A stretch of DNA of 64,000 bases from Actinomycetota bacterium (lineage in GTDB: Bacteria > Actinomycetota > Thermoleophilia > Gaiellales > Gaiellaceae): contig JACDEU010000005.1 of assembly GCA_013816245.1 (NCBI GenBank), positions 1-64,000 on the forward strand. The letters are read 5' to 3'. Position numbers and translations under genes: made by a program. Position 1 is the stretch's first letter; each line of letters opens with the position of its first letter. Positions 1 to 64,000 of the stretch are shown here, piece by piece. The notes beneath the pieces were generated by a model that was not told the origin of the DNA, ran no database searches, and saw nothing but the letters and a program-made list of their open reading frames with translations.

Positions 1-2
1 CC

Positions 3-200
3 GACCGGCTCGATCTGTCGGGAGCGGAGATCAAGCAGGCGATCGAGGCCGGCGTCCCGATCGTCGTCTCGACCGATGCGCACTCGGTGCGCGGCCTCGG
101 GAACATGCGGCTCGCCATCCATACGGCACGTCGTGGCTGGGCAACGGCGGCTGCCATCGTCAACACACGACCTCTGGCCGAGGTCCTGAGGCGGCGCTGA
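3..200 (+). CDS. PolX-like DNA polymerase/PHP domain protein, C-terminal fragment
   Basis: Only the last 65 codons lie in the window; the gene enters from the left edge and stops with TGA at 198-200. The visible peptide contains STDAHS followed by a leucine/methionine-rich helix and ARRGW near the end. This matches the last part of the PHP (histidinol-phosphatase-like) domain of bacterial family X DNA polymerases, where the D-A-H residues bind metal. The full protein would have a polymerase domain and a 3'-5' exonuclease-type PHP domain and act in base-excision repair. A stand-alone PHP hydrolase is the alternative, since the N-terminal part is outside the window. Confidence 0.65.
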   Translation, partial: DRLDLSGAEIKQAIEAGVPIVVSTDAHSVRGLGNMRLAIHTARRGWATAAAIVNTRPLAEVLRRR

Positions 201-771
201 CTACTTCGTGCAGAACTCCGGCCCGCGCAGCGGACGCACGGTGCCGCCGTACAGACTGACGACGCCACGCACATCGTCGGTGCGAAGCAGGCGGCAGATC
301 CACTTGCCTGCCGGGGCGGCGGGCAGTACTCGGGATGACTGTCGGTCAGGTACGAGTTCGTGGTTGCGCAGACGCGGTTTCGTGGTCGAGGCCGAGAACG
401 TATCCGAGCTCGTGAGCGACGACGAGTGTCATCGTGTAACGGTCCTGACCGTTCCTGATTCCGACCTTGGCGCCGAGAAAGCGGCCTTTCATACGCTGCA
501 CGTACGCGTCTCCCGCGACCTTGAACCAGCGGACCCCGACCAGCACCTTCGCGTCACGGCGCGAGCTCTTGACGAACTGGACTCGGGCACCACTCGTGTT
601 CCATGCGTAGGCAGCGGTGTCGACGGCCCAGTTGTAGGCGGGCACCTTGTTGTAGTAGCTGATCGTCCGCGTCGGCCAGCGTCCGCCTTCGAGCCGGAAA
701 GCGCCGGCGGTGGAGGGCAGGGCGCAGGCCACGGCCACAACGCCGAGAATCGCCGCAAGTCTCACGTTCAC
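201..771 (-). pseudogene. Decayed secreted matrixin-like zinc metalloprotease
   Basis: A GTG start at 769-771 opens a signal peptide (hydrophobic residues 4-24) and a domain like small actinobacterial matrixins. The zinc site reads HELGYVLGLDH, where the family has HELGHxxGxxH, so the second histidine is Tyr. Reading continues correctly only if one base is restored near 377 (an A run) and one near 314 (a C run). With both restored the tail runs through ATTNSYL, KWICRLL and a YGG segment to a TAG at 201-203, giving about 190 residues. The Met-turn position also reads Thr. Without restoration the frame ends at 346. Two single-base deletions plus loss of a ligand suggest a real pseudogene, although the two indels in homopolymers could be sequencing errors. 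Confidence 0.7.
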
Positions 772-803
772 CGCTCATCGTTTCGGCATGGGAGACTCAT
801 CCC

Positions 804-1700
804 TTGAAGGTTCTCGCCACGCGGAGGTACCCGGGCTCGGCGTTCGACGAGCTGGCGGACGTGGAGATCCGCGCGCTCGGGGAGCTCGAGTCGGCGCTGC
901 CGGACGTCAAGGCTCTGATCGTTGCCAACGAGCCGGTGCCGGTTGAGCTCCTGCCGGGGCTCGAACTGGTGGCCAACTTCAGCGTGGGCTACGACCGGCT
1001 CGGCATCGGGGAGCTCCGCCGGCGAGGGGTCGCCGTAACCAACACGCCGGCAGTGCTCTCGGCGGCGACCGCGGATCTGACGCTGGCGTTGATCCTCGGC
1101 GTGCGGCGGCGGATCGTCGAGGGTGACGCGCGCGTTAGGCGAGGCGAGTGGACGGGCTCATGGGCCGACAGTTTCCTGGCGGAGGAGCTGACCGGGTCGA
1201 CTCTCGGCATCGTCGGGCTCGGCGGCATCGGCCAGGCCGTCGCGCGCCGCGCGCGAGGATTCGACCTGAACGTGCTCTACACGCAGCGGACGCAGGTCGA
1301 GACAGACCTCGGCGAATTCCGTGAGCTCGACGAGTTGCTCGCAGAGTCGGACATCGTCACCATCCACGTCCCTCTGACACCTGAGACGCGTGGCCTCATC
1401 GATGCGCGACGGCTCGCGTTGTTGCGTGCTGGCACGTCCCTTGTCAACACCGCCCGCGGCGAGATCGTCGACGAGGCGGCACTCGGCGCCGAGCTCGTGT
1501 CAGGTCGCCTGCGCGCAGGGCTCGACGTCTACGCGCACGAGCCACACGTCCCGGAGGAATGGCTCTCCCTTCCGAACGTGGTTCTCACGCCGCATCTCGG
1601 CACCTCGACACGACAGACGCGCGAGGCCATGACCCGTCTCGTCGTCGACAACGTGCTCGCATTCGAGCGGGGCGAGCCGCTCCTGACGCCGGTGGTCTAG
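804..1700 (+). CDS. D-isomer-specific 2-hydroxyacid dehydrogenase
   Basis: A 298-residue NAD(P)-dependent dehydrogenase of the D-lactate/glyoxylate/hydroxypyruvate reductase family, cytosolic. The Rossmann motif GLGGIG is at 138-143. The catalytic triad of the family is visible: Arg in TARGE (about 218), Glu in AHEP (about 246) and His in TPHLG (about 264). The start is TTG at 804, preceded by GGAGA at 791-795, which fits a Shine-Dalgarno sequence at normal spacing; this is one of the few genes here with such a site. Which hydroxyacid it reduces cannot be told from sequence; glyoxylate or hydroxypyruvate is likely. It converges on the next gene with a 4-base overlap and has no clear link to the glycan genes. 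Confidence 0.85.
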   Translation: MKVLATRRYPGSAFDELADVEIRALGELESALPDVKALIVANEPVPVELLPGLELVANFSVGYDRLGIGELRRRGVAVTNTPAVLSAATADLTLALILGVRRRIVEGDARVRRGEWTGSWADSFLAEELTGSTLGIVGLGGIGQAVARRARGFDLNVLYTQRTQVETDLGEFRELDELLAESDIVTIHVPLTPETRGLIDARRLALLRAGTSLVNTARGEIVDEAALGAELVSGRLRAGLDVYAHEPHVPEEWLSLPNVVLTPHLGTSTRQTREAMTRLVVDNVLAFERGEPLLTPVV

Positions 1701-1975
1701 CCGAGCGCGGCGCCTGGCCCGCTGGACGTCCACTCCGCCAGCTCAAACCAGTGCGTCGCCCGCAGCGCTTCCGCAACCTGCGGGTCGGTATGCGCCCCGT
1801 AGAAGACGTGCCGCTCGAGGTCGCAGCAGATCGCGACGGATTCGAGAACGACGTCCGGAATCTCCATCAGTGCCTCGCCCGGGAGCCTCGCCTCGGCAAC
1901 CGTGTAGTGCTTGAACTGCAGGTCGGGCGCGTACTCCATCAGCTTGGGCCAATCGGGGCAGGTGCGCGAGCTCAC
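1697..1975 (-). CDS. Small conserved-looking protein of unknown function
   Basis: A 92-residue soluble protein that I do not recognise. It has no signal peptide or membrane segment, a central CC pair (ICCDLE) and a His/Trp-rich second half (HTDPQ, THWFELAEW). It overlaps the stop of the ABC ATPase gene by the four bases ATGA at 1972-1975, so it is almost certainly translated with it as the last gene of a hemH-ATPase-unknown operon. The coupling suggests it is real; its role may be linked to export or to heme, but this is only context. It ends against the converging dehydrogenase gene. Confidence 0.6.
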   Translation of the reverse strand: MSSRTCPDWPKLMEYAPDLQFKHYTVAEARLPGEALMEIPDVVLESVAICCDLERHVFYGAHTDPQVAEALRATHWFELAEWTSSGPGAALG

Positions 1976-3198
1976 GTTGGGATCCTTTCCGCCTGTGCCC
2001 CGATCTCCTCCCCGCTCCAGCGGCCCTCCACGCGCACGACCCCGCGCTCGCCGCCGGCCGGATAGACGACGAACGTAAGCGCCTCGTCGAGCCAGTGGTA
2101 GAGCCGCTCGCCGCTCTCGTCGGTCAAGCCGAGCCGCACCTGGAAACGTCCGTCGGCGAGCGGCAATTGCTCGACCTCGAAGCGGACACCCAGTTCGGTC
2201 GTCGTGTCTTCCCAGCCGAGGTCGCCGGTCGAGCGGCCCGAGCCCGTCAGGAGCAGGCCGGACGAGTCACGCAGCTCGAGCGAGAGTCGAGGCGCCGGTA
2301 TGGGGCGCGCGGCGGTGATGCGCAGGCGCAGCGTGAGTGGCTCGCCGGCGAGGAACTGCGTGCGCGCGGCGCCGTCCGGGCCGATCAGCTCGACCCCTTC
2401 GATGCGCGCGTCGCCGCTTCCCCACTCCTTCAGTCCTGCGCCGCGCTCCGCGGGATCGACGTCGCCGGCGAGCAGCTGCCGGTAGCGGACGATGGCATCG
2501 TGCGTGGTGCCGTCGAACTCGACTGCTCCGTCGCGCAGGAGGACAGCGCGGTCGCACAGGCGCTCGACGGCCGATGCGTCGTGCGAGACGAACACGATCG
2601 TTCCGCCGCGCTGCTTGAACTCGAAGATCTTGCCGAAGCACTTGCGCTGGAACTGCTCGTCGCCGACGGCGAACACTTCATCGAGCAACAGGACGTCCGC
2701 GTCGATGTGCGCGGCGATCGCGAACCCGAGCCGCATGTACATCCCCGACGAGTACGTTCGCACCGGCAGGTCGATGAACTCCTCGAGCCCCGCGAACGCG
2801 ACGATCTCGTCGAGCTGCTCTCGCACGTACGCGCGCGTGAGGCCGTGGATCGACCCGTTCAGGAAGACGTTCTCACGTCCGCTCAGATCGGGATGAAAGC
2901 CGGCGCCGAGCTCGAGCAGCGAGCCGACGCGTCCACCGACGTCCACACGGCCGGACGTGGGCTTGATGATTCCGGAGAGCAGGCGCAGGAGGGTCGTCTT
3001 GCCGGACCCGTTGCGCCCGACCAGACCGATCGCACTGCCCGGATCGACTCGGAAGGAGACATCCCGAAGCGCCACAACCTGGGCCGGCTTCGACCGGCCC
3101 CGTGCGACGATCGCGTCCTTCAGCCGCCGTGCTTCCCGCGGATAGACCTTGAAGTGCCGCGAAGCGTGCTCGGCTTCGATCTCCCCGGGTCGGATCAC
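1972..3198 (-). CDS. ABC-2 polysaccharide exporter, ATP-binding subunit (Wzt/TagH type)
   Basis: A 408-residue ATPase that would energise export of a lipid-linked glycan across the membrane. Walker A GRNGSGKT is at 61-68, the signature YSSGM at 149-153, Walker B DVLLLDE at 168-174 and the switch His at about 206. Residues about 262-380 form an extra beta-rich domain typical of Wzt proteins that bind a cap or sugar on the finished glycan, so recognition of a modified chain end is likely. The ATG overlaps the hemH stop by four bases. The matching permease lies at 5999-6799, separated by hemH, hemE and an opposite-strand gene, an unusual arrangement for a two-subunit exporter. Confidence 0.9.
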   Translation of the reverse strand: MIRPGEIEAEHASRHFKVYPREARRLKDAIVARGRSKPAQVVALRDVSFRVDPGSAIGLVGRNGSGKTTLLRLLSGIIKPTSGRVDVGGRVGSLLELGAGFHPDLSGRENVFLNGSIHGLTRAYVREQLDEIVAFAGLEEFIDLPVRTYSSGMYMRLGFAIAAHIDADVLLLDEVFAVGDEQFQRKCFGKIFEFKQRGGTIVFVSHDASAVERLCDRAVLLRDGAVEFDGTTHDAIVRYRQLLAGDVDPAERGAGLKEWGSGDARIEGVELIGPDGAARTQFLAGEPLTLRLRITAARPIPAPRLSLELRDSSGLLLTGSGRSTGDLGWEDTTTELGVRFEVEQLPLADGRFQVRLGLTDESGERLYHWLDEALTFVVYPAGGERGVVRVEGRWSGEEIGAQAERIPT

Positions 3199-4076
3199 GC
3201 TTCCGAGGGTACCGCGAGCACCCGTCGCACCAGCCCCGCGAGCACCCCGATGAACGCCGGGTCGGCGTTCGGCATCTCGATCCGGCGGAATCCGAGTCCC
3301 AGCTCGCGAGCCTTGCCCGCGGCCTCGTGGTCGAGATCCCAGCGGATCTCGAGATGGTCGGCGACGAACCCGACCGGGCAGACGAGTACGTCTGTGATCC
3401 CGCGTCCCTGCAGTTCCTCGAGGTGGTCGAGGATGTCCGGTCCGAGCCAGGGCTCCCCGGTCTGCGACTCGCTCTGGAACGAGAACGACCAGTCGTCGAG
3501 CCCGGCGCGCTCCGCGATCAGCCGGGACGTCTCGAGCAGCTGGTCCTTGTACGGATCTTTGGCCTCGAGGATCCGGGCGGGCAGCGAGTGGGCGGTGAAG
3601 ACGACGTGTGCTTCGCTACCGCGCACGCGGTCGGCAAGCAGATCGACGAAGCCGGGCTCGTCGTGCCAGCTGTCGATGAAGGCGAGCTGCGCGCGGCCGG
3701 AGAGTGCCTCCTCGAGCTGGGTGCGGTAGCCGGCGATCGACATCGCCGAGTAGTGCGGAGCGAGCACGAGGCCGACGACCGTGGCCGCGCCTGCGGCCAC
3801 CGCGGCGTCTGCCGCTTCGGCGATGCGCGGCGTCCAGTGCTTCATGCCGGTGAAGACGGGAACGGCTTCGAGCTCGGCCTCGAGCGCCGCGCGCGTCTCC
3901 TCGGTGATCGCATTCAGCGGCGAGCCCTGGTCGATGCCGAGGCGGCGGTAGCGCTCGACGAGATCGTCGAGCAGTGCGAGCCTGATCGGCCGACCGCCGC
4001 GGATGTCGCTGTAGTAGGCGGGCACGTCGGCGAGCCGCTCGGGTGATCCGTACGCCATCAAGACGACCGCCTTCAT
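3195..4076 (-). CDS. hemH: Ferrochelatase (proto- or coproporphyrin type)
   Basis: A 293-residue enzyme that inserts ferrous iron into a porphyrin, the last or next-to-last step of heme synthesis. Family landmarks are PHYS at 108-111, the catalytic His in AHSLP (about 163), WLGP (about 210) and the conserved Glu in DHLEI (about 243). In actinobacteria this enzyme usually acts on coproporphyrin III (CpfC), but sequence alone does not settle the substrate. The start ATG at 4074-4076 is chosen over longer in-frame starts because the protein begins MKAVVLMAYGSP as in the family and a TAGCGT promoter hexamer sits 7 bases upstream. It is followed, with a 4-base overlap, by the exporter ATPase gene. 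Confidence 0.92.
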   Translation of the reverse strand: MKAVVLMAYGSPERLADVPAYYSDIRGGRPIRLALLDDLVERYRRLGIDQGSPLNAITEETRAALEAELEAVPVFTGMKHWTPRIAEAADAAVAAGAATVVGLVLAPHYSAMSIAGYRTQLEEALSGRAQLAFIDSWHDEPGFVDLLADRVRGSEAHVVFTAHSLPARILEAKDPYKDQLLETSRLIAERAGLDDWSFSFQSESQTGEPWLGPDILDHLEELQGRGITDVLVCPVGFVADHLEIRWDLDHEAAGKARELGLGFRRIEMPNADPAFIGVLAGLVRRVLAVPSEA

Positions 4077-4083
4077 CGACGAG

Positions 4084-4089
4084 ACGCTA
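4084..4089 (-). promoter_or_regulatory. Leaderless-type -10 element of hemH
   Basis: TAGCGT on the minus strand ends 7 bases before the hemH ATG. No Shine-Dalgarno sequence is seen, so transcription probably begins at or next to the start codon. This also separates hemH from hemE, which has its own promoter. Confidence 0.5.
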
Positions 4090-4125
4090 GCCGACGGTGT
4101 GGAGAGATAGTCGCGCTTCCGCGAT

Positions 4126-4138
4126 GGTGTCTGACACC
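4126..4138. repeat. Palindrome GGTGTCTGACACC in the hemE-hemH gap
   Basis: A perfect 6+1+6 inverted repeat. Its right half plus flank, GTCTGACACCGG at 4129-4140, recurs as a direct repeat at 4224-4235, and both copies are followed by ACGTG. The gap of 198 bases (4077-4274) otherwise holds only the hemH promoter. It may be an operator, a terminator for hemE or a short dispersed repeat. Confidence 0.5.
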
Positions 4139-4223
4139 GGACGTGAAGCGGTGCGTCCTGCCACGTCGCTCCGCGGGCGGGTGCGACGTAGGGCCCGTCA
4201 GGTGCCCAGGCCGACGGCACGAC

Positions 4224-4235
4224 GTCTGACACCGG
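4224..4235. repeat. Second copy of the GTCTGACACCGG repeat
   Basis: This is identical over 12 bases to 4129-4140, lies 95 bases from it, and has the same ACGTG flank after one extra G. The left arm of the palindrome is incomplete here (CGTC instead of GGTGTC). Confidence 0.5.
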
Positions 4236-4274
4236 GACGTGGCTGGAGCGGCGCCGTCCCGGCACGCCGTGTGC

Positions 4275-5303
4275 TCAGACGCGAGCCTCGACGGTGGCTT
4301 CGTGAACGAACTCGGTCAGACGCCGAAGAACAGCCGGGTCTGTTTCGGGTGGCACACCGTGCCCAAGGTTGAACACATGACCCGGCCGCCCTCCGGCACG
4401 CGCGAGAATAGCGCGGGTTTCGGACTCGATTCGCTCCCACGGGCCGAGCAGAAGCGCCGGGTCGAGGTTCCCTTGCACGCCTCGTTCCTCACCGACTTCC
4501 GACCAGCCGCGGTCGAGCGGAATGCGCCAGTCGAGCCCGATCACGTCGCCGCCCGCCTCCGCCATCGACGACAGGAGAGTCGCCGTCCCGGTGCCGAAGT
4601 GGATCGTCGGCACGTCGACCGCAGCGAGGATGCGTGCCGAGTACCGCGCGACGAATTCCTCGTAATCCGACGGCGAGAGTGCGCCCACCCACGAGTCGAA
4701 GACCTGAATCACGTCGGCACCAGCCCGCGCTTTCGCGGCGACGTAGCCCGCGAACGTCTCTGCCAACTTCTCCATCAGCGCGTGCCACGTCACGGGCTCG
4801 CGGTACATCATCTGCTTCACGGTCGCGAACTCGCGGCTCGGCTTTCCCTCGATGAGATAACCGGCGACGGTGAACGGGCCGCCGCAGAAACCGATCACCG
4901 CCTGATCGTCGCGTAGCGCCGCGCGCACGAGCCGCACCGCCTCGAGGATCGTCGGCACCGATTCCTCCGGCTCCGGCACGACGAGCCGCTCGACGTCCGC
5001 CATACATCGCACCGGTTCCGCGATCACCGGGCCGACGTTCTCGACGAGGTCGACCTGAACCCCCATGGCGAGGACGGGGAACATGATGTCCGTGAACATC
5101 ACCGCGGCGTCGACGTCGTGCCGGCGGACGGGCTGCAGCGTCACTTCGGCGCAGAGCTCCGGCTCGGCGACGATGTCGAAGAGCCCGTAGCGCTTGCGCA
5201 GCTCGCGATATTCCGGGAGCGAGCGACCCGCCTGGCGCATGAACCACACCGGCGTGTGCTCCACCGGCTCTCGGCGGCAGGCCCTGACGAGAAGCGGCTC
5301 CAC
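4275..5303 (-). CDS. hemE: Uroporphyrinogen decarboxylase
   Basis: A 342-residue cytosolic enzyme that removes four carboxyl groups from uroporphyrinogen III to give coproporphyrinogen III. The family signature RQAGRSLPEYR is at about 23-33, with the usual Tyr replaced by Ser; the catalytic Asp is in FTDIM (about 72); GFCGGPFT and FNLGHGV are also present. Length is normal. Translation starts at GTG 5301-5303, 8 bases after a TAGCCT hexamer, so the mRNA is probably leaderless. It is upstream of hemH on the same strand with a 198-base gap, and head to head with the orphan beta-sandwich gene. Confidence 0.93.
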   Translation of the reverse strand: MEPLLVRACRREPVEHTPVWFMRQAGRSLPEYRELRKRYGLFDIVAEPELCAEVTLQPVRRHDVDAAVMFTDIMFPVLAMGVQVDLVENVGPVIAEPVRCMADVERLVVPEPEESVPTILEAVRLVRAALRDDQAVIGFCGGPFTVAGYLIEGKPSREFATVKQMMYREPVTWHALMEKLAETFAGYVAAKARAGADVIQVFDSWVGALSPSDYEEFVARYSARILAAVDVPTIHFGTGTATLLSSMAEAGGDVIGLDWRIPLDRGWSEVGEERGVQGNLDPALLLGPWERIESETRAILARAGGRPGHVFNLGHGVPPETDPAVLRRLTEFVHEATVEARV

Positions 5304-5310
5304 GACAACG

Positions 5311-5317
5311 TAGGCTA
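5311..5317. promoter_or_regulatory. Bidirectional -10 element between hemE and the beta-sandwich gene
   Basis: The heptamer TAGGCTA gives TAGGCT on the plus strand (5311-5316) and TAGCCT on the minus strand (5317-5312). The minus hexamer ends 8 bases before the hemE GTG; the plus hexamer ends 9 bases before a CTG at 5326 that opens the other reading frame. One seven-base site could therefore drive both genes. Confidence 0.45.
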
Positions 5318-5325
5318 GTCGCGCA

Positions 5326-6036
5326 CTGGAAACGGTCGGCGAGCATCACGTACCTGCCGGCCCGCTCGCGGTTCGCTGGCTCGCGTACGAGGTCGAGCCG
5401 CCGCAGGCGGGCGCGCTCAACCGCGCGCGGATTGCGCTCGAGAACGCGGGCAGCGCACCCTGGCGGGGCCTGAACCTCTCGTACCACTGGCTCGACGAGC
5501 GTGGCAATCCGATCGTCTGGGACGGTCTGCGTTACGAGGTGAGCGCCGCGCCCGGTGAGCGCGTCGAGCGCGACCTCGAGATCCGCGGCCCGATCCCGCC
5601 GGGGGCGTACAAGCTCGCCTTTGACCTCGTCGACGAACAGCGCTTCTGGCTGGCCGAGCTCGGCAACTTCTCGCCCGAGCTCGACATCGAGGTCGCGCCG
5701 CGCGACGCAACCGCTGCGCGAGCCTTCCTGCCCCCGGCGGCGAATCTCGACCCCGACTGGGAAGAGCGCGTCTACGCAGCGCACCTGGAGGGCTATGCAG
5801 CGGTAGGCGGGTCGATCGAGACGAGACGGCCGCCCGGAGAGCTCGAACCGTACGAACCAGGCGGGGGACGCAACCCCGCGTTCGCGCACCCGCTGGTCCT
5901 GCCGTCGCTGCTACCCCCGCTCGAGCCGAACACGGAGGTGGCCGGACTCCCGGCCTGGCGGCCCGAAGGCGACGAGCCCTGGATCTACGACGCCAGGATC
6001 AGACTTCGACTGCGATCTGGTCGTCGACGCGGTTGA
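5326..6036 (+). CDS. Orphan immunoglobulin-like beta-sandwich protein, possibly glycan-binding
   Basis: The frame is open from a TAG at 5311-5313 to 6036 and has no ATG, GTG or TTG until 5539, which would cut off a clearly coding stretch. I place the start at CTG 5326, 9 bases after the TAGGCT hexamer; this start is uncertain. The roughly 236-residue protein has no signal peptide or membrane segment. Its first half (LENAGSAPW, LSYHWLDERG, GPIPPGAYKLAFDLVDE) resembles the beta-sandwich domains attached to some exporter ATPases and sugar transferases in surface-glycan clusters. The second half is Pro-rich and unknown. Its last 38 bases overlap the converging permease gene, hinting at a link to the exporter. 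Confidence 0.55.
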   Translation: METVGEHHVPAGPLAVRWLAYEVEPPQAGALNRARIALENAGSAPWRGLNLSYHWLDERGNPIVWDGLRYEVSAAPGERVERDLEIRGPIPPGAYKLAFDLVDEQRFWLAELGNFSPELDIEVAPRDATAARAFLPPAANLDPDWEERVYAAHLEGYAAVGGSIETRRPPGELEPYEPGGGRNPAFAHPLVLPSLLPPLEPNTEVAGLPAWRPEGDEPWIYDARIRLRLRSGRRRG

Positions 6037-6799
6037 ACACGTAGGCGCCGAGCGCGAGGGCCGCCACCGCGGCAATGACGGTGTAGATCGTGTCGCCGAG
6101 ACCGGGCAGCCGGCCGTAGAAGAGCGGATCGCGAAGCGCCTCGATCGCCGGGGCCAACGGGTTTCCCCAGTGGATCAGGTCGACGACCCAGTCGCGCCGC
6201 GCGATCTGAGGGTCGTTCAGCGGATAGAGAATGGGCGTCAGGAAGAAGAGCGGCAGTAGGAGCGCGGAGACGAGAAACTCGATGTCGCGAAACAGGACGT
6301 TCAGCGCGGCGAGCGCGAGCGCGAGACCGGACGTGATCGCGACGATCGCGACCCCGAGGGGCAGTGCGAGCCACTCGGTCGCACGCACGCGGGGTAGCAA
6401 CGCGAAGTTGACTGCAAGCAAAGCCACGAGCATCACCGCGAAGCTGATGAGGTGAGTCGCGACGACCGAGAGCGGTACGAGCTGCCGCGGGAAACGCGTC
6501 TTCCTGATGAGGTTCGCGTTGTCGAGCAGCGACCGCGAGGCCGACTGCACCGACGTGGCAAAGAAGATCCAGGCCGAGAGCCCAACGAGCAGAAAGAGCG
6601 CGTAGTGGCCTTCGGACCCGAACGGCGTCTTCCAGAGCACCGAGAAGACCAGGAGGTAGACGGCCATCAGCAGGACCGGGTTCGCGAGGGTCCAGGCCAC
6701 ACCCAGGAGCGAGCCCCGGTACTTCGCCTGAACGTCCCGGCGGAAGAGGTTCCCGAACAGCTCCCGGTAGCGGAGGAGGTCTCCGTATACCGTCGTCAT
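5999..6799 (-). CDS. ABC-2 polysaccharide exporter, permease subunit (Wzm/TagG type)
   Basis: A 266-residue inner-membrane protein with about six hydrophobic segments and the amphipathic N-terminal region (FRRDVQAKYRGSLLG) typical of ABC-2 permeases that export O-antigen or teichoic-acid glycans. NVLFRDIEF and a late RRDWVVDLIHWGNP loop are family features. It should pair with the ATPase at 1972-3198. The ATG at 6797-6799 lies 11 bases from a TAGACT hexamer, and the gene diverges from the WecA/FlaA1 fusion. Its stop falls inside the converging beta-sandwich gene. Confidence 0.9.
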   Translation of the reverse strand: MTTVYGDLLRYRELFGNLFRRDVQAKYRGSLLGVAWTLANPVLLMAVYLLVFSVLWKTPFGSEGHYALFLLVGLSAWIFFATSVQSASRSLLDNANLIRKTRFPRQLVPLSVVATHLISFAVMLVALLAVNFALLPRVRATEWLALPLGVAIVAITSGLALALAALNVLFRDIEFLVSALLLPLFFLTPILYPLNDPQIARRDWVVDLIHWGNPLAPAIEALRDPLFYGRLPGLGDTIYTVIAAVAALALGAYVFNRVDDQIAVEV

Positions 6800-6810
6800 C
6801 GGCGCGGCCT

Positions 6811-6816
6811 AGTCTA
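6811..6816 (-). promoter_or_regulatory. -10 element of the ABC permease gene
   Basis: TAGACT on the minus strand ends 11 bases before the permease ATG, so any leader would be only a few bases. The same bases read TAGTCT on the plus strand (6810-6815), so a second divergent start toward the WecA fusion is possible. Confidence 0.4.
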
Positions 6817-6850
6817 GAGGCGGAATCACATGGTGCTTACAGCCCTTGAT

Positions 6851-6856
6851 TACCCT
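6851..6856 (+). promoter_or_regulatory. Leaderless-type -10 element of the WecA/FlaA1 fusion
   Basis: TACCCT ends 8 bases before the GTG at 6865. No Shine-Dalgarno sequence is present. Confidence 0.5.
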
Positions 6857-6864
6857 TCTGCTCC

Positions 6865-8679
6865 GTGAAGGTGCTCGTGGCGATCGCTGCGTTTCCCGCC
6901 GCGGCCGCGGCCATCTGGCTGCTGCTCCACACGCCGTTGGCCGCCCGCCTCGGCGCGGCCCCGCGTGAAGATCGCTGGCACGAGCGAACGACGCCGGTGC
7001 TCGGCGGCATGGGGATCTTCGCCGGGATCCTGACGGGATTCTGGGTCGCGGTCGCGGTCGGCGCGGCCCCGGCGAGCCGCGAGCTCGTGGCGATCCTCGG
7101 AGGGTGCTCCATCCTCTTCGTAGCGGGCCTGCTCGACGACCTCTTCTCCCTGGGCCCGATTCCGAAGCTTGCCGCCCAGATCGCGGCGGCCTGCCTCGTG
7201 ATCTTCAACGGACTCACGATCTCGGGGCTGATCTCGAACGACTTCCTCGCGGGGGTCGTGGCACTCGTGTGGCTCGTCGGGATGACGAACGCGTTCAACC
7301 TGCTCGACAACATGGACGGCCTCGCGGCGACGCTCGCCGGAATCGCCGCGGTGTTCTTCGCCATCGATGCGCTCGAGGTCCATAAGAACCACGGCGTCCT
7401 GGCGCTGTCGCTCGCGCTCGCGCTCGCCTGTGCGGGCTTCCTGCCTTTCAACCTGCGCTACGGCAAGTCGGCTGCGGTCTTCATGGGCGACTCGGGGAGC
7501 CAGGTGCTCGGCTTCCTGCTCGCGGCGCTCGGGCTGACGGCGAGCTGGAAGGTCGCCGGGACCACGGTCGCCACCCTCCTCCTGCCGATTCTCGTCCTCG
7601 CGGTTCCCATCCTCGACACGACGCTCGTCACCGTCGTGCGGCTGCTCGACGGGCGGCCCGTGTACCAGGGCGGTCGCGATCACACGTCGCACCGCCTCGT
7701 GTACCACGGGCTCTCCGAGAAGCGTGCGGTCGTCCTGCTCGCCGTCATCGCCGCTGCGCTCGGAACGACGAGCCTGTTCTACAGCGTGCTCGACAACGCC
7801 TGGGTGACTCTGATCGGCGTGCTCCTGAGCTTTGCCTTGCTCGTCCAATTCGCGAGCGTCCTTTCGGACGTCGAACGCGCGCCGGGCCTCGTTTCAGACC
7901 GCGGCTGGTTGCACACGTTCGTCGCAAATCCACGCAGGCTCGTCGAGTCGCTCGTCGACTTCGCACTGATCACCGCCTCGTTCGCCCTGGCGTACTACCT
8001 GAGGCTCCAGGGAGGAGGGAGCGACTACCAGCGGCACATCTTCGCGGTCTCGATCGGCGTGGTGGTCGCCGTGCGCTATCTGGCCTTCATCCCGTTCGGG
8101 CTCTACCGCGGCGTCTGGCGCTACGCGGGCGCACGGGATGCCGCAAGCATCGTCGCCGCCGTGATGGTGTCGGAGGCCGCCGCCTACCTGATCCTCGATG
8201 CGACCCAGAACCTGGGGCCGTTTCCGCGCAGCGTCTTCGTGATCGACGCGCTCATCTGCACCGTGCTGGTGGGGGCCTCCCGCTTCTGGGAGCGGGCGTT
8301 CGTGCGCGGCGTCTCGTCGCTTACCGGCCGCGGCAAGCGCCACCGGACGCTGATCGTCGGGGCGGGCCGAGGCGGACGCAGCCTGCTACGCGAGCTCCGG
8401 GAGACACCGGGAGAACAGGTCGTCGGGTTCGTCGACGACGACCCGCGGCTGTCGCGGCGCCGCCTGCAGGGTGTGCCCGTGGTCGGCGACACGAGCAAGA
8501 TCGAGCAGATCCTTTCGCGTACGCACCCGGACACCGTCCTCGTGACGATTCCCGACGCTCCCCGTGAGCGACTCGGGCTCGTGGTCGACGCCTGTGCGCT
8601 GGCCCAGCTGCCGTGCCGCTTCGTCCGGCGCCACACCGACCTCGACCCCGACGTCGCACTCGGCGCTACCTTCGACTGA
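6865..8679 (+). CDS. WecA/TagO-type sugar-1-phosphate transferase fused to a FlaA1-like membrane/Rossmann half
   Basis: A 604-residue polytopic membrane protein. Residues 1-330 are a polyprenyl-phosphate HexNAc-1-phosphate transferase: DD at 91-92, NAFNLLDNMDG at 142-152, MGDSGS at 207-212 and DHTSHR at 272-277 are the catalytic and substrate loops. It would start a glycan on undecaprenyl phosphate. Residues 355-480 add about four more membrane segments and 495-600 a Rossmann fold (GAGRGGRSL at 499-507), as in the N-terminal half of FlaA1/CapD-type proteins, but the SDR dehydratase that normally follows is missing. A sugar-nucleotide sensing role for this half is inference. It starts at a leaderless-type GTG and leads a pair with the GT-C gene. 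Confidence 0.88.
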   Translation: MKVLVAIAAFPAAAAAIWLLLHTPLAARLGAAPREDRWHERTTPVLGGMGIFAGILTGFWVAVAVGAAPASRELVAILGGCSILFVAGLLDDLFSLGPIPKLAAQIAAACLVIFNGLTISGLISNDFLAGVVALVWLVGMTNAFNLLDNMDGLAATLAGIAAVFFAIDALEVHKNHGVLALSLALALACAGFLPFNLRYGKSAAVFMGDSGSQVLGFLLAALGLTASWKVAGTTVATLLLPILVLAVPILDTTLVTVVRLLDGRPVYQGGRDHTSHRLVYHGLSEKRAVVLLAVIAAALGTTSLFYSVLDNAWVTLIGVLLSFALLVQFASVLSDVERAPGLVSDRGWLHTFVANPRRLVESLVDFALITASFALAYYLRLQGGGSDYQRHIFAVSIGVVVAVRYLAFIPFGLYRGVWRYAGARDAASIVAAVMVSEAAAYLILDATQNLGPFPRSVFVIDALICTVLVGASRFWERAFVRGVSSLTGRGKRHRTLIVGAGRGGRSLLRELRETPGEQVVGFVDDDPRLSRRRLQGVPVVGDTSKIEQILSRTHPDTVLVTIPDAPRERLGLVVDACALAQLPCRFVRRHTDLDPDVALGATFD

Positions 8680-8686
8680 TCCGCCG

Positions 8687-10861
8687 ATGGCCGTCGTGAC
8701 CGCCCGCCGAGCGCCAGCTGAACAGACGCTGGTCGACCGTTTTTTGGCGGCGGTGCCGCTTCTCAGCGTCTTCGTCTGGCTCGCGATCGTGTTCATGATC
8801 CAGGCCTGGGCTCACAAGACACCGTGGCTCTTCGGCGACGAGCTCGAGCTGACACAGTTGTCCCGCGCGATCGCCGACACTGGTCATGCCGCCCGGCGCG
8901 GCGCGCCGTACTCGTTCACGACGCTCTGGACTTACGTGCTCGCGCCCGCCTGGCTGATCGACAACCTGCACGCCGCGTACGCGACCGTGAAGTACCTGAC
9001 GGTGATCGTGATGACAGCCACTGTCTTTCCCGCATACGGGATTGCACGTCTTGCCGTCGGGCGCCGGCCGGCGCTCTTCGTCGCCACAGCATCCGCCGCG
9101 ATACCCGCGGTCGCCTACTCGTCGATGATCGTCGAGGAACCGGCTGCGTACCTCTTCTCGACCTTTGCGCTCTTCCTCATCCTGCGCGCATTCGTGACTC
9201 CGTCGCGCTGGTGGATCGGCGGGGCCGTGCTCGCGTCGCTCATCGCACCACTGGTACGTGGTGAGCTCGCCGTGATCCCCGCCGTGTTCCTGCTCACAGG
9301 CACGTTCCTGTTCTGGCGGTCCGAGTACTTCACCGCGTGGCGCAGAAGCTGGGGCGCCTGGGACTGGACCGGCTTCGTGACGCTCGTCGTCGGCGTCGCA
9401 GTGATCGTGAGCGCCGTACTCGGTCATCGTTCGCTCGAGTGGAACTACTCGACCCGGCTCTACAAGGACCGCATGCTCGATCTTGGCCTCAACGCCGCAG
9501 GCGCGTTGACGATCGGGCTCGGAGTGCTGCCCGTAGTCGCGGGCCTGGCCTCCCTTTGGCGCGCGCCCGGCGAACCGGTGACGCGCGAGCTCCGCAGCTT
9601 CCGCAGCGTCCTACTCGCGGCGATCATCGGCTTCGGGCTCTACACCGCAGTCAAGGCGACATACGTCTCGATCACCTTCGCGACGTACACCTACGAGCGC
9701 AACCTCATCTACCTCGCGCCGCTCCTCTTCACGGGTACAGCGCTCTGGCTGGAGCGCAGGCGGCTGCATCCGATCGCGCTCGGAGCATCGACCGCATTCG
9801 TCCTGCTGCTCATCCTGACCACGCCGTACGAGATGGGCCAGGATCTCTCGTACAACGCCCCCGGGCTGGCGATCCTTCAGCAGGCGAATCGCTATCTCCA
9901 GCTCGATCCGACCGGGGCGAAGATCGGTCTCGTCGCTCTGCTCTGCTTCTCGGTCGCACTCTTGCTCGCGCCACGCTTCGTGGGTCGCGGCACCAGGTGG
10001 CTCGTGCTCGCGATCGCCGCGGCCGTCCTCGCCTGGAACTTGACCGCAGAGCTCTCCTTTGCCTCCGCATCTAACCGCACCTCGGACCGCTTCGTCGAGA
10101 ACCTTCGCGCACCGTTCACGTGGGTCGACGACGCGACCGGCGGCGCGCCGACGCTGTACCTCGGCCAGCAGATGTCCGACCAGAACGGCGAGTGGCTGCT
10201 CGAGTTCTGGAACCGCTCGATCAAGGCCGTCTGGAGCCTGGACGGCACCGCGCAGGGCCCCGGCCCCTTCCTCACGCCCGACCAGGGCGCGTCGAACGGC
10301 GCCCTCTCGCACGACCCCGGCTATCCGTACGTCGTCGAGGAGCAGGGCATCGAGGTCGTCGGCAAGACGGTCGCGACGCACCTGCACCGCGCCGGCGGCG
10401 GGCTCGAGCCGTGGCGCCTGGTGAAGATCGCTCCGCCGCTTCGGCTACGAGGCTCGGTCACCGGCGTCTACTCCGACGGCTGGATGAGCTTGTTCAGCGC
10501 CTACACGCGCTACTCGACCGAAGGGAACAAGCCCGGGCGGATTCGCGTAATCGTCTCCCGGGCCCCCTGGGGCGGGACGAACGTCACCGGACACGTGACA
10601 GTGGCAATCGGGCCGATGGTGGTCGGCGACGACAAACAACCGCATCTGGGCAAAGCGACCGACGTGAAGCGATTCGACATCCATAGCAAGGAAGTGAAAC
10701 CCGTCGTTCTGAAGGCGCCGGGACCGCGCTTCCGCGTCGAGGTCACGATCACGCCGACCTTCGTGCCGCACGACCTCGATCCGGGGTCGGGCGACCGGCG
10801 CAAGCTCGGAGCGAAGGTCAGCTACATCTTCTTGCCGCCGCGGAAGGCAGCGCACAAGTAG
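8687..10861 (+). CDS. GT-C fold membrane glycosyltransferase with extracytoplasmic C-terminal domain
   Basis: A 724-residue protein. After one membrane helix (about 22-40) comes GDELELTQLSR followed by ADTGH, an acidic first-loop motif (D51, E52) as in GT39/ArnT-like enzymes that use polyprenyl-phosphate sugars outside the membrane. About eleven hydrophobic segments end near residue 490; the remaining 230 residues are soluble and probably exposed outside. The ATG at 8687 is chosen because it lies 7 bases after the upstream stop; longer in-frame starts fall inside the WecA fusion. The same motif occurs in the fusion protein at 15215-18520. Acceptor and sugar are unknown. The last 40 bases overlap the converging methyltransferase gene. 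Confidence 0.8.
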   Translation: MAVVTARRAPAEQTLVDRFLAAVPLLSVFVWLAIVFMIQAWAHKTPWLFGDELELTQLSRAIADTGHAARRGAPYSFTTLWTYVLAPAWLIDNLHAAYATVKYLTVIVMTATVFPAYGIARLAVGRRPALFVATASAAIPAVAYSSMIVEEPAAYLFSTFALFLILRAFVTPSRWWIGGAVLASLIAPLVRGELAVIPAVFLLTGTFLFWRSEYFTAWRRSWGAWDWTGFVTLVVGVAVIVSAVLGHRSLEWNYSTRLYKDRMLDLGLNAAGALTIGLGVLPVVAGLASLWRAPGEPVTRELRSFRSVLLAAIIGFGLYTAVKATYVSITFATYTYERNLIYLAPLLFTGTALWLERRRLHPIALGASTAFVLLLILTTPYEMGQDLSYNAPGLAILQQANRYLQLDPTGAKIGLVALLCFSVALLLAPRFVGRGTRWLVLAIAAAVLAWNLTAELSFASASNRTSDRFVENLRAPFTWVDDATGGAPTLYLGQQMSDQNGEWLLEFWNRSIKAVWSLDGTAQGPGPFLTPDQGASNGALSHDPGYPYVVEEQGIEVVGKTVATHLHRAGGGLEPWRLVKIAPPLRLRGSVTGVYSDGWMSLFSAYTRYSTEGNKPGRIRVIVSRAPWGGTNVTGHVTVAIGPMVVGDDKQPHLGKATDVKRFDIHSKEVKPVVLKAPGPRFRVEVTITPTFVPHDLDPGSGDRRKLGAKVSYIFLPPRKAAHK

Positions 10862-11442
10862 CTGAACCGCAGCGCGAGCATGGCTCGCGCGATGGGCCCT
10901 GTCTGCTCGAGCGCACGCAGTGCGCTCAGGACGGGCCTGGGTAATGAGTGGTGCTGCGGCGAGAAGAACGGCTGCAAGGCCAGCTCGTCGAACCCGGCGT
11001 CCCGCAGGTCGGCCCGCACGTCGGTGAGCCGATACTGCCGTGGATTGAGGTCGAAGACGAACTTCCGCTCGGTATAGCCGGCGACGCGGCGAAAGAAGGC
11101 GGCACGGTCGCCGGCGTAGTAGATGGCACGGAAGCAGGTCGTGGCCGCGACCGGCTCAGGAGGTTCGTAGTCGTTGAGGTCACCGAGAGCCATGTTCCGG
11201 CCTCGCTTCCTGCCCACCTCGACCATCTCGGGACTCGTATCGACGCCCGTGTACCGAATCCCGGGCAGGTAGTCGGCCAATGCGCCGTCGCCGCACGCCA
11301 GGTCGACCAACGCGTCTCCCGGTTGCAGAGAGGGGCCGAGCGAAAGGATCAACCCGCCGCGACGGCCAAAGTACGTCGCGGCGTCGGCATATGCGTCGCG
11401 CGACCAGCGCTCCGCCTTGGGGCCGTACTTCTCCGTCGTCAT
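10822..11442 (-). CDS. Class I SAM-dependent methyltransferase
   Basis: A 206-residue soluble methyltransferase. Motif I is LVDLACGDGAL (about 46-56), followed by YTGVDTS at about 64-70, which binds SAM. It probably methylates a sugar or chain end of the glycan, as it is the last gene of a seven-gene glycosyltransferase operon and overlaps the preceding GT2 gene by four bases (ATG at 11440-11442). The long in-frame extension upstream lies antisense-like over the GT2 gene in another frame and is not used. Confidence 0.85.
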   Translation of the reverse strand: MTTEKYGPKAERWSRDAYADAATYFGRRGGLILSLGPSLQPGDALVDLACGDGALADYLPGIRYTGVDTSPEMVEVGRKRGRNMALGDLNDYEPPEPVAATTCFRAIYYAGDRAAFFRRVAGYTERKFVFDLNPRQYRLTDVRADLRDAGFDELALQPFFSPQHHSLPRPVLSALRALEQTGPIARAMLALRFSYLCAAFRGGKKM

Positions 11443-12209
11443 CGCAGAGCGAAGAGGCGCTCCGGGTGCTTGCGCAGGAAGCGCGCCATCGCGTGGAGAT
11501 GCCACAAATTTCGGCGCGTGAAGAAGTGCTTGTCGATCACCGCCTGATATTCGTGGTGAACGACTGCGTCCGGCACCCACCAGCGTTCCCAGCCGGCCTT
11601 CATCGCGCGGTAACTGAGATCGATGTCTTCGACGTAGAGCTTGTAGCCGGCATCCCAGCCGCCGATCTCGTCCAGCATCGTACGGCGCATGAGCAGGAAT
11701 GCACCGAGCATCGTGTCCACGCGCATCGGCTCGTCTGCCGGCGCGTCGAGCAGGTAGTGGCGCCGCTGCCAGCGAAGCGGGGGGAACAATACGCGCAGCG
11801 GAGTGCGTCGCACGATCGTCCCGCCCACCGTCGGAAAGCTTCGCCGCGAGGCTTGCAGCGTGCCGTCCGGGTTGATCATCTTCGGACCGGCGGTGCCGCA
11901 ACGCGGATGCGCGTCTGCAAACGAAACGAGCGCGCGGACGCAATCGGGCTCGGGCACGGCATCGGGATTCGAGATGACAACGTAGTCCCCGCTGGTCGCG
12001 GCGATGCCCTTGTTGACGTTCGCAGAGAAGCCGAGCGCACGGTCGTTCTCCACTACGCGCACGTTTTCCGGCAGGTCCATCGGCGTGCTGCCGGGCCCGT
12101 TGGCCACGACGACGAGCTCGTCCACCTGCGCAAGCAGTGCGGGCAGCGAGCGGTCGAGGAGCTTCGCCTCCCCCGCCCCCGTCACGACGAAGACGCCGGA
12201 GACCTTCAC
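11439..12209 (-). CDS. GT2 glycosyltransferase, rhamnosyltransferase-like
   Basis: A 256-residue cytosolic GT-A enzyme. It lacks the classical DxD, and instead has ISNPDA (about 89-94), the form seen in rhamnosyltransferase-like GT2 proteins, followed by GPKMINPDG and a late EDIDLSYR motif with the likely catalytic acidic residues. It should add a deoxysugar or similar residue from a nucleotide donor to the growing lipid-linked chain. Both ends overlap neighbouring operon genes by four bases, so translation is coupled. Confidence 0.88.
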   Translation of the reverse strand: MKVSGVFVVTGAGEAKLLDRSLPALLAQVDELVVVANGPGSTPMDLPENVRVVENDRALGFSANVNKGIAATSGDYVVISNPDAVPEPDCVRALVSFADAHPRCGTAGPKMINPDGTLQASRRSFPTVGGTIVRRTPLRVLFPPLRWQRRHYLLDAPADEPMRVDTMLGAFLLMRRTMLDEIGGWDAGYKLYVEDIDLSYRAMKAGWERWWVPDAVVHHEYQAVIDKHFFTRRNLWHLHAMARFLRKHPERLFALR

Positions 12210-13216
12210 GTCGCGATCACGCTGCGGTAGACGTCGGCGGTGATGCGCGCAGTTTCGCGCCAGGAGAAAGTCTTTGCACGCTCGAGCCCAGCGGCCGAGA
12301 GCCGCTCACGGTCGGCGAGCGCCTGCCGGATCCCCGCCGCCAGATCGTCGGTGAAGATCGCGGCGTCTCCTGCGACTTCCTGCATCGCGGGCTCGGGCGC
12401 AGCGACGACGGGCGTCCCGCAGGCCATCGCCTCGACGATGGGAAGGCCGAAACCCTCGTAGCGCGACGGGAACACGAGACAGGCAGCACGCTGGTACAGG
12501 TCGACGAGCTCGGCTTTGGGGACATAGCCACGCACATCTGCGCCGCGCCGGGCGAGCTCGGCGGAGAGCTCCTCGTCCTTCTTCGGGCCGACGACGACGA
12601 GCTTGCGTCCGACGGCGTTTGCTGCGTCGATCGCGGCGAGCGGTTGCTTGCGTGGCTCGATCGCGCTGACGAAGAGCAGGAAGGAGTCGTGCTCGCCTGC
12701 AGGCCGATAGGCGGGATCAGGCGCAAGCGGTGTGACCGTCACCTTGCCTGCCGGGGTGCCGTAGAGCTCGATCAGGTCGTGTTTCGTCCGTTCCGAGATC
12801 GCGAGCACGTGATCGGCCTTGCGCACCGCCCGCCGCACGAAGACCTTGAAGGTCGCGAGGTCCCAAAAGCCGAAGACGCTCGGATCACGCTCCCACGAGA
12901 GATCCTGCACCGTGACGACCGCCGGCGCCGGGCAGCTGAGAGGCAGGGCGTGAATGAAGTGCGCAACTGCCGGACGGAGCCGTCGCAACAGGCGCGGAAG
13001 CGTCACCGCCATGCGTAACTCCTGGGAGCGCGCCGGCAGGTGGATCGCTTCGACGCCGTCGGGGACGAGAGCCGGGTCGCGTGTCACCGCCGCTATTCGG
13101 AGATCATCCGCCACCTCGGGAAGCTCACGCAGCAGTTGCGTGACGTAGGTCTCGTCGCCTGTTCTTCGCCGGCCGAGCACGTCCGCATCGACGAGCACCA
13201 GCGGCTTGTCGCTCAC
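12206..13216 (-). CDS. GT4 glycosyltransferase
   Basis: A 336-residue GT-B retaining transferase. The donor-site motif SRYEGFGLPIVEAMACG carries the two family glutamates at 254 and 262. The N-terminal half has QDLSWERDPS and SERTK as in mannosyl/rhamnosyl-type GT4 proteins. It is the first of three adjacent GT4 genes that share long stretches of sequence, even at the DNA level around this motif, and so look like tandem duplicates. Four-base overlaps join it to the genes on either side. Confidence 0.9.
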   Translation of the reverse strand: MSDKPLVLVDADVLGRRRTGDETYVTQLLRELPEVADDLRIAAVTRDPALVPDGVEAIHLPARSQELRMAVTLPRLLRRLRPAVAHFIHALPLSCPAPAVVTVQDLSWERDPSVFGFWDLATFKVFVRRAVRKADHVLAISERTKHDLIELYGTPAGKVTVTPLAPDPAYRPAGEHDSFLLFVSAIEPRKQPLAAIDAANAVGRKLVVVGPKKDEELSAELARRGADVRGYVPKAELVDLYQRAACLVFPSRYEGFGLPIVEAMACGTPVVAAPEPAMQEVAGDAAIFTDDLAAGIRQALADRERLSAAGLERAKTFSWRETARITADVYRSVIAT

Positions 13217-14196
13217 GCCGCGGCCTCCCGGTACACCTGCACGGTCGCGTCTGCCACCGCATCCCAGCGAAACTCGCGCGCCCGCTCGAGCCCTCTCGCG
13301 ACGAGCTCGTCCCGATCGGTCGCGGCGCGCTCGATGCCCGCACTGATCTCTGCGGGATCGCGAGCGTCGACCAGCACCGCGGCACCGTCGGCAACCTCTT
13401 CCATCGCAGTGCCGCGCGTCGTCACGACCGGTGTGCCGCAGGCCATCGCTTCGAGCACAGGAATGCCGAAACCCTCGTAGAGCGAGGGATAGGCAACGCA
13501 GGTTGCGCCCCGATACAGGCGCGCCAATTCCGCGTCACTCACCTCGCCGAGCCAGCGCACCCCGTTTCCGCCGACCTCGACGCCTCCCCAGCCGCGGGCG
13601 CCGACGACGCGGAGCTCTCGGTTGCCGGCTCGCACGGCCTCGGCCAGGCGTTCGAGGTTCTTGCGCGGCTCGAGTGTCCCGACGGCGAGGACGTAGTCGC
13701 CGTCCTCGGCCTCCCCCACAGGCGTGAACTCGTCGCCGACCGCGTTCGGCACGACGCGGATCTTCTCCTCGGGCACGCGCAGCAACTCGATCAGCTCCCT
13801 CCGCGTGAAATCGGACACAGCGATCACTCTTTGCGCCGCTGCCAGCACCCGGGGGACGACACGAGGACTGTAGGCACGCGTCCAGCGGTTGAAGGCCTCG
13901 GGATGCCGGAAGACTGCGAGATCGTGAACCGTCACGACCAGCGGAACGCGCGAGCGTGTCGGACCGCGATAGGTCGGGCAATGAAGAACGTCCGCAGTGT
14001 CTTCGCGGCCGAGCAGGAACGGGTACCAAACGGCATCACGCGCCAGCGTCGAAGCCCTGTCGGTTCGCCCGAACGTTCGCGTCGTCACCTCGACGTCGTC
14101 CCGGCGCCGCAGCTCTCGCAGCAGGCTCTCGAGGTACCTGGCCGTGCCGGCACGTGTCTGAACAAGCGGAGAGACGTCGATTGCAACGCGCATCAC
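13213..14196 (-). CDS. GT4 glycosyltransferase
   Basis: A 327-residue GT-B enzyme that begins with VAIDVSPL and TARYLES, followed by VTVHDLA and the donor motif SLYEGFGIPVLEAMACG near residue 240. Two start codons are adjacent: GTG at 14194-14196, which gives the usual GTGA overlap with the gene before it, and ATG at 14191-14193. Close relative of its two neighbours; sugar specificity is unknown. Confidence 0.9.
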   Translation of the reverse strand: MMRVAIDVSPLVQTRAGTARYLESLLRELRRRDDVEVTTRTFGRTDRASTLARDAVWYPFLLGREDTADVLHCPTYRGPTRSRVPLVVTVHDLAVFRHPEAFNRWTRAYSPRVVPRVLAAAQRVIAVSDFTRRELIELLRVPEEKIRVVPNAVGDEFTPVGEAEDGDYVLAVGTLEPRKNLERLAEAVRAGNRELRVVGARGWGGVEVGGNGVRWLGEVSDAELARLYRGATCVAYPSLYEGFGIPVLEAMACGTPVVTTRGTAMEEVADGAAVLVDARDPAEISAGIERAATDRDELVARGLERAREFRWDAVADATVQVYREAAA

Positions 14197-15218
14197 AGCG
14201 CGTCAGCGTAGCTCTGGAGGTGAATCCGTCCTGTTTCCAGCCAACTGAAGCGGCGCGCCTGGTCGAGGCCACGCGTCACGAGCTCGTCGCGATCGGCGAG
14301 GGCGCGACGGATGCCCTCGGCGAACTCCTCGGGGCTGTCGGGATCAGCACGCACGGCCGCGTCTCCGCACGCCTCGTCGAGCGATGTATGCGACGACACG
14401 ACGCATGGCACACCGCAGGCCATCGCCTCGACGACGGGCATACCGAAACCCTCGAACCGGGACGGGTACGCGAAGACCGCGGCACCGCGGTAGAGCGCGG
14501 CCAGCTTCTCGTCCGATGGATAGCCGAGCCCTTCGTGGCCCAGAGCGGCAAGAGCGAGCTCGTCTCCGAGCAGCCCGACGGCAAGCTCGACGACGCGCCG
14601 GTTCTTGCGCCAGTCCTCGGTTGCGGTGGTGAACACGTACGGACGGCCGTGGTCATGGCGCTCGCCGTGTGGCCGGAACCGGCCGTCGACGCCGGGATAG
14701 GCGACGTGCACCCGCTCAGGTCGAAGGCCGAGCCGGTCGATGACGTCGTTCGCCGTGTAGCTCGAGTTTGCGAAGACGACGTCGCACGTCTGCGCCTCTC
14801 GCGCGGTGGCGGAGTGCATGTTCACCGTGCGCGGATACAGGCGTTCCGGAAACCGCAACGGCCCGAGATCGTGAATCATCGTCGCGCGCACGCCGGCGCG
14901 CTGCGGCGGGATCATCCAGTCGCTGAAGTGCAGGACGTCGAAGTTGCCGATGAACGTCTCCGCGAGCGGACGCCCGAGCGCTCCCCAGGCCCGCCGGGTG
15001 GCGTGCGCGAACGGCACCGTGAAGAGGCGCTTCTCGACCGGGAGACCGTCGAGCGTCTCGTCGAGCAACGTTCGCCCACGGATGCTCACGGGACCGAACG
15101 CCACGATCTCGTGCTTTTGGCCCGGTGCCTCGAGCATCCCCTTCAGCGCACCGAGAATGTAGTTGCCGACGCCGGTTCGCGGATGCGAGAGCGGCGTGAC
15201 GTCATAGGCGATCCTCAC
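14193..15218 (-). CDS. GT4 glycosyltransferase
   Basis: A 341-residue GT-B enzyme, third of the tandem set. It begins with RIAYDVTPLSHPRTGVGNY, and the donor motif SRFEGFGMPVVEAMACG lies near residue 260. The start is GTG 15216-15218, which overlaps the stop of the fusion gene as GTGA; the longer frame upstream lies inside that gene. It is likely to act in the same chain as its neighbours. Confidence 0.9.
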   Translation of the reverse strand: MRIAYDVTPLSHPRTGVGNYILGALKGMLEAPGQKHEIVAFGPVSIRGRTLLDETLDGLPVEKRLFTVPFAHATRRAWGALGRPLAETFIGNFDVLHFSDWMIPPQRAGVRATMIHDLGPLRFPERLYPRTVNMHSATAREAQTCDVVFANSSYTANDVIDRLGLRPERVHVAYPGVDGRFRPHGERHDHGRPYVFTTATEDWRKNRRVVELAVGLLGDELALAALGHEGLGYPSDEKLAALYRGAAVFAYPSRFEGFGMPVVEAMACGVPCVVSSHTSLDEACGDAAVRADPDSPEEFAEGIRRALADRDELVTRGLDQARRFSWLETGRIHLQSYADAL

Positions 15219-18200
15219 GGAGCGGCGTAGAGAAAGGCGAGGAAGTGCACGCCGAGGACGCGCGGGTCGGCCGGCCCGGGAACGGCTGTTGGGCTCACTG
15301 TGAACACGGCACGACATACACCGTCATGCGGTCGAAGCGGCACGGTCATGCTCGCATCGTCATTCGAGCGAAACGTCACGCTCCTCCCCTCCGCACGGAC
15401 AGTCTGCGGACCGCTGATCAGATTCGGGTCGCGCCTCAGCTGCGCTGTCACCCTGCCCCCGGTACATCGCAGGCGCGTGTAGGTCACGCGCTTTCCCGAC
15501 CAGGTGTCGTTTGGATAGAGGCCGCGCACCCGATAGCCGAGGCGCACCGGGCCGTCCGTACGACGGAGAGCCATTCCCTTGCGCTCATCGCGGGCAACGA
15601 TGTCCCCCGCGATGGGCACGGCTTCCCCGGTGAGCACGTACGCATGACGCACCGGTTCGCCGTTTGCGAGCAGGACGCCGTCGCTTCGCTCCGTCACTTT
15701 CGTCTCGGGCAGTCCGCCCATCGACGGCTGTTTCAGGTCGTAGACCGGGCCGATGCTCCGGTTGTAGAACTCGTTCTCCCAGAGCGTGTTCGGGTGGTGC
15801 GTCGGATCCTTGCCCGAGAAGACGAACGCGACGTCGGCGTTCCGGCCCACCGCTGCATCGACCCAGTCCCGGTCGGGCAGAGCGATGCCCTCGTAGAGCG
15901 CTCCGATGGACGCCTTGGGGAAGCCGTGGTCGAAGCGCTCGATGCGCTCGGTCGCGAATGCGAACCAGAGCAGAACAACACCCGGCAGGACGAACGCGTA
16001 GCGCGCCGGCAGGGTCAGGAACAGGATGCCGAGCGCAACCGCGGCGGCGGCGACCACCACCGCGATCGTGTCGAGACCGACGACGGTCTCCTGCAGCCAC
16101 CAGAGCGGCAGCAGCGCGAGCGTGTCCGATTCGGCAGACGCGTCGATCAGCCGCTGATACGGAAGCACCGCTGGAAGCGCAGCGGCCAGGACGGCGGCGA
16201 TCGCGGCCGCGCGCGGCGGACGCGGGAGCCCGCGCTCGATCCACGCGAGCAGCGCGATCAGGAACAGCGGTGCGACGTAGAAGAGATTGCGTTCCTGGAT
16301 CCGAGGCGAGAGCGCCGAGGCGAAGGCTCCGACCTCCAGGAGAAGCCAGCCGATCAGCGGTATCGCGCCGGCGAGAAAGACCCGAAGCGGCCGGTCGAGG
16401 GAGCGGCCGATCACGGCGAGCAGGAGCAGGGCCGCGAAAGGAACGATCCCGAGATAGAGATCGAGCTCCGACACGTGATACAGCACCCACTTCAAGACCT
16501 GACCGGGCCTGTAGGTCGCATGACCGGTCACGCTGTAGCTCCCGAGGATGTCGTACGGCGAATGGCCGCGGGCGAGCTGCACGACGAGGACGGCGACGAC
16601 CGCGGCGAGGAGCGCACCGTAGAGAGCCTTGAAGTCCGTGAGCGTGCGCAGGCGGCGGCGATCGAGCCACGTGAGCAGCAGCGGCGCCGTCGCGACTGCG
16701 GGGATCAGGATGATCGCCTGAGAGCGCGTCAGGAAGGCGAGCAGACAGAGTGCGAGCAGGACGAGCTGCCGCTGGATCGTCGGTCGCTCGAGTGCGAGGA
16801 TGAGCGCAAGCGCGACACAGGCGAAGAGTGGGTAAAAGACCGTCTCCGTCATCAGCGTTCCCGTGTACATCAGCGACGGGACCGCGACTGCGAGGATTGC
16901 CGCGAGCAGCGACGGAATCGGCGCGATCACCCGCCGGGCCAGGAAGTAGACGGGGATCGCCGTCAGAGACATCAGCACAGAGCCGATCGTCTTTGCCGCC
17001 GCGTAGGCGTCGGGAACTGAGGCGAACAGCTTCCACGCGGGAGCGATCAGCAGCGGATAGACGGCGCCGTATGCGCCGTGGTGCACGTCGCGGATCAAGA
17101 AGTGACCCGTATCGGCGAAGCTCTTCGCGAGCTCCGAGTAGATGAGTTCGTCGACCATGATCCACGGCGCGACGACTCTGCGCGACAGGCCGTAACGAAA
17201 GACCGAGGAGACGACGACGAGTGCCGCCAGCCAGGCCCAGATGGGGACGCGCGCGAGGAGATTGACGCCCGGCGAGGGCTGGGGTTCTTGCGCGGGCCGG
17301 CCGTTGCGCGCAAGACCGACCTCGTCCAGCCGGCCGGCGAGCTCCGCGGCGAACGGCGTTCCCGGCTCGATGCCGATCTCTGCCGCGGCCTGTGCGACGT
17401 CCGCGACGACGGCGTCGGCAACCTTCGTTCCCCCTGCGGCGTCCTCGAGTGCGGCCGCGTACTTCTCGGCAACCCTCCCGAGGTCGTGCTCCCGCTCGAC
17501 GTACGAACGCGCGGCGTCGCTCATCGCGAGCTGCGTCGGCTCGCTGGACACGAGCAGCTCGAGTGCCGTCGCAATGGAGGCGATCTCGTTCTGGTCGACC
17601 GGCACCTTGAAGGCGACGTCGTCGGGAAGCTCGGAGAACCAGCCGAGGTCGCTGACGACGAGCGGCCTCCCGAGCGAGAGCGCTCGAATCGCGCTGCCCG
17701 ATGTCTCTCCCATGGTCGGCGAACGCAGCGAGATGCAGGCGTCACATGCAGCCATCAACGACCAGAGGCGGTCCTCCTGGACGTAGCCGATGCGTTCGAC
17801 GCCTTCGGTCACCAACCGTTCGGCGTCGAAGCCGGGCGAGGAGGGGCCGACGAGCAGGAGCTTCGCGTCCGGATGGCGCTCGCGCACCAGTCCGAATGCC
17901 TCGATCAGCTGAGGAATCCGCTTGCTCGCGTTCAGGTGCCCGAAGCACCCGAACAGCGGCCGCACTTCGACGCTCGCCGGCTCGACGTCGACCGGCGGCC
18001 ACGCGGGGTGGTCGACGTGCCAGATCGGCCCGTGGTAGCCGGCCTCACGTGCGCGCTCTTCGACGTAGTGCGAGTGGACGATCAGGCCGGTTGCGTTTGC
18101 CAGCACCTCGCCCGCCAGCGGAAACTCGGCGGGGCTCGTCTCCCATGGCGGAGGCACACGCCCGTCTAGAACACCGTGCGCGAGCAGCCGCCCCGGAATG

Positions 18201-18520
18201 CCCGCGTCGCGTTCCATCGCGGCGAGGTAGCCGTGACCGTCTTTGCGACCGATCGTGAGCCCGGCGACGAGATGATGCAGCACGAAGTCGTGCAAGACGA
18301 CGACGCCCGGCCTCCGTCTGAGCGCGTCGATGATCCACCCGTGCGCCTCTGGATCGTTGCCGACGTGAAACAGCGCAACGTCGGCCGCGACCGGACGAGT
18401 GCGCCCGCGTCTGACGACCTCGATCTCGACGAGGCGGCCGAGTGCGGGCAGGAGCAACGCAGAGTAGTCCGCGATGCCGGACCGTTCCGGCGGTAGCGGT
18501 GAGTAATAGGCGACCTTCAC
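15215..18520 (-). CDS. Bifunctional GT4 / GT-C membrane glycosyltransferase fusion
   Basis: A 1101-residue protein. Residues 1-360 are a GT4 domain (SPLPPERSGIADYS at the start; GHLNASKR at about 194-201 in the donor half; GETSGSAIRALSLG where the second glutamate of the family is replaced). A linker of about 60 residues follows. From about 425 there are some eleven membrane segments, with the first-loop motif VDELIYSELAKSFADTGH (D457, E458) of GT-C enzymes, and the last 200 residues are soluble. The protein could join a cytosolic and an extracytoplasmic sugar addition, or the GT4 part may be a binding module. GTG 18518-18520 is the start (GTGA overlap with the gene before). Confidence 0.85.
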   Translation of the reverse strand: MKVAYYSPLPPERSGIADYSALLLPALGRLVEIEVVRRGRTRPVAADVALFHVGNDPEAHGWIIDALRRRPGVVVLHDFVLHHLVAGLTIGRKDGHGYLAAMERDAGIPGRLLAHGVLDGRVPPPWETSPAEFPLAGEVLANATGLIVHSHYVEERAREAGYHGPIWHVDHPAWPPVDVEPASVEVRPLFGCFGHLNASKRIPQLIEAFGLVRERHPDAKLLLVGPSSPGFDAERLVTEGVERIGYVQEDRLWSLMAACDACISLRSPTMGETSGSAIRALSLGRPLVVSDLGWFSELPDDVAFKVPVDQNEIASIATALELLVSSEPTQLAMSDAARSYVEREHDLGRVAEKYAAALEDAAGGTKVADAVVADVAQAAAEIGIEPGTPFAAELAGRLDEVGLARNGRPAQEPQPSPGVNLLARVPIWAWLAALVVVSSVFRYGLSRRVVAPWIMVDELIYSELAKSFADTGHFLIRDVHHGAYGAVYPLLIAPAWKLFASVPDAYAAAKTIGSVLMSLTAIPVYFLARRVIAPIPSLLAAILAVAVPSLMYTGTLMTETVFYPLFACVALALILALERPTIQRQLVLLALCLLAFLTRSQAIILIPAVATAPLLLTWLDRRRLRTLTDFKALYGALLAAVVAVLVVQLARGHSPYDILGSYSVTGHATYRPGQVLKWVLYHVSELDLYLGIVPFAALLLLAVIGRSLDRPLRVFLAGAIPLIGWLLLEVGAFASALSPRIQERNLFYVAPLFLIALLAWIERGLPRPPRAAAIAAVLAAALPAVLPYQRLIDASAESDTLALLPLWWLQETVVGLDTIAVVVAAAAVALGILFLTLPARYAFVLPGVVLLWFAFATERIERFDHGFPKASIGALYEGIALPDRDWVDAAVGRNADVAFVFSGKDPTHHPNTLWENEFYNRSIGPVYDLKQPSMGGLPETKVTERSDGVLLANGEPVRHAYVLTGEAVPIAGDIVARDERKGMALRRTDGPVRLGYRVRGLYPNDTWSGKRVTYTRLRCTGGRVTAQLRRDPNLISGPQTVRAEGRSVTFRSNDDASMTVPLRPHDGVCRAVFTVSPTAVPGPADPRVLGVHFLAFLYAAP

Positions 18521-19542
18521 GCGAGCAGACGCGCGATCGTCTCGTCCCAGGACACGCGGCTCGCGATCTCCTTGCCGGCCTGCCCCCACGTCTTCGCGTC
18601 ATCCACGTGTTCGCGTAGCCACGAGCACGCCTCGGCAAGCGCGTCGGCCCGCGGTTCGCAGACGATTCCCGTTCTGCGGTCGGAGACGACCTCGAGCGGA
18701 CCTCCCGCATCGGTCGTCGTCACAACCGGCTTCTCGGCGAGGAACGCCTCGTACGGAACCATCCCGAAATCCTCGTCCACCGGCGCGTAGTAGACCGCGA
18801 GACAGCGCGCGTAGAGCGTTGCGAGCTCCGCCTCGTCGATTCGGCCGGTGAAGCGGGCGCGTCCGTCGAGACCGTGCCTGCGCGCCACGTCTTCGAGCCG
18901 CTCGCGATCCGGCCCGTCGCCGACGATCACGCAGCGCAGCGTGGTGTCCGCAGCCAAAGCGTCGAGCAGCAGCTCATGCCTCTTTGCCTGGTCCAACCTT
19001 CCGACCGACAGGACGAAGTCGTCGTAACTCTCCGTCCGGTAGGCGAGCTCCTGCGGCGGGTGCGGCATCACCTCGGCCTCGATCCCGGTCGAGCGCTGCA
19101 GGCGGTCGGCGACGTTCCGAGACGTCGCGAACACCTTTCGCGCTTCGCCGAGGGCGACACCGTCCAGGCGTTGCACGGCGCGGCGCGTCGCACGATCCTC
19201 GGAGCTCTCGCCGAACTGCCCCAGGTCGGTGCGGTCGAGCTCGTACGCCTGGCGGAACTGGTGCAACAGCCAGACGACCTTGTTGGGATGACGGACGGCG
19301 TACGACGGGAACTTGGTCGCGATCACGAGTTCGATCGTGCGACCGTCCGACTCGCTCAGGTCGAGCAGCCGCCAGAGGAACGCCTGAGAGAGCACGCGCT
19401 TACCGGGGTACCACTTGTACGGAATCGTGACCAGGTCCGCCTCGTGACCACGTTCCCGCAACTCGCCGACGAGGTCGTCGGCGAAGATCTCTGCCCCACC
19501 ACGCGCAAACGGCACCTGCGGCGCGCAAACGGCGATTCTCAC
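18517..19542 (-). CDS. GT4 glycosyltransferase, first gene of the seven-gene operon
   Basis: A 341-residue GT-B enzyme. The glycine-rich acceptor loop is VPFARGGAEIFADDL at the N terminus; the donor motif is DEDFGMVPYEAFLAEK near residue 230, with the paired glutamates. The GTG start at 19540-19542 is preceded by a 12-base palindrome and, about 60 bases upstream, by a promoter-like pair of hexamers. All six genes after it overlap by four bases, so the whole run to 10822 is probably one transcript. Confidence 0.9.
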   Translation of the reverse strand: MRIAVCAPQVPFARGGAEIFADDLVGELRERGHEADLVTIPYKWYPGKRVLSQAFLWRLLDLSESDGRTIELVIATKFPSYAVRHPNKVVWLLHQFRQAYELDRTDLGQFGESSEDRATRRAVQRLDGVALGEARKVFATSRNVADRLQRSTGIEAEVMPHPPQELAYRTESYDDFVLSVGRLDQAKRHELLLDALAADTTLRCVIVGDGPDRERLEDVARRHGLDGRARFTGRIDEAELATLYARCLAVYYAPVDEDFGMVPYEAFLAEKPVVTTTDAGGPLEVVSDRRTGIVCEPRADALAEACSWLREHVDDAKTWGQAGKEIASRVSWDETIARLLA

Positions 19543-19548
19543 CGTGCG

Positions 19549-19560
19549 ACCTCTAGAGGT
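19549..19560. promoter_or_regulatory. 12-base palindrome ACCTCTAGAGGT, possible operator
   Basis: A perfect palindrome 7 bases before the start codon of the seven-gene operon, inside its predicted short leader. It could bind a dimeric regulator, or form a weak -10 (TAGAGG) for a leaderless start. Confidence 0.35.
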
Positions 19561-19602
19561 ACACGCGCGTGTTGCCGGGTCCCACCACGCCCGCCCACCG
19601 AC

Positions 19603-19630
19603 ACACTAGGCGCGTATCCGTCATAGGTCA
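19603..19630 (-). promoter_or_regulatory. Possible sigma-70 type promoter for the seven-gene operon
   Basis: On the minus strand TGACCT (19630-19625), a 16-base spacer and TAGTGT (19608-19603) resemble -35 and -10 boxes. Transcription would begin near 19596 with a leader of about 55 bases. The 114-base gap 19543-19656 holds nothing else I can identify. Confidence 0.35.
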
Positions 19631-19656
19631 GTGTCACGACCGCGACAGAGGCGCGT

Positions 19657-20790
19657 CTATGCATCCGCGGCCGTTCGCGCGACGAGGGCGTAGTCGAGGG
19701 GCGCGAAGAGGATCTCGTTCAAACGGCGAACGTTGGCTGCGATCACGGGATCGTCCGGTTCCGTGAGGCGCTCGGCGGGCTCGTTCAGGAAACGGATCTC
19801 GGTGTCGGCGAAGCCTGCCTGACGCGCGAGCAGCTCGAGCGTCTCGGGCACCAGCGGTTGCGCATGCGTCAGGTCGGCGAAGTAGTTGCGGAGCGCGATC
19901 GGCGACAACGGATTGATCGTCTCGGCAATCAGCACGCCGCCGGGCCGCAGCTTCGCGGCCGCGAGGCGTAGCGACTCGGCAAGCGTGGGCCCCGGGAGAT
20001 GCTCGACCACTTGGCCCATGAAGATCCCGCCGAGCGATCCGTCCGCGGTGCGGCCCAGATATTCGAGGAGGTCCGCCTGCTCGACTTCGAGCCCGTCGCC
20101 GCGGGCGTACGCCGCCATGTCCGAGTCGGCGTCGATGCCGCGTGCCTCGACGCCGGCCTCGCGCAGCAGGCCGAGGAGCTCGCCGCGGCCGCAGCCGATG
20201 TCGAGAACGGGCGCCGCGTCGCGCAAATCCTCCACATATCGGCGCTGGCGCTCGCGGATCGAGTCGGTGCTGCCACGCATCCGGCTCTCGAAGGCGAAGT
20301 AATCGGGAATCGCGGCCGCCGCAGGCTGTGCTGCAACGGTGGCGGGCACGGGCGAAGCTCCGCCGCCGAGCGGAGCGCGCCGCTCCAGCCGCTCGAGACG
20401 CTCCTGTAGCTCGCGCACGAGTTGCTCGGCCTGTTCGCGAGCGGCCGACGCAGAATCGGCGCGCTCGGAGAGAGCGTCGACGAGCTTCAGCACCGAGTCG
20501 TTGAACACCCGCTGGTCTGCGGCCAGCGGTTCCACGTACCAGCGCATGAGCTTGCGCAGAAAGCGCTTGACCAAGCCCTTCGGCCCCCCGCCAGCTTGCC
20601 GCTCCGCAGTGACCGGCCAGAAGCGCTCGGCCAGGGCCCGTGTCGAGGCGAATTCCGCCCCGCGCGAGTCCCCCTGGACAGCACCACGTCGAAGCTCCTC
20701 GCGGAGCCGCTCGAACAGGGCGGCGACGTCGATCTCCTCCGGCGAGGAAATACCTGCAGGCGCCGGGTTTTTTGCCTCCGGCCCGGACAT
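19657..20790 (-). CDS. Class I SAM-dependent methyltransferase with N-terminal coiled coil
   Basis: A 377-residue protein. Residues about 105-138 are a charged coiled-coil region (EQLVRELQERLERLERR). The methyltransferase domain follows: YFAFESRMRGS at about 164-174, SAM motif VLDIGCGRGEL at 195-205, GQVVEHL and ETINP. This pattern matches methyltransferases of surface-glycan clusters related to the methylating part of chain-terminating enzymes such as WbdD, so capping of a glycan end is a reasonable guess. The coiled coil might set length or oligomerise. It has its own leaderless-type promoter, 26 bases after the flippase stop. Confidence 0.85.
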   Translation of the reverse strand: MSGPEAKNPAPAGISSPEEIDVAALFERLREELRRGAVQGDSRGAEFASTRALAERFWPVTAERQAGGGPKGLVKRFLRKLMRWYVEPLAADQRVFNDSVLKLVDALSERADSASAAREQAEQLVRELQERLERLERRAPLGGGASPVPATVAAQPAAAAIPDYFAFESRMRGSTDSIRERQRRYVEDLRDAAPVLDIGCGRGELLGLLREAGVEARGIDADSDMAAYARGDGLEVEQADLLEYLGRTADGSLGGIFMGQVVEHLPGPTLAESLRLAAAKLRPGGVLIAETINPLSPIALRNYFADLTHAQPLVPETLELLARQAGFADTEIRFLNEPAERLTEPDDPVIAANVRRLNEILFAPLDYALVARTAADA

Positions 20791-20797
20791 TCAGAGG

Positions 20798-20803
20798 ATT
20801 GTA
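20798..20803 (-). promoter_or_regulatory. Leaderless-type -10 element TACAAT of the methyltransferase gene
   Basis: TACAAT, close to the bacterial consensus, ends 7 bases before the ATG at 20788-20790. It shows that the methyltransferase can be expressed independently of the flippase just upstream. Confidence 0.55.
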
Positions 20804-20816
20804 GGGGGTGAACCTG

Positions 20817-22319
20817 TCAGTGGAGGGCGCGCACGTACTGCCACGCCTGGGCGAGCCCGAGCTGTCGGATCGCCAGCAGGAGCAATGCGTAGAGCGCCAG
20901 GCCCGCCGCAGCAGCTGGCACCGCGCCGAAAACGAGCGAGGCGCCGCCGAAAGCGAGCGCCGTTGCCGCGCCGACGAGCAGCGAGAGCCGGCCGAGCCCG
21001 TTCACGGTCAGCCAGAGCATCCTCGGAGCGAGCGAGGCCATCAGACCGAGCACGACGAGCAGTGTCGTGATCCCGAGCGCCACGGTCACACCGGTCAGGC
21101 CCCAGAGCGAGCGGGCCACGACCGAGATCGGGATATCGATCACGACACCGGCCAGCGCCAGAGGAATGAGCAAGCGAGTCCGGTGCATGACGAAGAGAAG
21201 CGGATACATGATCAGGAACGCCGCGTTCCCGATCATCCACGGCGACAGGAAGACGACGAGCCGTCCGAGCTCGTCGCCAACGTGCCCCGAGAAGGCCTGA
21301 CCGAGCACCGCGGTTACGACCCGGCCGCCGAGGAGCGCGACGAGGCCGGCCGCTGCGCCGACGAACGCGAGCGAGACCCACGCCGAATGGACAACGTGCT
21401 CTGCGGCGCTCTCCGCATCCACACCACGCCGGGTCAGCGGGGCGGCCGAGATCAGCGAGAGCGAGAACGCCGTCGTGCTGACGAACGTCGCGGCGAGCAG
21501 GTAGGCGTAGGAAAGGCTGGTCACATTCCCCTCGCCGGTACCGCCGGCGAACCTGAGCGCGATCACGTAGAGGCCCTGGAGGGCCAGGGGGACCGACGCA
21601 CCGTAGGCAAGGCGCCAAAGCCGGTAGCGGAGCCTGAGTGGCACACCGCGATGCCGCCGCAGGCGATTGCCGCGAAAAAGCAACACCACGAGCGGCAGCC
21701 CGATCGCGATCGCGCCGTTCAGAGCCAGCCCCCACGCGAGCGCGACGAGACCGTGTGAGTCGGCAGCGAGAACGAACAAGACCACGCCGCCGATCCCGCC
21801 GATCGCGAAGCCGAGCGCGGCCGGGACGTAGCTGTCCTTCGCCGCAAGCGCACTGGCGGCCAGGGCGGCGATCAGCTGTGCGAATGCGGCAGGCACCAGC
21901 CACGGGAGCGCCTGGGCGGCCACGTGCGCAGACGACTCCGGCAGCCGTCCGGTGATCAACTCGCCCCAGAAATCCGCGAAGACCGCGGTTATCACCGTGG
22001 CGGGCACCGCAACGGCGAGGAAGGCGACGCCATAAGCGCGAAACTCCGATCCGAGGTTCCCCTCCGCCTCGGCACGCGTGAGGTCCGGGACGACCACCAT
22101 GCGAAAGGCCTGCGCGCCGAGAACCAGGACCAGATAGACGCCGTAGGCCGCCATGAAGCCGTCGGTTTTCTCGTCCCGGCCGAACTTGTGCGCGAGAAAG
22201 GCACCGGCCACCGCGGCGGCCAGGCTCAGAGCCACATATGAGAGACCTGTAAAGGCGCCGCTTCGAACGGCGCTCCGGCCGCGCTCCGGGCTACCCTTGG
22301 GCTGCTCGTCGGCGGGCAC
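20817..22319 (-). CDS. MurJ/Wzx-like lipid-linked glycan flippase
   Basis: A 500-residue membrane protein of the MOP superfamily (MurJ/MVN-like), with about 13-14 hydrophobic segments and the N-terminal KFGRDEKTDGFMAAYG region typical of MurJ relatives. It would flip undecaprenyl-linked oligosaccharides across the membrane. The start is taken as GTG 22317-22319; no promoter hexamer or ribosome site is clear there, and only six bases separate it from the ATG of the divergent dehydratase gene. A second flippase of a different type lies at 41592-42899. Confidence 0.85.
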   Translation of the reverse strand: MPADEQPKGSPERGRSAVRSGAFTGLSYVALSLAAAVAGAFLAHKFGRDEKTDGFMAAYGVYLVLVLGAQAFRMVVVPDLTRAEAEGNLGSEFRAYGVAFLAVAVPATVITAVFADFWGELITGRLPESSAHVAAQALPWLVPAAFAQLIAALAASALAAKDSYVPAALGFAIGGIGGVVLFVLAADSHGLVALAWGLALNGAIAIGLPLVVLLFRGNRLRRHRGVPLRLRYRLWRLAYGASVPLALQGLYVIALRFAGGTGEGNVTSLSYAYLLAATFVSTTAFSLSLISAAPLTRRGVDAESAAEHVVHSAWVSLAFVGAAAGLVALLGGRVVTAVLGQAFSGHVGDELGRLVVFLSPWMIGNAAFLIMYPLLFVMHRTRLLIPLALAGVVIDIPISVVARSLWGLTGVTVALGITTLLVVLGLMASLAPRMLWLTVNGLGRLSLLVGAATALAFGGASLVFGAVPAAAAGLALYALLLLAIRQLGLAQAWQYVRALH

Positions 22320-22325
22320 CGCTGC

Positions 22326-23468
22326 ATGAAAGCAGACAAACACCACTCCACCTGGACGGACGACACCGTCGCTGATCTGCGGCGAGAGTTCGGCGAGTTC
22401 TTCACCGGACGCACGTGCCTCGTCACGGGCGCCGATGGATTCATGGGCTCGCACCTCACCGAGGCGCTCGTCTCGCTCGATGCGAACGTCCACGCCTTTG
22501 TGCGCGCAACCTCCAGCGGTGCGCTGAACAACATCTCGTCGCTGCGCGACCAGCTGAAGATCCACTTCGCCGACCTCACCGACAAGACGTCGGTCGACTA
22601 CCTCGTCAAGGAGCTGCTGGACGCGCCCGACAAGCCCTACGTCTTCCACCTCGGAGCGCAGGCGCACGTCGGTGAGTCATGGCACCGGCCGTACGAGACC
22701 GTGATGGCGAACACGGTCGGAACGCTCAACCTCCTGCAGTCGATCGTCGACTACGGGCTCGAGCTCGAGAAGTTCGACACCGCAGGGACGTCTGAGGAGT
22801 ACGGCAACCCGCGGGAGTCGGTCGCGCATCACCACGACTTCGACGAGGAGGGTGGGCTGATCCTGCACGAGCGGTCGCCGATCAACCCGAAGTCGATCTA
22901 CGCGACATCCAAGGTTGCCGCGGACTTCCTCACGATGAACTACCACGACGCCTTCGGCCTGCCGGGAGTCGTGACGAGGATGTTCAACAACTACGGGCCG
23001 CGCCAGAACCCGCGCTACGTGACCGGGACGATCATCACGCAGGCTCTGACGCGCGAGACAGTCGAGCTCGGGCAGCTCGATCCGCTGCGCGACTTCTGCT
23101 TCTGCACGGACGGCGTCCGCGGACATCTCACCGTGGCGGCACGCGGGACCCCCGGCGACGTCTACGTCTACGGGCAGGGCAACAACATCTCGATGCGCGA
23201 CTGGGCCCACATGATCCTGCGGGTCGGGCGCGACCAGGGGCACTGGGGCGAGCGAGAGATCGTCTCGACGGCCGACCGCTTCCGTCCGGGCGCCAGCGAG
23301 GTGATGGCGCTGCGCGTCGGCTATGAGAAGCTGAACCGCGAAACCGGCTGGGAGCCGCACGTATCGTGGGAGGACGGTGTCGCGCAGACGATCGCGTGGT
23401 ATGCCGAGAACCGCCCGCGCTGGATCGGCCGCGTCGACTGGCACGCGCAAACCAGAGCCCCGGCGTGA
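22326..23468 (+). CDS. SDR-family nucleotide-sugar dehydratase, GDP-mannose 4,6-dehydratase-like
   Basis: A 380-residue extended SDR enzyme. NAD-binding [10 protein letters not shown] is at 34-43, the catalytic TSEEYG at 155-160 and YATSK (Tyr192, Lys196) follows. The TSE triplet is the form found in 4,6-dehydratases, where Glu does the dehydration. The next gene encodes a GDP-L-fucose synthase, which uses the product of GDP-mannose 4,6-dehydratase, so that activity fits best, although the N terminus (about 28 extra residues) and insertions differ from classical Gmd. A GDP- or dTDP-hexose dehydratase of other specificity is possible. Confidence 0.75.
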
Positions 23469-24394
23469 AGACGCTCGTAACGGGGGGCGGCGGCTTCCTC
23501 GGCTCGCATCTCGTCGCGCGCCTCGAGACCGACGGCCACGACGTCGCCGCCGCCCGGCGAGCCGATTACGACTTGACGCACTGGGACGACGCGGAGCGTC
23601 TCTTCCGCGAGACGCAGCCGGAGCGAGTGTTCCACCTCGCGGGTGAGGTGGGCGGCATCGGCGCGAACCGGGTCAACCCGGGACGCTTCTGGTACGCAAA
23701 CCTGATGATGGGAGCACACATCCTCGAGCTCTCTCGCGAGCACAGCATCGACAAGCTCGTCATCGCCGGCACAGTCTGCGCGTATCCGAAGTTCGCACCC
23801 GTGCCCTTCCGCGAGGCGGACCTGTGGGACGGCTATCCCGAAGAGACGAACGCGCCCTACGGAGTTGCGAAGAAGTCGATCCTCGTCGGCGCGCAGGCTT
23901 ATCGCGAGCAGTACGGTCTGGACTCGATCTTCCTGCTGCCGGCGAACCTCTACGGGCCGCGTGACAACTTCGATCTCGAGACGTCGCACGTCATTCCGGG
24001 GCTGATCCGGAAGATGCTCGACAACGCGGAGCGGGTCACGCTCTGGGGCGACGGGTCTCCGACGCGTGAGTTCCTCTACGTCGACGACTGCGTCGAAGGG
24101 CTCGTACTGGCCGCCGAACGCTATGACGGCGCAGATGCGGTCAACCTCGGCACCGGTGCAGAGATCTCGATTCGGGATCTAGCGGAGCTGATCGCGGAGC
24201 TCACGGGGTTCGACGGCGAGATCGAGTGGGACAGCTCGATGCCGAACGGCCAGCCGCGTCGCAGCCTCGACGCGAGCCGCGCCCGGGAGCTCTTCGGCTT
24301 CGAGGCGCGCACGCCACTGCGTGAAGGCCTCGAGCGAACGATCGCGTGGTATCGCGAGCACGCAGGCGCGATCGCCACAGCTACTCCTTCGTGA
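23465..24394 (+). CDS. fcl: GDP-L-fucose synthase
   Basis: A 309-residue SDR epimerase/reductase that turns GDP-4-keto-6-deoxymannose into GDP-L-fucose. NAD(P)-binding [10 protein letters not shown] is at the start, the family hallmark [10 protein letters not shown] follows, and the catalytic YGVAK comes after VCAYP. The start GTG 23465-23467 overlaps the preceding stop (GTGA), so both pathway steps are translated together. The longer in-frame start lies in the dehydratase gene. The donor formed would serve a fucosyltransferase somewhere in the island. Confidence 0.88.
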
Positions 24395-26067
24395 GCGCAC
24401 CCGCGGCCTCGACTCCCGCTCCGCTCGCCGCCGTTGCAGAGAAGCTCCGGCGCGCGAAGAAGCTGGTCTTGTCGGTTCGCGCGGCGTACGTCCTCGGGGG
24501 GCTCGTCGCCGTCCAATGGCTCGCTGTGCTCGCGTTCGCCGTGACGGTTCGCCACAACGGCTGGCTCTTCTACTCCGGCGGCGATCAGCTCTGGCACTAC
24601 ACAGGCGCATACGTGCTGGGCCACCGGCTACAACCGCCTTCATACGTCGGCTACGGCTGGTCGACGCTGCTGCTACCCGTCACCTATTTCACCGGGCCCA
24701 ATCTCGTGTCGGCCCTGCCGGTGATCGTCCTCTTCAACACTCTCGTATTGCTTCCGGTCGCGTTGCTGTGCATCTACGGCATCGCTGCGCGTGTCGGCGG
24801 GCGGCTGTTCGGCTACTGGGCCGCGGCGCTCTGGATCGCACTGCCCTACTTCGGGATTCTCTTCGTCGAGCCCGGGTACCACCAGAAGTACACGGAGCTG
24901 ACGATTCCCCACATCGTCGGGCTGACCGCGATGTCGGACTTCCCGAGCATGGTCGGCCTCCTCGTCTCCGCCTATCTGTGCCTGCGTGCGCTGGAGAGCG
25001 GCAGCCGCGTGACGATGGTGGCGGCGGGCTTCGCGGCGGGCTACGCGATCGCAGTGAAGCCGTCGAGCGCGATCTTTTTCTTCGCCCCCGCACTTCTCCT
25101 CCTGCTCACACGCTGGCGCACGGTCCTGCCGTTCGTCCTCGGCTTCGCGCCCGCACTCGCGACGCTCGCGCTCTGGAAGTACCGCGGCCTCGGGCATCTG
25201 GGCGCCGCCGAGCCAGAACCGGTCCGGCTCGCGAGTGGGGTCGGCGACCTGCTGCGGCGAATTCACAATCCGGACGCCAACAGCTGGTCGCACTTCCACG
25301 AAAACCTCATCGCCGTCCGCGAGCACTTCTGGGTCGCCCGGGTGCTCGAATGGCTTCCGGTCGCGGGGGCGCTCGCCCTGTTCGCGCGAGGGCGCACGGC
25401 CTTCTGGCTGATCGTGCCGTGGTTCCTCGCCTTCCTCGCGATCAAAGGGAGCTACCTGGACGCCCGCATGGACGACGCCAGTTTCTTCCGGATCCTGCTA
25501 CCCGCCTTCCCCGCATTCGTGCTGCTCATGGCCGCCGTACCGCTCCTCTTTCCCGGCTGGCGTCCGCAGCCCGCGCCCGCCCCGGCCAGACCGCTTCTGC
25601 GCGGCCGCAGGCTCGGTGCCGTCGCCGTTGCGATCTGCGTCGTCTTCGCGATCTTCCCGGTCGTCGTGATCGCCGCGGCCCGACAGGTGGGCGACGAGAG
25701 TCACATGATGGATTACGCCGGAACGCTCGTGCCCGTGCGAGATCTCGGCCTGCAAGCGTCGGCGAACGGCAACGCCGTACAGCTCACGTGGAACCGACAA
25801 CACGTACGGCCCGCCAAGACGTTCTATGTCGTGTTGCGAACGAATGCCCCCGGCGGCGGGGTCACGTGCGCGCACGTCGCCGATGCGAGCGTCGACTGCC
25901 GTCTCGAGGTGCAGAACTCGATCCCGACACGGTCGACCTCACTCGACGACCACCCCGGCCCGGGAACCTGGAGCTATCGCGTCGCCGTGTCGGCAAACTG
26001 GCTGAACGACGGCCGGCTCGGAGACGTGTACGTCCTGAGCGAGCCGGTCGGCATCACGATTCCGTAG
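24391..26067 (+). CDS. GT-C-like membrane glycosyltransferase with beta-rich C-terminal domain
   Basis: A 558-residue protein: one membrane helix at about 32-53, then [13 protein letters not shown] in the first outer loop (Asp in place of the usual DE pair), about ten more hydrophobic segments to residue 430, and a soluble tail of about 125 residues that reads like a fibronectin-type fold with WNRQHV and two Cys that could pair. The topology fits a GT39-type enzyme acting outside the membrane. GTG 24391-24393 gives a GTGA overlap with the fucose synthase gene. Its last 14 bases overlap the converging DUF2304 gene. Confidence 0.7.
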
Positions 26068-26413
26068 CCCCCTCGCGCAGCTGCTGCTCGAGCAGCGCGA
26101 GCCGCTGAGCGAGGATCGTGTTCTGGTCCGAGAGCCGCGAGATGACCGTGGAGTAGTGCAACAGCACCACGAGGATGAAGAGAGCGCCGATCGCGCCGAG
26201 GATGGCGGGCGGATAGGTCTCGACACCGAACCAGCCCGCGATCGTGTTGAGGCCGTCACGCCAGACCGACAGTGCGAGCAGCACCACGCCGGTGAGCAGC
26301 CAGAGCAGCGCGTAACGCTCACGCAGCCGGCGCGAGCGGATCAGCTCGAAGACCACGAGGAGGAGCAGAAAGGACGCGACCGCCGCAGCGATCGAAACGG
26401 GAAGCGGTGTCAT
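26054..26413 (-). CDS. DUF2304 small membrane protein
   Basis: A 119-residue protein with three hydrophobic segments (about 5-25, 36-50, 70-88) and a short charged coiled tail (LAQRLALLEQQLRE). It matches the DUF2304 family, which typically sits directly after a GT2 polyprenyl-phosphate sugar synthase, as it does here with an ATGA overlap. A role as membrane anchor or partner of that GT2 is inferred from this constant pairing. The ATG is at 26411-26413. Confidence 0.8.
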   Translation of the reverse strand: MTPLPVSIAAAVASFLLLLVVFELIRSRRLRERYALLWLLTGVVLLALSVWRDGLNTIAGWFGVETYPPAILGAIGALFILVVLLHYSTVISRLSDQNTILAQRLALLEQQLREGATES

Positions 26414-27195
26414 CGGTGGTGATCCTCCTCTGGCGGAACGGCGTAACGGCGAAACAGTCCGACGAAGATCGCGAGCAGCACCTTCGTCATGTAATAGACA
26501 GAGCGCAGAGCGGTGATCGACGACGCACCGCCGGCGCGCTCGCGCATCTGGACAGGCACCTCGCGCAGGCACAGCTTGTGCTTGACGCACATCACCGTCG
26601 TCTCGACCTCGGGATAGTCGTGGGGATAGTCGGCTGCGAAGAGCGCGATGCCCCGGCGGTTGACGGCGCGAAAGCCAGAGGTCGTGTCGGTGACCTTCTG
26701 GCGCACGACGGCGGAGACGACCATCGCGAAGACCCTGATCCCGAGACGTCGCGTGAAGGACGACTGATACCCGCTGCCGTGCGCGAAGCGGGAGCCGACG
26801 CACAGATCCGCCTCCCCGGCGAGAACAGGCTCGAGAATCGCCGGCAGCTGGGCCGGGTCGTGCTGGCCGTCGCCGTCCACCTGCACCGCAACGTCGTAGC
26901 CGCGCTCGAACGCGAACCGGTAGCCGGTCTGCATCGCACCACCGATCCCGAGGTTGAAGGGCAGACGCAGCACGTGAGCACCGCGATCCGCCGCCATCCC
27001 GGCCGTTCGGTCCGTGGAACCGTCGTCGACCACCACGATGTCGAAGCCGGGGTCGAAGGCGTGGATCTCGTCAATCACCCGCCCGACGCTTTCCTCCTCG
27101 TTCCAGGCCGGGACGATCGCGAGCCGCTTCAGCTCGCCGAGCTGTGCGAGCACGGCGTCGCGTGGCGGCGCAGGAACCGCGGCGAGCTCAGCCAC
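26410..27195 (-). CDS. GT2 polyprenyl-phosphate sugar synthase-like glycosyltransferase
   Basis: A 261-residue GT-A enzyme close to dolichol-phosphate mannose synthases: PAWNEEESVGRVI, then VVDDGSTDRT, and QVDGDGQHDP with the metal-binding DxD. It has no membrane domain of its own, which the DUF2304 protein next to it may supply. The product would be an undecaprenyl-phosphate-linked mannose or glucose that feeds the GT-C enzymes of the island. The start is GTG 27193-27195 (8-base overlap with the gene before it); a start about 13 codons downstream is also possible. Confidence 0.85.
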   Translation of the reverse strand: MAELAAVPAPPRDAVLAQLGELKRLAIVPAWNEEESVGRVIDEIHAFDPGFDIVVVDDGSTDRTAGMAADRGAHVLRLPFNLGIGGAMQTGYRFAFERGYDVAVQVDGDGQHDPAQLPAILEPVLAGEADLCVGSRFAHGSGYQSSFTRRLGIRVFAMVVSAVVRQKVTDTTSGFRAVNRRGIALFAADYPHDYPEVETTVMCVKHKLCLREVPVQMRERAGGASSITALRSVYYMTKVLLAIFVGLFRRYAVPPEEDHHR

Positions 27196-28405
27196 GAGCG
27201 CCCACCGGTGTCGCGACCCCGACGAGCTCGAGGATCTGGCGGGCACGGTGAGCGTAGGTGTGCTCGTCGAGCACACGCTCTCGCGCACGCCTCCCCATCG
27301 CCTCCGCGGCACCCGGATCCTCGAGGAGCTCCCGATAGGCCGCAAGCGCCTCGTCGGGCGTCGTGACGACCCTCAGCTCGGAGCCGACGTCGAACCAGCG
27401 CTCGATCCCCTCGTGCGGGTTCGACACGATCGCCGCCCCGGAGGCGGCGAGCTCGAACGGCCTGCACGTGGACGACGCGTAGACGGTCGCGTGTGAGCGG
27501 CGCGTGATGTTCAGGTTGATGCGGGCGCGAGAGATGGCCTGAGCGAAGACGTTGAACGGCACGTCACCGATGACCTGAGCGTTGCCGATGTCGCCACGGA
27601 AGTCCTTGCCGCCGAGCGCGAAGTCGATCTCCGGATCTCGGCGGCTCGGCTCGCCGATGAGCGCCTGCATCCACTCGCGCCTGAACTTGTCGCCGTAGCC
27701 GTAGAAGAAGACGTCGTGCTCCTTCTCGACCGCCGCCGGCTGGAACAGTTCCGGGTCGGCGGCCCAGAACACGGCCGCGGCACGGCGCGCTCCGAGCTCG
27801 CGCAGACGGTCGAGGCCGCCCTCGGAGTTGGAGATGACGAGGTCGTATTCCGACGGATCCGCACCGTGGTAGTAGTTGAAGCCCGTGTCCATGCCGCCGA
27901 ACTCCGGCAAGCTCATCGGCACGTCACCGTCGTAGAAGAAAACCGGCACGTCGAAGCGCTCGCGCAGCCGCGCCGGGATGCCTCGCAGGTGGGCCATCGG
28001 CACGGTGAAGACGATCACGGCGGCGACGTCACGCTCGCGCTCGAGGATGCGTTCCAGATGACGCTGCCAGCGCGGCGTGACGTAGCGCCAGATCGCCTCG
28101 CGCGTGACCTTGTCTCCGACAGTGTCCTCCGGGTTGTCCTCGCCGCGGCGAAGGAGCGTGTCGCCCTTCAGGCGGGCGGCAAATCCACGCGCGCCGGCGA
28201 AGAGCTCCGCCTCGCGGTAGAGCGGGTTCGGGGCCGTCCGCCACCAGGGCGACTCGATCGCCCGGCCGCGGTAGGGCGTGACGATGAGATCGACGCCGAC
28301 CTCGTTCAAGCCCTTCCAGATCTGCCACCAGGCGGGCGTGCAGCCGTACCGGAAATCGAGGTCGGTCGCGGACGCTACGGCAAGGATTTTTGGCGCTCCG
28401 GGCAC
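27188..28405 (-). CDS. CgeB-like glycosyltransferase
   Basis: A 405-residue GT-B-like protein. The first half has VFFYDGDVPMSLPEFG and YDLVISNSEGG; the second half has FFYGYGDKFRREWM and STCRPFELAASGAAIVSN, the pattern of CgeB/glycosyl-transferase-1-2 proteins in which a conserved Glu binds the donor. The start is GTG 28403-28405, 6 bases after a weak CATACT hexamer (28412-28417). It follows the WbaP-type gene by 42 bases. Acceptor and donor are unknown. Confidence 0.8.
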   Translation of the reverse strand: MPGAPKILAVASATDLDFRYGCTPAWWQIWKGLNEVGVDLIVTPYRGRAIESPWWRTAPNPLYREAELFAGARGFAARLKGDTLLRRGEDNPEDTVGDKVTREAIWRYVTPRWQRHLERILERERDVAAVIVFTVPMAHLRGIPARLRERFDVPVFFYDGDVPMSLPEFGGMDTGFNYYHGADPSEYDLVISNSEGGLDRLRELGARRAAAVFWAADPELFQPAAVEKEHDVFFYGYGDKFRREWMQALIGEPSRRDPEIDFALGGKDFRGDIGNAQVIGDVPFNVFAQAISRARINLNITRRSHATVYASSTCRPFELAASGAAIVSNPHEGIERWFDVGSELRVVTTPDEALAAYRELLEDPGAAEAMGRRARERVLDEHTYAHRARQILELVGVATPVGARG

Positions 28406-28447
28406 GGTCCCAGTATGGCGAAGGGGCGTGTCGGCCCTGTTAGCCGG

Positions 28448-29944
28448 CTAGTAGGCGCCGCGCCGGGCCAGGACGGCCGGAAACGTACGGGCCAGGATCG
28501 TGATGTCGAGCCAGATCGACCAGTTCTCGATGTAGTAGAAGTCGAGCCGGACGAGGTCGTCGAAGCTCAGGTCGATCCGGCCCGAGACCTGCCAGAGGCC
28601 CGTCATTCCCGGCAGCACGAGGTAGCGCTTCCGGTGCCACGTCTGCAGCTGCTCGAAGTCACGAATCGGAAGCGGGCGCGGGCCGACGAGCGACATTTCT
28701 CCCGAGAGCACGTTCAGGACCTGTGGCATCTCGTCGAGCGAGAAGCGACGCAGGAACCGGCCGATCGGAGTCACGCGTGGGTCGTCCTTGATCTTGAACA
28801 GCGGGCCCGAGGCTTCGTTCGCGGCCTCGAGCGCGGACTGGCGTTCCGCCGCGTCGGCGTACATCGTGCGGAACTTCATCATTCCGAACGCGTGCTCACC
28901 GAGGCCGATGCGGCGGTCGCGATAGAAGACGGGGCCACGAGAGCTCAGCTTGACTGCTGCGGCGATGGCCACCCACACGGGCAGTCCGACGATGATCACG
29001 ATGCTCGAGACGACCAGGTCGAAGCCACGCTTCAACGCCCACTCGGACCCGGCGAGCGCAGGTGGACGCAGCTCGAAGAGCGGCGCGCCTTCACCGGGGA
29101 TGTACTCCGCCCGCTGCAACAGCAGCTCGGTCGTGCGCGGCGCGATCTTCACCTTCACGCCGTACCGATGCGCCTCCTCGACGAGCTCGAGCAGCTCACG
29201 CTCGGCGTAACCGCCGTCGGTGACGATCAGCTCGTGCACGTCGTGCTCGCGGAGGATGCGGGGGACGTCCTCGAACCCGCCCAGCACCGGCAGATCCCCG
29301 GCGTCGCCGTTGGGGGCGACAGCGCCGAGGAACTCGTAGCGTATGCCGCTACGATCGCCGCCCAGCGTCCGCCGGAGCCCGGCGAGCTGCTCTCCCTCTC
29401 CGACCAGCACCGTTCTCCGTCGAGCGCCGGTGAGCCGGAGGACGTCCCGCGTCAGCACTTCGTAGCTCGCACGCAGGATGCCGATGAAGAACGCGGTCGT
29501 CACGACGGCCGTCGGCGTCAGGCCGTACGTCGTGAAGTGGTAGCCGGTTCCGAGCCCGAACGCGAGAGTGATCACCGCGACCAGCACGAGTGAGAGCACG
29601 ATCTGGCCGACGCCCGCGCGGAGCTCACGCCGCCGATACAGGCCACCGACCCAGAAGACGAGCACGGTGATCACCGTGAGGAACGGAAGCCACTTGGTCT
29701 CCGTGTCCCAAAGGATTCCCCAGATCGGCGGCCACTGCCCGAGGTAGAGCTCGCGCAGTATCAGCGCGACGAACACGGCGAGCATCAACCCGGCGAGATC
29801 GATGGTGACGAGCGCCAGGACGCTGGCAAGCCGGCGGCTGACGGCGAGGAGGGTGGTGCGGGAGAAGAGGTACGGCCGCGCGGAGCGGATGTCCTCGACC
29901 GGGCCCGGCCGCGGTTCCGTCGGCGCGGCTGGCTTCGTGCTCAC
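28448..29944 (-). CDS. Undecaprenyl-phosphate sugar phosphotransferase (WbaP/WcaJ type)
   Basis: A 498-residue polyisoprenyl-phosphate hexose-1-phosphate transferase, the second initiating enzyme of the island. Residues 45-130 hold about four membrane helices; 170-290 form a Rossmann-like domain; from about 308 the catalytic domain runs KRGFDLVVSS, YRDRRIG, KFRTM, FSLDEMPQ and GEMSLVGPRP, ending in GLWQVSGR. This transfers sugar-1-phosphate, usually galactose or glucose, to undecaprenyl phosphate. Translation starts at GTG 29942-29944, 7 bases after TACACT. The stop lies in a 10-base palindrome TAGCCGGCTA (28441-28450). Confidence 0.92.
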   Translation of the reverse strand: MSTKPAAPTEPRPGPVEDIRSARPYLFSRTTLLAVSRRLASVLALVTIDLAGLMLAVFVALILRELYLGQWPPIWGILWDTETKWLPFLTVITVLVFWVGGLYRRRELRAGVGQIVLSLVLVAVITLAFGLGTGYHFTTYGLTPTAVVTTAFFIGILRASYEVLTRDVLRLTGARRRTVLVGEGEQLAGLRRTLGGDRSGIRYEFLGAVAPNGDAGDLPVLGGFEDVPRILREHDVHELIVTDGGYAERELLELVEEAHRYGVKVKIAPRTTELLLQRAEYIPGEGAPLFELRPPALAGSEWALKRGFDLVVSSIVIIVGLPVWVAIAAAVKLSSRGPVFYRDRRIGLGEHAFGMMKFRTMYADAAERQSALEAANEASGPLFKIKDDPRVTPIGRFLRRFSLDEMPQVLNVLSGEMSLVGPRPLPIRDFEQLQTWHRKRYLVLPGMTGLWQVSGRIDLSFDDLVRLDFYYIENWSIWLDITILARTFPAVLARRGAY

Positions 29945-29951
29945 CCGCCGG

Positions 29952-29957
29952 AGTGTA
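29952..29957 (-). promoter_or_regulatory. Leaderless-type -10 element of the WbaP-type gene
   Basis: TACACT on the minus strand ends 7 bases before the GTG at 29942-29944; no Shine-Dalgarno sequence is visible. Confidence 0.5.
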
Positions 29958-29965
29958 CTTCTGTC

Positions 29966-29971
29966 TAGTCT
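29966..29971 (+). promoter_or_regulatory. -10 element of the divergent methyltransferase gene
   Basis: TAGTCT ends 10 bases before the GTG at 29982, so the leader is only a few bases at most. It lies 8 bases from the opposite-strand element of the WbaP-type gene. Confidence 0.4.
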
Positions 29972-29981
29972 CTGGCCCGCT

Positions 29982-30608
29982 GTGGGCCTGGAAGAGCTGA
30001 GCGACCGTTATGCCGAACACAACCGCGACGAGCGCGGAGCGGGCTTCGTCTTCGCGGGCGCGGAACGTGTCGAGCTCTTCCGCCACTACGTCGGCGGCCC
30101 CGGCCGGCGGGTTCTCGATCTCGGCTGCCGCGACGGCGCTCTCACGCAGGCGTACGCCGGCGGGAACGAGATCGTCGGCGTCGATGCCGACCGCGCAGCG
30201 CTCGCCGAGGCGAAGAAGCTCGGGATCGAGCCCCAGTGGGCGGACCTGGACGAGCCGTTGCCCTTCGCGGACGCCAGCTTCGACGTCGTCGTCGCCGGTG
30301 AGCTGCTCGAGCACCTGCGCGATCCGCGCCGTGTCGTTGCCGATGTCCGGCGCGTCCTACGTCCCGGCGGCACGTTCGTCGCCTCTGTACCGAACGCCTA
30401 CCGGCTGAAGAACCGCGCGCGCTTTCTCGTTGGCCGAAAGCCCGAGAACGACCCGACCCACCTGCAGATGTTCGCGCCAGCGGACGTGCGCTTGCTGCTG
30501 GCGGACTTCGACGACCCGCAGCTCCATTTCATCGCGGGACGTCTCGTGCCGCTTCACGCACGCTGGTTCGCGAACGACATCGTCTTCTCCGGCCGCAAGC
30601 CGTGTTGA
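29982..30608 (+). CDS. Class I SAM-dependent methyltransferase
   Basis: A 208-residue soluble methyltransferase with VLDLGCRDGALT at about 43-54 (motif I), DVVVAGELLEHLRDP near residue 100 and LRPGGTFVASVPN. The pattern fits methyltransferases acting on small molecules or sugars. GTG 29982 is chosen because it follows a TAGTCT hexamer and gives a compact domain; longer frames run over the WbaP-type gene. The 3' end overlaps the converging deacetylase-like gene by 55 bases. Confidence 0.82.
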   Translation: MGLEELSDRYAEHNRDERGAGFVFAGAERVELFRHYVGGPGRRVLDLGCRDGALTQAYAGGNEIVGVDADRAALAEAKKLGIEPQWADLDEPLPFADASFDVVVAGELLEHLRDPRRVVADVRRVLRPGGTFVASVPNAYRLKNRARFLVGRKPENDPTHLQMFAPADVRLLLADFDDPQLHFIAGRLVPLHARWFANDIVFSGRKPC

Positions 30609-31306
30609 AGCTCGTCCAGATCCGATGCGGTTCGCCTGCGTCCGAGCACACCGAGCCCGAGACGCAACGCCGCCGAGCGGCGCCGGTCGAGGAGATCCGT
30701 GTCGTGGAAGTACGCGTGCACGATCCGCTGCGCCGATGACCGCGCGAACAAGCCGCGCGCGAGCATTCCGATCGAGTGCGTCGTCGGCAGCTCCAGCAAG
30801 CGGCGTTCTCCGGCCAACTCCAGCCACGCGGGCTCGGCCAGTTGCAGATGGGGAGCCTCGGGCGCGAGGTACGCGGGCCTGAACGCGGTCGCGGTGCAGT
30901 CGGCGTAGCCGAGGTCGGCTACGGCTTCCGCAACGCGTTCGTCGAAGTACCAGCCGCCGCCGCAGAAGAGCGTCGCCTCGAGGCCGACCGAGTCGAGCCA
31001 GCCGCCCTGCTCGCGCACGAGCTCGGCAGGATCGGCTCCTCCGGTCGGTCGGGCATGGTCCGGCGCAGTCCAGTGGGTGTGCAGGCCGAAGGGCCCGCGC
31101 GCCCGTGCCTGGCGCGCGCGCTCGAGCCAGCGAGCCTCGTCTTCTCCTGCGGCAGGGAGCCGCATGAGTGCGGCGATCGCGAAGCCGCCCGGGCGTCGCT
31201 CCTGTAGCGCGCTGAAGCGTTTCCAGACCTGGTCGTCCAGGGGGCGCTCCACATGACACGAGACGACCGCGTACCGCCCATGCAGTATGTGTCCCGTGTG
31301 CGGCAT
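30554..31306 (-). CDS. Polysaccharide deacetylase-like (NodB-fold) protein
   Basis: A 250-residue soluble protein. VVSCHVERPLDD near the N terminus, GLHTHWT at about 93-99, FCGGGWYFDERVAEAV and GYADCTATAFRP suggest the metal-site and barrel strands of a divergent polysaccharide deacetylase. The canonical TFDDG motif is not evident, so catalysis is not assured. The ATG at 31304-31306 is supported by a TAGAGT hexamer ending 6 bases upstream. With that start its first 11 bases overlap the head of the divergent asparagine synthase gene. Confidence 0.65.
   Translation of the reverse strand: MPHTGHILHGRYAVVSCHVERPLDDQVWKRFSALQERRPGGFAIAALMRLPAAGEDEARWLERARQARARGPFGLHTHWTAPDHARPTGGADPAELVREQGGWLDSVGLEATLFCGGGWYFDERVAEAVADLGYADCTATAFRPAYLAPEAPHLQLAEPAWLELAGERRLLELPTTHSIGMLARGLFARSSAQRIVHAYFHDTDLLDRRRSAALRLGLGVLGRRRTASDLDELQHGLRPEKTMSFANQRA
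31283..31288 (+). promoter_or_regulatory. Possible -10 element of the asparagine synthase gene
   Basis: CAGTAT has the key A and final T of a -10 box and ends 7 bases before the GTG at 31296. It lies inside the coding region of the opposite-strand deacetylase-like gene. Confidence 0.3.
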
Positions 31307-33134
31307 CGCCGGACTCTATTCGCCAACGGGTACGCCGAATCCGGAGCTTGTCGACTCCATGCGGGCGGCACTGGTACACCGCGGGCCCGATGAAGGCTCG
31401 ACCGACACATTCGGTCATTGCGTGCTCGGCCATCAGCGCTTGAAGGTGATCGACCTCGACACGGGCTACCAGCCCGTGTCGAACGAGACCGGCGAGGTCG
31501 TTGCCGTCTACAACGGCGAGGCGTACAACTTCCGCGAGCTGCGAGCCCAGCTCCGCAGCCACGAGGTGCGCGGCACGGGCGACACACCGGTGCTGCCGCA
31601 TCTCTACGAGGAGAGCGGTCCGAGGTTCGTCGAACGCCTGCACGGGATGTTCGCGCTCGCCCTCTGGGACGGCTCGCGCCAGCGGCTCATGCTCGCGCGC
31701 GACAGGCTCGGCAAGAAGCCGCTCCTCTGGACCCGGCTCCCTGACGGCACGCTTGCGTTCGCGTCGGAGCTGAAGGCGCTGCTCCGCCTGCCCCAAGTCT
31801 CGCGAGACGTCGACGTCGAAGCGCTCGACGCATACCTCGCGCTGCAGTACGTGCCGAACGGCCGGACCGGGCTGCGCGGCATCCACAAGCTTCCACCCGG
31901 GCATGTGCTCGTCGCGGAAGGTGAGACCGAGCGGATCGAGCGCTACTGGCGCGCGGAACCGGCGGAGCCGAGCGCCGGTGAGCAGGAGTGGCTGGAACGC
32001 GTCCGCACGACGGTGGGAGAAGCGGTGCGCAAGCGACTCGTCGCGGACGTTCCGCTCGGCGCGCTGCTCTCCGGCGGGATCGACTCGAGCATCGTCGTCG
32101 CGCTGATGGCTCAGGCCTCGTCGGATCCGGTACGCACCTTCACGGTGGGCTTCTCGGACGCGCGTTACGACGAGCGCGCTTACGCGCGACTTGTCTCGAC
32201 CCGATACGGAACCGTCCATCAAGAGCTGGAGATCCAGGAGGACGTCGCAGCGACGCTCCCGCGGTTGGCGGCAACGTACGACGAACCGCTTGGCGACGAG
32301 GCGGCGTTTCCGACCTTCTTGATCGCCGAACAGGCACGCCGGCATGTCACGGTTGCGCTTGCGGGCGACGGCGGCGACGAAGCGTTCGCGGGCTATGAGC
32401 GTTACGCCGCGCTCGCACTCACGCGGCGCATTCCGCTTCCGGTCGCAAAAGCAGGCGTCTCGGTGCTCCGGGCTCTTCCGAAGGCCCGCCGCGAGCCTCG
32501 CTCGCCGCTCTTCCGGGCCGCACGCTTTCTCGAGGTGGCTGCGACCCCGGCACACCAGCGTTACGCGCGCTTGATGGAGGTCTTCCCAATGGAAGCGCGA
32601 CGCGCACTCTGGGTCGATTCCGGCGCGGCACGCCCGACGGTGCTCACGCCGTCCCATCCGGGTATCACCGGCTTGCAGCAACTCGACCTCGAGACGTATC
32701 TGCCCGGGGATCTGCTGCTTAAGGCCGACCTCGCCTCGATGGCGCACTCGCTCGAGCTGCGCTCACCGTTTCTCGACCATGAGGTCGTCGCCCTCGGCCT
32801 GGCTCTGCCCGACTCCCTAAAGGTGCGCGGCCGCGAAGGGAAGGTCGCCCTTCGACGTGCGTTCGCCGACATGCTGCCCGCTCAGGTGACGAAGAGAGGC
32901 AAGACCGGTTTCGGCGTGCCGCTCGGCCGCTGGTTTCGCTCCGATCTGCGCGAGCTTGCGCACGACCTGCTCGCGACGGACCGCGGCTGGTTCCGCCCCG
33001 AGGCCGTGCGCGGTCTGCTGGACGAGCACGAATCAGGCCGCGTCGATCACGGCCACCGCCTGTGGTGCCTGCTGATGCTCGAGCTCTGGGTGCGCGAGCA
33101 CGTCGAGGCGCCGATTCTCGTCCCGGCAGCGTGA
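31296..33134 (+). CDS. asnB: Glutamine-hydrolysing asparagine synthase-like amidotransferase
   Basis: A 612-residue class II amidotransferase. The start is GTG 31296, not the ATG at 31287, because the catalytic Cys must follow the initiator (reading VCGIAG). The glutaminase domain (1-200) has YNGEAYNF and GDTPVL; the synthetase domain has the PP-loop SGGIDSS at about 250 and GDGGDEAF near 350. In glycan clusters such enzymes often amidate uronic acids or build amino-sugar side groups; ordinary asparagine synthesis is the other option. The gene leads an operon with a GT-C and a GT4 gene, joined by four-base overlaps. Confidence 0.92.
   Translation: MCGIAGLYSPTGTPNPELVDSMRAALVHRGPDEGSTDTFGHCVLGHQRLKVIDLDTGYQPVSNETGEVVAVYNGEAYNFRELRAQLRSHEVRGTGDTPVLPHLYEESGPRFVERLHGMFALALWDGSRQRLMLARDRLGKKPLLWTRLPDGTLAFASELKALLRLPQVSRDVDVEALDAYLALQYVPNGRTGLRGIHKLPPGHVLVAEGETERIERYWRAEPAEPSAGEQEWLERVRTTVGEAVRKRLVADVPLGALLSGGIDSSIVVALMAQASSDPVRTFTVGFSDARYDERAYARLVSTRYGTVHQELEIQEDVAATLPRLAATYDEPLGDEAAFPTFLIAEQARRHVTVALAGDGGDEAFAGYERYAALALTRRIPLPVAKAGVSVLRALPKARREPRSPLFRAARFLEVAATPAHQRYARLMEVFPMEARRALWVDSGAARPTVLTPSHPGITGLQQLDLETYLPGDLLLKADLASMAHSLELRSPFLDHEVVALGLALPDSLKVRGREGKVALRRAFADMLPAQVTKRGKTGFGVPLGRWFRSDLRELAHDLLATDRGWFRPEAVRGLLDEHESGRVDHGHRLWCLLMLELWVREHVEAPILVPAA
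31313..31318 (-). promoter_or_regulatory. Leaderless-type -10 element of the deacetylase-like gene
   Basis: TAGAGT on the minus strand ends 6 bases before the ATG at 31304-31306. It sits inside the first codons of the asparagine synthase gene on the other strand. Confidence 0.45.
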
Positions 33135-34363
33135 GGCGGCCTCACCTCTGCCTGATCGCCGCGACGGCGATCGTCCCCCGCCTGATCGTCCTCGTGCACG
33201 AGCGCGATCGGATTCTCACCGCGTTCACCGACAAGAGCGACGACTTCGCCCAGACGTTCGTGCAGCACGGGACGTTCGGTTTCGTCCCGGGCGAGCCTTC
33301 CGCCTACACGCAGCCGTTGTACGGGTTCTTCCTCGTTCCGATCTACTGGATCTTCGGCCGGACCTGGTGGTCCGTCGGCGGCGCGCAGATCCTCGTCGCC
33401 ACCATCACCGCGCTGCTCGTCTACGCGATCGGCGCCCGCGTGATGTCACAGCGTGCCGGCATCGTCGCCGCAGTTCTCGCAACTCTCAATCCGTACCTCG
33501 TCTGGCACGACGTGCACCTGAACCGCGAGGTGCTCGACCAGCTCGTTGCGGCGGCACTCATCCTCTGCACGCTGATCGCAGCTGACCGACGGTCCGTTGC
33601 CTCGGCGGCGGCTGCCGGGATCTATGCCGGGCTGGCGATCCTCGGCAACGTGCGCCTCGCCCTCATCCCCGTCGTCGTCGCGGCGTACCTGCTCATTCGC
33701 TCCCGTCGAAACTGGGTCGCGCCGTTCGCTGTCGTCGTCGCAGCCGCGGTCGTCGTGATCCCGTGGGCCGTGCGCAACAGGGCCGAGGTCGGATGCTTTG
33801 CGCTCACGACGGACGGGCGTGCGCTCTGGAAGGCGAACAACGACCAGACGTACCACCTGCTCGCCGAAGGGAAGTGGATCGACGACGTCAAGGATCCACC
33901 CGGTCATCCTTATCCGAACCCCGAAGAGGCGCGGGACCTCTACAGGCTGAACGGCAAGAAGATCCACGTGGACGAATGCGCGAATCAGGCCTACTACCAG
34001 CACAAGGCCTGGGTGTTCGTGCGCGACCATCCGGGCGAGAAGACACGGCTCGCTGCACAGGCGGTGCGCATGGAATGGGATCCACGGACGACCGCATCCG
34101 CGACCGATTCAGGGCACGGCGCAATCCGGAACCTGGCACAGCCGCTGTACACGTCCTTCCTCTACGCACTGGGGCTGATCGGCCTGTTCGTCGCGCCGGG
34201 GCGGTTCGTCGCGCTCGCGGCGGCGGTGCTCGTGTACCAAACGGCCGCAGCGATGGTCTTCGTCGGAGCGACCCGCTACCGCGTCGCGACCGACTTCCTG
34301 ATCGCCCTGCTCGCGGCCACGGCGCTCGACTGGGCGCTCACGAGATGGCGCAAGCGCGCGTGA
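33131..34363 (+). CDS. GT39/PMT-type GT-C membrane glycosyltransferase
   Basis: A 410-residue membrane protein with about nine hydrophobic segments. The first outer loop holds DKSDDFAQTFVQHG with acidic residues and the TQPLYGFFLVPIYW region that follows is typical of PMT/GT39 relatives; NPYLVWHDVHLNREV comes later. It lacks the large C-terminal domain of the two longer GT-C proteins. GTG 33131-33133 overlaps the asparagine synthase stop (GTGA). It probably transfers sugar from a polyprenyl phosphate on the outer face. Confidence 0.75.
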   Translation: MRRPHLCLIAATAIVPRLIVLVHERDRILTAFTDKSDDFAQTFVQHGTFGFVPGEPSAYTQPLYGFFLVPIYWIFGRTWWSVGGAQILVATITALLVYAIGARVMSQRAGIVAAVLATLNPYLVWHDVHLNREVLDQLVAAALILCTLIAADRRSVASAAAAGIYAGLAILGNVRLALIPVVVAAYLLIRSRRNWVAPFAVVVAAAVVVIPWAVRNRAEVGCFALTTDGRALWKANNDQTYHLLAEGKWIDDVKDPPGHPYPNPEEARDLYRLNGKKIHVDECANQAYYQHKAWVFVRDHPGEKTRLAAQAVRMEWDPRTTASATDSGHGAIRNLAQPLYTSFLYALGLIGLFVAPGRFVALAAAVLVYQTAAAMVFVGATRYRVATDFLIALLAATALDWALTRWRKRA

Positions 34364-35415
34364 AAGTCCTCCACGTTCATCGGATCGGTGGCATCGGCGG
34401 TTCAGAGCGCCATCTCCTGGCGCTGCTCCCCGCACTGGCCGAGCGCGGCGTCGACGTCAGCTTTCTCGGGCTCGACGACACGTCGCGCGCGCCGGATCCG
34501 TTCTACGACGCACTCGCGGTTCCGTATGAACGACTCCCCTCGCCGAGGGATCTGGACGTGCGGCTCGCACTTGCGGTGCGTCGAGCGACGCGGAAAGCGG
34601 ATCTCGTGCACACGCACCTGGTGCACGCGGACGTCTACGGTGCGCTCGGCTCTCGACGGCTCGTGTCGACGAAGCACAACGACGACCCGTTCCGCGCGGG
34701 CGCCTTCCGCTACGTCGAGCGCGCGTTGGCGCGGCGTGCGGCGAAGATCGTGGCGATCACGAGCGCCCTAGCGCGCTTCCAGGTCGAACGTGTGGGTCTT
34801 CCGGCAGAAAAGGTCGAAGTCATTCACTACGGCCTCGACGACCTGCCCGCTTCGTGGGGGACGAATGAGCCGGACCCGGTGCCGGACGATGCGCAGGTGC
34901 TGCTCGCGATCTCGCGCCTCGAGCCGCAGAAGGGACTCGACGTCGCAGTGCACGGGTTACCGGCGATCCGGGCCCGTCATCCCAAGGCTGCGCTGGTCGT
35001 GCTCGGCGAAGGACCGCAACGCGGCGAACTGGAGGCGCTCGCACGGGAGCTGGAAGTGCCGGTGCATCTGCTCGGACGGGTGCCCGACGTCGCGAGTTGG
35101 CTTCGGCGGGCAGAACTCCTCGTGCATCCCGCACGCTGGGAGGGATTCGGTCTCGCGCTCCTCGAGGCGATGCTCGCCGCAAAACCGGTCGTCGCGACGA
35201 ACGTCAGCTCCATCCCCGAGATCGTTGTCGGCGGCGAGACGGGACTGCTCGTCCCGCCGAACGACCCCGCCGCACTCGCAGAAGCGGTGAACCGCGTCCT
35301 GGACGATCCCGGCAACTACGGAGAGCAAGGCCTCGCCCGCTCGAGCGCCGAGTTCAGCGTCGAGAAGATGACGAGCCGGACGCTCCGCACCTACGAGTCA
35401 GCTCTCCAAGCCTGA
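34360..35415 (+). CDS. GT4 glycosyltransferase
   Basis: A 351-residue GT-B enzyme. It opens VLHVHRIGGIGGSERHLL, has HTHLVHADVYG near residue 83 and the donor motif ARWEGFGLALLEAMLAAK near 265. The start is GTG 34360-34362 (GTGA overlap); ATG 34345, five codons upstream, is the alternative. It is clearly related to the gene that converges on it at 35479-36582: both share the GxSExHLL opening, HTHLVHADVYG, VSTKH and HYG segments. Confidence 0.9.
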   Translation: MKVLHVHRIGGIGGSERHLLALLPALAERGVDVSFLGLDDTSRAPDPFYDALAVPYERLPSPRDLDVRLALAVRRATRKADLVHTHLVHADVYGALGSRRLVSTKHNDDPFRAGAFRYVERALARRAAKIVAITSALARFQVERVGLPAEKVEVIHYGLDDLPASWGTNEPDPVPDDAQVLLAISRLEPQKGLDVAVHGLPAIRARHPKAALVVLGEGPQRGELEALARELEVPVHLLGRVPDVASWLRRAELLVHPARWEGFGLALLEAMLAAKPVVATNVSSIPEIVVGGETGLLVPPNDPAALAEAVNRVLDDPGNYGEQGLARSSAEFSVEKMTSRTLRTYESALQA

Positions 35416-35438
35416 GCCAACTCGCGAGCTCGGACGCG

Positions 35439-35480
35439 TCCCCGCGGGACACGTGCCAGGGACTGTCCCGGGGACGTGTC
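35439..35480. terminator. Nested inverted repeats between convergent GT4 genes, probable bidirectional terminator
   Basis: The 63-base gap holds GACACGT (35448-35454) and ACGTGTC (35474-35480) as outer arms around an inner GGGAC-T-GTCCC hairpin (35459-35469), with further GTCCC/GGGAC pairs at 35439-35449 and 35465-35475. No T run follows. The GACAC/GTGTC core recalls the palindrome at 4126-4138. Confidence 0.5.
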
Positions 35481-36582
35481 AGGTTCGGGCGGCCAGCGCG
35501 CCCTCGTAGAGGAGCTCCGTCCGGTCCGTGCAGCGGGTTTGCAGGAAATGCTCGAGCGCCCTGCGCCGGCCCGCCTCCCCCATCGCCCGGGCTCGCGGCA
35601 GATCGCCGGCCAACCGGACGATTGCGTCGACCAGCGGATCTGCTTCGCCCGGCGGAACCAGGAGACCCGTGACACCGTCCTGAACGAGCTCGCCGAGGCC
35701 GCCGATCTCGGCGGCGATCACCGGCCGCGCCCGCTCCATCGCCTCGAGGGCGACCATGCCGAATCCCTCACCCATCGACGGCACCACGACGATCGCGGCG
35801 TCCGCGACCGCCTTCTGCACAGGCGCGACGTAGCCGAGGAAGTGAACCGCGTCTTCGATCTCGAGCTCCTTGGCGAGCGCCCGCAGCGCCGGCTCTAGCG
35901 GACCGCGGCCCGCGATCTGCAACTCGAGCCCCGGAATCCGCCGCCGCGCCTCCGCGAATGCGCGCATCAGCACGATGTGCCCTTTGATGGGAATCAGGCG
36001 GCCCACACACAGGAGTCGCGGCACGTCGCCTTCGTAGGGTCGCGGCGCTCCGTCGGGCTCGATGCCGTAGTGGACGATCTCGAAGCTCGCGCCGTCGAAC
36101 CCCTCGACTTCCTCCAGATAACGCGCGAGCCCGCGGGAGATGGCGATGTGCGTGTGCGCGAAGGTCGCGATTGCCCGGTCGCCGAGCGCGAACCCGGGGT
36201 TCTCGCGGAACTCGTTGAAGCCGTGCTTCGTCGATACACGCACCGGGATACCTGTCAGCGCACCCGTCAGCTGTCCATACACGTCGGCGTGCACGAGATG
36301 CGTGTGCAGGATCTTCGGACGCTTGCGCGCAAGGTAAGCGCCGAGTCGCAGGAAGGCGATCGGATCCACGTCGGCCGCGAGGGAGATCGCGTCGAGCGGT
36401 ATGCCGCGACCCGTCAGCTCGCGGGCGAACTCCCAAGCGCCGGGCTCGTGCTCGTGCAACATGAGAAACCGGACGTCCCACCCTCGCTCCTTCAAGCGCG
36501 GCAAGAGCGAGAGCAGGTGAGCCTCCGAGCCCGAGATTCCCGCCACTTTCTGCAGATGCAAAACCAAGCCGTTGCCGGTCAT
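35479..36582 (-). CDS. GT4 glycosyltransferase, last gene of the flippase operon
   Basis: A 367-residue GT-B enzyme: VLHLQKVAGISGSEAHLL at the start, HTHLVHADVYG near 107 and the donor motif SMGEGFGMVALEAMERAR near 280. The ATG at 36580-36582 overlaps the stop before it by four bases. It is a paralogue of the gene at 34360-35415, placed tail to tail with it on the opposite strand. Confidence 0.9.
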   Translation of the reverse strand: MTGNGLVLHLQKVAGISGSEAHLLSLLPRLKERGWDVRFLMLHEHEPGAWEFARELTGRGIPLDAISLAADVDPIAFLRLGAYLARKRPKILHTHLVHADVYGQLTGALTGIPVRVSTKHGFNEFRENPGFALGDRAIATFAHTHIAISRGLARYLEEVEGFDGASFEIVHYGIEPDGAPRPYEGDVPRLLCVGRLIPIKGHIVLMRAFAEARRRIPGLELQIAGRGPLEPALRALAKELEIEDAVHFLGYVAPVQKAVADAAIVVVPSMGEGFGMVALEAMERARPVIAAEIGGLGELVQDGVTGLLVPPGEADPLVDAIVRLAGDLPRARAMGEAGRRRALEHFLQTRCTDRTELLYEGALAART

Positions 36583-37574
36583 CGCGCCGCCGCCAGGATG
36601 CCGTCGGCCCACGTGTTCACCGAATGGCGGTCCGCGACACGCTCGCGGAGCGTTCGGCCGATCTTCGCCCGCTCACCCTCGTCCAGGCTCGCAAGCCAGC
36701 GCAGCCTCTCCGCGAGACTCTCCGGCGAGTCGCGCTCGAACGAGAGCGGGAAGCCGTCGAAGAGCTCGTCGAAGACGGGATTCGACGCGAGGACCGGGAG
36801 ACACGCCGCGGCAGCCTCGTAGACGACCTTGTCCGGAGCGCCAGCCTCCATGTTGTTGACCAGGACGTCGGCGCGCGCGAACAGGTCGGGCACCTCAGCA
36901 CGCGGGACCGCGTCGCCGAGCGGGAAGCCGCGCTCCTCGAGCTTTGCACGATGCCGGCGCTCGAGATCGTTCAGCGCAACGCCGTGCAACTTCACTTCGA
37001 CTCCGTCGACCTGCTGCACGCCCCGCAGGATCGTCTCGATTCCCTTTGCCGGCGAATAGCGTCCGAGCACGAGCGCGCGCAGGACGGCGTGCGCGCTGCG
37101 ATCGGTGCAGGAGAACTCGCTCACGTCGATACCGTGCCCGATCCCCCGCACCTTCGCCGACTCGAGCGGAAACGAACGGCGGTCTACGCTGACGACGGCG
37201 GTCGCCAGCCGCTCGGCCACGCGCAGCGTCGGAGATGCTTTCCAATGCGTGTACCAGAGCAGGAGCGGCGTGCGGCGCGCGCGCACGAGCGGCGCGGCCA
37301 GGAGAACGTAGACCGGGATCATGTGAGCGACGACTGCGTCTGCCGGCAGGGCACGGGCCAGTTCACGCTCGAAGCGCCACGCGCGACCCGGTTGCGTTGC
37401 CGCACCGAACGTGCGCACCTCCACATTCGACGGCAATCTCTCGCCGCTGCCGGCCTGCGCGAGCACCACCACCTCGTCGACTCGCTCCGCGAGTGCGCGG
37501 ATCTGCGGAATGGTCGCCGCGAGAACGGGGTGCGCCGGATCGACGCTCTGGGTCAGAAAGAGCAGACGGCGCAT
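36579..37574 (-). CDS. GT4-like glycosyltransferase
   Basis: A 331-residue GT-B protein. The N-terminal half has LLFLTQSVDPAHPVLAA and WYTHWKASPTLR; the C-terminal half has LGRYSPAKGIETIL and MEAGAPDKVVYEAAA, the donor site in which the usual first Glu is shifted. The ATG at 37572-37574 shares one base with the stop of the GNAT gene (TGATG). Specificity is unknown. Confidence 0.85.
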   Translation of the reverse strand: MRRLLFLTQSVDPAHPVLAATIPQIRALAERVDEVVVLAQAGSGERLPSNVEVRTFGAATQPGRAWRFERELARALPADAVVAHMIPVYVLLAAPLVRARRTPLLLWYTHWKASPTLRVAERLATAVVSVDRRSFPLESAKVRGIGHGIDVSEFSCTDRSAHAVLRALVLGRYSPAKGIETILRGVQQVDGVEVKLHGVALNDLERRHRAKLEERGFPLGDAVPRAEVPDLFARADVLVNNMEAGAPDKVVYEAAAACLPVLASNPVFDELFDGFPLSFERDSPESLAERLRWLASLDEGERAKIGRTLRERVADRHSVNTWADGILAAAR

Positions 37575-38461
37575 CAGAAGAAATCCGTGTCGCCGAGAGT
37601 GAAGCGCCACGACTGGGGGTCGATGTCCAGTTCGCCGGCAAGGGGCTTCCCCATGAAGTCGAGCGACATCGGTGTCGGAACGAAGCCGCAGGAGGCATAC
37701 GCGGCTCGCTGGCCGAGGCCCGGAAGCGCGAACAATGCCTGCGTCCGAGGCTTGACACCGGCGAGGCAAGCTCGCAGCAGCGGCCGTACAGGGCCGACGA
37801 GATCCGCGACGAGCGCGATCGGCCGGCCCCGGTGCCGTTTGTGCCCGAGAACGGCGTACCCGTCACCCGAGCGGTACGCCACGTAGTCACGCGGCGAATC
37901 GAGGTAGCGCCAGTTCAGGTAATCCGCGCTGCGCACGATGTGGTTCGGCCACCCCGCGGCCGCATCGCCGTCGAACTCGAACCGCTCGATCCGCTCCGCG
38001 CCACCGCGTCGCAGCGAGATCCGCGGCAACGGTCGCGCCCAGACACGCAGCTTCGCGATCGACGTCCAGCCGAGCGGCCCGACGAAGAGGGGTGCAGTAG
38101 GCGCTGACGCGAACGCGAGCACGACGGCTGCACCCTTGGCCTTTGCCTCTTCCTCGTGCTTTCGCTCGAGGCCGACGAAGATGCCGCGGCCGCGCGCGAC
38201 CGGATCGGTCGTCGCGTGCACCGAGAACGTCGCGGGGCGCCGGCCGCCGCCGAGCGCCATCCGGTAGATCGAGTGCGCCGCCACACCGATCACGCGCCCG
38301 TCATCGAAGGCGACCGACATCAGTGAGCCCTCGGGATTTCGGGAGAACCACCAGTCGAACTCGGCACTGCTGAGCGCCGCGTCGCCCCACGCGTCTCGCA
38401 ACAGCCGGAGGTAGTCCTCCCGCTGCCCCGGTTCGTAGGCGGCCAGCTCGTAGCCGGACAC
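37574..38461 (-). CDS. GNAT-family N-acetyltransferase
   Basis: A 295-residue protein with a GNAT domain in its first half: FDWWFSRNPEGS, VIGVAAHSIYRM and TDPVARGRGIF, where the R-G-R-G stretch forms the acetyl-CoA loop. The second half (NYLNWRY-like NWRYLDSP, LVADLVGP) resembles a second, degenerate GNAT unit. It probably acylates an amino sugar of the glycan. The start is GTG 38459-38461, directly adjacent to the deacetylase stop. Deacetylase and acetyltransferase side by side suggest swapping of acyl groups on a sugar. Confidence 0.8.
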   Translation of the reverse strand: MSGYELAAYEPGQREDYLRLLRDAWGDAALSSAEFDWWFSRNPEGSLMSVAFDDGRVIGVAAHSIYRMALGGGRRPATFSVHATTDPVARGRGIFVGLERKHEEEAKAKGAAVVLAFASAPTAPLFVGPLGWTSIAKLRVWARPLPRISLRRGGAERIERFEFDGDAAAGWPNHIVRSADYLNWRYLDSPRDYVAYRSGDGYAVLGHKRHRGRPIALVADLVGPVRPLLRACLAGVKPRTQALFALPGLGQRAAYASCGFVPTPMSLDFMGKPLAGELDIDPQSWRFTLGDTDFF

Positions 38462-39352
38462 TTACTTGGTGGACGTGCCGAGGGCCGCGTTGAAGATGCG
38501 CCGTGCGTGCGTTCCGGTGACCGTGTCCTTGAGCGAGATCAGGTCACACGCTCCTGCGAGCACGAGCTCGAACGTGCGCGGAGAGTACGGCTCGATGTTG
38601 TAGCGGCGAAGCTGCAACGGATCGGTTGCCTCGGAGTTCGCGCCGGAGACCGCCGTGAAGGCGACGTCGTAGCCCGCCTGCCGCACGAGCGACAGGTGCA
38701 CGGGCTTGTAGTGCGCCTCGGAGCCCTTCACGTAGGAGAAGGCGCGCACCGGCCTGCCGAGGCGCTCCTCGAGCCTCAACTTCGAGAGCGCGATCTCGCG
38801 GGCCGCCTCGTCGACCTCCAGATCGGCGAGGGGCCGGTGCGAGATCCCGTGCGATTCGATCCGGATTCCCTCGCGCTCGAGATCCGCGAGCTCGCCCCAT
38901 TCGATCGTGCGGTTCAGGATCCCCTGTGCAGCAAGGTGTTCCTCGTGCGGTAGCGGATGGCGGTCGTCGAGGTAGCCGATCGGAACGAAGAGGACGGCCG
39001 AATAGCCGTACTTGCGCAGCACCGTCGCGGCGTTGTCGAGGTTGTCGTGGTAGCCGTCGTCGAACGTGATCAGCACTGCGCGCTCCGGGAGCGCCTTGCC
39101 GTCGACGTAGTGGTCGAGCACGGCGTCGAGATCGACGACGGTGTAGTCGAGGTCACGGAGCTGGTCCATCTGCTCGTCGAAGATCGATACGGGCATCGTC
39201 AGTGGATTCGCCGGAACGTCGTTCACCTTGTGGTACATGAGCACGCGCAATGTCCGGTCGCCGTCGCCGTTCCCGCCGATGGCGGTCGCCGTCTCGCCGA
39301 TCGTCCGGTACACGGAGTTCTTCAGAACCTGCTTGAACCGGTCTGCCCGCAT
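38462..39352 (-). CDS. Polysaccharide deacetylase (NodB domain)
   Basis: A 296-residue deacetylase. VLMYHKVND near residue 38, LITFDDGYHDN at about 93-103 with the metal and catalytic Asp pair, and IESHGISH with the two His of the zinc triad are all present. No signal peptide is evident, so it may act on a cytosolic lipid-linked intermediate, or be membrane-associated. It lies 6 bases after the GT4 gene upstream. Removal of acetyl groups from N-acetyl sugars is the likely reaction. Confidence 0.9.
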   Translation of the reverse strand: MRADRFKQVLKNSVYRTIGETATAIGGNGDGDRTLRVLMYHKVNDVPANPLTMPVSIFDEQMDQLRDLDYTVVDLDAVLDHYVDGKALPERAVLITFDDGYHDNLDNAATVLRKYGYSAVLFVPIGYLDDRHPLPHEEHLAAQGILNRTIEWGELADLEREGIRIESHGISHRPLADLEVDEAAREIALSKLRLEERLGRPVRAFSYVKGSEAHYKPVHLSLVRQAGYDVAFTAVSGANSEATDPLQLRRYNIEPYSPRTFELVLAGACDLISLKDTVTGTHARRIFNAALGTSTK

Positions 39353-39358
39353 GGCCGA

Positions 39359-40465
39359 CTAGCTTAGTCCGGCGGTCCGCTCGACCAGTGCGCGGAGGCG
39401 GGAGGCGAACTCCTCAGGCGAGATCGTCCACTCTCCGGCGCTCCCCTGCGCGCCCGAAGCGAGTCTCTGCGCGAGGGCGTCGTCGCTGAGCATCCGAACC
39501 AGCGCGGCCGCCAGCGCCTCGGTGTCGCCCTTCTCGACGAGGAGCCCGTTCACACCGTCCTCGACGAGATCCGGGATGCCGCCCACACGGCTCGCGACGA
39601 GAGGACGGCCGCGGCAGAAGGCTTCCACGATCACGCGGCCCATTCCTTCGGAGCGCGAAGGCAGGACGAGGAGCGTCGAGTCGTCGAGCGCGGACGACAC
39701 CTCGCTCTGTGTCAGCCGCTCCGTCCAGCTCGTCTGCCCGGGAAGCTCTCGCACGAGCTCTTCCACCAACGGTCGCATCGTGCCGGAGCCGACGAGCCGC
39801 AACTGCGCCTGCGGAACCTGCGGCGCGGCGCGGCGCCAGGCCTCGGCCAGCCCGTCGACGTTCTTGTAGCGCTCGAGGACTCCGACGAAGAGCGCAGCCG
39901 GACGCTCGGGCAACTTCGTCGGCGACGACTGCAGAAAGGAGTCGAAGTCCATGTAGGCCGGGAACTCGTCCGCCGGCTCGAGGCCGAGCTCGCGCACGAG
40001 GCCTGTCGTATAGCCGGTGACCGTTCTGATGCCGTCGGCCTTGCGGAGCGCGGCGAGTGCCACCCGGTCGGCGACAGGGCTGAGCGCTCCCCGAAGGCGC
40101 GAGCCGTACAGGCGCGTCGGCGCGCGCCAGTCGCCGTGGAGATCTGCGATCACCGCCGTGCCGCCCATTTGGGCAAGCTTCCGCGCGCTCAGCGCTGCGG
40201 CCGTCTCGTGCGCGCCCTGCGCGAGCACCGCATGCGGCCGGAAGGAACGCAACTCCCGCGCGATGCGGAGCGGCAGCGCGGCGAAGAACGCCGGCCCGTC
40301 CAGCACCGGCAGCTCGCGCGCGAGCCGAAACGTGCCGTTGCCGCCAGTGCCGCCTGCGAGCACGCGGAAGTCGATCTCGTCGCCGATGGCATCCCACTTG
40401 CGCGCGAGACTCGGCGCGAGCGGCAGCTCGATCCGCCGTGAGACGAACAGCACGCGCGGCTTCAT
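39359..40465 (-). CDS. GT4 glycosyltransferase
   Basis: A 368-residue GT-B enzyme: LFVSRRIELPLAPSLARKW at the start, DLHGDWR near 128 and donor motif SRSEGMGRVIVEAFCRG near 275, with the two family glutamates. The ATG at 40463-40465 overlaps the stop before it by four bases. The N-terminal signature is unlike that of other GT4 proteins here, so the acceptor probably differs. Confidence 0.9.
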   Translation of the reverse strand: MKPRVLFVSRRIELPLAPSLARKWDAIGDEIDFRVLAGGTGGNGTFRLARELPVLDGPAFFAALPLRIARELRSFRPHAVLAQGAHETAAALSARKLAQMGGTAVIADLHGDWRAPTRLYGSRLRGALSPVADRVALAALRKADGIRTVTGYTTGLVRELGLEPADEFPAYMDFDSFLQSSPTKLPERPAALFVGVLERYKNVDGLAEAWRRAAPQVPQAQLRLVGSGTMRPLVEELVRELPGQTSWTERLTQSEVSSALDDSTLLVLPSRSEGMGRVIVEAFCRGRPLVASRVGGIPDLVEDGVNGLLVEKGDTEALAAALVRMLSDDALAQRLASGAQGSAGEWTISPEEFASRLRALVERTAGLS

Positions 40466-41595
40466 GTCCGTGCGACCCGACGAAGCGTCTGTTCCAGCTC
40501 GCCGAAGACCCGCTCCGGGGCGTATTCCGCGACAGAGCCCGCAGCTGCGCCATGCAGGCGCTCGCGCAGAGCCTCGTCGCCGAAGTATCGTCGCACCGCC
40601 TCCCCGAGCGCGGCAGTGTCTCCCGGCGGCACCAGCAGCCCGTTGACCTCGTTGCGGACGACCTCCGCAACGCCACCCGCCTCCATCGCCAGCACAGGCG
40701 TCCCGACGGACAACGCCTCGACCACCGTGTGCGGGAAGTTCTCCCAGCTCGACGAGAGGATCGTCGCGTCGGCCGCATGAAAGAGCTCGACCACTTTCTC
40801 TCGCGGCTGCGCGCCGATGAAGCGCACACGTTCCGCGACTCCGAGCTCACGCGCCCTGCCCTCGAGCGGCTCACGATCGGGGCCTTCCCCGGCGATCACG
40901 AGCTGGACGCCGTCTGCGCCGGCGACCGCTTCGAGCGCCCGTTCCAGTGACTTCTGCGCGGTGAGCCGGCCTGCGAAGGCGAGTGTTGCGCCATTCAGGC
41001 CCAGCTCACGCCGCAGCTCGTCACGCGGACGTAGCGGTGGGAGCGAGGGGGCCGGATTCGGCAGCACCGTAACGCGCTCCGGCGAAACGCCCCAGGCAAG
41101 AGTGAGCTCGCGGAGATAGGCGCTCGGCGTGAAGACGTGCGCTGCATGGCGAAGCTCCACGTCACGCACGAACCGCAGGAGCGCTGATGACGCGCCGCCA
41201 CCGCCCTGCTGGAACTCGTCGACGTCGCCTTCGACCAGGCCCCGGCGACGGGAGCGCTCGAACGCCGGGTCGGCGGTCAGCTTCACGACGTACGGCTTTC
41301 GGGCAAAGCTTGCGCCGAGCGCGCTGCGGCCGAACATCCCGGTCGTGTAGACAACGTCGGCTTCGCGCGCGCGGTGATGGACGAGTGCTGCGCCACGGTA
41401 ATGCCGCACTCCGGGCCGATGGTGCCGTGGAACGGCGCGGACGGGATACGGACGCTTGGCGGGCGGGGCATCCGCAGTCGTGACGACCTCCACCTCGTGC
41501 CCACGTGAGCGCAAGAAGTCGGCGACATCGGGGGCATGGCTTGCGGGACCGCCGACGTCCGGCGGCCAGATGCCCGATACGACGAGCACCCTCAC
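40462..41595 (-). CDS. GT4 glycosyltransferase
   Basis: A 377-residue GT-B enzyme. The glycine-rich acceptor loop is SGIWPPDVGGPASHAPD (about 5-21), FAGRLTAQKSLERAL marks the donor half and SSSWENFPHTVVEALSVG is the donor motif near 280. It overlaps the flippase stop upstream and the GT4 start downstream by four bases each. Confidence 0.9.
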   Translation of the reverse strand: MRVLVVSGIWPPDVGGPASHAPDVADFLRSRGHEVEVVTTADAPPAKRPYPVRAVPRHHRPGVRHYRGAALVHHRAREADVVYTTGMFGRSALGASFARKPYVVKLTADPAFERSRRRGLVEGDVDEFQQGGGGASSALLRFVRDVELRHAAHVFTPSAYLRELTLAWGVSPERVTVLPNPAPSLPPLRPRDELRRELGLNGATLAFAGRLTAQKSLERALEAVAGADGVQLVIAGEGPDREPLEGRARELGVAERVRFIGAQPREKVVELFHAADATILSSSWENFPHTVVEALSVGTPVLAMEAGGVAEVVRNEVNGLLVPPGDTAALGEAVRRYFGDEALRERLHGAAAGSVAEYAPERVFGELEQTLRRVART

Positions 41596-42899
41596 GGTGT
41601 CGCCATTTCGATCGGCTGCGGAGTCGGTGTGTTCGCGCTCTCGGGCTCACGGCGGATCCGTAGGAAGAGGACGGTCCAGAACGCGACGAACACGACCGTC
41701 GCGACGAGCACCGCGCCTGCGGCCCCGGTCGCGCCCCACGCGGCGCCGAATGCGACGACGAGCGGGACGAGCACGAGTGTCTCCACACCGTGCGCCCAGA
41801 TGCGCAGGTTCGGCCGGCCGATCGAAACGGGAAAGCTCTTCGTCCAGCCGAACACGAATTGCAGCGCGCCGGCGATCACGATCAGACGAAGCGCGTTTGT
41901 GGCACCCACGTTCTTCGACGTGAAGAACAGCCGGACGAGGTCGGGCGCGAGCCAGAGCAGCAGCGGCACGGCGACGAGCACGGCCGCAGCGGCGCCGAGC
42001 GAGTAACGGCGGACCCCCGCGAAGACGGCGCTCCGCGTGCCGCGCTCCCAGTCTCGGGTCTGTTCGGTGAGGAGCACCAGGCGAGCGGGCGCCGACAAGG
42101 CGGCGAACCCCTGGGCAGGCGCCTGCGCAACGCGGAAGTAGGCGACCTGCGGCGGGGACGACACGACACCGAGAAGCAGCGGGCTCAACGTGCTCCTGAG
42201 CGCCACCACTCCCGTCGCCACGCTCGACTGCATCACGAAGCGAACGAGCTCCGGCCGCTCGTCGCCGATCGAGACCGCATCGACGCGCGGGTTCCGCCGG
42301 AATGCAACCCACCCGGCCGCCAGCACCGCGACCGTGGCAAGCACCTGCGCGACGACGATCGCAGCGATCGTCTCCGTCAATCCGTAGCGGGTCCCGATCG
42401 CGATCGCCATCAGGCGAAGCCCCATCGAGAGAAAGAGAAAGAACGCGCGGATGTCGTAGCGGCCGCGAAGGATCAGCGCGACACCGCCGACGTTCTCCGG
42501 AGACTGCACGAGCGGCAGTGCCGCGGAGATCAGGAGCGGCGTCACGAGCCGGTCGTCGCCGAAGAGCGTCCCGGCGGCGGGCGCCAGCGCGAGCAGGCAG
42601 AGGCCGGCCAGGATCCCTCCCGCGAACTTGACCTGAAGCGCCCGGCCGAAGAGACGGCGCAGCCGCCCCCAGTCCGCCCGCTCCTGGAACCTGAACCCGT
42701 ACTTGACGAGTGCTTCCTCGATCGTCAGGTCGAGCAGCGTCTGGAAGAACCCGGTCCCAGCGATCACGATGGCGTAGAGACCGAGGACCCGGGTCGAAAA
42801 CGCATGCGCTGCGATGACCGTGCCGAAGAAGCCGAGGACTACTGAGGCGTAGATCCCAGCGGCTGCCGCCGAACGGCGCCAGAAGAGCCGCGAACGCAT
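41592..42899 (-). CDS. Wzx-like lipopolysaccharide/oligosaccharide flippase
   Basis: A 435-residue membrane protein with about 12-14 hydrophobic segments and a charged cytoplasmic loop (RFQERADWGRLRRLFGR) like O-antigen flippases. It is not closely similar to the MurJ-like protein at 20817-22319. The start at ATG 42897-42899 is chosen because TACAAT at 42910-42915 ends 10 bases upstream; ATG 42909-42911 overlaps that hexamer. It leads a seven-gene operon (flippase, two GT4, deacetylase, GNAT, two GT4) that runs to 35479, so these genes likely assemble and flip one repeat unit. Confidence 0.85.
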   Translation of the reverse strand: MRSRLFWRRSAAAAGIYASVVLGFFGTVIAAHAFSTRVLGLYAIVIAGTGFFQTLLDLTIEEALVKYGFRFQERADWGRLRRLFGRALQVKFAGGILAGLCLLALAPAAGTLFGDDRLVTPLLISAALPLVQSPENVGGVALILRGRYDIRAFFLFLSMGLRLMAIAIGTRYGLTETIAAIVVAQVLATVAVLAAGWVAFRRNPRVDAVSIGDERPELVRFVMQSSVATGVVALRSTLSPLLLGVVSSPPQVAYFRVAQAPAQGFAALSAPARLVLLTEQTRDWERGTRSAVFAGVRRYSLGAAAAVLVAVPLLLWLAPDLVRLFFTSKNVGATNALRLIVIAGALQFVFGWTKSFPVSIGRPNLRIWAHGVETLVLVPLVVAFGAAWGATGAAGAVLVATVVFVAFWTVLFLRIRREPESANTPTPQPIEMATP

Positions 42900-42909
42900 C
42901 AGGAGCACC

Positions 42910-42915
42910 ATTGTA
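42910..42915 (-). promoter_or_regulatory. -10 element TACAAT of the flippase operon
   Basis: TACAAT on the minus strand ends 10 bases before the ATG at 42897-42899, implying a leader of a few bases. It is the nearest consensus-like hexamer to any plausible start. Confidence 0.45.
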
Positions 42916-42929
42916 GGGACGGCAATACC

Positions 42930-42935
42930 TAGACT
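42930..42935 (+). promoter_or_regulatory. Leaderless-type -10 element of the ligase-like gene
   Basis: TAGACT ends 6 bases before the GTG at 42942. The divergent element for the flippase operon lies 14 bases away. Confidence 0.5.
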
Positions 42936-42941
42936 CGCCGA

Positions 42942-44246
42942 GTGCCCACGCCGGAGACACCTGCCGCGAGAGGGCGCGCGCTCGTTCTGGCGCTGGCGGT
43001 TCCTTTCCTCTTTCTGCACATCAAGTACCAACCGGGAGTACGGGTGCCTCTCGGGTCGACCCACCTGGGCATCGAGGCCTCGGATCTCGCGGTCGTCGTC
43101 GTCGCTCTCGTCGCCCTTCGAGAGGGCCTGCGCGCCGGTTTTGCGCCGCTGCGGCCGGCACTCCCGCTCTGGATTGCCTCCGTCGCGCTCGTGGTGTGGA
43201 TCCTCATTCGCTCCGACTCACTCGTGCATCTCGTGACGGCGGTGAAGTTCTCCGAATACGCGCTCCTAGCACTCTCCGCGCCGCTGCTCTTGCGGCGTCG
43301 CGCCGACTGGGAGCTCGTGGCCGCCGCGATCGTCGCCTGGAGCGTTGCCGCGACGTGCTTCGCACTGCTGCAATTCTTCGGCGCCGACATCGCCGACGCG
43401 TGGGCGGCGGGACGGCGGCAACCGTCGTTCCTCGGGCACTCCGACTTCGCCGCGCTCTCGGCGCTCGCGCTCGGTATCGGCTTTGCCGCCGTCTTACTGG
43501 CGAACAGACGCGTCGGGTGGCTTGCAGTCGCCGGCGGCGGCCTCGGGCTCATCCTCTCGGGTGCGAGCGCAGGCCTCATCGGGATCGCTGCGGGGACGAT
43601 CGCGCTGCTTTTCGCCATCTGGCGGAGACGGCCACTTGTGCTTCGTGACTTCGCTGTCAGCGGACTCGTGGTCGGAGTGGTGGCCGCCGGCGTGCTCGTC
43701 CTGCGAGCCGGGGATTTCGAAAGCTTCCTACGCTTCCTGCACGTGAAAGGGAAGGAGGCGCAGACGAGCAACATCGAGACGTACTCGCAGCACACGTTGC
43801 TCGCGTACGTCGGTTACCAAATCTGGCGTGATCATCCGGTCGTCGGCGCGGGCTGGCAGGCATCGACGAACCCGAGCGTCGTCGACCCGCAACTGCCTGC
43901 GGCCCGAAAGAAGTTCCCGGAGCTGCCGGCCCTCGCCTTTCCGACACGTGACCACGAATGGGGCGTGCAGAACGCCTACATCCAGGCCGCAGCCGACCTC
44001 GGCCTGATCGGCCTCGTGCTCTGGCTGGCCCCGTTTGCACTCGCTCTCGTGCTGGCGCTCAGGGCCAACGCCCCACCCGGAGCGGTCGCCGCCTTCACGA
44101 TTCTCGCGGCGATGGGCATCTGGGGAGCACAGGGTCTCGTGGCCGGAATCCCCCTTGATGCCATGACCTGGGTGGCCTTCGGCCTGGCCGCCACCGCAGC
44201 TGCCGAGAGGAGTCCGGTGGCCGCTCGGGGAAAATGGGACGGATGA
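42942..44246 (+). CDS. O-antigen ligase/polymerase-like membrane protein (WaaL/Wzy type)
   Basis: A 434-residue membrane protein with about eleven hydrophobic segments. A large soluble loop near 270-345 contains YSQHTLLAYVGYQIW, HPVVGAGW and DHEWGVQNAYIQ, matching the periplasmic loop of the O-antigen ligase family, where His and Arg residues act on undecaprenyl-linked chains. In a single-membrane actinobacterium it would polymerise or attach repeat units outside the cell. GTG 42942 is backed by the TAGACT hexamer. It leads a three-gene operon with an epimerase and a GT4. Confidence 0.85.
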   Translation: MPTPETPAARGRALVLALAVPFLFLHIKYQPGVRVPLGSTHLGIEASDLAVVVVALVALREGLRAGFAPLRPALPLWIASVALVVWILIRSDSLVHLVTAVKFSEYALLALSAPLLLRRRADWELVAAAIVAWSVAATCFALLQFFGADIADAWAAGRRQPSFLGHSDFAALSALALGIGFAAVLLANRRVGWLAVAGGGLGLILSGASAGLIGIAAGTIALLFAIWRRRPLVLRDFAVSGLVVGVVAAGVLVLRAGDFESFLRFLHVKGKEAQTSNIETYSQHTLLAYVGYQIWRDHPVVGAGWQASTNPSVVDPQLPAARKKFPELPALAFPTRDHEWGVQNAYIQAAADLGLIGLVLWLAPFALALVLALRANAPPGAVAAFTILAAMGIWGAQGLVAGIPLDAMTWVAFGLAATAAAERSPVAARGKWDG

Positions 44247-45172
44247 AGGCACTCGTGACCGGAGGGGCCGGTTTCATCGGCTCGAATCTCGTGAACGCGC
44301 TCGTCGAGCGTGGCGACGACGTTCGCGTGCTCGACAATTTCTCGACGGGCAACCGGGCCAATCTCGAAGGCCTCGACATCGAGGTGATCGAGGGCGAGCT
44401 CCGCTCCTACGAGCGCGTGCATGCCGCGATGCGCGGGATCGAAGTTGTGTACCACCTCGGCGCACTCGGCTCCGTGCTGCGTTCCGTCCAGGACCCGCTG
44501 ACCTCGAGCGCCGTCAACGTCGAAGGGACGCTCAACGTCCTCCTGGCCGCGCGCGACGAAGGCGTGCGGCGAGTGATCTTCTCGTCTTCGACCTCCGTGT
44601 ACGGCTTGAACCGTGAGCTTCCGACCGTCGAGACGACTCCACCCGACCCGATCTCGCCCTACGGAGTCGCGAAGCTCGCCGCCGAGCGTTACTGCGTCAG
44701 CTTCAGCCGCGTCTACGAGTCGTTCGAGACGGTCGTGCTTCGCTACTTCAACGTCTTCGGCCCGCGCCAGAGCCCGCACTCGCAGTACGCCGCGGTCGTT
44801 CCGCTCTTCATCGCTGCGATCGACCAGGGAGAACCGATCACCATCCACGGGGACGGTGAGCAGTCCCGTGACTTCACCTACGTCGCGAACGTCGTCGATG
44901 CCACGATCAGCGCAGCGGACGCGGCAGGGGCAAGCGGACGCGTCTTCAACGTCGCGGCCGGAGCGCCCGCGAGCGTGAACCACGTCGCCGAGACGATCGG
45001 CGCCCTGCTCGGAAAGCCGGTGGAAAAGCGCTTCGAGCCGCCCCGGCCGGGAGACATCCGCGACTCCTGGGGAGACATCTCCGCCGCACGGGAGCTACTC
45101 GGATACGAGCCGCGGGTCGCCCTCGCCGCCGGGCTGGAGCTCACGGCCGAGGCCATCGTTGCCCCGGTCTGA
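44243..45172 (+). CDS. NAD-dependent nucleotide-sugar epimerase (GalE/WbpP-like)
   Basis: A 309-residue extended SDR: TGGAGFIGSN at 7-16, SSSTSVYG near 115 and YGVAK with the catalytic Tyr and Lys at about 142-146. The substrate is probably a UDP-hexose or UDP-HexNAc whose C4 is inverted. The ATG at 44243-44245 overlaps the ligase stop (ATGA); the ATG three codons upstream is less likely. It makes donor sugar for the glycan of this operon. Confidence 0.88.
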   Translation: MKALVTGGAGFIGSNLVNALVERGDDVRVLDNFSTGNRANLEGLDIEVIEGELRSYERVHAAMRGIEVVYHLGALGSVLRSVQDPLTSSAVNVEGTLNVLLAARDEGVRRVIFSSSTSVYGLNRELPTVETTPPDPISPYGVAKLAAERYCVSFSRVYESFETVVLRYFNVFGPRQSPHSQYAAVVPLFIAAIDQGEPITIHGDGEQSRDFTYVANVVDATISAADAAGASGRVFNVAAGAPASVNHVAETIGALLGKPVEKRFEPPRPGDIRDSWGDISAARELLGYEPRVALAAGLELTAEAIVAPV

Positions 45173-46358
45173 GCAACCCGTAAAGATCCTGCGCGTCATC
45201 GCCCGGCTCAACATGGGCGGGCCGGCGCTGCACGTCGCCTATCTCACGGAGGGATTGCGGAAGCGTGGCTACGAGACGACACTCGTGGCCGGCTCGCTTG
45301 CGCGCGGCGAGGACTCGATGTCCTTCGTCGCCGACGCGCACGGCGTCGAGATCGCCCACATCGATGAGCTCGGCCGCGAGATCTCTCCGCTCAAGGATCT
45401 CGTCGCGACGATCCGCCTCGCGCGACTGATCCGGAAGGAGCGGCCGCAGATCCTGCACACGCACACCGCGAAGGCCGGGACCGTCGGCCGCGTGGCGGCG
45501 CTGCTCGCCGGCTCGCGACGACCGCCGATCGTCGTCCACACCTTCCACGGCCACGTCCTCCGCGGCTACTTCGGCCCTGTTCGCTCGCTGCTCTTCCGGC
45601 TGCTCGAGCGCTGGCTCGCCTCCCGCACGACGGCTTTGATCGCAGTGAGCCCGCAAGTGCGTGACGATCTGGTCGCCCTGGGCGTCGCGCCGCCCGAACG
45701 CTTCGTGGTGATCCGACTCGGCATCGAGCTCGGCGAACGCGTCTCGGGCGAGCAGAACGGTCGTGCCGAAAGCCGTCGCTACCTCGGCATCCCGGACGAC
45801 CGGTTCGCCGTCGGCTGGATCGGCCGGATGACCGCGGTGAAACGCACCGACGACGTCCTGCTCGCGTTCAAGCGGCTGCGGGACAACGGTGTCGACGCGA
45901 TGCTCTGCATGGTCGGAGACGGACCGGACCGAGCCCAGCTCGAGCGTCGTGCCCACGAGCTCGGGATCATGCGCCAGGTTCTCTTCCTCGGTTACCAGGA
46001 AGAGGTTGCGTCCTTCTATGCAGCCTTCGACACGCTCGTGCTGCCGTCGAGCAACGAAGGAACACCGGTCAGCGCGATCGAAGCGCTCGCGGCCGGACGG
46101 CCTGTCGTAGCCACCCGCGTGGGCGGAGTTCCGGACGTGGTGCGTGACGGTGAGGACGGTTTCCTCGTCGAGGCCGGCGAGACGGACGACCTGGCCGACC
46201 GGCTCGAGCGGCTCGCACGCGATCCCGAGCTTCGCGAGCGGATGGGCCGCCAGGGACGCGAGCGAGTGCTACCGCGCTACGCGGTCGAGCGCCTCGTCGA
46301 GGACGTCGACGAGCTCTATCGGTCGCTGCTCAGTGCGGCAGCCGTGCGAAGACGCTGA
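45159..46358 (+). CDS. GT4 glycosyltransferase
   Basis: A 399-residue GT-B enzyme. It opens RVIARLNMGGPALHVAYL, has HTHTAKAGTVGR near 103 and the donor motif SSNEGTPVSAIEALAAG near 295. The best start is TTG 45159, which overlaps the epimerase end by 14 bases; the first residues before KILRVIARLN are poorly conserved in such proteins. Its opening resembles transferases that add the second sugar to undecaprenyl-linked cores. The last 29 bases overlap the converging glycosidase gene. Confidence 0.9.
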   Translation: MPRSEQPVKILRVIARLNMGGPALHVAYLTEGLRKRGYETTLVAGSLARGEDSMSFVADAHGVEIAHIDELGREISPLKDLVATIRLARLIRKERPQILHTHTAKAGTVGRVAALLAGSRRPPIVVHTFHGHVLRGYFGPVRSLLFRLLERWLASRTTALIAVSPQVRDDLVALGVAPPERFVVIRLGIELGERVSGEQNGRAESRRYLGIPDDRFAVGWIGRMTAVKRTDDVLLAFKRLRDNGVDAMLCMVGDGPDRAQLERRAHELGIMRQVLFLGYQEEVASFYAAFDTLVLPSSNEGTPVSAIEALAAGRPVVATRVGGVPDVVRDGEDGFLVEAGETDDLADRLERLARDPELRERMGRQGRERVLPRYAVERLVEDVDELYRSLLSAAAVRRR

Positions 46359-47451
46359 ACGCGGGCTTCTTCTTGCCGGCCGCGGTTAGGAAACCGGATT
46401 GCCAGCCGATGCCTATGTTGGTGTCGTCGCGCAACATGAACCACACCATCATGTCGATGCGCGGGTTTGCCCGGGCGATCGCGTAGGACTGGCGCACGTA
46501 CGCCGCCTGACGGGCGAACGACACGCCGAAGGTTCGATCGGGCGGTGTCTGCCAGGCGTACTCCGTGATCCAGATTCGCTTCTTCCCCCAGAGCTTGTTC
46601 ACCTGAGCGATGAGCGTGTTGATGTTCCCGAGCTCGACCGCCGAGCCACCGGGACGAGACGCCGGCGTCTCGCTTGGCCGGCTGTAGTACGGGTGGTGCG
46701 CGTACGCGTCCAGGCTCCTCAGCCCGGCGCGACGGGCGAGCTTCATGAACGCGACGGGTGACACCGACGGACGGCTCGACCGCGGCGCGTTGTTACCCCG
46801 CGGGCCGGTCCCTCCGCAGGCGACCTTCTCGCCCATGAAGTTCGTGAAGTGAACGCCCTGCCAGATCGCCGTGCAGATGCGCGCGTACGACCGTGGGCTG
46901 ACGAACCTGCCGCCGACGGACTGCTGCAGCCAGTTCGGATTGTTCGGCTCGTTCCAGGCCAGCCAGTACTTCACGGCCGGCAGGTAGACCTCGTCGAACT
47001 GATCCGTATTCGGGAGGTAGTGCCCGCTGTAACGCGTGGCTGCGGCGTACGCGAAGTTGCGGAGATCCGTGTAGTTGGTCGGCGGAATGTTGCGGGCCCC
47101 GCCTCCGTTCGCCCACGACGGCGTGAACAGGATCGTAAGCAGGACCTGCATGCCGTACTGACCCGCATATTTGATCGCGCGGTCGTAGAGTCGCCAGTCG
47201 TACGCCGGATCGGCCGGATCCTGCGGATGCGCCGGCCGCTTGTCGGCCACGTCGTTCCAATTCAGGTTGATGCGCACGATCTGCGTGCGCAGCTGCTTCA
47301 GGGTCGTGAAGGTGAAGGCGGGATTGCCGCGCAGCGTCATCGCGTCGTCCTGGATCCCGACGAGCATGTGCGCCTTCGCCTGCGCCGCGGGCACGGCGAG
47401 ACCCGCAGCGACGAGAACGATCGCCGCCGCGACCCCGATACGCCTACGCAA
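46330..47451 (-). CDS. Secreted glycoside hydrolase-like TIM-barrel protein
   Basis: A 373-residue protein with a signal peptide (about 1-25, ending AAQAKA). The barrel carries WNEPNN near 168, whose Glu would be the acid/base, and WITEYAWQT near 300, whose Glu would be the nucleophile, the two-strand arrangement of clan GH-A enzymes such as GH5 and GH39. It probably trims a surface or environmental glycan outside the cell. The TTG start at 47449-47451 overlaps the end of the UDP-xylose synthase gene by 8 bases, so synthesis of a sugar donor and a secreted glycosidase are linked. Confidence 0.78.
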
Positions 47452-48382
47452 CGACCGGCTCCCGTCCGAAACTCGGCAGCATGCGGCGCAGGCCCTCTTC
47501 GAGCTGAACCTGCGGCTCCCAACCGAGCAGCTGGCGCGCGCGGGTGATGTCCGGCTGCCGGACCTGCGGGTCGTCGACGGGCAAAGCTTCGTAGACCAAC
47601 TCGCTCTTCGAGCCGGTGATGCGGAGAACGACTTCGGCCAATTCGTTGAGCGTGAACTCAGCGGGATTGCCGAGGTTCACGGGGAGATGCTCGCCCGACT
47701 CCGCCAGCGCGACGAGCCCGCGGATGAGGTCGTCGACGTAGCAGAAGCTCCGGGTCTGGGTGCCGTCTCCGAACACAGTGAGAGGCTTGCCCTCCAGAGC
47801 CTGTCTCACAAACGTCGGAACCGCGCGCCCGTCACTGGGGCGCATGCGGGGCCCGTAGGTGTTGAAGATCCTGACGATCGACGTGTCCACGCCCTGCTGG
47901 CTGTGGTACGCCATCGTCATCGCCTCCGCGTAGCGCTTTGCTTCGTCGTAGACGCCGCGGGGCCCAATCGGGTTGACGTTCCCCCAGTAGGTCTCCGGCT
48001 GGGGATGCACCTGCGGGTCGCCGTAGACCTCGCTGGTGGAGGCGAGCAGGAAGCGGGCGCGCTTGAACTTCGCGAGCCCGAGCGCGTTGTGCGTGCCGTA
48101 GGACCCGACCTTGAGCGAGTGCAGCGGCATCCGCAGGTAATCGATCGGACTGGCGAGCGCGGCAAGGTGATAGACGATGTCGACGGGCTCATCGATGCTC
48201 AGGTGCCGCGTCACGTCCTGGTTGATGAAGAGAAACTCGTCCCCTCTCAGGTGCTCCACGTTCTGGAGCGACCCCGTGTCCAGGTTGTCGATGCAAATCA
48301 CGCGATACCCCTTGGAAACGAGGTGATCGCAGAGATGGGAGCCGAGGAAACCAGCCCCGCCTGTCACGACGGCCGTAGGCAT
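47444..48382 (-). CDS. UDP-glucuronate decarboxylase (UDP-xylose synthase)
   Basis: A 312-residue SDR enzyme that converts UDP-glucuronate to UDP-xylose. Features are [10 protein letters not shown] at 7-16, STSEVYGDP near 115 with the catalytic Glu, [13 protein letters not shown] after it and YDEAKRYAE with the catalytic Tyr/Lys pair. The [13 protein letters not shown] stretch is diagnostic for this family. The ATG at 48380-48382 follows TAGCAT by 7 bases. No UDP-glucose dehydrogenase is seen in the window, so UDP-glucuronate must be made elsewhere. Confidence 0.9.
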
Positions 48383-48389
48383 CGGCGGG

Positions 48390-48395
48390 ATGCTA
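48390..48395 (-). promoter_or_regulatory. Leaderless-type -10 element of the UDP-xylose synthase gene
   Basis: TAGCAT on the minus strand ends 7 bases before the ATG. The 68-base gap to the next gene upstream (48383-48450) holds no other clear signal. Confidence 0.5.
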
Positions 48396-48450
48396 CCGGG
48401 GCATCCGGACCTGGGCGCCAGGCTTTACCGCGGCTTTACAGAAGGTGAAT

Positions 48451-49392
48451 TCACCGCAGATCCTTGTTCGACTCCATGTCGAACCACATCGCGAAGAGCG
48501 TGAACTGTGAGCCGAAGATCAGCAGCAGGGCGACGAGCACGACCGTTCCCACCGAGACGGCGTTGCCCATGATCCGAAGCACGACCTCCGCGATCCCGAG
48601 GCCGAGGCCGAGCAGGGTCATCAGGAACCCGAACGCATAGAAGAAGACGAGCGGGTGGAAGTCGCGGATCACGTACTTCTCCTTCATCCGCCAGAAGAAG
48701 CCCTTGACGAGCAGCCACGAAATGCGCGGGATGACCTTGCGGATCTTGATCCCTGACTGCTCGCCGACGCCGTAGACCGGCCGCGAGGGGATGTCGCGCA
48801 CGCGTGCGTTCCACACGTTCAGGTGAACGAGCATGTCGTTCGGCATCCCGTAGCCGGGATAGATGCGGTCGAGATCGAGTTGCTCGAGCATCTCCTTGCT
48901 TGCGGCCGTGTAGCCAGACTGCGAGTCGGCGACGTGCCAGTAGCCCGACGCGACCTTCGTCAGCAGCGACAGCACGGCGTTGCCAAGATAGCGCGAGCGG
49001 GGGATCACGCGCCACGCTTCGCCGGAGATGAGGCGGTTCGCCTTCGCGTAGTCCAGCTCACCGCGAACCACCGGCAGTGCGATCTTCTGCAGGTCGGCCG
49101 GGTCCATCTGATTGTCGGCCGCCATCACGCACGACACGTCGATGCCCTCGGCGAGCGCTCGCTGGTAGCCGGTGATGATGGCGGCGCCGACTCCCGAGTT
49201 GCGGGCGTGTGCCACGACCTCGACACGGGGATCGCCCGCCGCGCATGCGGCGGCGGCGGTGCCGTCCCTCGAGGCGTCGTCGACGACGAAGATCCGGTCG
49301 ACGAAGGCGGGAACACCCTTGATCGTCGTGGCCACGAGCGCCTCTTCGTCGTAGGCGGGCACGACCACCGCCACCGTCTTGCCTTCGAGCAT
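48451..49392 (-). CDS. GT2 polyprenyl-phosphate sugar synthase-like glycosyltransferase with C-terminal membrane helices
   Basis: A 313-residue GT-A enzyme: PAYDEEALVATTI, VVDDASRDGT and CVMAADNQMDP, the donor/metal region in which the DxD is modified. Two strong hydrophobic helices lie near 235-255 and 270-295. The layout resembles dolichol-phosphate-mannose or GtrB-type synthases that make an undecaprenyl-phosphate sugar. The ATG at 49390-49392 shares one base with the Wzz-like stop (TGATG). It is last in a six-gene operon. Confidence 0.85.
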   Translation of the reverse strand: MLEGKTVAVVVPAYDEEALVATTIKGVPAFVDRIFVVDDASRDGTAAAACAAGDPRVEVVAHARNSGVGAAIITGYQRALAEGIDVSCVMAADNQMDPADLQKIALPVVRGELDYAKANRLISGEAWRVIPRSRYLGNAVLSLLTKVASGYWHVADSQSGYTAASKEMLEQLDLDRIYPGYGMPNDMLVHLNVWNARVRDIPSRPVYGVGEQSGIKIRKVIPRISWLLVKGFFWRMKEKYVIRDFHPLVFFYAFGFLMTLLGLGLGIAEVVLRIMGNAVSVGTVVLVALLLIFGSQFTLFAMWFDMESNKDLR

Positions 49393-50216
49393 CAGCGGGC
49401 GCGGTGGCGGACGACCGGCTCCCACAGCAACGCTGCGAGGAATCCGACCAGCAGCCCGAGGAACCCGGCGACGACCACGGCGTTCCGGCGGCTCCGCGCC
49501 GTCGTCTTCACCGCCGCAGCGCGGGTGAGCACCTTGGGACGCTCGACCTCCTGCGCCTGGATCAGCAACTGCTTCGCCTGCAGCTGGTCGTCGAGGACAT
49601 CACCGAGATGAAGGGCGAACACCGCTTTCGACGTCGGATCCGCTGCGCCGCGCTCCTGGCGCTGAATCGCGTCGATCTGGTGCTGATCCGCGTTGATGCG
49701 CTCCTGCAGGCCGGCGATCTTCTTGTCAGCGAACCCAGACAGCCGCTGCACGACGATCTGCGCGAGCGTGTTCGCAGCCACCTGCGCCTTGCGCCGCGTC
49801 GGTCCCTGGACGATGAGGCGCACGAGCGGGTTCGCCGTGACACGGAGCGTGCTCGCCCCCGCACCCGTCGAGATGCTCTTCGTCGAGACGTTGCCCTGCA
49901 GGTCGCTCGCACGCATGCCGGCCTTCGCCGCAGCCTGAGCGATCGAGTCCTGCGCGCGCGCGATCGTGCCGACCGTGGCCGGATTCGCCTGCGGGCCCTG
50001 CAGCAGGTTCCCGCCGATGATGCTGTACGACGCGCCGAGGTAGACCGTCGAGCTCGCATTCCAGACCTGCTTGCCGCCGAGCGAGATCAGGTACCCGACG
50101 ATGACGCCCACCACGAGCCCGAGCAGGGGAAGCCACCAGCGCGCGACGATCGCGCTCCAGTAGCGGCCGAGATCGACTTCCTGCTCGGCGTCGGGATCGA
50201 CGTCACGCGTGCTCAA
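49392..50216 (-). CDS. Wzz-like polysaccharide chain-length/co-polymerase protein
   Basis: A 274-residue membrane protein with a helix at about 28-47 and another at about 243-263, enclosing an outer region with coiled-coil stretches (AGLQERINADQHQIDAIQRQ). This is the layout of Wzz and of the CpsC/CapA membrane part of actinobacterial co-polymerases. There is no P-loop kinase domain after the second helix, so it is not a full BY-kinase. It should set chain length together with the Wzy/ligase-like protein. Both ends overlap neighbouring genes. Confidence 0.85.
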   Translation of the reverse strand: MSTRDVDPDAEQEVDLGRYWSAIVARWWLPLLGLVVGVIVGYLISLGGKQVWNASSTVYLGASYSIIGGNLLQGPQANPATVGTIARAQDSIAQAAAKAGMRASDLQGNVSTKSISTGAGASTLRVTANPLVRLIVQGPTRRKAQVAANTLAQIVVQRLSGFADKKIAGLQERINADQHQIDAIQRQERGAADPTSKAVFALHLGDVLDDQLQAKQLLIQAQEVERPKVLTRAAAVKTTARSRRNAVVVAGFLGLLVGFLAALLWEPVVRHRAR

Positions 50217-51130
50217 GGCGCGGCGACTCTAGCTGAGGCCCAATCCCACTGGGCCTGCAAACCGTCCTCGAGGGAAGTGGTCGCGCGCCAGCCGAGGTCT
50301 TGTTCGATCCTCGTCGCGTCGGCGGAGGTGCGTCTCACGTCGCCGGCCGCTGCAGGGCGCTCGACAAGATCCAACGTGCGCCCCGACACTCGTTCGAGCG
50401 TCGCGATCACGTCGCGCATCGTCGCCTCCTCTCCACCACCGACGTTGTAGACGGCGCCCGCGACACCCTTCTGCATCGCGGCGACGGTCGCGTCCACTCC
50501 GTCCGCGACGTACGTGAACGAGCGCGACTGCAGGCCGTCGCTGTACAGCTCGAAGGAAGCTCGACGTGCGAGCGCGTCGACGATGCGGGCAAGTGCCATG
50601 TCCGGCCGCTGGCGCGGACCGTAGAACGTGAAGTAGCGAAGCACGACGACGTCCAGTCCGAAGCCCTGCGCGTACGCATACGCGAGCTGCTCGCAACCGA
50701 GCTTCGTGATCCCGTACGGAGAGATCGGGCGCGGCTCCGCATCCTCGGACGTGGGATACGACTCGGCGTCGCCGTAGATCGAAGACGACGACGCGAAGAC
50801 GACGCGCACACCTGCCGCTGCTGCCGCTTCGAACACACGCCGGCTCGCGAGCAGGTTTCTACGCACGTACTCCTCGAAGACGTCACCGAAGCTCCGCACG
50901 CCCGGCTGGCCTGCGAGATGGAAGACACCGTCGACACCGTCGAGCTCCAGGTCCGTCTCGGCGAGGTCGATGGGCGCGACGTCGAGCTTCGCTGCGTTCT
51001 CCTCCTTCAGCGCAGGGTCGTAGTAGTCCGTGAAGCAGTCGACGCCGGCCACTTCGTGTCCTGACTCGACGAGTCGCTCCGCGAGCTGCGAGCCGATGAA
51101 CCCGGCCGCGCCGGTGACGACGTACTTCAT
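50213..51130 (-). CDS. NAD-dependent nucleotide-sugar epimerase
   Basis: A 305-residue extended SDR: VTGAAGFIGSQ at 5-15, SSSSIYGDAESYP near 113 and YGITK with the catalytic Tyr/Lys near 140. The early CFTDYYDPALKEEN loop recalls UDP-glucuronate 4-epimerases, so a C4 epimerase for an acidic or neutral UDP-sugar is likely. The ATG at 51128-51130 overlaps the ATP-grasp stop by four bases. Confidence 0.88.
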   Translation of the reverse strand: MKYVVTGAAGFIGSQLAERLVESGHEVAGVDCFTDYYDPALKEENAAKLDVAPIDLAETDLELDGVDGVFHLAGQPGVRSFGDVFEEYVRRNLLASRRVFEAAAAAGVRVVFASSSSIYGDAESYPTSEDAEPRPISPYGITKLGCEQLAYAYAQGFGLDVVVLRYFTFYGPRQRPDMALARIVDALARRASFELYSDGLQSRSFTYVADGVDATVAAMQKGVAGAVYNVGGGEEATMRDVIATLERVSGRTLDLVERPAAAGDVRRTSADATRIEQDLGWRATTSLEDGLQAQWDWASARVAAP

Positions 51131-52101
51131 TCCGCAGGCGCGAGCGGCTTGAGTGTTCCATCGCCGTTCGGGGTGAGGCTGAGGTCGGAGAAGAAGCGGG
51201 TCATGACGATGCCCTCGCGAAAGTCACCGAGGCGCGGCTCCGGCCGTTCGCCGCGCGCGAGTGCGAGTGCGAGCTCCGGATACCGTCCACCGGCTGCGAG
51301 GGGAAGCGGGAATCCACCGCCGAAGCGCGTGTTGATGTCCGTGATGAAGTGCGTGCCGTCCGCCTCGCGGAAGCACTGGATGTTGGCGGGCCCGACGACG
51401 CCGAGGCTCTCGGCGACGTCACGCGCGAGCTCGATCAGCGCCTCGTCCTTGATGCTCATGCCCTTGATCGACTCGCCGCCCTTCGACTCGATCATCGTCC
51501 GCGGGATCGCATTTAGGCAGCGTCCCTCGAGGTCGCAGAAGACGTCGATCGAGAACTCCTCTCCGGCGAGACATGCCTGCACGATCGAGTCGACCGGCGT
51601 GTAGCCGAGGAAGAAGCCGAGCTGCGCGCGATCGGCCGCTCGATAGATGTGTCGCGAGCCGAAGCCGTGGCGTGCCTTCACGAGCAGTGGGAACGCCGCA
51701 TCGTCGGGCACGTTCCCTGGAAGCCAGGTCGGCGGCGATGCGATCCCCCGCTCTTCGAAGAGCACGTGCGCGAGGTACTTGTCCTCGAGTCGCTCGACGA
51801 TCTCGGCGGCCGGGAGCAGGACGAGTGCGCCGGACAGTTCGTCGCAGCCTCGTGCGAGCAGCACCTGGTCGAGATCGGTGAGCGGGACGACCAGCTGCAC
51901 GTCATGCTCCTGCACGAGCGCCCGCAGGGCCGGGAGGTAGCCCGGATCGTCGATCCGGGGCACGAGCGCATGCTCGTCGGCCGCGTACAGAGCGGGTGCG
52001 AGCGGGTTCGCGTCGGTGGCGATCGCCGTGGCGCCGGCGCGCCGGAACGCGCCGACGATGTCCACGCGCTGCCCCGCACACGTGAAAAGGACCGCCGTCA
52101 C
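51127..52101 (-). CDS. ATP-grasp ligase, carbamoyl-phosphate-synthase-like
   Basis: A 324-residue ATP-grasp protein. An N-terminal Rossmann-type region (TCAGQRVDIVGAFR) is followed by LLVKARHGFGSRH for ATP binding and FITDINTRFGGGFPLPL, the metal-binding loop with the E/N-x-N-x-R-x-G-G pattern. Such stand-alone ligases join a carboxylate to an amine or make carbamoyl-type groups. In a glycan operon it may attach an amino acid to a uronic acid or sugar amine, though this is inference. It lies 5 bases after the GT-C gene. Confidence 0.82.
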   Translation of the reverse strand: MTAVLFTCAGQRVDIVGAFRRAGATAIATDANPLAPALYAADEHALVPRIDDPGYLPALRALVQEHDVQLVVPLTDLDQVLLARGCDELSGALVLLPAAEIVERLEDKYLAHVLFEERGIASPPTWLPGNVPDDAAFPLLVKARHGFGSRHIYRAADRAQLGFFLGYTPVDSIVQACLAGEEFSIDVFCDLEGRCLNAIPRTMIESKGGESIKGMSIKDEALIELARDVAESLGVVGPANIQCFREADGTHFITDINTRFGGGFPLPLAAGGRYPELALALARGERPEPRLGDFREGIVMTRFFSDLSLTPNGDGTLKPLAPAE

Positions 52102-52106
52102 GGCGG

Positions 52107-53306
52107 TCAGTACAGCAGGAACGGGAGACTTGCGAGCGCGGAGGCGGCCAGCAACGCAGCCGCCGCGAGGCGCCAGCGGCCGGGGAGGCGGTCGACGGCG
52201 TAGCCGAAGGCAAGAGCCCAGGCGGGCGCCGTCGTCAACATGTAGCTCGCCTTCAGCACGTCGCCGTCCGGCGTCGGATAGCCGACCGTGAAGTAGAGGT
52301 AACCCACGAGACCCAGGCCCGGGAGCAACGCGACAGGAAGGCGGGCCGGTGACCGCCTTGAGCGAACGAGCAGGACGAGCCAGCCGGCGACCGCGAGCAG
52401 TGTCGGCAGCAGCCCGAGGATGCTCTGCCGCTCGCGGCTACCACGCCAGACCCCGAAGTAGTCCCCCCAGACCTCGCTGTACGTCGTCGGGATCGCCTCG
52501 TTCAGGAAGTGAGGCCTGACGGGATGGGTCACGACGTCGGGCAGTCCCAGCCCGAAGTAGAACCGGGCGGGACGCCGTTCCCAGATCGCCTGCTGCTTCG
52601 TCGGCCGGTCGAAGACCGGGTTGCCGTACTTGATCGTCTGCCGGATGTACCAGGGAGCTGTCACGACGACAGTGGCGAGCACGATCACGAGCAGGGGACG
52701 CCACGCCCGCGCAACCGCGAACCCGAGCACCACGGCGGCGAGCGTCCAGAGGGAAAAGGCGCGCACCAGTTGGCCGAGCCCGAGTGCTACACCCGTCGCA
52801 ACCGCGAGATGCCAGCCGTACTCGTTCCGGCCGAGCATCCGGGTGGCGAGAAGCAATGCCACGGCGCTGAGGAGCATCGACAGCGGCTCCGGGTGGAACA
52901 TCGCGCCGACTCGCAACACGACCGGGAGAAAGCAGAAGAACGCGAGGGCCGAGAGCTGCACCCAGGGGCGCCGCGGAAAGAGCTCGCGTGCGAGCAACCA
53001 GAGCACGACGGCGGTGGCGAGCAACACGAACCAGTTCAAGAGCTGGCCGAGCTTGTGCGGATCTCCGGGATGCACGTGCTCGCCGATATATGTCGCTGCG
53101 CCCGCGAGCGTGTAGAAGACCGGCGGCGTGTAGTACTCGCTGCGCGTCTCCGGTCCGGGGATCTCGCCGTGGTGGATCAGGAGGTCTGCGTACTCGCGAT
53201 GCTGGCGCACGTCATATCCGGATCCGCTCGGATACTTGTAGGTGTTCCAGCCGGCGACGAGCGCCAGCGCGGCGATCAAGCCCACCGCGACGTAGCTACG
53301 ACGCAA
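52107..53306 (-). CDS. GT39-like GT-C membrane glycosyltransferase
   Basis: A 399-residue membrane protein with about ten hydrophobic segments. The first outer loop reads SGYDVRQHREYADLLIHHGEIP and is followed by YYTPPVFYTLAG, the arrangement of PMT/ArnT relatives in which the Asp binds the lipid phosphate donor. The start is TTG 53304-53306, which gives an 11-base overlap with the GT4 gene before; GTG seven codons later is an alternative. It is the fifth GT-C protein in the window. Confidence 0.75.
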   Translation of the reverse strand: MRRSYVAVGLIAALALVAGWNTYKYPSGSGYDVRQHREYADLLIHHGEIPGPETRSEYYTPPVFYTLAGAATYIGEHVHPGDPHKLGQLLNWFVLLATAVVLWLLARELFPRRPWVQLSALAFFCFLPVVLRVGAMFHPEPLSMLLSAVALLLATRMLGRNEYGWHLAVATGVALGLGQLVRAFSLWTLAAVVLGFAVARAWRPLLVIVLATVVVTAPWYIRQTIKYGNPVFDRPTKQQAIWERRPARFYFGLGLPDVVTHPVRPHFLNEAIPTTYSEVWGDYFGVWRGSRERQSILGLLPTLLAVAGWLVLLVRSRRSPARLPVALLPGLGLVGYLYFTVGYPTPDGDVLKASYMLTTAPAWALAFGYAVDRLPGRWRLAAAALLAASALASLPFLLY

Positions 53307-54498
53307 GCTCGAGCAGGAGGTCGCGGTAGCGGCGGACGGCGACGGAGCGGTCGGCCTCGCGCTCCACCCACTCACGCCCGCGCGCGCCCATCGCCTCGAG
53401 GTCGTACTTGCCGTCGTGCGCGTCGCGGATTGCACGCGCCAAGAGCTCGGGGCGGCCAGGCGGAACGACGATGCCGCAGCCCACCTCCTCGACCGCCTGA
53501 GCGGTCTCGCTCTCCGAGTCGGCAGCGACGATGACGGGCTTCGCTACGGCGAGGATCCCGTAAAGGCGACTCGGGACGACATAGCCCGCGAGACCCGACG
53601 CAAGTCCCACGACGTGAATGTCTGCAGCCGAAAGGGACTGCTGCAGCAACGTGCGCGGCTGGTAGAAGGCGAAGGCCACCTTGTCGACCTCGAGCTGCTC
53701 TGCCAGGGCGACCAGTTCGGCGTGCCGCGCGCCCATGCCGATGATCGTGATCGCGAGATCGTCGAGGTCCCGCAGGAACGTCGCCGCGCGGACGAGCGAG
53801 TCCAGATCTTGTGCGTGACCGACGTTGCCCGAGTGCATGACGACGAACTTCTGGTCGTAGCCGCGCTCGAGCGCCCACTGGTTGTCCTCGTCGAGCGGGC
53901 GAAGCCGCTGCGTGTCGACCCAGTTGGGGATGACGCTGAGACGATCCGAGTGCGCCCCCTTCTCCTCGAGCCGGTCCCGCATGGTGGTGCCGATCGCGAC
54001 TACACGGTCTGCGCGCTTGAGGTAGAGCGAGACGAGGCCACGCAGCAGTGCCATGACAACGGGATTCTCGAGACGCTTGAGCTCCATCGCGACCTCGGGA
54101 AAGACGTCCTGGCTGATCACGACGAGCGGTACGCGGTAGCGCCGCGCAACGAGCAGCGCGATGTCGGCGACAATCGGTGGATCGGTCATGCAGAGAACGA
54201 CGTCCGGACGAAGACCTCGCAGGCCGCTGAAGAGTGCCTTTGCGAGGTACGTGAGGTAGTTGGCGCCGCGGGCGAAGAGCTTCGAGCGCTCGAACGACGT
54301 GGAGGGAACGCGCACGATCTCGACGCCGTTGTGCACCAGCCGCCGCGACTCGTCCTCGTGCCCGTGCAGGATCCCCGTCACGACCTTCACGTCGATGTCC
54401 TCGGCGAGCGCCTCGCACAGCTCCGTCAACAGCTGCGCCGTCGCCTCGACGCCCGGCCAGTAGTACTGGTTCAGAACAAGGAGGCGCGGTCTCGGCAT
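53296..54498 (-). CDS. GT4 glycosyltransferase (WcaI/WbuB-like), first gene of a six-gene operon
   Basis: A 400-residue GT-B enzyme: LLVLNQYYWPGVEATAQLL at the start, DPPIVADIALLVARR near 115 and VISQDVFPEVA near 140, then HSGNVGHAQDLDSL and VVPSRLYGILAVAKPVI at the donor site. These features match the WbuB/WcaI group, which adds fucose- or fucosamine-type sugars in other bacteria. The ATG at 54496-54498 follows TAGCCT by 7 bases, and the gene diverges from another GT4 through a shared promoter. Confidence 0.88.
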   Translation of the reverse strand: MPRPRLLVLNQYYWPGVEATAQLLTELCEALAEDIDVKVVTGILHGHEDESRRLVHNGVEIVRVPSTSFERSKLFARGANYLTYLAKALFSGLRGLRPDVVLCMTDPPIVADIALLVARRYRVPLVVISQDVFPEVAMELKRLENPVVMALLRGLVSLYLKRADRVVAIGTTMRDRLEEKGAHSDRLSVIPNWVDTQRLRPLDEDNQWALERGYDQKFVVMHSGNVGHAQDLDSLVRAATFLRDLDDLAITIIGMGARHAELVALAEQLEVDKVAFAFYQPRTLLQQSLSAADIHVVGLASGLAGYVVPSRLYGILAVAKPVIVAADSESETAQAVEEVGCGIVVPPGRPELLARAIRDAHDGKYDLEAMGARGREWVEREADRSVAVRRYRDLLLELAS

Positions 54499-54505
54499 CC
54501 GCGCA

Positions 54506-54515
54506 AGGCTAGCCT
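54506..54515. promoter_or_regulatory. Palindromic bidirectional -10 element AGGCTAGCCT
   Basis: A perfect 10-base palindrome. It yields TAGCCT on the plus strand (54510-54515), 6 bases before the GTG at 54522, and TAGCCT on the minus strand (54511-54506), 7 bases before the ATG at 54498. Two divergent leaderless genes thus share a two-base-overlapping pair of -10 boxes. Confidence 0.55.
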
Positions 54516-54521
54516 GCCCAC

Positions 54522-55715
54522 GTGAGCAATCGGCCACTTCGGATCCTCTTCGCGTCGCCCGTCTGGGCTCCCTCACGCGCCTTCGGCGGCCCCGTGGTGG
54601 CAGCGGGAGAGCTCGTCCGGCGTCTGGTGGCCCACGGGCACACGGTCGACGTGCTGACGACGACGATCCTCGACCTCGACCGGCGCCCCGCGGCTCGTTC
54701 GTCCGTCGACGTCGTCGACGGCGCCACCGTCCACTACCTCGCGACCCCGCTGCGCTACAGATGGATGGGGATCACGCCGACTCTTCCCATCGCCCTCGGG
54801 CGGGCGCACCGCCCCGACGCGGTGCACGTGTTCGGCTTTCGCGATCCGGTGACGACGTGCACCGCCGCCTGGTGCAGGATCGCGCGCGTCCCGTACGTCT
54901 TCGAGCCGCTCGGAATGTTCCAGCCACGGCTGCGCAAGGTCCTGCTCAAGCGTGCGCTCGACGCGACGCTTTACCGTGGAGTGGCGCGCGGCGCAACTGC
55001 GGTCGTGGTCGCGTCCGAGCGCGAGCGCGACGACGTCATCGCCTGCGGCGTCGACCCCCGGAAGGTGCACGTTCGCGGCAACGGGTTCCCCGAGCCCCAC
55101 ACCGTCACGTCGAACGGCGACCTCCGCGAGCGACTCCACATCCCCGAGACCGCCCCCCTGATCCTCTACGTCGGCAGGATCGCTGCGGGCAAAGGGATCG
55201 AGCACCTGCTCGGTGCAGCCCGAGAGATTCCGGAAGCGCACGTCGTCGTCGCGGGGCCGGACGATCGTCACGGCCTGGGCGCCGTCTTGCAACGAGCACA
55301 GTCGGAAACGGCGACGAGCGGCCGGATCCATACCTTGCCGGTGAGCGACGAGCCGCCGCGCGACCTGTATCCCCAGGCAGACGTCTTCGTCCTCGCCTCG
55401 GCGGGCGAGAGTTTCGGGATGGTCGCCGCCGAAGCGGCCGCTGCCGGAACCCCCGTCGTCGTGTCGGACCGTTGTGGCATCGCCGGGTTCTTCGACGACG
55501 GCGAAGCCCTGGTCGTGCCGTACGACGGCGCTGCGGTGATCGGGGCCGTCCGTCAGGTTCTCTCCGATGCCGGCCTTCGCGAGCGGCTGGCCCGGGGAGG
55601 CGCTGCGGCGGCGAGACGCATGTCGTGGGATCGCGTGGCTGAAGCGCAGGAAGAGATCTATCGGGCTGCGGCTTCGCGCACCGCGGCGACGAAGCTCTCG
55701 ACCGACAGTTCGTAA
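54522..55715 (+). CDS. GT4 glycosyltransferase
   Basis: A 397-residue GT-B enzyme. The acceptor loop SPVWAPSRAFGGPVVAAGEL is at the start, FEPLGMFQPRLRK lies near 127 and the donor motif SAGESFGMVAAEAAAAG near 290. GTG 54522 is supported by the palindromic promoter. It is the only plus-strand gene between two minus-strand operons and its last 58 bases overlap the converging GT2-GT4 fusion gene, the longest such overlap in the window. Confidence 0.9.
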   Translation: MSNRPLRILFASPVWAPSRAFGGPVVAAGELVRRLVAHGHTVDVLTTTILDLDRRPAARSSVDVVDGATVHYLATPLRYRWMGITPTLPIALGRAHRPDAVHVFGFRDPVTTCTAAWCRIARVPYVFEPLGMFQPRLRKVLLKRALDATLYRGVARGATAVVVASERERDDVIACGVDPRKVHVRGNGFPEPHTVTSNGDLRERLHIPETAPLILYVGRIAAGKGIEHLLGAAREIPEAHVVVAGPDDRHGLGAVLQRAQSETATSGRIHTLPVSDEPPRDLYPQADVFVLASAGESFGMVAAEAAAAGTPVVVSDRCGIAGFFDDGEALVVPYDGAAVIGAVRQVLSDAGLRERLARGGAAAARRMSWDRVAEAQEEIYRAAASRTAATKLSTDSS

Positions 55716-57805
55716 CCCCACTCCCGGACGAGCTCGAGCGACCGCTGTCCCGCCTGCTCCCGAAAGCGACCGTCGGCGGCGAGCCTCGCGAGCGCAGCGG
55801 TGGTCGCAGTGACGTCCCCCGCGGGCACGAGCACGCCGTTCTGACCGTCGCGCAGCAGGTCATACGCCGCACCGACGCGGTTGGAGAGGACGAGCGGCAG
55901 TCCCGACGCCGCCGCCTCGTTGACGACGACTCCCCACGTCTCCCGCGTCGACAGGAGTGCGAACACGTCGGCGACGACGTAGGTCTCGGCGACAGCGTCT
56001 GCGGGGAGATCACCCGTCAGGTGCAGACGCACTCCACCCGCACGGGCGAGCCGTACGACCGCGGGGCGTTCCGGACCGTCGCCGACGAGGACGAGCAACA
56101 CTCGCGCGTCGCGCGTCTCCACGACGGCCTGGACGAGCGTGTCCAGGCCCTTCTCCGGCCCGAGCCGGGCGACCGAGAGCACGACGACGTCGTCGTCCGC
56201 CGCGCCGAGGCGGCCGCGCAGCTCGGCCCGCCGCGCGCGGAGCTCCTGAGCGCGTTCCTCCCAGGCAGCAACGTCGATCGTGTTCGCGAAGACACGAACG
56301 TGTTCGCGCTCCGCGCCACGGGCAACGAGTGACTCACGTGACGCCGTCCCGAGCGCAAGCGCGCCGGCAGCCTTGCGCAACACGCGCGGAACCACGGCTC
56401 CCTTGACGGCACGCCGCCAGGCGCTACGGGGACCGAGATCGTGACTCTCGACGAGCGGCAGGTACGGAATCCCGCGCCTACGAGACCAGGCAATCGCCGC
56501 TTGCGAAGCAAACGTGCTCCACCCCGACACCACGACGACGTCCGGACGGGATTCCCGCAACGCACGGGCGATCCCCGGCGTGACGGGATAGTCGTGATGG
56601 AGCACCCGCGCGAGCCCGGGCAGCCGCAGCCCGCGGAGGAAGGTGCTCCTGTGGCGCGGCTCGACCGACCACGTTCGGCCCGCAACCGTCCGCGCGGCGT
56701 AGATCACGGCAAGCTCGACCTCGGGACGCTCGGAGACAAGATCGAAGAGCGGCGACCGATAAGGCGTCGGTTCCGGAGAGACGACCGTGACGCGTAGCGG
56801 GCCCGGCGCAGCTGCGAGCTGCTCAACCCAGGAAGCGGCGCGCTTCCTCGCTTTCCGCTCAGCCCGTTGCCGTGTGGCCCGGCCGGCGGCGAGCCGGGCC
56901 GGATACGACGGACCCAGGGCGAGCCCGGAGCGAGCATCGGCGCGCAGGAGCACTCTCGCCGCCGCTTCACGCACCTCCGGGTCGACGCCGTAGCGGCGCT
57001 CGAAGGCATCGAGAAGGGCGCGAAACGGAGCCGCCCCTTCCGAATCGACCGAGCCCCGGCCGCTGCCGAGAAGCCAGGCCGCCTCGGCCTCCGGGGCCCC
57101 GAGGTCGGGTGCGACACCTGCGATCTCCCGCAGCGCCACCTGCCGCTGAAACGACTCCTGGACGTCGCTCCGGCGCAGGGACGCCTGCCCAGGGTGGACG
57201 CGCTTCAGGACGAGCGCGTCGGCGAGATTGGCGCCGTCTGCCACCTCGAGCAGCCGGGACCAGAGGTCGTAGTCCTCGCTCTCGAGATAGGCAGGGTCGT
57301 AACGAAGCCCGTTGCCGTCGAGCAGCTCACGATCGACGAGAACCGTCGGATGAAAGAACGGGGCGCCGAAGAGGGCGAGGAAGCGGACCGCGACGGGGCC
57401 GACCGGGTTCCGGTGCAGGGCCCCGGGGCGCCCCGCCTCGTCGAGATCGAGGATGCCTGCACCGACGACACCGACGGCGGGAGCCGCACGGATCCTCCGG
57501 ATCTGCGACTCGAGTCTCCCCGGCAGCGCGACGTCGTCCGAGTCGAGCCGCGCGACATAGCGCCCGGAGGCCTGGTCGAGGCCGCGGTTGAGCGACGCAG
57601 CGAGACCCAGCTGCTCCTCGTTGGTGAGCGCCACGAACCGGGGGTCCCTAACAGAGGCGATCAGCTCCGGAGTTCGGTCGGTCGAGGAGTCGTCGACGAC
57701 GATCAGCTCGAGGTCGTCGAGCGACTGCCTCAACACGCTCGCGACTGCAGACCCCAGATAACGGGCGTCGTTGTGGACGGCAAGGATGACCGAGACGAGC
57801 GGCAC
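55658..57805 (-). CDS. GT2-GT4 fusion glycosyltransferase
   Basis: A 715-residue cytosolic protein with two transferase modules. Residues 1-320: GT-A fold with ILAVHNDARYLGSAVASVL, VVDDSSTDRTPE and RLDSDDVALPGRLE (the DxD), and a helical segment. Residues about 340-715: GT-B fold with VVSPEPTPYRSPLFD, SVARLGPEKGLDTL and the donor motif STRETWGVVVNEAAASG. It could add two consecutive sugars. The GTG at 57803-57805 lies 7 bases after TACGCT. Both modules keep their key residues, so both are probably active. Confidence 0.9.
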   Translation of the reverse strand: MPLVSVILAVHNDARYLGSAVASVLRQSLDDLELIVVDDSSTDRTPELIASVRDPRFVALTNEEQLGLAASLNRGLDQASGRYVARLDSDDVALPGRLESQIRRIRAAPAVGVVGAGILDLDEAGRPGALHRNPVGPVAVRFLALFGAPFFHPTVLVDRELLDGNGLRYDPAYLESEDYDLWSRLLEVADGANLADALVLKRVHPGQASLRRSDVQESFQRQVALREIAGVAPDLGAPEAEAAWLLGSGRGSVDSEGAAPFRALLDAFERRYGVDPEVREAAARVLLRADARSGLALGPSYPARLAAGRATRQRAERKARKRAASWVEQLAAAPGPLRVTVVSPEPTPYRSPLFDLVSERPEVELAVIYAARTVAGRTWSVEPRHRSTFLRGLRLPGLARVLHHDYPVTPGIARALRESRPDVVVVSGWSTFASQAAIAWSRRRGIPYLPLVESHDLGPRSAWRRAVKGAVVPRVLRKAAGALALGTASRESLVARGAEREHVRVFANTIDVAAWEERAQELRARRAELRGRLGAADDDVVVLSVARLGPEKGLDTLVQAVVETRDARVLLVLVGDGPERPAVVRLARAGGVRLHLTGDLPADAVAETYVVADVFALLSTRETWGVVVNEAAASGLPLVLSNRVGAAYDLLRDGQNGVLVPAGDVTATTAALARLAADGRFREQAGQRSLELVREWGYELSVESFVAAVREAAAR

Positions 57806-57811
57806 GGGCGT

Positions 57812-57818
57812 TAGCGTA
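57812..57818. promoter_or_regulatory. Bidirectional -10 element between the fusion gene and the GT2 gene
   Basis: The heptamer TAGCGTA contains TAGCGT for the plus strand (57812-57817), 6 bases before GTG 57824, and TACGCT for the minus strand (57818-57813), 7 bases before GTG 57805. Only 18 bases separate the two start codons. Confidence 0.55.
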
Positions 57819-57823
57819 AGGCC

Positions 57824-58684
57824 GTGGCCCGCGCCGAGCTCCCCTCATTCGATCTCGTCGTCGCAACCGTCGATCGCACCAAGGAGCTGCAGCGGCTGTT
57901 CGAGTCGCTCGAGCGCCAGGCCCATCCCGCGTTCAGGGTCCTGCTCGTCGACCAGAACGAGGACGACCGGCTCGACGAGATCATCCGCCGCCATCCCTCC
58001 CTGGAGGTCAAGCACCTCCGCGCACCACGCGGCCTGTCCCGGGCGCGCAACGCCGCACTCGCACACCTGCGCGCCGACCTCGTCGCGTTCCCGGACGACG
58101 ACTGCGTTTACCCGGAAGACCTGCTTCAGCGCATCGCTCGTCGCTTCGCCGTCGATGCGAGCCTCGGCGGCCTCACGGGACGCGCGGCGGACCTGCACGG
58201 ACAGTCGGCGGCGACCTGGCCTGTCACCGCCGCTGAAGTCACCGCCGCTGAAGTTACACGCGAGAACCTATGGCAGCGGGCGATCTCGTTCACCATCTTT
58301 CTGCGTTCGTCTGTAGTCGGCGTCGTAGGCGCGTTCGACGAGGAGCTCGGGCTCGGATCAGGACAGCCGTGGTCGTCGGGAGAAGAGACGGACTACCTCA
58401 TCCGCGCGCTCGACACGGGCGTGCGAATAGAGTACGACCCGGAGCTCGTCGTACTGCACGACGAGAAGACGTTCGGGCCTGCTGCTCTCCGCAGCGCGGG
58501 TGCGCGCGAAGGGGCGAGCATCGGCTATCTGCTGCGCAAGCACCGCTACTCGGCCGGAACGGTGGGCAAGATGTTCGTTCGCCCGCTGGGCGGCGCGGCC
58601 GTCTCGCTCGTCAGGCGCGAGCCGGCGCGCGCGCGCTTTTACCTCTCCACCCTGCGCGGGCGCCTCGCCGGCTATCGACGCTGA
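57824..58684 (+). CDS. GT2 glycosyltransferase
   Basis: A 286-residue GT-A enzyme with LVVATVDRTKELQRLFESL, RNAALAHLRADLVAFPDDDC (the DDD metal site) and EETDYLIRAL near 190, where the acidic pair would serve as base. A 15-base unit is tandemly repeated at 58223-58252, adding VTAAE to the protein just after the metal site. The GTG start has a leaderless-type promoter. The C-terminal RRHxxx stretch is basic and may bind the membrane. Confidence 0.88.
   Translation: MARAELPSFDLVVATVDRTKELQRLFESLERQAHPAFRVLLVDQNEDDRLDEIIRRHPSLEVKHLRAPRGLSRARNAALAHLRADLVAFPDDDCVYPEDLLQRIARRFAVDASLGGLTGRAADLHGQSAATWPVTAAEVTAAEVTRENLWQRAISFTIFLRSSVVGVVGAFDEELGLGSGQPWSSGEETDYLIRALDTGVRIEYDPELVVLHDEKTFGPAALRSAGAREGASIGYLLRKHRYSAGTVGKMFVRPLGGAAVSLVRREPARARFYLSTLRGRLAGYRR
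58223..58252 (+). repeat. In-frame 15-base tandem repeat within the GT2 gene
   Basis: Two exact copies of a 15-base unit (GTCACCGCCGCTGAA) and the start of a third encode VTAAE twice. The reading frame is kept. Confidence 0.8.
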
Positions 58685-59757
58685 CGCTTCACGAGCAGGT
58701 CGTTGAACAGCTCGCCGTGGCGCTCGAGCCACGGGCCGAGGTCGAAGTTGTCCACCGCGCGACTCCGGGCGGCCTCGGAATACCGGGGCCGGTCATCGAG
58801 GACCCGGAGCACCGCGGCAGCGAGCTCCTCCGGAGCGGGCGGCTTGTCGCGCTCCCACCCGGTCGGATGCCGGACTCCGATACCTGCCTCTTCGCCGACG
58901 AGCTCCACCGTCCCGCCGCTCGCCGGGTACACGACCGGGAGCCCGCACGACATCGCCTCGATGACGACACTCGGGCACGGATCCTGCACCTTCGTGTGCA
59001 GCAGGACGTGCGCGCGTCGCATGATGTCGGGCGCCTCGCGCTGGGAGTAGCGGCCGACGAGCTCGACCCGGCCGCGCAGACCGAGCTCGTCGATGAGCGG
59101 CTCGGCCGGAGAGACGAGTCGCCCGGTGACGAGCAGCCGCGCGTAGGGCTCGGACACGAGCACGCGTGCGAACGTGCGCAGTCCGAGCTCGAGTCGGTAG
59201 GCCTGGGTCTGGTCTCCTCCGAGCAGAAGCACGGGCCCCTCCGCCGGAGGTTGTTGCGCTGCAGGCGTGAAGTGATTCACGTCGACTGCGTTGTGGAGGA
59301 CCTCCCAGGTGCCGGGAGGAGCACCCAGGAACTCGTCGGCGGAGGACTTCGAGAAGTCACTTTGATAGAGGACGTGCGCTGCTGAACGTAGAGCCCGGCG
59401 GTAGGGCTCGTTGAGCTCCTCCGTCCGCTCACCGGCCCAGCCGGGATACGCGACGCCGTCGATGTTAACGACGACCGGAACCGAACGACGTTTTGCGAGA
59501 GCGAGGAGTGGCCCGAGGTCGCGCGGCAGCCACGTCGACCCGAGGTAAAGAACGGTGAAGCCGGTCGGATCGTTCGGAAACCGCGACGCGAGCCGCTGAA
59601 ACTTTGCCGACCCGCCCGCGACCGGCTCTCCCGGGCCCGGTACGCGGTCGTGCCCGTAGAAGACGCGCAACCCACGGCGCTGCCTCGGCGGCAGGAGCCG
59701 CAACCACCGCCAGGCCGCCCGCGCGTACGGCCCGACCCGTCCCGGCTCAACCTTCAC
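58672..59757 (-). CDS. GT4 glycosyltransferase
   Basis: A 361-residue GT-B enzyme. The N-terminal part reads VFYGHDRVPGPGEPVAGGSA, then VNIDGVAYPGWAGERTEELN, and the donor motif KVQDPCPSVVIEAMSCG lies near 255; the first family Glu is replaced by Asp. The GTG at 59755-59757 makes a GTGA overlap with the gene before it. It ends the four-gene operon that begins at 62946 and converges on the GT2 gene with a 13-base overlap. Confidence 0.88.
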   Translation of the reverse strand: MKVEPGRVGPYARAAWRWLRLLPPRQRRGLRVFYGHDRVPGPGEPVAGGSAKFQRLASRFPNDPTGFTVLYLGSTWLPRDLGPLLALAKRRSVPVVVNIDGVAYPGWAGERTEELNEPYRRALRSAAHVLYQSDFSKSSADEFLGAPPGTWEVLHNAVDVNHFTPAAQQPPAEGPVLLLGGDQTQAYRLELGLRTFARVLVSEPYARLLVTGRLVSPAEPLIDELGLRGRVELVGRYSQREAPDIMRRAHVLLHTKVQDPCPSVVIEAMSCGLPVVYPASGGTVELVGEEAGIGVRHPTGWERDKPPAPEELAAAVLRVLDDRPRYSEAARSRAVDNFDLGPWLERHGELFNDLLVKRQRR

Positions 59758-60854
59758 AGCGTCCGCCCCTTCTCGACGAAGCCGTGGAGCAGCTCCGCCC
59801 ACAGCGACTCGAGCCGCTCGTCTGCATGCGCCTCGGCGACCGGGCGACCTGCGGTACGCAAACGCCGCGCGAGCCCGCTGTCGTCGTGCACGCGTTGCAC
59901 ACCGGCGGCGAGCGCGTCGGCGTCGTCCACGTCGGCGATCAAGCCGTTCTCCCCGTCTGCGACGAGCGAAGGCGCCTGGCCGACCCGCGTCGTCACGAGG
60001 GGCACGCCCGCCGCCATCGACTCGAGCACGCTCTTCGGGCCGCCCTCCTGCCGCGACGTGACGAGATAGACGTCGAGCGCGTGGTAGGCACGGGCGAGCC
60101 CGTCGCGGGAGTCGAGCTGCACGTGCTTGTAGGGAATCTGCAGTCGCTCGAGCTCGCGGCGGACATAGCCCCGAGCGGGGCCGGTCAGCAGGACCGCGAG
60201 CGTCGGAATGCGTGATCTCGCCTGCTCGAGCACCGCGACGAGCGTGTCCGGGCCCTTGATCGTCTTCGGCTCGAAGCCGTCGCCCCAGCCGACACCGTCC
60301 TTCTGGAACGAGCCGACAACGAACGCGCTCTCCGGCAGGCCGAGCTCCTTGCGTGCGCCCTGCCGCGCAGCGTCGTCACCGAGAGGAAAGCGCTCGAGGT
60401 CGACTCCGATCGGGATCCGAAAGACATGCGCGGGAGCGACCCCTGCCTCGAGCACGAGATCTCGCATCTCGTCGTGCGTCACCTGCACCCGGTCGACACG
60501 CGCCGCGTGTTTGCGTAAAGCGTCGTGCGCGTCGTCGAACTCGGGGTAGCCGGGCGTGCCGGGGCGTCCGTGGAAGTACGAGAGACCGAGCCGGTGCGAC
60601 GACTCGAGCCAGCGCGGCCGGAGCGCGCCGAAGTGCTCGGCGTGAAACACGGATTGGCGGCGCGCGAAGCGAGCCCAGGGCCCGGGCGCGACGTCATACC
60701 CGAGCCGGCGCGCCGTGCGCGTGAGACGTGCGCTGTCGTCGTCGATCGACCAGCCGATGTCGTCACCCACGACGAAGAGGCGAGAGTGATCCGGCCAGCT
60801 GACCGTGCGTGGCGGAACGTATGCCCGCAGAACGGCGCGCGAGAGCACGCTCAT
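59754..60854 (-). CDS. GT4 glycosyltransferase
   Basis: A 366-residue GT-B enzyme. LFVVGDDIGWSIDDDSARL near the start, YFHGRPGTPG near 95, IPIGVDLERFPLG near 145 and donor motif SRQEGGPKSVLESMAAG near 290. The ATG at 60852-60854 overlaps the stop before it by four bases; the longer upstream frame lies inside the preceding gene. Sugar specificity is unknown. Confidence 0.88.
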   Translation of the reverse strand: MSVLSRAVLRAYVPPRTVSWPDHSRLFVVGDDIGWSIDDDSARLTRTARRLGYDVAPGPWARFARRQSVFHAEHFGALRPRWLESSHRLGLSYFHGRPGTPGYPEFDDAHDALRKHAARVDRVQVTHDEMRDLVLEAGVAPAHVFRIPIGVDLERFPLGDDAARQGARKELGLPESAFVVGSFQKDGVGWGDGFEPKTIKGPDTLVAVLEQARSRIPTLAVLLTGPARGYVRRELERLQIPYKHVQLDSRDGLARAYHALDVYLVTSRQEGGPKSVLESMAAGVPLVTTRVGQAPSLVADGENGLIADVDDADALAAGVQRVHDDSGLARRLRTAGRPVAEAHADERLESLWAELLHGFVEKGRTL

Positions 60855-61852
60855 CCGCGCAGCACGTCCAGATAGCGGTCTGCCACGTCGGCGAGCTCGG
60901 GGACGCGGATCGCAGCTCGACGCTCGCCCAGCTCGCCGCGCAGCCGACGAAGCACGGCAGGCAGCTCCTCTGCACTGTCGAAGCCGATCCCGCCCTCGCC
61001 GACGAGCTCCGGATGCCCGCCGCTCCGCAGGAACGCCGCGGGCAGACCGCACGCGAGCGCCTCGAGCAGGGCGTTGGAGCTCGGATCGTCGCGGCTCGCG
61101 GCGAGGTACACGTCATGCTCGCGAAGCAGCCCGGCGAGCTCGTGCGAGGACAGCGGCCCGACGACGCGAATACGTTCGAATCGTGCATCTGTGCGGCCGG
61201 CGAACGTCACTTCCAGCTCGTCGCGGTCGAGGTGAGCGTCGAGCCAGGTCAGCACGTCGCTTCCCTTGCGCGGATTGTCCGACCAGCTCGTCGCGATCAC
61301 ACGCAGCCGGCGACCCGCGGAATCAAGCGACACGGTCGGCGGATGAAAGATCGCCGGGTCGGTGGCGTTCGGAATCAAGACGGGTTCGCGCAGATCGAGC
61401 CCGAGCTCCGCGTGCTTCTCGAGGCTGTAGCAAGACTGGAACACCGTCGCGTGGGCAAACGTCCGGTTGAGCTCGACGATCCGGCGGTCGGTTCCGTCGT
61501 CGAAGCCACGGTAGACGCCGATGGGCCCGTCGACGCGATGCACCATGCGCACGTCGGCCCGCGCAAAGCGGCGCAAACGCCCTGCGTCGAAGTTGAACGA
61601 GTTGAAGAGGCATGTCTTCGTCGAGCCCGAGATGCGATTCGACTCGAGCGTGAGCCCGCGACTTTCGAGCTCGCGGGACAGAGCGCGGATGAACTGATGG
61701 CCGCCACCGGAAGGCGGCGGCACGTACTCGTGGAAGACCGAGAGGTCGGCGCCGTCGCGTCGCGACGACATCCAGTCGACGTAGGTGCGTGCAGGGCGAA
61801 GGAGTCGCCGCGTGTGCACCACCGCAGCGCGAGGTTTCGTGCGGAGGGACAT
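60851..61852 (-). CDS. GT4-like glycosyltransferase
   Basis: A 333-residue GT-B enzyme: FHEYVPPPSGGGHQFIRAL near 39-57 is the acceptor loop, MVHRVDGPIGVYRG follows near 100, and the donor motif is SRDDPSSNALLEALACG near 255, with Asp in place of the first Glu. The ATG at 61850-61852 shares a base with the previous stop (TGATG). Confidence 0.87.
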   Translation of the reverse strand: MSLRTKPRAAVVHTRRLLRPARTYVDWMSSRRDGADLSVFHEYVPPPSGGGHQFIRALSRELESRGLTLESNRISGSTKTCLFNSFNFDAGRLRRFARADVRMVHRVDGPIGVYRGFDDGTDRRIVELNRTFAHATVFQSCYSLEKHAELGLDLREPVLIPNATDPAIFHPPTVSLDSAGRRLRVIATSWSDNPRKGSDVLTWLDAHLDRDELEVTFAGRTDARFERIRVVGPLSSHELAGLLREHDVYLAASRDDPSSNALLEALACGLPAAFLRSGGHPELVGEGGIGFDSAEELPAVLRRLRGELGERRAAIRVPELADVADRYLDVLRG

Positions 61853-62946
61853 CAGCCGGCCGCCAACGCTAGCCGACACACTTCGAGTAGCCGTTCCGCG
61901 TACCGCGCGGTCGTCGCGTCGCGCAGGACGCTCTCCCGCGCCGCTCCTCCGATCGCACCTGCGCGGGCGCGGTCGTCCAGGAGCAGGTTCACCGTATGCG
62001 CGAGCTCGACTGGATCTGCGGGGGGCACGAGCATGACGTTCCCACCGTCACGGAGCTCGTCCGGCGCCCAGAGCCCGCGTGTCCGCGAGAGCACCACGGG
62101 CCGGCCGGTCGCCATCGCTTGCAACGTCACACTCTGACCCGAGGGCTGCGGGACGTCCTTCGTGGGAACGACGACGACGGACGCCTGTCGGTAGAGGTCA
62201 CGGACGGCAGCGTCGCTCAGCACTTGCGTGTGCCAGTCGGCCGGCTGCCACGTGACGTTGTCCGGCAACGTCCGTGGCGGTGGGTGACGCGTAAAGATCC
62301 GCACCGGCGCGGAGATCGTGGGAGCTGCGGCGAGGAGCGTGTCCCAGTCGCGGTGCCCGTCGTTGCCGATCGCGAGCACGTCTCGCTCCGACGTCGGGGC
62401 GCCCGGCGTCCAGAAACTCGCGTCGACACCGAACGGGACTACGTGCAAGCGGTCGCCGAGCCCGAACGCGGTCAGTCCCTCCAACTCACCGGGGCCGTAG
62501 AGAACGAGTTGCAACCTGCGCAGCAGCGGCAACGTGGTGAGCCGCCGCGTCCGGCGCCACGGATCGTTCAGCAGACCGGCGACGATTCCCACGAGCGGTG
62601 TGCGCAGCAAGCCGGCCCGGCTCCACATCGCGAGCGCCATCGCGGTTCCCGTGGTCGTCGCGACCACGACGTCCGCACTGCGAAGAGCAGGCAGCAACCG
62701 GCGTGTCCCGGCCAGCGTCATCGAGGCAAGATGCGGAGCCAGACGGCCGCGGCCGGCATTTGCATCCACGAGACGGCGACCGATGCGCGACGCGGGCGCG
62801 TCGGGATCAACCTCGTGATGCCGAATCTCGTGACCGTGTCTCTCGAGCTCGACCGCGCCGAAGAGGAACTCCGTCGGCGCAGCCCCGGCCCGCGCCGCCT
62901 CGAGCCGCGAGAGCCGGCCTGGGAAATGGACGAACGCAATCTTCAT
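61852..62946 (-). CDS. GT4-like glycosyltransferase with altered donor motif, first of a four-gene operon
   Basis: A 364-residue GT-B protein. The N terminus KIAFVHFPGRLSRLEAAR is followed by DVVVATTTGTAMALAMW; the donor region reads PQPSGQSVTLQAMATG, in which both usual glutamates are missing (Gln at the second position). Activity may be altered or the family different. The ATG at 62944-62946 lies 12 bases from TAGCCT. It diverges from the dioxygenase-like gene. Confidence 0.82.
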   Translation of the reverse strand: MKIAFVHFPGRLSRLEAARAGAAPTEFLFGAVELERHGHEIRHHEVDPDAPASRIGRRLVDANAGRGRLAPHLASMTLAGTRRLLPALRSADVVVATTTGTAMALAMWSRAGLLRTPLVGIVAGLLNDPWRRTRRLTTLPLLRRLQLVLYGPGELEGLTAFGLGDRLHVVPFGVDASFWTPGAPTSERDVLAIGNDGHRDWDTLLAAAPTISAPVRIFTRHPPPRTLPDNVTWQPADWHTQVLSDAAVRDLYRQASVVVVPTKDVPQPSGQSVTLQAMATGRPVVLSRTRGLWAPDELRDGGNVMLVPPADPVELAHTVNLLLDDRARAGAIGGAARESVLRDATTARYAERLLEVCRLALAAG

Positions 62947-62958
62947 CTGCGCGTGCCG

Positions 62959-62964
62959 AGGCTA
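62959..62964 (-). promoter_or_regulatory. -10 element of the last glycosyltransferase operon
   Basis: TAGCCT on the minus strand ends 12 bases before the ATG at 62944-62946, which leaves room for a leader of about five bases. Confidence 0.35.
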
Positions 62965-62972
62965 TCGCGCGG

Positions 62973-62978
62973 TACGGT
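62973..62978 (+). promoter_or_regulatory. -10 element of the dioxygenase-like gene
   Basis: TACGGT ends 9 bases before the ATG at 62988, 8 bases from the opposite-strand hexamer of the GT4 operon. Confidence 0.4.
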
Positions 62979-62987
62979 TGGGCCTCG

Positions 62988-63962
62988 ATGCACCGACAGC
63001 GCACACGTCTCGCCGCGCGTGTTCCAGGGCGCGCCCGGCCGGTGGCGAAAGCCGTCGAGAACCGGGGAATCGTGGCTACATACGCCCTGCACGAGCACCT
63101 GCTCTCGAATCGCGCGAGCCGTCGGCTGCACGAATCCGACCCCCCGAGCCTGAACGACGTCCAGCGCAGCGCTCTCGAGGCGGTCGACCGGGAGGGCTAC
63201 GCGACGCTTCGCTTCGACGAGCTCGTCACCGACGAGGCACTGCGCGACGCCGTGCTCGCTCAGGGCGCGGACTTCGTCGCGAGCACGGAGGCGGGCCTGC
63301 GCGAGGAGTCGCGCGAAGACGGCCAGGGTTCCGAGCTCCGGCGCCGTCCCGGCAAGGAGTTCCTCGTCAGGGCGCACAGCTTCGACGGCGTGCGCCTCGG
63401 GCTCGACCACGCGTGGTTGCGCGCCTGCCTGTCGCCGTACCTGCTCGACGTCGCGCGGGCATATCTCCGCATGTGGCCGAAGCTTTCCTACGTCGACCTC
63501 TGGTACACGGTTCCGCAGCCGCCGGAGGCCGACCGGGTCGCGTCGCAGCTCTGGCACTACGACTTCGACGACAAGCATCTGTTGAAGGCGTTCCTGTATC
63601 TCGACGACGTCGACGCCGAAACAGGCCCCTTCGAGTACGTCGCCGGAAGCCAACCGGGCGGCCCGCACCACGACGTGCGCCCGTGGAAGCCGATGGGCTT
63701 CGGGCGCGTGCCGGAGGACGAAGTGAAACGCGCGGTCCCGGACGAAGCGATCAGGACGTTCACCGCGCCGCGCGGGACGATCATCTTCTGCAACACGAGC
63801 GGCCTGCACCGCGGAGGCTTTGCAACGAGCCGTGCGCGCGTGCTCGCGACTGCGACCTACTGCTCACCCGCGTCACTCGCTGCTCTCTCGGAACGGAACT
63901 ACGACGTAGACCCCTCCCGGCTGAGCGGGCTCAGCCGGGAGGGGCGCTACGCCGTGAGCTGA
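62988..63962 (+). CDS. Phytanoyl-CoA dioxygenase-like Fe(II)/2-oxoglutarate oxygenase
   Basis: A 324-residue soluble protein. The iron site is HYDFDD (HxD, about 189-191) with a distal His in SGLHRGG near 272, which fits the cupin-type HxD...H triad of the PhyH family; FKAF-like KAFLYLDDVD and GPFEYVAGS complete the fold. Such enzymes hydroxylate lipids, small molecules or sugars. Its place at the edge of a glycan island suggests tailoring of a sugar or lipid, but this is inference. The ATG at 62988 follows TACGGT. The end of the gene contains a strong hairpin. Confidence 0.82.
   Translation: MHRQRTRLAARVPGRARPVAKAVENRGIVATYALHEHLLSNRASRRLHESDPPSLNDVQRSALEAVDREGYATLRFDELVTDEALRDAVLAQGADFVASTEAGLREESREDGQGSELRRRPGKEFLVRAHSFDGVRLGLDHAWLRACLSPYLLDVARAYLRMWPKLSYVDLWYTVPQPPEADRVASQLWHYDFDDKHLLKAFLYLDDVDAETGPFEYVAGSQPGGPHHDVRPWKPMGFGRVPEDEVKRAVPDEAIRTFTAPRGTIIFCNTSGLHRGGFATSRARVLATATYCSPASLAALSERNYDVDPSRLSGLSREGRYAVS
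63911..63944. terminator. Perfect 16-base inverted repeat inside the 3' end of the dioxygenase-like gene
   Basis: CCCCTCCCGGCTGAGC (63911-63926) and GCTCAGCCGGGAGGGG (63929-63944) are exact reverse complements around two bases. The stem ends 15 bases before the stop codon, within coding sequence, with no T run after it. It probably ends transcription from both strands. Confidence 0.6.
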
Positions 63963-63963
63963 A

Positions 63964-64000
63964 TCAGCCCGACGCGGAGACGACGAACGTCTTCGTCGAG
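63964..64000 (-). CDS. C-terminal end of a gene entering from the right edge
   Basis: The minus strand reads STKTFVVSASG and then TGA (63966-63964). The polar beta-strand-like end could belong to a secreted or Ig-like protein, but only 12 codons are visible and another frame is open. Function cannot be assigned. Confidence 0.25.
   Translation of the reverse strand, partial: STKTFVVSASG

Follow-up and report, generated by a model that had tools for sequence, protein, structure and literature searches.

The stretch of DNA analysed in this study (64,000 nucleotides, hereafter the window) carries on its minus strand one long open reading frame in which two glycosyltransferases are joined. The initial annotation had described this frame as a single gene for a protein of 1101 residues, and its coordinates and length proved exact. 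The predicted protein consists of a GT4-type GT-B domain (residues 1–405), a short, disordered and variable linker (residues 406–419) and a PMT_2-type GT-C enzyme with a beta-rich C-terminal region (residues 420–1101), and its features are located as follows:

15215–18520, minus strand: fused GT4/GT-C gene, 1101 residues plus stop, GTG start at 18520
17306–18520, minus strand: GT4-type GT-B domain, residues 1–405 (Pfam, model pLDDT, fold match)
18290–18292, minus strand: His77, invariant in the GT4 subfamily (alignments)
17684–17710, minus strand: variant EX7E region, residues 271–279, with E272 kept and R279 replacing the second Glu
17264–17305, minus strand: linker and fusion site, residues 406–419 (pLDDT below 50 at 406–419, alignment)
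15845–17263, minus strand: GT-C transmembrane part, residues 420–892 (Pfam PMT_2, hydropathy, model)
17147–17152, minus strand: Asp457-Glu458, the modified DxD motif of the GT-C, after the first membrane segment
15218–15844, minus strand: C-terminal beta-rich region, residues 893–1101 (DSSP of the model; predicted outside)

The Pfam cut-offs were exceeded in both halves, by Glyco_trans_1_4 (residues 188–323, 48.3 bits against a cut-off of 27) and Glycos_transf_1 (residues 185–339, 44.8 bits against 26.4) in the first and by PMT_2 (residues 506–644, 37.0 bits against 26.1) in the second, in agreement with the earlier proposal that a GT4 domain, which should be cytosolic, is joined to a GT-C enzyme, which should face outward. 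The fused gene overlaps the stop of an upstream GT4 gene by 4 nt and a downstream GT4 gene by another 4 nt, the shared letters being GTGA in both cases. No internal start for a separate GT-C product was found within residues 395–439 of the window gene. In-frame GTG, TTG or ATG codons are present in this stretch in 13 of the 16 fused genes described below, in which separate initiation of the GT-C may be possible.

A missed frame break at the junction had been named as an observation that would speak against the fusion. Read-through was searched for in 61 relatives and 129 genomes of the order, and the junction is read through without a stop in 16 genomes of three related genera, namely eight of genus g1 (including the window's own), one of g36 and seven of g41. 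Two g1 genomes (G003 and G007) hold C-terminal pieces only and are not informative on the junction, and some g41 genomes (e.g. G114, G115, G121 and G123) gave no match at E 1e-40. Hence, the same fusion occurs in three genera, and a sequencing frame error is ruled out by the occurrence of the same join in 16 genomes. The state of the window's genome assembly (3.16 Mb in 123 contigs, 92% complete) could be taken to favour a sequencing or assembly artefact, but this explanation is refuted by the recurrence of the same join in many assemblies from three genera and one clade, and its probability is negligible.

The initial annotation had further stated that the GT4 half lacks the second conserved Glu of the EX7E motif and had concluded that it may be a binding rather than a catalytic module. 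The first statement is borne out by a profile alignment to PimB', in which Glu272 corresponds to the first Glu of EX7E and Arg279 to the second. Structure prediction, likewise suggested at the outset, gave a model of the GT4 half (mean pLDDT 87.8) with a GT-B fold, for which a fold search (VIA) returned GlgM (Z 30.3, rmsd 2.8 over 315 residues), PimA (Z 29.0) and BshA (Z 29.0). Given Pfam scores above the cut-offs, a GT-B fold and E272-x6-R279 at the place of the canonical EX7E, the N-terminal half is filed here only as GT4-type with a variant motif.

Arg279 was found in 24 of 25 aligned close sequences and in 17 of 21 distant relatives, which include Chloroflexi, Acidobacteria, Bacillota, Nitrospinaceae, Methylacidiphilum and two methanogenic archaea; a fragment, L114, was excluded from this comparison. 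The distant relatives were fetched by the patterns LRxPTMGET and [ST]G[IV]ADYSAL, which condition the count for Glu272 and leave those for Asn55, His60, His77, Arg279 and Glu297 unaffected. All 21 distant relatives retain Asn55, His60, His77 and Glu297, and Glu272, Lys200 and His77, the last of which we take to be the GT4 catalytic-site His, are conserved. Among six pairs of fused genes, dN/dS ranged from 0.066 to 0.20 in the GT4 half and from 0.06 to 0.56 in the linker (24 compared codons). Judging from these alignments, Arg in place of Glu is the norm in a broad GT4 subfamily found in many phyla, rather than a loss in this protein.

These observations bear directly on the function of the GT4 half. 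A catalytically dead module that binds a sugar nucleotide or a glycan would be in keeping with Arg279 at the second position of EX7E; however, this reading is very unlikely because the other active-site residues are conserved and under strong purifying selection, and Arg is usual at this position in the subfamily across phyla. A decayed GT4 is ruled out by the same conservation and dN/dS values. Against a dead module also stands what has been described for other GT4 enzymes: in WsaF, a GT4 enzyme without the first Glu, the nucleotide's deoxyribose is bound by the second Glu, mutation of which lowers activity without abolishing it, a result read as a role in recognition and not in catalysis, EX7E being usual in GT4 enzymes but not strictly defining (PMC3898925). 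Similarly, modelling of a GumH complex placed the first Glu beside the anomeric carbon and the second in contact with the ribose (PMC13104830). The GT4 half thus looks like a working variant enzyme, as predicted from residue conservation, and a missing EX7E glutamate should not be taken as loss of function in this GT4 subfamily.

The GT-C half combines a PMT_2 match above the cut-off with a DxD-like acidic motif after the first membrane span. Hydropathy indicated 11 hydrophobic segments from residue 419 to 860, with a charge pattern that is not decisive for orientation, and Asp457-Glu458, which follows a predicted helix at 427–446, is invariant in 22 aligned sequences. In a separate fold search with the full model, which in effect covered residues 1–364, GT-B chains filled the match list, and no PDB sequence match was obtained for the GT-C alignment. 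Residues 893–1101 are beta-rich by DSSP of the model, gave no Pfam match and form a possible carbohydrate-binding domain; extra domains of this kind occur in other GT-C enzymes (PMC11127046). In the same six pairs of fused genes, dN/dS was 0.087–0.24 in the GT-C core and 0.13–0.29 in the C-terminal region. GT-C enzymes are described as carrying a modified DxD after the first membrane segment and, in most cases, as having a cytoplasmic N-terminus and a C-terminus outside (PMC6801728). With a cytoplasmic N-terminus of the GT-C part, the join would break no topology rule, the GT4 domain being predicted inside and the GT-C active site outside.

Split orthologues in all relatives had been put forward as a second observation that would undermine the fusion. 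Both genes were seen in 51 loci of Gaiellales (class Thermoleophilia), of which 37 are split and adjacent and 14 fused; split orthologues are thus present in the majority of relatives, though not in every one. Of the 56 GT4-anchored Gaiellales loci (L051–L106), 51 have the two genes side by side, and the other five run into a contig end at or just after the GT4 gene; these loci come from one pattern scan of genome contigs and their genomes overlap the read-through set, so the counts are not independent. The split form occurs in the relatives assigned to Gaiellaceae or Gaiella, and the fused loci are assigned to Gaiellales because of their kinship and their position on the tree described below.

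In the split loci the GT4 gene stops after about 402–426 residues and the GT-C gene begins close by; in L015 and L021 both lie in one frame with a TAG between them. Among the 37 split loci, 34 (all but L062, L093 and L100) have a possible GT-C start codon 1, 5 or 8 bases ahead of the GT4 stop; the corresponding share for the other stops in the same loci is 31% (2267/7214), an enrichment whose P value is overstated by the relatedness of the loci. Short gene overlaps of this sort have been reported to favour coupled translation (PMC10666635).

To place fused and split forms relative to each other, a tree of 49 rows was built from GT4 and GT-C columns with the linker omitted (quick search, LG+G4, support by SH-aLRT only) and rooted with a single long row, the split pair L129, which comes from a different family within the class. 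Four partial rows (L060, L071, L095 and L101, of which L071 and L101 are fused) were dropped, and L093 has an odd letter make-up. On this tree the ancestral state is split, all 13 fused rows group together in a single clade (SH-aLRT 99), one change suffices and no reversal of the fusion is seen. Several independent fusions are accordingly unneeded, and, as far as gene sequences can tell, the gene is the product of one fusion of an ancestral overlapping gene pair. L066, a member of the fused clade, is titled Acidobacteriota and carries a Gaiellales locus, and L114, titled Terriglobia, also carries a Gaiellales locus (82% identical over 104 residues); in both cases the title or the binning looks wrong.

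The position of the junction allows the fusion to be read as neutral, in that the frame separation of two overlapping genes was lost, the halves work independently, nothing is coupled, and the product is tolerated since the ends that meet are both cytoplasmic. The junction coincides with the overlap of the split genes, the linker is short as well as disordered and variable, the split form is both ancestral and common, and in one genome (G034, see below) a GT-C of this type occurs without an adjoining GT4. On the other hand, the fused form has been kept in three genera without reversal, and the constant adjacency of the two genes in Gaiellales also speaks against independent halves, which makes a neutral event a tentative alternative, possible but doubtful. 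Physical coupling of the two sides of the membrane is plausible in view of the adjacency, the overlapping genes and the fusion. Given how common the split form is, and that the tree shows it to be ancestral, neither the fusion nor the coupling can be an absolute requirement.

The surroundings of the fused gene contain further genes that may belong to the same pathway:

18517–19542, minus strand: upstream GT4 gene (Pfam), which precedes the pair also in another family of the class
14193–15218, minus strand: downstream GT4 gene (Pfam), with a 4-nt overlap with the fused gene
26410–27345, minus strand: GT2 similar to the polyprenyl-phosphate sugar synthases AglJ and PpgS but scoring under their cut-offs, a candidate donor maker for the GT-C
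20820–22250, minus strand: candidate flippase resembling MurJ but scoring far under the MurJ cut-off; its start position is approximate
6865–8679, plus strand: WecA-like polyprenyl-phosphate sugar-1-phosphate transferase, candidate pathway initiator
8693–10861, plus strand: unfused GT-C paralogue in the same cluster

The order upstream GT4, GT4/GT-C pair, GT4, GT4, GT4 is shared by 17 of the 19 regions compared, or by 14 of 15 distinct loci once the four loci compared twice are counted a single time. Where the region reaches far enough, the GT2 comes after the three GT4 genes, and most regions also have a methyltransferase and a flippase match on the upstream side. In L130, L131, L132 and L134, whose regions are long enough, the unfused GT-C and the WecA-like enzyme come next, together with an ABC-2 transporter in L130. 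In the more distant L093/L133 the order is kept for the upstream GT4 and the pair only. A split pair from another family of the class (L151) shows methyltransferase (53%), upstream GT4 (55%), GT4 (37%) and GT-C (34%) in the same order. The AglJ/PpgS-like GT2 was located 7–11 kb from the pair in all five genomes searched and is 60–71% identical in the four others. Overall, the cluster fits a lipid-linked surface polysaccharide to which a sugar is added outside.

The pairing of GT4 and GT-C is not absolute, as demonstrated by G034 (L153, 3391–8235). This genome carries a GT-C of this type (38% identical) with an AglJ-like GT2 (32%) about 2 kb away, and no GT4 of this type was found in the 3.4 and 4.5 kb examined on either side of the GT-C; its GT-C and GT2 are possibly parts of a three-component set. 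In G086 the two halves lie on two contigs, with the GT-C at a contig end, and are uninformative on pairing.

Other genes of the cluster were noted in passing. The WecA-like enzyme (6865–8679) is joined to a CoA_binding_3 domain like that of an EPS sugar transferase at 28448–29944, which passes the TIGR03025 cut-off and is a second possible pathway initiator. The interval 22326–24394 encodes a dehydratase of the GDP_Man_Dehyd family and a GDP-L-fucose-synthase-like protein (below NCBIfam cut-offs), a hint of a deoxysugar in the glycan. A fusion of WecA with the GT-C paralogue, suspected from frames of ~1350 residues in G015, G026, G029 and G035, was dropped, the genes lying in different frames in G026 and three other loci.

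With moderate confidence, we favour a model in which a fusion of single origin joins two active glycosyltransferases of one surface-polysaccharide pathway of Gaiellales, and we infer the division of their roles between the inside and the outside of the cell. On the cytoplasmic face, the GT-B domain would transfer a sugar from a nucleotide donor to the polyprenyl-linked glycan that the WecA-like enzyme has begun. Once flipped, this glycan would receive another sugar from the GT-C on the outer face, drawn from a polyprenyl-phosphate donor, for which the GT2 at 26410–27345 is the candidate maker, and the C-terminal beta domain may hold the acceptor. The fusion would hold both steps at a 1:1 ratio and at a single site, which the overlapping genes of the relatives may already favour; that tethering channels substrate is the least certain step of this model. 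Speaking against it are the GT-C of G034 without a neighbouring GT4 and the scores of the GT2 and the flippase, which fall below the family cut-offs. The fusion hints that the two enzymes act as a team in building a surface sugar chain.

A different arrangement would make the GT4 half a donor synthase fused to its user, loading polyprenyl phosphate with a sugar that the GT-C uses from the same lipid on the other face. Such a pairing recalls Ppm1 as well as GtrB-type enzymes and their partners (PMC3485146, PMC8035078), but in the systems covered by PMC8035078 the lipid-sugar step is carried out by enzymes of the GT-A fold. A GT2 resembling the latter is conserved near the pair, with a related one 2 kb from the lone GT-C of G034, and the flanks fetched for 21 loci of the GT4 subfamily in other phyla yielded no related GT-C, all of which renders a donor synthase quite improbable. 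Also unlikely is the view that the GT-B half, as a member of the MGETS subfamily, charges a polyprenyl carrier inside with a sugar or glycan and the tethered GT-C uses the same carrier outside, so that the substrate is handed across. We know of no described GT-B enzyme fused to a GT-C that consumes its product.

The closest parallel to the fusion is Ppm1, in which a membrane domain and a cytosolic glycosyltransferase domain (D1-D2) are fused in M. tuberculosis and correspond to two open reading frames sharing an operon in M. smegmatis, M. leprae, M. avium and C. glutamicum; for M. smegmatis, a bacterial two-hybrid assay showed that the separate partners interact (PMC3485146). Ppm1 is thus, as here, fused in some species and split into neighbours in others. 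In contrast, its transferase is a DPM-type polyprenyl-phosphate mannose synthase rather than a GT-B GT4 joined to a GT-C, and the available portion of PMC3485146 does not describe its membrane domain as GT-C. The multi-component transmembrane glycosylation systems CsbB/GtcA/YfhO, Gtr and GT136 (PMC8035078, PMC11127046) resemble the present locus in having a GT-C with a modified DxD, sometimes an extra C-terminal carbohydrate-binding domain, and a polyprenyl-phosphate sugar synthase and a flippase, candidates for which are nearby here, below curated cut-offs; unlike here, their components are separate proteins. No GT4/GT-C fusion was noticed in these two papers, whose main texts contain no word beginning with fused or fusion. 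PimA, PimB', GlgM and BshA share the GT-B fold with the GT4 half (VIA Z 27.7–30.3) and differ in their canonical EX7E (for PimA, see PMC3898925) versus E-x6-R. The literature, judged by titles and the openings of abstracts and mostly outside subscription journals, yielded no GT4/GT-C fusion, and a study of Gaiellales cell-wall polysaccharide was absent from the literature matches listed. The parts are already known and are joined as other transferases have been.

Beyond the order, the screen covered 399 genomes from the class and 396 from the phylum, two samples that overlap each other and the order set. The class sample gave a match at E up to 1e-40 in 74 genomes, which belong to families f1 (69), f3 (three) and f5 (two); in the phylum sample the GT4 subfamily appeared in several families and its fusion to GT-C in the window's own only. 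With two candidates scored per genome, the same fusion was not seen outside the order in either sample. A tblastn search for a related GT-C in the flanks of the 21 distant GT4 loci was negative, and listing reading frames and hydrophobic segments in ten more loci showed that L145 and L147 have membrane proteins, with 6 and 8 segments, close to the GT4.

A fusion of enzymes across the membrane is natural evidence that two steps share one pathway and perhaps one complex. It offers a handle on how bacteria of the soil lineage Gaiellales coordinate those steps of surface-glycan assembly that take place inside the cell with those outside, and the same locus exists there in fused and split natural versions, making the effect of the fusion directly comparable.

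Finally, the same GT4 subfamily takes part in another fusion. Two tandem GT4 matches of the MGETS type share one reading frame in loci of Acidobacteriota and Thermoanaerobaculia, L121 (6001–8493, 831 residues) and L124 (2401–4329, to the contig edge). Similarly, in L147, from another actinobacterial family, a frame of 974 residues (2359–5283) contains an MGETS-type GT4 and the beginning of what resembles a second GT4, indicating a possible tandem fusion.
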